From the NCBI GenBank assembly GCA_025453925.1, contig JALOPK010000016.1, forward strand, positions 1 through 21,094: a DNA stretch of 21,094 nt, read 5' to 3'. Positions 1 to 21,094 of this stretch are shown one piece after another (position 1 is the first letter of the stretch; every line of letters begins with the position of its first letter). Position numbers and translations under genes: made by a program. This DNA is from Candidatus Eiseniibacteriota bacterium. GTDB lineage: Bacteria; JAFGKV01. The notes below the pieces were generated by a model. That model saw only the letters and a program-made list of their open reading frames with translations. It ran no database searches and was not told where the DNA came from.

Positions 1-29
1 CGGCAGCAGACACCCAGCCGCCAGGGCAT
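1..29 (-). CDS. Possible start of a further operon gene, cut by window edge
   Basis: Just after the murC stop, an ATG at 29-27 on the minus strand opens a frame that stays open to the window edge (Met-Pro-Trp-Arg-Leu-Gly-Val-Cys-Cys). A GGGAG sits 8 bases upstream, inside the end of murC, which is a reasonable ribosome-binding site and fits the tight spacing of the rest of this operon. Only nine codons are visible, so no product can be suggested and the start itself is tentative. Confidence 0.25.
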
Positions 30-30
30 C

Positions 31-1437
31 TCAGCCACTCCCGATCTCAGCGATGAAACACCGGGCGAATGCGTCGAGATCTCCCGCGGTGAGGAACACC
101 ACGGTCAGCGCCGGACCCAGAAGTGGACACAAGAGATCGCGCAGGGCCTCCCATGAGCCCACGGCCTCTGCCCGCACGCCCGCGGCGTTCACCGCACCGC
201 ACAGCGCTTCACTGGTCACGCCGGGAACCTGACGTTCCCGCGCCGCGTAGATCGGCGTCAGGACTACACGGTCCGCATCGGCGAAGGAACGCGCGAAGTC
301 ATTGAACAGGATGGCGGTCCTCGAGTAGAGGTGGGGCTGAAACACCGCGATGATGGGGTTGCCCAGCGCCCTGGCGGTCGCGAGGGTAGCCCGGATCTCC
401 GTCGGGTGGTGGGCATAGTCGGTGATGAGGATTGCTCCGCCGGCGGTACCGAGGACTTCGAATCGTCGCTCGAGACCCGGATAGGTGGCCAGCCCTTCCC
501 CGATGGCCGCGGGCGGCGCGCCCAGCCTCCAGGCCCCAGCCGCGGCGAGGGCCGCATTGCAGGCATTGTGCATGCCGGGTACGGCAAGGGTGGCCTGGAT
601 CTCCGCGCCGTCCGGGAGACGGATCTCGACCCGGGGTCGCGGGCCTTCCCATCCGTTCACTTGGCACCTGACGTCGGCGTCATCCCCGGTCCCGCACCGG
701 AGTGTACCCACCGCCCGCAAGGAGCCCACCGGGCCGCCCGCTCCCTCGTCCCACGCCACGATGCCGATGCGAGCCCGCCGGGCGAACCGGCCAAACGCGG
801 CGGTGAGCGCGCCCACGGTCCCGTACACGTCCAAGTGCTCCGGCTCGATATTGGTGATGATCCCCAGATGCGGTCGCACCCGTTCGATGGTTCGGTCGAA
901 CTCGTCGGTCTCGAGAACCATCACCCCGCCTCCGCCGAGGAACCCCCCGTGATTCACACCCCTGATCACGCTTCCCACGACGTAGCCGGGCGCGTGTCCG
1001 GCGCAGGTGAGCAGATGGGCCAGAAGCGCCGTCACCGTGCTCTTCCCATGACTTCCCGCCACGCAGACCGATGGTATCGCTCTGGTGAACCGCGCCAGCA
1101 CCAGAGATCGGGGTACGGTCAGGAGGCGCCGGGTGCGGGCCTCGACCAGTTCCGGATGGTCCCGGCCGGCGGCGGCCGTGTAGACGACCGAGCGGGCGTC
1201 GCACAGATGGTCTCCGGCATCCTCTCCGGTCCACACGGTGACGCCCCTGCGACGCAGCGCATCCAGGCGCGGGGAGTCGCCGCGGTCGCACGCACTCACC
1301 TGCATTCCACAGTCGAGGAGCACCTCCGCCAGGGCGCTCATGCCGGCGCCTCCGGCGCCGAGAAGGTGGACGGGCTCAGACAGCCGGAGATGAGCGACAA
1401 TGCGTTGCTGATCGTTCATGAAGCCCGTTGCGCCCAT
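31..1437 (-). CDS. murC: UDP-N-acetylmuramate--L-alanine ligase (MurC)
   Basis: Cytoplasmic ATP-dependent ligase that adds L-alanine to UDP-N-acetylmuramic acid, the first peptide step of peptidoglycan synthesis. The 468-aa length fits the family. Visible motifs, in order, are the Rossmann UDP-binding loop GAGGAGMSAL (27-36), the ATP P-loop GSHGKST (128-134; many MurC have GTHGKTT), ETDEFD (176-181), NIEPEHLD (196-203), GMHNACN (288-294), DYAHHPTEI (340-348), PHLYSRT (368-374) and a C-terminal TAGDL (450-454). The DYAHHPTEI form and the length favour MurC over Mpl. The gene follows the cupredoxin-like gene by 8 bases and lies outside any visible division/cell-wall cluster. The start is uncertain: GGAGG directly abuts this ATG, and an in-frame ATG at 1419 is the alternative. 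Confidence 0.93.
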   Translation of the reverse strand: MGATGFMNDQQRIVAHLRLSEPVHLLGAGGAGMSALAEVLLDCGMQVSACDRGDSPRLDALRRRGVTVWTGEDAGDHLCDARSVVYTAAAGRDHPELVEARTRRLLTVPRSLVLARFTRAIPSVCVAGSHGKSTVTALLAHLLTCAGHAPGYVVGSVIRGVNHGGFLGGGGVMVLETDEFDRTIERVRPHLGIITNIEPEHLDVYGTVGALTAAFGRFARRARIGIVAWDEGAGGPVGSLRAVGTLRCGTGDDADVRCQVNGWEGPRPRVEIRLPDGAEIQATLAVPGMHNACNAALAAAGAWRLGAPPAAIGEGLATYPGLERRFEVLGTAGGAILITDYAHHPTEIRATLATARALGNPIIAVFQPHLYSRTAILFNDFARSFADADRVVLTPIYAARERQVPGVTSEALCGAVNAAGVRAEAVGSWEALRDLLCPLLGPALTVVFLTAGDLDAFARCFIAEIGSG

Positions 1438-1445
1438 CCTCCGCG

Positions 1446-2114
1446 CTATGGGTGCTCGGGGAGTGCGCCAGCGGGAGGAAGATCGGCCCTGATCAGATAG
1501 AAGTTGCGCTCGGCGGCCCGAGCGGGCGTCACCACCACCGAATCCGTCGCACTACCGATGCCCGGGTGCAGCACGCGGATCGCGCGGACACCGGGTGGTA
1601 TGCCGGCGACCAGGTAGCGCCCTGCTCCGTCGGTGGGGGCCCAACCCGCATGGTGTGTGACCAGGACATGGGCGATTTCGAGGTGGTGACCTGGCTGCGT
1701 ACACGTGAGGGTGAGCATACCCGGTTGATGCAGCGTCTTCGGAACCTCCAGGCCGGGGATGGTCAGAGCGATGCTGAAGACCCGGTCGCCCCGTTCTGAT
1801 GTCGCCTGCAGCCGGTGGATCGAGGAACTCCTGGAGATGATCCGCAGCACACCGCCCGGTTCGAGGACTTGGATCAGCGGAAACAAACCGTGCTCACCAA
1901 CGGTCAGTTGGCCCTCCGTGGCGGCCGCTCCGGAATCCGTGACGGCCGCTTCGGCCATCACCGCCGCGCCCGGAAGGGGAAGCCACGGCGCGCTGAGGGA
2001 GTCCCCCTGCACATAGACGACGCCCGTGACGCCGCCCGGGATCTCCTCGCCTGCGGCGGAGAGAACCGCACACGCCGCGACCAGCGCTCCCGCGAGACGG
2101 CAGCGGGGTCTCAT
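1446..2114 (-). CDS. Exported cupredoxin-like / carboxypeptidase-regulatory-domain protein
   Basis: A 222-aa protein with an N-terminal signal-like stretch (1-21, ending Ala-Ala-Gly), so probably periplasmic or secreted. Residues 27-150 look like the plastocyanin-like domain of proteins annotated as 'carboxypeptidase regulatory-like domain-containing'. His100 follows a Ser-rich strand, and Cys138 and His143/His144 lie in CTQPGHH, where related proteins have a C-x-x-H copper-ligand pair. No clear Met ligand is seen. Residues 155-205 (GWAPTDGAGRYLVAGIPPG onward) match the regulatory beta-sandwich pattern of a TD..GRY..GIPPG turn followed by a strand. The start overlaps the sulfatase stop as ATGA, so the two are probably translated together. 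Copper binding is inferred from residue pattern only; a structural role is equally possible. Confidence 0.6.
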   Translation of the reverse strand: MRPRCRLAGALVAACAVLSAAGEEIPGGVTGVVYVQGDSLSAPWLPLPGAAVMAEAAVTDSGAAATEGQLTVGEHGLFPLIQVLEPGGVLRIISRSSSIHRLQATSERGDRVFSIALTIPGLEVPKTLHQPGMLTLTCTQPGHHLEIAHVLVTHHAGWAPTDGAGRYLVAGIPPGVRAIRVLHPGIGSATDSVVVTPARAAERNFYLIRADLPPAGALPEHP

Positions 2115-3913
2115 GCCGGGCCCTCGTGCAGGTACCCGAGGGTCACCAGATGGCGCCGGGTGGCTTCGTCCATCGAGACGGCGGGAGCCTTACCGACTCT
2201 TGCACGATCCATCCAGTCCTGGAGTTCTGTGAGCATGCGGTGCGTCCGGGGATCAGCGCCGGAGCGGTTGTTCAGCTCCTCCGGATCAGCCATGAGATCA
2301 AAGAACATCGTGTCCACCTGCACGACCGAATAGGGAAGCCATGCACGCTGGAGCGACCAGAACGGCGTCCGCATGGTCGCCGCCCGGTGATCAGCGTGCT
2401 GGACAATCACAAGATCCCGCTCCCCCGGAGCACCCTCCAGGATCGTGCGGCCGAATGAGAACCCGCCAACTTCGGGGGATGGCGCGATGGAGAGGAGATC
2501 CGAGATCGTCGGGAGGAAATCGACCGTACTGATGACATCGTCGCGCCGCACGCCCTGGGGGACCAGCCCCGGCGCGTAGAAGATGAGCGGGATATGCACC
2601 TGCGGCCGGTAGAGCCCGATGTGATCGAAGTAGATGTCATGCTCGCCCATCGATTCACCGTGGTCGGCGGTAAGAACGATCAGCGTCTTGGATTCCAGGA
2701 GCCGGCCTCGCAGGGTGGCGAGCAGGCGCCCGATCTGCTGGTCGACGAACGCGACTTCCCCACGGTACATGGCTTCAGGGTAGGCGGGATTCGACATGCC
2801 CGCCAGCCACTGGGCGCCGACGGGACCGTGGTGAGTGAGATCGGAGCGGGTCGACAATGAGTCTGCCAAGCTCCTGGCGCCCGGCCTGACGGGGCCTTCG
2901 GGGGCGAACAGGCGCGCGAAGGAGTCGGGAGGAGTGTAGAGCATGTGGGGATCGAAGTAGTGGACCCACAGAAAGAAGGGGTGGATACCCTGGCCGCCCA
3001 GCCAGTCTGAGGCGCGCGCGGTGACCTCGTCGGCGCGCCATTCCCCTTCCGCGGGCGCCTGGAAGCTGTCGAAGCCCTGCGCCAGGCCGGAGAGATCCGG
3101 CGCGATGTGGCGTGCGGACACGACGGCAGCCGTCCGATAGCCATACCCCTTGAGCATCTCCGCCATGGTGGTGAAGCGCTGCTCCAGCGGGGTATTCAGG
3201 TTGTAGACGCGGTGTTCGCGGCCGTAGAGCCCGGTGAACAGAGTGGCCAGTGAGGGATTTGTCACGTTGAAGGCGGTGAAGGCCCGGCTGAACAGCGCGC
3301 CGCGCGCCGCGAGCCCGTCGATCACGGGAGTACGACCCAGGGAGTCGCCGTAGCAGCCCAGCCGGTCAGCCCGCAGCGCGTCGACGGTGATGAGTACCAG
3401 GCTGCTGGATCCCCGCGGTCTGACTGCAGAGGTCACCCGGGGAGCGACCCAGACCCCCCACCCTCCTGGCACGTCATCGGCAAGCGGCGAAAGAGACTCG
3501 AACCACAACTCAACGCTGGCACCGGCATAACGGGCCAGGTCGATGGTGACTTCGCCGAGGCGACGGCTCCTCGTGGTCTTCCGTGTCTCCCACAGCATCT
3601 CCGGGCTACGCCCCCTGGTCCGCACCGCCACCGAAAACCGCACGTCACCCCCGCCCGCAACCCCCTCGGGCAACATGGGTGCGAACCTGAGCCGGGCTCC
3701 AGGGGGCACCACCATGCGGGCCCGGAAGCCACCATCACCGGGCACCACGATGGCCGGGTGTGCGCCGGAGCCGAGACGGATAGTGGTGGGCTGTGCCCTC
3801 GCCCCGGAGGCAAGGGAATCGGAGAAGGTCGCCGCGAGGTCAAGAAACACCGGGTCGGACTGCCTCCCGCACCCCGCCGCCAGCACGGCGATCAGCAACA
3901 GCCCGCGGGTCAT
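2111..3913 (-). CDS. Sulfatase-fold lipoprotein with Thr at the formylglycine position
   Basis: A 600-aa alkaline-phosphatase-superfamily protein. A short hydrophobic start and lipobox LAAGC (lipidation at Cys15) indicate a lipoprotein. Residues 25-165 form a beta-rich domain, and the sulfatase domain runs from about 171 to 560. Metal-site motifs are LITVDALRADRLGCYG (174-189) and TADHGES (415-421), with His430 in YFDHIGLY. The nucleophile motif reads TNPSLATLFTG (218-228): where formylglycine sulfatases have C/S-x-P-S-R, this has Thr218-Asn-Pro-Ser-Leu. A Thr nucleophile is typical of superfamily phospho- and phosphoethanolamine transferases, so classic sulfate-ester hydrolysis is doubtful. 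It overlaps both neighbours by 4 bases, and glycosyltransferases lie directly upstream, so an envelope-glycan substrate is plausible but inferred. Confidence 0.85.
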   Translation of the reverse strand: MTRGLLLIAVLAAGCGRQSDPVFLDLAATFSDSLASGARAQPTTIRLGSGAHPAIVVPGDGGFRARMVVPPGARLRFAPMLPEGVAGGGDVRFSVAVRTRGRSPEMLWETRKTTRSRRLGEVTIDLARYAGASVELWFESLSPLADDVPGGWGVWVAPRVTSAVRPRGSSSLVLITVDALRADRLGCYGDSLGRTPVIDGLAARGALFSRAFTAFNVTNPSLATLFTGLYGREHRVYNLNTPLEQRFTTMAEMLKGYGYRTAAVVSARHIAPDLSGLAQGFDSFQAPAEGEWRADEVTARASDWLGGQGIHPFFLWVHYFDPHMLYTPPDSFARLFAPEGPVRPGARSLADSLSTRSDLTHHGPVGAQWLAGMSNPAYPEAMYRGEVAFVDQQIGRLLATLRGRLLESKTLIVLTADHGESMGEHDIYFDHIGLYRPQVHIPLIFYAPGLVPQGVRRDDVISTVDFLPTISDLLSIAPSPEVGGFSFGRTILEGAPGERDLVIVQHADHRAATMRTPFWSLQRAWLPYSVVQVDTMFFDLMADPEELNNRSGADPRTHRMLTELQDWMDRARVGKAPAVSMDEATRRHLVTLGYLHEGPA

Positions 3914-6390
3914 GAGCGCCCCGCCGAACGGAGGTAACGAATCTTGTCGATGCTTTGGGACACGATGGCGGAAGGCCCTCCACGGTGGTAGTAGTGCTTC
4001 ACGCGGCCCCAGTAGTAGCGTGCCCGGGTGAAGGGAGTCTGACGAGCCAACATCGCCTCCAGGTTGCGGATATGCACATCCTTGTCATACACGGCACGGC
4101 GGAGCGCCGCGGTCTCGATGGCGGCGGATGATCCCGCGAGAGTGACGGCCCGGGATCGGAAGGCCGGCTGGGCGCAAAACGCGGCCAGCGGTTCGATGGC
4201 CGAGTCCCATGACAAACGCTCACGGACGAGCCGTCGCGCATTCTCAGCCTTGCGCCGGACGTGCTCTTCGTCCGTGACCGCGGCACGCACCGCGGCACGG
4301 ATCTCCCCGGCATCGTTCGGATTCACCACCCACCCCGCGTCGAGCTGTCTGATCAGGTGGGCGAGATCGGCATAGTTGTTGTAGATGACGGGTAGGCCGC
4401 ACCACAGATACTCCACGGTCCGCGTGGTGAACGCCAGTTCCCTCTCGGGGTTGCGCGCCATAACGTCCATCGCCACGGTGGCGGCACCGTAAGCGCGGAG
4501 CAAATGATCGTGATCCACCATGCCATGAGCCCGTACCCGCGTGGAACTCTCGAGACGGCGCACCAGGGCCTCAAAACGACGGGTGTCCAGGGGGATGAAG
4601 GGGTGTCTACCGCCGTAGAGCTCCAGCCGCCCTGTGCCGGCGCGCTCCAACTCCTCCACCAGCACGGTCAGCGCCAGCGCGGGGTCCTGCCATGGCAGGA
4701 ACACGCCGCCGTACACGAACACGGGCTCGCCCGGGCGGAAGGATGACCGGGAAGGGGGTTCGGGGGACAGGGAGACCGGGACCTGGCGTATCATGTCGTC
4801 GCGGTACGGGACCCCTGCCATGAGCAGCCAGGGGATGAAATAGGATCGCTGACGGTCTCCCGCGCACGTGTAAAAATCCGCGCGGGCGATGCAGGCCAGT
4901 TTGGTCCGAATGTTGGTCTCCGGGTCAAGATGCCCCTGGATGGTTCGCTCCAAGAGGTGGGGGCCATGGAAGTCAAGGGCTACGGGTCGGGCACAATCGC
5001 CGAGTTGCTCCAGCAGCGGCCACCCGCACGCCACCACGACCTCCGCCCCGCTTGCGTGCACTACCTCGGGCAGGTTTCGCTCATCCCAGGCCAGATCGGT
5101 GATCGACTCAGGAACATCGGGATAGGACGCCAGTGCAGCCCGGGGCATGCTGAAGCTCACCTCGAAGCCGCGGGACCGTAGCCCCTGGCCGATGCCCCAC
5201 GCCCGCAGTCCCGCCCCGGTGGTCGGCAGGCCATCAAGGGGCAGAACGTCCGGACTCACGATCAGCACCCGTCGCACGGGGCCTGTGAGCACCCGCGCCA
5301 AACCGGTCCCTCCGAGCACCGCATGCTGCGCCTCCGCATAGGCGCGCCCGGGATGGATGGGTTCGGCCGGTTTGCCGAACATCGAGAGCACCTCCCGGTC
5401 GGTGCGGCGACGGTTCTCCTGAATGAACGCCCGCCGGTCACGCAGCGAGGGGAAGAGCGCAATGGCGGCGTTGACGGCCGCGAGGTGGGCCCCCCCTTCG
5501 GGGGTGAGCGACACCGAGTCCTGGGCCGGCGCGGGCGGCCAGACCAGATAGGCATCCCGTTGAATGGGGGCACCGGCGATGGCGCGAAGGCCGGCCAGAA
5601 GCAGAGCGCCGGTCAAGGCACGAGGGAGATCGGCGTCATCGTAGTTCTTGTACATGGAAAGCAACGCATTGCGCTCCAGAAGGAATCGCTTCTGTGCGCG
5701 GCTGAGCCGGGCCGCGGTTGCCCCATGCTGGTGATACGTCACCGACTCGGGCACCCAGCGCATGCTGAAACCAAGGATCGATGCCCTCCATCCGAAATCC
5801 ACATCCTCGTAGTAGGCAAAGAAATCCTCGTCAAACCCCCCGATCCTGAGGAAATCATCCCGCCGCACCAGCATGGCGCCGCCGTTGAGGAAGATGGCAT
5901 CATGAGCAGCGTACGCGGCGCGGTCACGCGAGACACCCAGACCGCGCTGGAAGGCCCGGCCTTCGAAGTTCAGATCGCCCCCGGCGAAATCCACCGTCTT
6001 TCCGTCCCACGAGAGGACCTTGCTGCCTGCGGCGATCCTCTCAGGGCTCTCCTCCAGCGCGGCCACGAGCGGCGCCAGCCAGTCGGGGTCGACCTTCATG
6101 TCGTTGTTGAGAAAGGCCACGTAGGCCGAGGCCACCACGCGTGCGCCGTGATTGCAGGCTGCGGCGAAGCCCACGTTTCGGTCGAGGTCGATGACGTGCA
6201 CGCCGGGAAACAAGGCCGGCACTTCCGACGCCGTCCCGTCGCGCGATCCATTGTCTATCACCAAAATCGAAAGCGCAGCGGGGGCATACCGGGTATTCAG
6301 GCAGAAGGGGAGGGTTCGCTTCAGCAGAGACAACCCGTCGTGACTTGGGATGACGATGGTGACACCGGGACGCGGTGTGGCCTCAGGCAT
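3910..6390 (-). CDS. Two-domain glycosyltransferase (GT2-GT4 fusion)
   Basis: An 826-aa cytoplasmic glycosyltransferase with two catalytic modules. Residues 9-260 are a GT2 domain: TIVIPSHDG (11-19), VIDNGSRDGT (44-53), the DXD-like FLNND (93-97) and GGFDEDFFAYYEDVDFGW (184-201), with the acceptor-side acidic residues. A linker (about 315-370) precedes a GT4/GT-B-like domain (about 373-735) with VLIVSP, a Gly-rich TTGAG loop, VFVYGGVF and RTVEYLWCGLPVI (657-669, the usual nucleotide-sugar region). The tail (760-826) is basic and amphipathic and could touch the membrane. The open frame continues 124 codons upstream, but that part lies inside the preceding glycosyltransferase gene. The ATG at 6390, overlapping that gene by 8 bases, starts right before the GT2 fold and is preferred. 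Donor and acceptor sugars cannot be read from sequence. Confidence 0.9.
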   Translation of the reverse strand: MPEATPRPGVTIVIPSHDGLSLLKRTLPFCLNTRYAPAALSILVIDNGSRDGTASEVPALFPGVHVIDLDRNVGFAAACNHGARVVASAYVAFLNNDMKVDPDWLAPLVAALEESPERIAAGSKVLSWDGKTVDFAGGDLNFEGRAFQRGLGVSRDRAAYAAHDAIFLNGGAMLVRRDDFLRIGGFDEDFFAYYEDVDFGWRASILGFSMRWVPESVTYHQHGATAARLSRAQKRFLLERNALLSMYKNYDDADLPRALTGALLLAGLRAIAGAPIQRDAYLVWPPAPAQDSVSLTPEGGAHLAAVNAAIALFPSLRDRRAFIQENRRRTDREVLSMFGKPAEPIHPGRAYAEAQHAVLGGTGLARVLTGPVRRVLIVSPDVLPLDGLPTTGAGLRAWGIGQGLRSRGFEVSFSMPRAALASYPDVPESITDLAWDERNLPEVVHASGAEVVVACGWPLLEQLGDCARPVALDFHGPHLLERTIQGHLDPETNIRTKLACIARADFYTCAGDRQRSYFIPWLLMAGVPYRDDMIRQVPVSLSPEPPSRSSFRPGEPVFVYGGVFLPWQDPALALTVLVEELERAGTGRLELYGGRHPFIPLDTRRFEALVRRLESSTRVRAHGMVDHDHLLRAYGAATVAMDVMARNPERELAFTTRTVEYLWCGLPVIYNNYADLAHLIRQLDAGWVVNPNDAGEIRAAVRAAVTDEEHVRRKAENARRLVRERLSWDSAIEPLAAFCAQPAFRSRAVTLAGSSAAIETAALRRAVYDKDVHIRNLEAMLARQTPFTRARYYWGRVKHYYHRGGPSAIVSQSIDKIRYLRSAGRS
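5783..5809. repeat. 27-nt exact repeat, copy 1 (in GT2 domain of the fusion)
   Basis: These 27 bases are identical to 6903-6929. In both places they encode the acidic EDVDFGW region of a GT2 domain, and the identity decays into near-matches on the downstream side. This marks the two GT2 domains as close paralogues; gene conversion or recent duplication of this patch is possible. Confidence 0.8.
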
Positions 6391-7492
6391 GAAACATCGT
6401 CTCGATGGACAGGGCGTCCATGACGGCCTTGTGGGCCGCCTCATAGGCCGGATTTCCCAAGAGCGGGGGAACGGAGAAGTCGCCGAACAAGGGCAGGATG
6501 TCGGCATCCGGACGACGGCGGAGCGCCTGTACCTGGGCACGTTTCCCCATCCAGAGGTCCCATGCGCCAAGGATGTCCTCCATGGCCAGGAGTTGTGCCA
6601 TGGAGATGCCTGAGACCGCGGTGGAGGGTTCTCGCGGCGCGACGGTGGGCAACCCGCCCGAAACCTCGAAGGGTGTCCCGTCGAACGCGGAGTAGGCCGC
6701 CGCACGGGCGAAGAGGGACAGCAGCGAACCTGCGCAGGCGCGCCAGACCGTATCGTCGCCATAGTTCTTGATCACGGCAGCCAGGGCATTGCGCTCATAC
6801 AGCCGCATCCGGGGAGGAAACGGGAGCCGGGAGGAGGTGCCCTGGTGGCGATGGCGCACGCGGGAGCGGGGAACGAGCCACACTTCGTACCCGGCCAACC
6901 AGGCCCTCCATCCGAAATCCACATCCTCGAAATAGGCGAAGAAGTCCTCGTCAAAGCCGCCCAGAGAGAGGAAGACCTCCCGTCTCACCAGCGCCGCGCC
7001 GCCGCAGACGAAGAGAGCCTTCCGGGGCTGCAGCGAACGGGGAGGAAGATCCTCGTCCCGGGCATGATGCGCGTGGCCCGTGTACGACAGAATCCCTCCG
7101 GCGAAGTCCAGACGTTCGCCCGTCCAGTCAGTGAGGACCGCGCCCGCCATCGCGGCGGATGGGTGCTCGCTCAGAACCTCCACCAGGGGCAGCAGCCACC
7201 CGGGCTCCACCGAGGTGTCGTTGTTCAGGATGGCCACGTACTCGCAGTCGGCAAGATGACGAATCCCGAGATTGTTGGGAGAGGCGAAACCCCGATTCTC
7301 GGCCAGACAGAGCGTTTCCACGCCCTTGCCGGCCAGCCACTCCCGGCTGGCGTCGGTGGAGGCATTGTCCACCACGGCGACCCGGTGTACGGGATCCGAG
7401 CCCGCCGTCGCTTCCAAGGCGGCGAAGAAATGCCCCAGGTGATCGAGGCCGTTGTAGGTGACCGTGACGACCCCGACGCGGGGATCGGTCAC
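6383..7492 (-). CDS. GT2 family glycosyltransferase
   Basis: A 369-aa GT-A fold glycosyltransferase, cytoplasmic or membrane-peripheral. Motifs are VGVVTVTYNG (6-15), VVDNASTDAS (40-49), the DXD-like ILNNDTSV (88-95) and GGFDEDFFAYFEDVDFGW (178-195), followed by the RMRLYERNAL segment typical of rhamnosyltransferase-like GT2 enzymes. The C-terminal region (about 325-362: a 'PLFGD...NPAYEAAHKAV' segment) resembles the linker of the downstream fusion ('SMFGK...GRAYAEAQHAV'), so the two share more than the catalytic domain. The start is GTG at 7492, overlapping the upstream stop as GTGA, with GAGGAG 3 bases upstream. It is the middle gene of a glycosyltransferase run; the sugar is unknown. Confidence 0.9.
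   Translation of the reverse strand: MTDPRVGVVTVTYNGLDHLGHFFAALEATAGSDPVHRVAVVDNASTDASREWLAGKGVETLCLAENRGFASPNNLGIRHLADCEYVAILNNDTSVEPGWLLPLVEVLSEHPSAAMAGAVLTDWTGERLDFAGGILSYTGHAHHARDEDLPPRSLQPRKALFVCGGAALVRREVFLSLGGFDEDFFAYFEDVDFGWRAWLAGYEVWLVPRSRVRHRHQGTSSRLPFPPRMRLYERNALAAVIKNYGDDTVWRACAGSLLSLFARAAAYSAFDGTPFEVSGGLPTVAPREPSTAVSGISMAQLLAMEDILGAWDLWMGKRAQVQALRRRPDADILPLFGDFSVPPLLGNPAYEAAHKAVMDALSIETMFHA
6903..6929. repeat. 27-nt exact repeat, copy 2 (in GT2 gene)
   Basis: Identical to 5783-5809 (see that entry). It encodes the same acidic motif of the neighbouring GT2 gene. Confidence 0.8.
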
Positions 7493-9342
7493 GATCTCCT
7501 CTTCAGGAACCTGTATGCCCTGTAGCCGAGGGTCGCACGAACGCGTTCACCCCATGCCGTCAGCTCGGCCACCTGCTGTTCCCTGGCGGCAAGTGCGGCG
7601 CTGAGCCGCTCGATCTCACGCCGCAGCCCGGTCGCCTGGCCCTGAGTCTCGAGCAGCTCCCGCTGGCTCTCCGCCGTCTTGGCCTCGAGCTCGGCAATCC
7701 GTGCGTCGCGCTTGCGCACGATGCCTTCCCAGTACCGGAGCTGTTTGGCGACCTCATCCAGCAGCTCCCGCTGCTGCTGGATCTGCTGGTCGAGGCCCTC
7801 CCTGAGTCTGGTGAAATCCAGGTCCTGCGTCGTCAGACGTTCCTGAATCTTGGCCGCATTCTCCTTCCAGTGGTCACGGTCAATGATCAGCTTGGAGATC
7901 TCCCCCTCCAGATGGGCGATTCGCTGCTGCTCCTCGACGACGTGGGCGCGCACTCCCTCGGTCTCCTGCCGTGCGAGATCCGTCTCGTGGCGTGCACCAT
8001 CCACGGCGTCCTTCAGATGGCCGATGGTCGAGTCCAGATTCTGCACGTGGTCTTGGGTAAGCCGCAGTTCGCGTCGGACTCGATCCTCGCGGGCCTCCAG
8101 GAGTCCCAGCCCGCCCCGCCAGTCGGGCGCACGCCGGGGCCTGCGCGCCCACTGCGCAACTGAGTGGATTGTCCCATCGGCAGTGAGACGAGTGGAGGCG
8201 AACTGGTGTGCACGCGCGCTGATTGCCTTCAACCCCTCACGATTAGCAGCCGCCCACAGAAGGTGCGTCGCCAGCGCTTCGCCGTCCCCCGGGGTGAATC
8301 CCATCGCGGCCTTGGAGCGTTCCAGGTCGCGGCTCAACTCACAGAGACGGGAGGTGACGATCGGGACATGGCAGGCGATCCACTCCATGAACCGGGTCTT
8401 GGTTCCGAGCCGAACCTCGAGAAGACTCCTGTCCGAGTTCACGGCAACGTCCGCCAGGGCGTAGTAGTCGGGCAGACTCTGGTAGGGAATCCAGCCGGCC
8501 AGGTGGTAACGGCTCTTGAATGTGGATCGGTCGATCAGAGTGGCGAAATGGCCGTAGGTTGACGAATCCTGCTCGCCCAGGTCTCCTCCCGTCGCGACGA
8601 AGTGGATGTTCTCATTGTGGCCCATGGCCTTCTCTACTCCGAGGAACAGAGTGTCCACGTCGCACCAGGTGTTGAACCCGCCCGACCACAGCACGACGAA
8701 GGCATCCTCGGGCACCAGTGTGCCACGTAGCGGGGTTGCCTCCCTCCTGGAAAGCGAGGGATCCAGGGCGCAGGGGATGGTGTGCACCATGCGATAGTAT
8801 GCGGTGCGACGGCTCATGCGGCCTGCCAGGGAGAGTTGGCCCTCCATGGCGTGGGATTGCGCTTTGCTCACCGCCGAAAACCGATCTCCGCGCTGGAGTA
8901 CGGGCATCAGCATGTCGTAGTAGAGCTGCATCACGTCATCATTGCCCGTCAGCGCCGCCTTGGCCTGTCCTTCCGCCAGCGGTTCGCCAAAGAGGTCCAT
9001 CCATACGGGCATGTCACCGGCGATCTGCGCGGCCCGGAACGAGGGGAGAAAGGTCACGGCGACCAGACACCGGGGGACCCACTGCCCAAGTACATCGCGA
9101 AGGGTGTCGCCCGTCATGAACTCCTCGTCGTTGAGGGCGCGGTAGTGGGCGATGGCCAGGCCGGGCGGTGGCGGCGCGTCCGGCGCGGCGCCGGCGTCGC
9201 CGTAAGTGCGCACCACCAGCGATACATCGTGTCCCCCGGCGGCGAGACCTCGAACGAACTGCGCGGTCCGGATGCCTGGCGCATGCGTCCTGTCTGACTC
9301 CTGGCCTGGCAGGGGTCCCATTCCGAGCACGGTAACGTTCAC
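7489..9342 (-). CDS. GT4-like glycosyltransferase with long C-terminal coiled coil
   Basis: A 617-aa protein. Residues 1-400 are a GT-B/GT4-like glycosyltransferase: [13 protein letters not shown] at the start, HAPGIRTAQFVRGLAAGGHDV (20-40), FVVLWSGGFN (215-224) at the start of the second Rossmann half, and LEVRLGTKTRFMEWIACHVPIV (308-329) in the donor-binding region. Residues 415-600 are rich in Glu, Gln, Arg and Leu in heptad-like spacing and should form a long coiled coil, ending in a basic tail (YRAYRFLKRRS) that could bind membrane. The start is GTG at 9342: AGGAGG lies 7 bases upstream and the codon overlaps the previous stop as GTGA. The 46-codon extension to 9480 lies in the upstream gene and is Cys/Pro-rich, so it was rejected. 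The coiled coil may scaffold the neighbouring transferases (inference). Confidence 0.85.
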   Translation of the reverse strand: MNVTVLGMGPLPGQESDRTHAPGIRTAQFVRGLAAGGHDVSLVVRTYGDAGAAPDAPPPPGLAIAHYRALNDEEFMTGDTLRDVLGQWVPRCLVAVTFLPSFRAAQIAGDMPVWMDLFGEPLAEGQAKAALTGNDDVMQLYYDMLMPVLQRGDRFSAVSKAQSHAMEGQLSLAGRMSRRTAYYRMVHTIPCALDPSLSRREATPLRGTLVPEDAFVVLWSGGFNTWCDVDTLFLGVEKAMGHNENIHFVATGGDLGEQDSSTYGHFATLIDRSTFKSRYHLAGWIPYQSLPDYYALADVAVNSDRSLLEVRLGTKTRFMEWIACHVPIVTSRLCELSRDLERSKAAMGFTPGDGEALATHLLWAAANREGLKAISARAHQFASTRLTADGTIHSVAQWARRPRRAPDWRGGLGLLEAREDRVRRELRLTQDHVQNLDSTIGHLKDAVDGARHETDLARQETEGVRAHVVEEQQRIAHLEGEISKLIIDRDHWKENAAKIQERLTTQDLDFTRLREGLDQQIQQQRELLDEVAKQLRYWEGIVRKRDARIAELEAKTAESQRELLETQGQATGLRREIERLSAALAAREQQVAELTAWGERVRATLGYRAYRFLKRRS

Positions 9343-10283
9343 GGCGCAACCTCCTGGGGAACGAACAATGGCGGCCGTCTCCTTCGCTCGAGTACCCATC
9401 TGGGCAACTCGGGAACAAGGGCCGCATACGCACGGCCTACACCCTGGCGGGCCGCTGAGGACAGAGAAGAGCGCAGCCACGCGCGCTCCGAAGGCAAGAA
9501 GCGAGTCCGCAGGGCATCGAGGGTGTAGTGTTTCATCACGAACCTGAGCCTGTTCCGGTGGTACGAGAAGTGGTACCTCGGGCTATCCTTTCCCGTCGTC
9601 ACCGCCTCGAAGTGCCGGGCGGTGACCGAGAGTGCGACCAGCGACGGGATGCCGATCGCACGGGCGCGGATGCAGAAATCCGTCTCCTCAAAGTAGGCGG
9701 GGGCGAAGCGGACGTCAAAGCCGTCGAGCCGGTCGAACACCGGCGTGGGGACCACGAAGAGGGCCCCGGCGACGTAATCAGAGGTGACGAAACCCCGGGC
9801 TGGGAGCTCGTGCGCCTGGATTCCGCGATGGGGATGTTGGGTCAGCGCGTTGGGCAGCACGACCCCCCCGGCGTGCTGTATCGTGGTCTGCTCCGGTTCG
9901 AACAACAGCGCGCCGAGGATCGCATTGGGATGGATCCGAGCGCTCTCTCGGAGGCGGTCCAGGGCGTCCGGCGAGAGAAGGAGATCCTGGTTGAGAAAGA
10001 CGATCAGGTCAGCGGCCGCATCCGCCGCGCCGAGATTGCAGGCTCCCGCGAAGCCCAAAGCGCGCTGCCGGGCGATGACGGGCACGGCATCGCCGAAACG
10101 ATAGCCGATCGCCGCGGTCGTCCCGTCCCATGAACCGTTGTCCACCACCACGAGCCGGTCCCGGGCCCGGAGCTGCGGCAGGGTGCGATCGAGACACGCC
10201 AGTGTGAGTTCGCCACCATTGTGGGACGGGACTACGACCAGCAGGCTGGGGCGCGGGGCGGGGCGCGAATGGGGTGTGCTCAT
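9339..10283 (-). CDS. GT2 family glycosyltransferase
   Basis: A 314-aa GT2 transferase. Visible are [11 protein letters not shown] (14-24), [12 protein letters not shown] (45-56), GFAGACNLG (77-85), the DXD-like FLNQD (96-100; Asn-Gln-Asp instead of Asn-Asn-Asp) and [14 protein letters not shown] (198-211), in the pattern of rhamnosyltransferase-like enzymes. The C-terminal part is basic (LERRRRPP). It is more diverged from the two downstream GT2 domains than they are from each other. ATG at 10283 overlaps the kinase stop as ATGA, so it is probably translated by coupling to the kinase gene, and its own stop overlaps the next GTG. Substrates are unknown. Confidence 0.9.
9350..9355 (-). promoter_or_regulatory. 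Ribosome-binding site deciding the GTG start at 9342
   Basis: Minus strand reads AGGAGG, then 7 bases, then GTG. It lies inside the last codons of the upstream GT2 gene and settles the start of the coiled-coil glycosyltransferase against a longer open frame. Confidence 0.8.
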
Positions 10284-13200
10284 GCGGCATCGTCATCACG
10301 GAAACAGATCCGAAACCCGACCCACTGGCCGCACCATTCCTCAGGAAGCGCCTGCCGCGCCGCGGCGCGGCACTGGTCTGCGCTGGCGATCCACGAACCC
10401 CCTCGAACCACCCGAAGGCCGAGGAGACCTGCCTCGAGATCGCTGCACCACTCCGCGACTCCTCCCGCCAGATCGTGGATTCCAAATGGTGACACATCGT
10501 CCCGGAACACACCGACTGGCTCAAGGCCCGGAGGCCCGGGGCGGGAGTCGCGCATCTTGCATCGGCGGGGGTCGAACACCTCACCCCAGGGGTACGCGCG
10601 GCCCTGGCTCGCCCGCGCAGCCTTCTCCCATTCGGCTTCGGAGGGAAGCCTGAAGTGGCGATGCTCTTGAGCACCCAGCCACGTGCAGTACTGTGACGCG
10701 GCCTCCCAGCTCACGCCCACGGCGGGTATCTCCAGTTCGAACATGCCACGGTACCGGATGGTCGAATCGAGGCGGAGTCGCCCGGGGACCGGGAGGTAGC
10801 GCCCCTCCGTCGTACGCAGGGCCAATGCCTGGCCATCCTCGCCGCGCGGCAGCAGCCGCTCATCGAGCGGGTGGGGGAGGGAGTCCAGGAAATCACAGTA
10901 CTGACGGAAGGTGACAGGGAAACGGGCCATGAAGTAGTCACCCAGGAGCATGTCCCGCTCGAACCCGGCGCCGGGTGCCCGGGGATCACCGCCGAAGCGG
11001 AAGCTGCCGCCGGGAACGTGAACCATCTCTTCGCCCAGCCACGCCTGTCGGAACAGCTTAACGAATATCCGTTCCTCGCGCCCACAGACAAGATTGAGGG
11101 CCAGAGTCGAGACGGCATACCCCTGGGCCCGGATTTCGGCGAGCCACGGCCCGCTCTCGAGGCCTTCGAGGGTTCGGGGGGTCGACACCATGAGGGGTTC
11201 CCCGTGTCGCAGCATGACGCCCTCTTGATCGAGAAGACGCCACATGCATACCGATCCCCGGGGCTCGCTGTCGATGATCAGCGCGGCCCCCCTGCTCAGC
11301 CGCTCACGGAAGTCCTTGCCTCCGAAGAGGATGGCAAGATCCCTGTGGTGGCGGGCGCCAGCCCACTGCGCCCGCTCTTCCGCTCCTGACATGGCCATCC
11401 AGTGCAGCGAGGCCAGAGAGGATCGGGCCCGGGCATTGGAGGGATCCTTCACCAGGAGCCGGTGGCACGCCAACGCGGCCCGATCCCATGCCTGCACTTT
11501 CTGCGCGTTCAGCAGCGCCGCTTCCGCGGTGAGCTCATTGGCGCGAACGTACCCTTGCTCGGTTGACAAGGCAACGACCCCGGGCAGATCCCGGAGTGCA
11601 TCCCCTGCGGAATCAAGGCGCTCCACGGCACGGATGTAGGCCTGGCAGTCCTGCGCCACGCTTTGTTCCTCGGCACGGAGATGGGCGGTCTGGGCGGCCA
11701 GAAAGGCACGCTCCCGTTCGTCGAGCATACCGCTTTGCTCGAGGTCGCGCAGCAGTGCCAATCGTGGCCCCTCGATTCGGCTCTCGAACGTACGGGACAG
11801 GGCGATCTCGAGGCTGAGCGACTGCCGTAGGGCTCGCGCCTCCAGGAACTCGGGACCGAACAGCTCCAGGATCGGTGTTGCGAAGCATCGGGGGATCTCC
11901 AGCCCGGCGTGTCCGTCGATCCACACACCGCGAAGGAGACGCACCGCCACCAGTTTGCGGGCCAGCGCGATCGTCTCGTCGGCGGGAAGGCCGACGGTGG
12001 GGGCAACCTCGCTCATCGTCGCGCGCCCTCTCCCTGTCGCCAGCGCGGCGATGATGAGACGGGCCGGCCCCTGCCACCGCAGTGCAATGGCGCCAAGGGC
12101 ATCCCGTAGATGCGCCTTCCGCAGGGCGTCGAGACTCCAGGCCGAAGTATCCCGCCCCCGCTCGATCCACCGGAACGCCAGTTGGAGTTCGAATGGCAAC
12201 CAGCCGTCCTCGAAGAGCTCCGACGTGATCCGGCTGGCCAGTTCGGCGGCTACGCCTGCGCGCCCAAGGAGAGCAATCACCAGTTCAGGCTCGCTCGGAG
12301 GGAGTGCCAGGAGTGCCGGTGCCAGCCCCGCCCTCTGCGCGTCGGCCATGGCGTCGGCGCCGTGGGCGGTCTGGGTGACCAACACGAGCCGGCCGGATCG
12401 GCCGCGGGTCGCTAACTCATGGATTACCTCTCCGCACGCGTCATCCGCCCACGGCCAGCCCGGCGGACACGGCCAATGACGATGATCGTCCACGGCAACC
12501 ACCGTCCGCCCCAAGGACACGGCGGACTCGAGGGCTTCGCGCAGCCTCCCCGACGGCAGTGGCCGGGGGAGGTAGACGGTGCGCCATCCCAGGTCAGTGA
12601 TCGCGGGCAGCACACCGGCCGTGAGCAGGGAAGTACGGCCGGACGCATCGGGGCCATTGAGCAGGGTGAGCGGGCTCTCAAGCACCACACGAACGAGATC
12701 CCCTAAGACCCGGGACAAGGAGCGGAACTTGTCTTCGGATCCCGGTGTGTAGGGTCCCCCGCCCGGAGCGGGTGCGGGGGTGGCGTCAGATCGGGGACCC
12801 ATGGCGACCAAAGCGGCCTGGAAGTCCACCAAAGTCAGCGGCAACGTCGAGACCAGCGGCGGGATATCCCGCAGCGTGGTCCACCCGAGGTCGCGCTCGG
12901 GCACGATCGCCCTCAACGCGGCGGGACCCCGGCCGTCATCAGGGTGCACGCCCACGGACACGATCTCGCGCATTCCCCCCTCGCTCATGACGGCTCCCAG
13001 GTCCTCAGGAGAGGAGTACATCATAACGGTGTGCGCACGCTCGTGAACGGGTCCGCCGTCGCCGGCATCATGCGCGCTCACGAAATCCTGGGCCGTCTGA
13101 TCGTCGCGGTGAACGAGCACCAGCGGCCGCTGGGCGAGAAGAAGCCGGGAGAGGTCGGGATTGCGCCCGGGTTCGCGCACCAGGACGGCGGAACTTCGGC

Positions 13201-14080
13201 TCCAGAGGCTGGCGAGAAGGGCCTTGGCCTGGTCGATCCGCATCTGACGCCCGGCCGAACTCGCGACGTCACGGATGGCCCGGAACGTGCGCGGCCGCCC
13301 CTCCGGATCGGGCTCAAGCATTGAGTCCACCAGCGCTCCCACGCGAGGGTCGACGTCCGGTCGGACCGCAGCCACCTTTTGGATCGGCTGAAGCGAGAGC
13401 GGCAGCTCCTCCTCGCCGCACTTCTCGTGGCACAGGAGCCCGGTGAGAAGTTCGTACAAGGTCGCACCCAGGGAGAATACCTCGCTGGAGATCGTCAGGG
13501 GCCCTCCCGCGAGGACCTCGGGCGCCATGTAGGCGGGAGTGCCCGCCAAGGGGATATCTGCGCGGCTGAGAAGCATAGCCGTCCCAAAGTCCACCAGAGC
13601 CAGCGTTCCGTCCCCCCGCACCATGAAGTTGGACGGCTTGAGGTCGCCATGGAGCATACCCTTGGCGGTCGCGGCTTCCAGGGCAGGACACACTGCGTCC
13701 AGGAGATAGAGCGCCTGGAAGACCGAGCATGGCCCCCTGGCAGCAAGATCATCGGCCAGCGTTGGCCCTTCCACCAACTCCATGACAAGATAGGGTAACC
13801 CTCGCTCCCACCCCAGGTCATGGATTCGCGCAATCGCGGGGTGCACGAGGGCACGGCCGAACCGTGCTTCCCATGCGGCTTGATCCGGGTCGATTGCGCC
13901 GCCGAGGAACTTGAGCGCAACGGATAAGTCGAGTTTGATGTCGTGAGCCTGGAAAACGGTTCCGTAGCCGCCCTTCCCCAGTTGCGACACGATGCGGTAC
14001 CGCGTGCCGACGGTCTCCCCCGGACGGGGAAGCCGCGCAGCGGCGACGGGGACCGTCTGAGTGGAGCGAACGCGCTTCAC
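10280..14080 (-). CDS. Ser/Thr kinase - STAND-like - PEGA-like - FGE-like multidomain protein
   Basis: A 1266-aa signalling protein. The kinase domain (about 28-270) has the glycine loop GKGGYGTV (35-42), Lys57, a catalytic loop HGDLKPSN (144-151; Gly in place of the Arg of HRD), DFG (164-166) and APE (186-188), so it is probably active. Residues 450-640 resemble a STAND-type NTPase: [19 protein letters not shown] at 476-494 looks like its P-loop, but the Lys is Arg482, and VVAVDD (527-532) stands for Walker B. A helical region (about 740-920) follows, then a PEGA-like segment (933-1008). An FGE/SUMF1-like domain (1018-1260) contains [20 protein letters not shown] and RGGSW; only Cys1237 of the FGE catalytic Cys pair is present (Ala1232 replaces the other). 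No membrane helix is evident. The start is GTG with AGGAG 9 bases upstream. It leads the glycosyltransferase operon, so it may regulate glycan assembly. Confidence 0.88.
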
Positions 14081-14190
14081 CGCGGGTCGCTCCTCTCCGG
14101 CCGGCTCACGACGCCTTCCGACCGGCCTCCCTCATCGCGAGCTCGATCTCGACTGGCCGCACTGCTGGCACTCCCCGCCGCGGATCGAAC

Positions 14191-14210
14191 GGGCGCGGCT
14201 TCCCGCGCCC
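14191..14210 (-). terminator. GC hairpin between the two leftward operons (terminator-like, no U tract)
   Basis: A perfect 8-bp stem (14191-14198 with 14203-14210) and a 4-base loop lie 42 bases past the UPF0173 stop, in the 171-base gap before the kinase gene. On the transcribed (minus) strand it reads GGGCGCGG, loop GAAG, CCGCGCCC. It lacks a following U run, so it is not a canonical intrinsic terminator; it may protect the 3' end, attenuate, or be incidental to high GC. I see no convincing promoter or other gene in the gap. Confidence 0.4.
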
Positions 14211-14251
14211 AGCGGCGGCGGTCGGTCGCGCAAGAAACGGGGTTCCCGCGC

Positions 14252-14944
14252 TCAGCCGAGGGTGTGGCTCTGGCCTGGGGCGAGCAGCACGGGAGTCGCA
14301 AGGTTGGCACGAACCACTTCGTCCACCCAGGGTGCGATGTCCTGGGTAATCGCGTCGAAAGTATTGAAATGAATGGGTATGACCACATTCGGCCGAAGGA
14401 GCTTGAGCGCCCTCAGGGCATCGCGCGGCCCCATGGTGAAGCGATCGCCGATGGGCAGGATCGCGACATCGAGGCCCTCATCTCCGATGAGCGCCATGTC
14501 GCCGAACAGGCCCGTGTCTCCCGCGTGGTAGACGGTGGCGTTGGGGAGACGCAGGAGCAACCCCGCGGGGTTCCCGCCATACGAACCGTCGGGAAGGGAC
14601 GATCCATGAAGCGCCAGGGTGAGCTTGAGTGAACCCCATGGATAGCGCACCTCGCCGCCGAGATGCTGCGGACTCACGTTCTTGATCCCATGGTGCGATG
14701 AAAGGTAGGTCACGATTTCGTAGTTGGCGATCACCGTGGCACCCGTCCGGTGCGCAATCGCCGGTGTGTCCCCCAAGTGGTCCCCATGGCCATGAGTAAG
14801 GAGAATGTAGTCGGCGCCGACCTCATCGGCGCGAATGGTCGCTTGGGGGTTGCCGGTCAGAAACGGATCGATGAGCAGCCGGTGCGAATCCGTCTGAATG
14901 AGAAACGCAGCATGGCCAAGCCAGGTCAGTTGAGTGGGCATCAT
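14252..14944 (-). CDS. UPF0173-family metal-dependent hydrolase (MBL fold)
   Basis: A 230-aa cytoplasmic metallo-beta-lactamase-fold hydrolase of the UPF0173 type, close to the family's usual length. Metal ligands are visible: the HGHGDH motif (51-56), His113, Asp143 in YHAGDTG (139-145) and His192 in IPIHFNTF (189-196). The N-terminus LTWLGHAAFLI and IDPFLTGNP (25-33) are typical of the family. The true substrate of UPF0173 proteins is not established. It follows the last membrane gene by 13 bases and is probably the distal gene of that operon. Two adjacent ATG codons (14944, 14941) follow a G-rich ribosome-binding site; either may be used. Confidence 0.9.
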   Translation of the reverse strand: MMPTQLTWLGHAAFLIQTDSHRLLIDPFLTGNPQATIRADEVGADYILLTHGHGDHLGDTPAIAHRTGATVIANYEIVTYLSSHHGIKNVSPQHLGGEVRYPWGSLKLTLALHGSSLPDGSYGGNPAGLLLRLPNATVYHAGDTGLFGDMALIGDEGLDVAILPIGDRFTMGPRDALRALKLLRPNVVIPIHFNTFDAITQDIAPWVDEVVRANLATPVLLAPGQSHTLG

Positions 14945-14957
14945 CCCCCCTCAGTGT

Positions 14958-15584
14958 CTAGAGGAACCCTAGCCAATCTCCCAGCAGGAACTGGAACCTG
15001 CCGATCAAGAGCGTAATACGGCTCATGACCGTGTAGCCGAAGGATGCGCCGAACCCGATCATCAAGGTGACGATCCCGATCTTGGAGGCGGCGCCCAGCG
15101 GCCCACGATGTTCGGCGGAGAAGAAGAAGTAGAGCAAGACGGTGATGACACCGACGAAAAGCAGGAAGGACGAGACGCCGGCGCCGAGGGACCCCTGATC
15201 GAAAACGTTGATCATGGTGACCTGCATTTGCTTGATCACACGGGCCTGGATGGTGGAAGGCACGCTGTACCCCGCGCCCGCGGCAACGTAGAACGCCACC
15301 GGATACCGGCTGAGCCAGGACCTCTTGGGGAACAGCCGCGCGAACGCCATGAGGCCGAGCACGGCACAGCCTGCGAACAGGAGGTTCCCCTGTTTCACCA
15401 ACGGAACGTAGAGCTTCTTGAAGATCGCGGAGTAGGCATACTGGACCAGATAGTAGCCGGCCGATACCCCGACGAGCATATGCTCCATCACCTTGAACAT
15501 CGGGTTATCCTTCCAGAGGAAGGAGAACCCTGCCAAGGTCAGGATGGCGGCGAGCCAAACGCCGGGCTCAGGCGACAGGTGCAT
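14958..15584 (-). CDS. Six-helix membrane protein B' of the A-B-A'-B' cassette
   Basis: A 208-aa integral membrane protein I do not recognise from a named family. Hydrophobic segments are near 8-24, 34-54, 66-84, 94-112, 137-156 and 167-190. The C-terminus has IGFG (176-179), a polar-hydrophobic stretch, then IGRFQFLLG (194-202). The B protein encoded upstream has IGVG (184-187) followed by IGIEQSYLG (199-207), so both share the pattern IGxG ... IGxxQxxLG, at similar distance from the end and in proteins of almost equal length. ATG at 15584 is preferred to the longer frame because GGGAGG lies 4 bases upstream. It overlaps the end of the A' gene by 17 bases, suggesting coupling of A' and B'. 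Confidence 0.75.
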   Translation of the reverse strand: MHLSPEPGVWLAAILTLAGFSFLWKDNPMFKVMEHMLVGVSAGYYLVQYAYSAIFKKLYVPLVKQGNLLFAGCAVLGLMAFARLFPKRSWLSRYPVAFYVAAGAGYSVPSTIQARVIKQMQVTMINVFDQGSLGAGVSSFLLFVGVITVLLYFFFSAEHRGPLGAASKIGIVTLMIGFGASFGYTVMSRITLLIGRFQFLLGDWLGFL

Positions 15585-16419
15585 GGTTCCTCCCGGTCGA
15601 GGCGCCGGCCCTGCCGCGCCATTTGGTTGCTGCATACCCGATATTGCCGAGGACCACCATCATCACGATGAAGAGGTGCGAGATCGTCTGGGCGTCCATG
15701 CCGCGGATGCCGTCGCCGGGGGTCTGGATGAGGGTCTCATACTCCGCGGCGCCCTTGAGGCCGCCCAGAAACCCCACCAACTGGCCGGAGTCATGGTAGG
15801 GGTAGAGCCGCACAGCTTCCACCGCGGTAGCGCCCACGGCCACGGCGGCCCCGTACCGGTCGTGGGCATATTGGGCCCACAACTGCGGCATCGCGGTGGA
15901 CGACAGGCAGATGACCAGTCCCATGTTACGGTAGCTCTTGACGCCTCGCATCATGGGGAACGAGTCCAGCGCGGTGCCGTACTGATCGGTGGGGAACACC
16001 ATGGCCACGTCCTCGCCCATGCGGAGCATGGCGGCGGTGCCATCCGGGATGTAGCCGAGGAAAAGCCAGTTGCGGCCATACTCCATCCCCGCAATGGCGG
16101 CCTCCTGACGGAGCAGGTTCTCCGCCAGACCCACGCCTCCGGGGAGAAGGGTCATTCCCATGACGCGGGCGCGGCGCTGGAAGAGGTGCTTGAGGAACGC
16201 CGCCGCCATCGGATCGAGTTCGGCAATGGTCGCGGGCTCGTAGTCGAAGCTCATCAGAACGGCGCTGCTCTCCGGCATCTGCTCTATGAAACGGTGAATG
16301 TCGCGGACCTGGGATGTCACCTCGGTGCTGAACCCTATCGGCCACAGCAGGGGAATCACGATGGAGAAGGCGACTCCCCAGTAGATGATGGTGCGATCCA
16401 GCCCCTTCATGCCCGCCAC
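15568..16419 (-). CDS. Membrane-anchored alpha/beta protein A' of the A-B-A'-B' cassette
   Basis: A 283-aa protein of unknown function with an N-terminal membrane helix (11-30) and a C-terminal one (246-264) flanking a roughly 210-aa soluble domain. The domain follows a strand-helix rhythm and parallels the A protein at three points. ATIA and the helix after it (63-110) match A 187-235. GAAVAVGA...LYPYHDSGQLVG (190-217) matches GAIQIAGT...LPFFITSC-type sequence in A (291-320). The DAQ-plus-helix end (242-262) matches KAQ-plus-helix in A (338-358). It lacks the N-terminal beta domain of A. The start is GTG at 16419 with GGGGGAG 7 bases upstream and 4 bases after the B stop; ATG at 16410 is an alternative. 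The side of the membrane on which the soluble domain lies is not clear. Confidence 0.72.
   Translation of the reverse strand: MAGMKGLDRTIIYWGVAFSIVIPLLWPIGFSTEVTSQVRDIHRFIEQMPESSAVLMSFDYEPATIAELDPMAAAFLKHLFQRRARVMGMTLLPGGVGLAENLLRQEAAIAGMEYGRNWLFLGYIPDGTAAMLRMGEDVAMVFPTDQYGTALDSFPMMRGVKSYRNMGLVICLSSTAMPQLWAQYAHDRYGAAVAVGATAVEAVRLYPYHDSGQLVGFLGGLKGAAEYETLIQTPGDGIRGMDAQTISHLFIVMMVVLGNIGYAATKWRGRAGASTGRNHAPVA
15589..15594 (-). promoter_or_regulatory. Ribosome-binding site deciding the start at 15584
   Basis: Minus strand GGGAGG with 4 bases to ATG, located within the end of the A' gene. It supports a 208-aa B' product rather than the 17-codon longer frame. Confidence 0.75.
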
Positions 16420-16423
16420 GACG

Positions 16424-17056
16424 TCACTCCCCCTTGCCCAGGTACGACTGCTCGATGCCGATGATGATTTTCAGGGCCGTGGAGGTCATGCCGAGGCCGA
16501 CTCCGATGAGGATGCCCCGCTTGGCAGCGGTGTTCGGGTAGTCGAGGATCCATGTGGCAAGGTCAGCGAGCGATACGCCGCCAATGACCATGTTCTCACC
16601 CGCGGGAACCCGCCCGAGCATGACGATCACGCCCGACAAGAGCAGGAGCGTCGCCGTGACGTTCCGGGCTCTGAACGACCGGTAGGCGGCCGTGGCGATG
16701 AAGAAACCCAGCAAGCTGAACATGGTCGCCTGCCCAGGCACCTGCACGTTGGTGAAGAGCCAGGAATACGGACCCGTCTCGATGCCCCAGAAGATTGCGG
16801 CCAGCACCATGGCGAACAGGCTGGCGAGTGCGATGATGCTGTATCCGTATCCCTGTTTCCGGAAGCGCACCCGCAGGGCGTGATGACGGATGAGCGTCAT
16901 CGTTCCCACGATGAGGACACACCCGAACACCACCTGCTTCCAATCCAACACCATGTTGTAGAGCATCTGGAGTTGCGGGTGGGGGACGAAGAACTGGACG
17001 ATCATGAACACGCCCACCGTGAACGCCAGGATCATGGGAAGAGTTCGCCGGAACAT
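16424..17056 (-). CDS. Six-helix membrane protein B of the A-B-A'-B' cassette
   Basis: A 210-aa integral membrane protein of unknown function. Hydrophobic segments are near 6-24, 40-58, 71-92, 109-126, 131-149 and 180-201. A conspicuous ILDYPNTAAKRG segment (170-181) precedes the last helix, which ends in the IGVG ... IGIEQSYLG signature shared with B'. The open frame runs 61 codons further upstream, but that part is Arg/His-rich and lies inside the A gene. The ATG at 17056 overlaps the A stop as TGATG and begins with a normal membrane-protein N-terminus (MFRRTLPMILAF). The 1-base overlap implies translational coupling of A and B. Confidence 0.75.
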   Translation of the reverse strand: MFRRTLPMILAFTVGVFMIVQFFVPHPQLQMLYNMVLDWKQVVFGCVLIVGTMTLIRHHALRVRFRKQGYGYSIIALASLFAMVLAAIFWGIETGPYSWLFTNVQVPGQATMFSLLGFFIATAAYRSFRARNVTATLLLLSGVIVMLGRVPAGENMVIGGVSLADLATWILDYPNTAAKRGILIGVGLGMTSTALKIIIGIEQSYLGKGE

Positions 17057-18168
17057 CAGCGGAACGCCCCCGCGAACTGGGTGTCGCCCGCGATGGAAAG
17101 CAGTGTGCCGATCAGGATGAGCGCCAGGACGGCTGCCTTGGCAAAGTCCTGCGCCTTGAGGCTTCCCAGAAGCATCGGTTCGCGCGAGAGATACACGCTG
17201 GCGGCGTAGAGTTCTTCGCCGATGAGAGTGTAGTCGCACGACGTGATGAAAAACGGAAGCTGGGCGTCGGAGTCGGTGCCGGCGATCTGTATGGCGCCGG
17301 TAGTGTTGCCGGTCTCCGAGAGAATGAGCGACTCAGCGTAGAACATGCCCAGGAGGAAGTTTGCGGCAGGGCGCTCCCGGAGCATGATGCCGCTGACGGC
17401 CGCCGCGTAACCGAACTGGCTGTAGGTGACGTAGTAGATATCGTCCTGAATGTAGAGGTCGGGCCGGCCGATCTGATTGTAGGATTCCTTGACGATCTCC
17501 TGGGCAACCGCCATCACGATCGGGTCGCGGTTGGGGACCATGAGCCGCGTGCCGTACTCGCCGGCCTTCTTGGCCACCTGAGCCAGAATCTGCACCGACG
17601 CGATGGTGGCGACATCTTCCATGGAACTGATGCCGGGAATGTACATGATAGGCTTGCCCATCTCGGTGGCGCGGCCTATCGCCTCGTCGACGGCCTCCAG
17701 GCCGGCGATACGCCGGATGAACATCTGACGCCCCGACCGGGCATGATATGTAAACCACAGCAGGAGTCCCGTGAACAAGACCACCCCGAAGAAGACGGCG
17801 ATGCGGTCAGTCCGGAACCACTGGAGCGAGGGCGTACCCTCGGCCCGGGCAAGCACCGTGATAGTGGACGGGAATACCGCTTCGATCTCGTAGGTGTACC
17901 GCTGGCCGTTGGTCAACCGCTCGTCGAAGAAAGTGCTGTCCCCAAAAGCGAGATCCGCCCGTTTGCCCCGCGGTTCGCCGGAGCCGTCGGTTCGGAAGAG
18001 CCCCAACGAGATCACGGACTCGGCAACGGCCGAGCGCGCCACGGGCTCCCAACGCAGCGTCAGCGACCCGCCACCGTCATGGGGCGTGTCCACCACCTCG
18101 AAATCGATGGCAGCGGCGCCTGTGGCAACGAGAACGCTGAGGAAGACTGAGAATGCCGAATACGTCAT
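17056..18168 (-). CDS. Membrane protein A (DUF6754-like), first gene of the A-B-A'-B' cassette
   Basis: A 370-aa protein. Residues 1-20 look like a signal sequence. Residues 21-115 are a fibronectin-III-like beta domain (SLTLRWEP early, then RLTNGQRYTYEIEAV), probably outside the cytoplasm. A membrane helix spans 121-141, followed by a soluble alpha/beta domain (146-330) and a C-terminal helix (342-360). The stretch from RSGRQMFIRRIAGLEAVDEA through GKPIMYIPGI (145-180) recalls proteins I remember as labelled DUF6754; I could not verify this. Start choice: ATG at 18168 gives a proper signal sequence, with AGGA 9 bases upstream; the 59 codons above it are Pro/Arg-rich and fall in the divergent region. 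The function is unknown. It leads four membrane genes and a hydrolase. Confidence 0.72.
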   Translation of the reverse strand: MTYSAFSVFLSVLVATGAAAIDFEVVDTPHDGGGSLTLRWEPVARSAVAESVISLGLFRTDGSGEPRGKRADLAFGDSTFFDERLTNGQRYTYEIEAVFPSTITVLARAEGTPSLQWFRTDRIAVFFGVVLFTGLLLWFTYHARSGRQMFIRRIAGLEAVDEAIGRATEMGKPIMYIPGISSMEDVATIASVQILAQVAKKAGEYGTRLMVPNRDPIVMAVAQEIVKESYNQIGRPDLYIQDDIYYVTYSQFGYAAAVSGIMLRERPAANFLLGMFYAESLILSETGNTTGAIQIAGTDSDAQLPFFITSCDYTLIGEELYAASVYLSREPMLLGSLKAQDFAKAAVLALILIGTLLSIAGDTQFAGAFR

Positions 18169-18276
18169 TGGTAGCGGTCCTTGGGGCCTGTCCCGGGGAT
18201 CACACGAGAGGACAGCAAGGTAGGAAGGGCACTCCAGGCTGTCCAGGGAAACACCACGGTGCCTGGGCGAGATGGC

Positions 18277-18308
18277 GGCCCCGGGGTCAAGGTAGTTGAC
18301 AAGGGGCC
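18277..18308. promoter_or_regulatory. Nested inverted repeat around a TTGACA box (candidate operator)
   Basis: The outer arms are GGCCCC (18277-18282) and GGGGCC (18303-18308). The inner arms are GTCAA (18286-18290) and TTGAC (18296-18300) around a GGTAG loop. The inner right arm is part of the TTGACA box of the putative subtilase promoter, so a protein bound here would compete with RNA polymerase. No regulator is identified. Confidence 0.3.
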
Positions 18309-18374
18309 TCTGACGTCCAACACTCCCCTCTGCAGGCGGGCGCATAGGCCGCCGCTGTTGTGTAACGTCTCTCT

Positions 18375-18382
18375 AGGGAGGA
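18375..18382 (+). promoter_or_regulatory. Ribosome-binding site deciding the GTG start at 18388
   Basis: AGGGAGGA followed by 5 bases and GTG. It supports the 791-aa subtilase start, which immediately gives a signal peptide, against a frame that is open from 18181. Confidence 0.8.
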
Positions 18383-18387
18383 TTGCC

Positions 18388-20763
18388 GTGATTGCCCTTC
18401 GACTCGTCGCTCTCCTGCTCCTCGCCTCGGCTGAAGCGGGCTGGGGAGATCCCGATGACCATCTTGTCATGTTGAGTTCCTGGACCATTGACACCCGCGC
18501 CCCCGGCCCCCAGGTGCCCTCGGACCTGAGGGGGAGCATCGGGCCCGGCCTCACCTACGCCATCGTCAAGTTCGCCGCGCCGGCGGGTGACGCGCCGGCA
18601 ACCCTCCGCGCCCGCGGCGCCGAACCGGTCCGCTACCTTCCGCACCACGCGTGGGCGGTGCGGGGGAAGGAGGCGGACGTTCTCGGGTGTCGCGACCTGG
18701 CGGGGGTCACATGGGTCGGCCCGTACCATCCCGCGTACAAAATCGCGCCCTATGCCGGTGAGCAGGAGTTCCTGAATCCGGCGCGAAGTGCCGATCCCCT
18801 CCTGTGGCTGAAAATCCGCTTGTTCCCCGGGGAGCAGGGCAGCAACGTGGGAGACCAGGTCAGGTCGCTGGGCGCCAAGGTCGATGAGATCATCGCCAAG
18901 CCGTTGGGCGACATGCTGGTGGTCCGTGCGCCGAAGGACCTCCTCACCCCCCTCGCCCGTCTCGCCGCGGTTGAGTGGATCGAGGAGATCCCGGACTACT
19001 TCCTGCTCAACAACAGAACGCGGTGGGTCCTCCAGAGCAATCAGACCGATCAGACTCCCCTGTGGAACCGGGGGCTCCACGGCGAGGGCCAGATGATCGG
19101 CATCATGGACTCCGGCCTCGACTACAACTCCTGCTTCTTCCGTGATCCCGAGGGTGATCCCATCGGCTCGAACCATAGGAAGGTGCAGGCCTACCGGCTC
19201 ACGGGCGGGGCAGCGTATGACGGCTGTGACACGGGCCATGGCACGCATGTAATGGGGACGGTCCTCGGAGAGGACCTCTTCGGCTCGAACAGCGCCTACA
19301 ACGGCCTGGCCTACAAGGCCCGGTGCACGTTTCAGGACGTGGGCCAGGACGACTCGTGGTCATGCAGCACCGGTTCCGTGAGCATCCCCGGCGACCTCGA
19401 GCCCTCCTATCAGAACTCTCTCAATGATGGGGCATACCTGCACACCAACAGCTGGGGATCGAGCTCGAACACGTATGACTCGATGGCGCAGGACGTCGAC
19501 AACTTCATGTGGAACCACAAGAACTTCCTCATCTTCTTCGCCATGGGAAACTCGGGGCCGGGCTCCGGCACCATCGGCAGCCCCGCGACGGCGAAGAACT
19601 GCGTCTCGGTCGGCGCCACCCAGCAGGCACCAACCCAGAACTCCATGGCCTCCTACTCCAGCAGGGGGCCGGCGTCCGACCAGCGGCGCAAACCGACGAT
19701 CGTGGCCCCGGGGGGAGACACGGGCAACTATATCAACTCCGCCAACAACCACACGGGCAATCCGCCTGCCCAGACCTGCAATGTGCAGGGCAATCCGTTC
19801 ATGGGAACGAGCATGGCCACCCCCGCCTCGGCGGCATCGGGACTGCTGGTGCGTCAGTACTTCACCCAGGGGTACTACCCCACCGGTGCGCCCGTGCCCG
19901 GGAATGCCCTTGTGCCGTCGGCAGCATTGATCAAGGCCATGCTGGTCAACTCCGGCACCACCATCGGTGGCGCCTTCCCTGACAACAACCAGGGATGGGG
20001 AAGGATTCTCCTGGACGATGCCCTGTTCTTCCCGGGCGATCTCCGCCAAATGGCGGTGGTTGACGAGACTGCGGGGATCAGCACCGGACAGACTCGTTCC
20101 TACCAGTATCAGGCGGGCGCCTCCCAGCCCCTGGAGATCGTCGTGGTGTGGACCGACTATCCCGCCTCCACCGGAGCGAGCATTGCCCTGGTGAACGACC
20201 TCGATCTGGAAGTGTCGACGCCGTCGGGTACGTTCCTGGGGAACGTCTATGCCAACGGTCAATCCTGCGCAGGGGGAAGCGCGGATCGGAGGAACGTGGT
20301 CGAGTGCGCCCAGTTCAACTCTCCGGTGGCGGGCAGCTATACGGTCACGGTGCGTGCGTACACTACCCCCCACGGCCCCCAGCCGTTCGCGGTGGTCGTC
20401 ACCGGCGATCTCGGCGGAGGCTCCTCGGACACCCAGCCCCCGGGGTCCATCGGCGACCTCCAGATCACGCCGGGGACGGTGGGGGGGATCCGCCTGGTCT
20501 GGAGCAACCCCGGGGACAACGTGGGCGTAACGAGGTTCGAGATCTACCGATCCCCATCGAGCTTCTTCATCCCCACGCTGGGCAGCGAGTACCACACGCT
20601 CACGGGTAACCCGCCTGCGTGCGTCTGGAACGACGCATCCGCGGGAACCACCCCCGGCGAGCAGCTCTTCTATCGCATCATCGCGGGGGACGCGGCGGGG
20701 AACCGATCGGCGCCTTCGAACACCGCGGGCGAGACGGTGTGGGAACTCGAGGACGCGCGATAG
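18388..20763 (+). CDS. Secreted S8 (subtilisin-family) serine protease
   Basis: A 791-aa exported protease. The signal peptide (1-17, ending AEA) is followed by an approximately 200-aa pro-region. The subtilase domain has the complete triad: Asp241 in IGIMDSGLD, His284 in DTGHGTHVMGT and Ser475 in FMGTSMATPASAA; Asn388 in AMGNSGPG is the oxyanion-hole residue. A beta-sandwich with NDLDLEV (603-609) and a SYTVTVRAY strand (650-658) follows, as in many bacterial subtilases. A fibronectin-III-like domain (681-785) starts with DTQPPGSIGDLQI. No sorting or anchoring signal is visible at the C-terminus. The start is GTG, set by its ribosome-binding site. It is divergent from the membrane cassette and may form an operon with the next gene, 8 bases on. 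Secreted nutrient or processing protease is the likely role; the substrate is unknown. Confidence 0.93.
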   Translation: MIALRLVALLLLASAEAGWGDPDDHLVMLSSWTIDTRAPGPQVPSDLRGSIGPGLTYAIVKFAAPAGDAPATLRARGAEPVRYLPHHAWAVRGKEADVLGCRDLAGVTWVGPYHPAYKIAPYAGEQEFLNPARSADPLLWLKIRLFPGEQGSNVGDQVRSLGAKVDEIIAKPLGDMLVVRAPKDLLTPLARLAAVEWIEEIPDYFLLNNRTRWVLQSNQTDQTPLWNRGLHGEGQMIGIMDSGLDYNSCFFRDPEGDPIGSNHRKVQAYRLTGGAAYDGCDTGHGTHVMGTVLGEDLFGSNSAYNGLAYKARCTFQDVGQDDSWSCSTGSVSIPGDLEPSYQNSLNDGAYLHTNSWGSSSNTYDSMAQDVDNFMWNHKNFLIFFAMGNSGPGSGTIGSPATAKNCVSVGATQQAPTQNSMASYSSRGPASDQRRKPTIVAPGGDTGNYINSANNHTGNPPAQTCNVQGNPFMGTSMATPASAASGLLVRQYFTQGYYPTGAPVPGNALVPSAALIKAMLVNSGTTIGGAFPDNNQGWGRILLDDALFFPGDLRQMAVVDETAGISTGQTRSYQYQAGASQPLEIVVVWTDYPASTGASIALVNDLDLEVSTPSGTFLGNVYANGQSCAGGSADRRNVVECAQFNSPVAGSYTVTVRAYTTPHGPQPFAVVVTGDLGGGSSDTQPPGSIGDLQITPGTVGGIRLVWSNPGDNVGVTRFEIYRSPSSFFIPTLGSEYHTLTGNPPACVWNDASAGTTPGEQLFYRIIAGDAAGNRSAPSNTAGETVWELEDAR

Positions 20764-20771
20764 GGCTCGGC

Positions 20772-21094
20772 ATGCTCCGGAGTGCCCTCGCCTTCCTGCC
20801 CATGGCGGCCGTCGCGGTCGCCGTGGTGCTCGCCGGGCGGGGACCGGGGCCCGAAGATCTTCCCCAGCTGCTCCTTCAGCCGACCCCTCAGTCCCCGCCG
20901 GGACCACGGCTCGACCCCGGTCTCCTGGGCGAGGGCTGGGAGGAGGCCTTTGAGCCCGAGACCTTCGGGCCTGAGGAGCTCTATGCTAAGATCAACGGGG
21001 GCGCAGATGTGTACCTGTCCCATGGGTTCAGGCAACTCAAGGTCCATTCCTTCCTGCACGCGTCCAGCGGCGACTACGTGGAGGCGTTTCTGTT
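20772..21094 (+). CDS. DUF6599-like exported protein, N-terminal part (cut by window edge)
   Basis: The first 107 codons are visible, starting 8 bases after the subtilase stop. An N-terminal hydrophobic stretch (about 2-21, MLRSALAFLPMAAVAVAVVL) serves as signal or anchor, followed by a Pro-rich linker. Then comes FGPEELYAKINGGADVYLSHGF, split here as FGPEELYAKINGG (about 71-83) and ADVYLSHGF (84-92). This 'lY.kInG.Ad.YL..Gf' pattern is the hallmark I associate with DUF6599 proteins, whose function is not known. The ribosome-binding site is weak (a GAGG lies about 18 bases up), so translation may depend on the subtilase gene. Confidence 0.7.
   Translation, partial: MLRSALAFLPMAAVAVAVVLAGRGPGPEDLPQLLLQPTPQSPPGPRLDPGLLGEGWEEAFEPETFGPEELYAKINGGADVYLSHGFRQLKVHSFLHASSGDYVEAFL

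Follow-up and report, generated by a model that had tools for sequence, protein, structure and literature searches.

Among described protein families, the one closest to the locus considered here is the Pfam family DUF6754 (PF20539), which comprises a membrane-anchored alpha/beta region; the literature searched contained neither a paper mentioning the family by its Pfam name nor anything on its function. More partial likenesses extend to fibronectin type III (Fn3) modules, to CODH/ACS epsilon and other Rossmann-like domains, to the GlmL/MutL family, and to RnfC/NqrA. Here we report that a DUF6754 gene (A) heads a cassette of four membrane-protein genes, A-B-A'-B', whose arrangement is conserved far beyond chance and whose products are best accounted for as a single membrane complex. 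Gene A is a clear member of DUF6754 (hmmscan E 5.9e-119, 396 bits against a gathering score of 27 bits), the match spanning residues 115-365 of the protein and positions 3-253 of the 257 in the model, and thus almost the whole model; however, the family excludes the Fn3 ectodomain of A, and the other three proteins of the cassette lie outside Pfam.

The window, that is, the whole stretch of DNA analysed, comprises 21,094 nucleotides of contig JALOPK010000016.1, from a Candidatus Eiseniibacteriota draft genome (3.9 Mb, 502 contigs). All four reading frames of the cassette were present at the positions and with the lengths given in the initial annotation, and are summarized in Table 1 along with the adjoining hydrolase gene. 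That annotation left the strand unstated and missed the signal peptide and periplasmic Fn3 domain of A. The tight coupling it described was verified at all three junctions: the stop codon of A and the start codon of B have one base in common (TGATG at 17058-17054), B and A' are separated by a gap of 4 bases, and the final 17 bases of A' (15568-15584) also belong to B'. The hydrolase gene follows 13 bases after B'. Given that it also comes directly after the cassette in two Fermentibacteria records (L005 and L006) but not in other phyla, it is probably not part of the core system.

Table 1. Genes of the A-B-A'-B' cassette, predicted layout of A and A', and the adjoining hydrolase gene (positions in the window).
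Feature	Position	Strand	Length	Description
Gene A	17056-18168	-	370 aa	Pfam DUF6754 (PF20539)
Gene A, layout				Signal peptide; periplasmic Fn3 ~19-116; TM 120-144; cytosolic six-strand Rossmann-like domain ~157-328; C-terminal TM 331-359 (residues)
Gene B	16424-17056	-	210 aa	Six TM helices (hydropathy); predicted N-in/C-in; without known family
Gene A'	15568-16419	-	283 aa	GTG start; without known family
Gene A', layout				TM helix; periplasmic six-strand Rossmann-like domain ~36-231; C-terminal TM helix 236-273 (residues)
Gene B'	14958-15584	-	208 aa	Six or seven TM helices (hydropathy); N-out preferred (weak); without known family
Metal-dependent hydrolase	14252-14944	-		Metallo-beta-lactamase fold, PRK00685 type; NCBIfam NF001911, E 7.9e-81

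Relatives of gene A were found in WOR-3/Stahlbacteria, Fermentibacteria, Sumerlaeota, CSSED10-310, and the phylum of genome G010, the closest named relative (78% identity) being in a Candidatus Fermentibacteria MAG. Among 118 non-redundant DUF6754 loci where the downstream sequence ran to 2.3 kb or more, B, A', and B' came next after A, in that order and on the same strand, in 105, with median intergenic gaps along the cassette of 6, -4, and -4 bases in the loci with conserved order. The four genes therefore clearly co-occur in other genomes; a lack of such co-occurrence had been named in the initial annotation as grounds for rejecting its proposal. DUF6754 was detected in 140 of 147 genomes of the WOR-3 phylum, in all 132 of the phylum of G010, in 12 of 40 from the Sumerlaeota phylum, in 6 of 8 from CSSED10-310, and in all 3 from the source organism's own phylum, at one to seven copies per carrying genome; it was absent from 14 of 14 well-known control genomes. 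Both A' and B' occur in exactly the same 12 of the 40 Sumerlaeota-phylum genomes as A. Being present in nearly all genomes of some phyla, and in up to seven copies, the system is presumably important to those cells. Genes for A standing alone (L071, L074, L080, and L100) indicate that A has some use without B, A', and B'. An apparent fusion of A with SppA (L170) is not credible, as it joins across a masked N stretch.

The source genome carries four DUF6754 genes, corresponding to three complete cassettes and one A alone, and head-to-tail arrays of two or three complete cassettes occur in several genomes. When three-cassette arrays of different genomes were compared, cassettes at the same position were 64-65% alike in A and 59-63% alike in A', whereas neighbouring cassettes within one array were only 46-54% and 32-39% alike, respectively. 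Array positions are orthologous between genomes, and the four-gene unit was therefore duplicated whole, long ago, its copies keeping separate identities. Pairwise inter-cassette distances are correlated among the four genes (r 0.76-0.89), as would be expected for proteins inherited together.

The helix-alpha/beta-helix shape initially assigned to A and A' was borne out by AlphaFold2 models. The model of A (pLDDT 82.9) contains a signal peptide, an Fn3 domain, a TM helix, a six-strand alpha/beta domain, and a C-terminal helix, while that of A' (pLDDT 88.2, pTM 0.82) contains a TM helix, a six-strand alpha/beta domain, and a C-terminal helix in which the polar residues Q244, H248, and N259 are conserved; helices and strands follow one another identically in both alpha/beta domains. 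In structure comparisons using VIA, the ectodomain of A (19-116) was matched to Fn3 beta-sandwiches (Z 10-11, ~88 residues, 2.0-2.4 A), and it also shows a weak sequence match to the Fn3-like 3mpc_A. The structure search with whole A was filled by these Fn3 matches, and a Rossmann-like fold for the alpha/beta domain of A is suggested by its predicted strand-helix order, which matches that of A'. The A' domain itself has a Rossmann-like parallel alpha/beta fold by VIA, with CODH/ACS epsilon (9c0r_C) as its best match (Z 9.6, 145 residues, 3.2 A) and many unrelated Rossmann proteins close behind among solved structures (Z 7.5-8.7). Given that A' matches many unrelated proteins about equally, the fold gives no function.

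A common origin of A and A' is likely but not proven. It is possible, although rather unlikely, that the cassette encodes four unrelated membrane proteins working in one complex, the Rossmann-like topology of A and A' being alike by convergence: phmmer, hmmsearch, and hhalign comparisons with 25-100 sequences per family found no sequence homology between the two (hhalign probability <1%; hmmsearch E values of 0.05 or worse), the Rossmann topology is common by itself, and the many comparable matches of A' are in keeping with this. It is harder to reconcile with a secondary-structure-aware profile alignment, which is collinear across the whole domain and the C-terminal helix, includes matches outside the generic fold (AQ...G inside the C-terminal helix, L[IL]GxxxxAA ahead of it), and outscored all 300 of 300 permutations of beta-alpha units. 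Column shuffling destroys local patterns, and unit permutation is the control to rely on. When the C-terminal helix of A' was excluded (A was cut at residue 358, so that its own helix was kept and that of A' alone removed), the A/A' score was reached by 44 of 200 permutations at half structure weight and by 3 of 200 at full weight. The kinship of A and A' proposed in the initial annotation is thus partly upheld, by strand-helix order and structure-aware alignment, but not by sequence-profile similarity.

Membrane sidedness was predicted from the positive-charge bias flanking the helices, scored over relatives. By this measure the alpha/beta domain of A lies inside in 102 of 104 relatives, with none opposing, and that of A' outside in 92 of 96. 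An N-in/C-in topology is supported for B in 93 of 95 relatives; for B', N-out is preferred, with 65 of 93 relatives in favour, 12 against, and 16 tied. Like domains are therefore predicted to occupy opposite faces of the membrane; should the two prove to be related and so placed, this would be an unusual membrane architecture.

For B and B', both initially described as six-helix proteins (a count that stands for B, and is six or seven for B'), the proposed relatedness was not supported by sequence-level comparison: with 25-100 sequences per family, none of phmmer, hmmsearch, and hhalign (probability <1%) gave a signal, and profile scores fell within the shuffled range. The IGxxQxxLG motif put forward as their common signature is present in the source cassette (IGIEQSYLG and IGRFQFLLG), but the family consensus is IGIERxYLG for B and IGRxxFLL for B'; the Q is conserved in neither family, and the signature was rejected. 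Tandem duplication of an ancestral A-B pair, from which A-B and A'-B' would derive with both pairs homologous, would suit the alternation of types along the cassette, the shared strand-helix order of A and A' and their performance against permutations, while B predicted N-in and B' predicted N-out would suit an inverted pair. Such an origin is nevertheless unlikely, given that B and B' score no better against each other than shuffled controls do, that their motif is not conserved, and that the A/A' signal falls once the C-terminal helix is excluded. What stands of the "two-gene module duplicated in tandem" is the likely relationship of A to A'; B and B' show no relationship in the tests run, though they may be remote homologues, and it is the whole four-gene unit that duplicates.

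A candidate partner for the cassette is a MutL-family protein (PF13941) of ~600 aa. Its gene occurs in exactly the same 12 of 40 Sumerlaeota-phylum genomes as A, a coincidence of sets with a nominal probability of 1/C(40,12) = 1.8e-10 that is overstated, as genomes are not independent. In the WOR-3 phylum, MutL is present in 137 of 147 genomes and is also missing from 3 of the 7 that lack A (p 0.007, similarly overstated by non-independence); the other four WOR-3 genomes without DUF6754 have it. At 20 of 67 long loci the stretch that holds the cassette also contains a MutL or barrel-sandwich gene, such neighbourhoods being found in WOR-3, Sumerlaeota, CSSED10-310, and the phylum of G010. MutL is usually present once per genome whatever the number of cassettes, while DUF6754 reaches seven copies. 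It is important to note that MutL is often far from cassettes, and that in Fermentibacteria and many WOR-3 genomes it follows glycine-cleavage genes (GcvT, GcvH, and GcvP by Pfam); its co-occurrence with the cassette may therefore reflect shared ancestry of clades. We regard the link as a good lead rather than proof.

The barrel-sandwich neighbour, a protein of ~375 aa and putative adaptor, matches RnfC_N weakly (Pfam E 1.8e-4; NCBIfam rnfC E 1.6e-4) and at 20.4 bits does not reach the rnfC family cut-off of 245.95 bits. Since plain GcvH matches RnfC_N equally weakly, the match indicates a barrel-sandwich domain only. This neighbour and a Foldseek match of A' to transhydrogenase domain III (E 8e-3, at fold level only) are what would favour a redox-linked ion pump akin to Rnf/Nqr or transhydrogenase, in which the Rossmann-like domains would bind nicotinamide. 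We consider such a pump highly improbable: besides the rnfC score, A', B, and B' contain no conserved cysteine clusters, and a periplasmic site is unsuited to NAD(P)H binding.

That the four products form a heteromeric membrane complex, as initially suggested, is very likely. One hetero-oligomeric complex accounts best for the cassette, given its strict gene order, the tight coupling and co-inheritance of its genes, and their correlated distances, and is well supported, although the physical association is something that we infer. Building on the unit, its conservation and co-inheritance, the predicted folds, and the charge-bias topology computed here, B and B' together with the helices of A and A' would form the membrane core; A would place its Fn3 domain in the periplasm and its Rossmann-like alpha/beta domain in the cytosol, and A', probably a diverged homologue, would have its own Rossmann-like domain, alike in topology, on the periplasmic side. 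The complex would most likely move or couple something across the membrane, with one ligand-binding Rossmann-like domain per face, and a MutL-type (ASKHA) ATPase and the barrel-sandwich adaptor, encoded near many cassettes, may assist or regulate it; whole cassettes have given rise, by duplication, to position-specific isoforms. Two ligand-binding-type domains predicted to face opposite compartments, ~12-13 further helices, and a candidate ATPase partner are the reasons for favouring transport or coupling. As an activity this is speculative, and both A/A' homology and the MutL partnership are what we infer; taken as a whole, one inner-membrane complex engaged in transport or coupling with assistance from a MutL-type ATPase is a reading that we hold to be somewhat probable.

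The main rival to transport or coupling is a structural role in the envelope, in which the complex would be an envelope, adhesion, or motility scaffold whose Fn3 domain contacts the periplasm or surface and which draws energy from ExbB/ExbD/TonB-like proteins. Aside from the Fn3 domain itself, some members of the A family have a far longer ectodomain (704-707 aa); several Stahlbacteria/WOR-3 loci have DUF4388 downstream of the cassette, together with two more genes, small TM proteins, ExbB, two ExbD, and TonB; and the MutL and barrel-sandwich genes in the phylum of G010 adjoin a divergent Tol-like cluster that includes TolB. These ExbB/ExbD/TonB and TolB neighbourhoods are, however, restricted to some lineages, A' has no Fn3 domain, and its C-terminal helix holds the conserved polar residues described above, so that a scaffold appears improbable. 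Returning to the transport or coupling complex, its most novel form would be an undescribed class of membrane machine, in which homologous, ligand-binding Rossmann-like domains, set on opposite faces around a B/B' core, link the state of a ligand in the periplasm to a MutL-type ATPase in the cytosol. We put this forward as rather doubtful; if true, the class would be near-universal in several candidate phyla.

Comparison with known systems places the cassette apart from those searched. In agreement with the initial annotation, no named system matching the cassette was found in NCBIfam, PADLOC, or PHROGs: searches of Pfam and NCBIfam gave nothing above cut-off for B, A', or B' (nor, for B, did PHROGs or PADLOC), and A' searched together with 27 family members against PF20539 at E 0.5 gave no match, leaving it outside DUF6754. 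PADLOC-DB models matched none of A, B, and B', and a single weak match to A' (E 0.049) was the only one, so that an anti-phage defence system was rejected; a viral origin was likewise rejected, with no relative in IMG/VR and no PHROGs match. A search for sequence relatives of A', B, and B' with solved structures found none. ATPase families gave no match to any of the four proteins and no ABC ATPase was recognised among recurrent neighbours, which sets the cassette apart from ABC transporters, and no catalytic or transport motif was recognised within it. The Fn3 ectodomain of A is a generic module, uninformative on function. The A' domain resembles CODH/ACS epsilon and other Rossmann-like domains in its parallel alpha/beta fold, but sequence identity is at background (8-9%), and those proteins are soluble enzymes; A', by contrast, has two anchoring helices and a predicted periplasmic location. 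The adaptor resembles RnfC/NqrA in the weak RnfC_N match of its N-terminal domain, but lies far under family cut-offs, with no other Rnf subunits recognised beside its gene. The cassette-linked MutL is a member of the GlmL/MutL family (PF13941, E 1.2e-127), yet scores 234 against the 475-bit NCBIfam cut-off for the methylaspartate mutase accessory protein, and no mutase gene was recognised adjoining it. Calling the system categorically new rests on the lack of a matching known system, and B or B' may possess a known fold. A belongs to a catalogued domain family with no function assigned to it, but the four-gene system itself seems not to have been described before, and it offers a defined target with a fixed gene order, predicted folds, predicted sidedness, and a candidate ATPase partner.

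The A protein of the membrane-protein cassette, its DUF6754 member, varies in both architecture and company among related genomes (loci designated L; Table). At two of these loci the protein carries an enlarged N-terminal region, in which one fn3 domain is present and several are probable. Stand-alone DUF6754 genes in two Fermentibacteria genomes are preceded by two membrane-protein genes, one of whose products weakly matches the PMT_2 glycosyltransferase family. A further Fermentibacteria lineage retains the A-B-A'-B' order despite its low DUF6754 scores.

Features of the window and of loci in related genomes
Feature	Location	Strand	Remarks
Sulfatase-family gene	window 2111-3913	-	PF00884, E 8.3e-42
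Fused protein kinase, possible STAND-type segment and C-terminal FGE-sulfatase domain	window 10280-14080	-	
Subtilase (Peptidase_S8) gene	window 18181-20763	+	
GcvT, GcvH, GcvP operon, then small conserved protein, then MutL gene	L211 (G000:C314) 2355-10876		Pfam
Genes downstream of cassette	L010 5912-10595; L025 2779-8215; L190		Stahlbacteria/WOR-3
DUF6754 genes without B, A', B'	L071 9211-10380; L080 9146-10321; L100 9927-11126		
A proteins with enlarged N-terminal region	L201 9815-11929; L202		704-707 aa
Diverged cassette lineage	L073, L079, L086		Fermentibacteria; DUF6754 score just 74-109 bits
Cassette divergent from MutL-containing gene set	L168, L181, L164, L167, L175		phylum of G010

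Within the window, the subtilase gene is oriented divergently from the cassette, the sulfatase-family gene shares a strand run with glycosyltransferase-like genes, and the kinase/FGE-sulfatase fusion gene occupies a position downstream of the cassette that is conserved in Fermentibacteria.

The order of glycine-cleavage operon, small conserved protein and MutL (a PF13941-type ATPase gene) recurs at L214-L220, L222, L223, L226 and L228. In Fermentibacteria, the barrel-sandwich gene, a candidate adaptor, also follows the glycine-cleavage operon and MutL, and a lipoate-ligase-like gene is present there.

Downstream of the cassette at the listed Stahlbacteria/WOR-3 loci lie a gene for a DUF4388 protein, two family-less genes, and genes for two small transmembrane proteins, ExbB, two ExbD proteins and TonB. 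In the phylum of genome G010, the genes oriented divergently from the cassette comprise MutL, one for a secreted-looking protein of ~259 aa, the barrel-sandwich gene and one resembling ExbB/TolQ; they also include a Tol-like cluster, of which TolB is the last gene.
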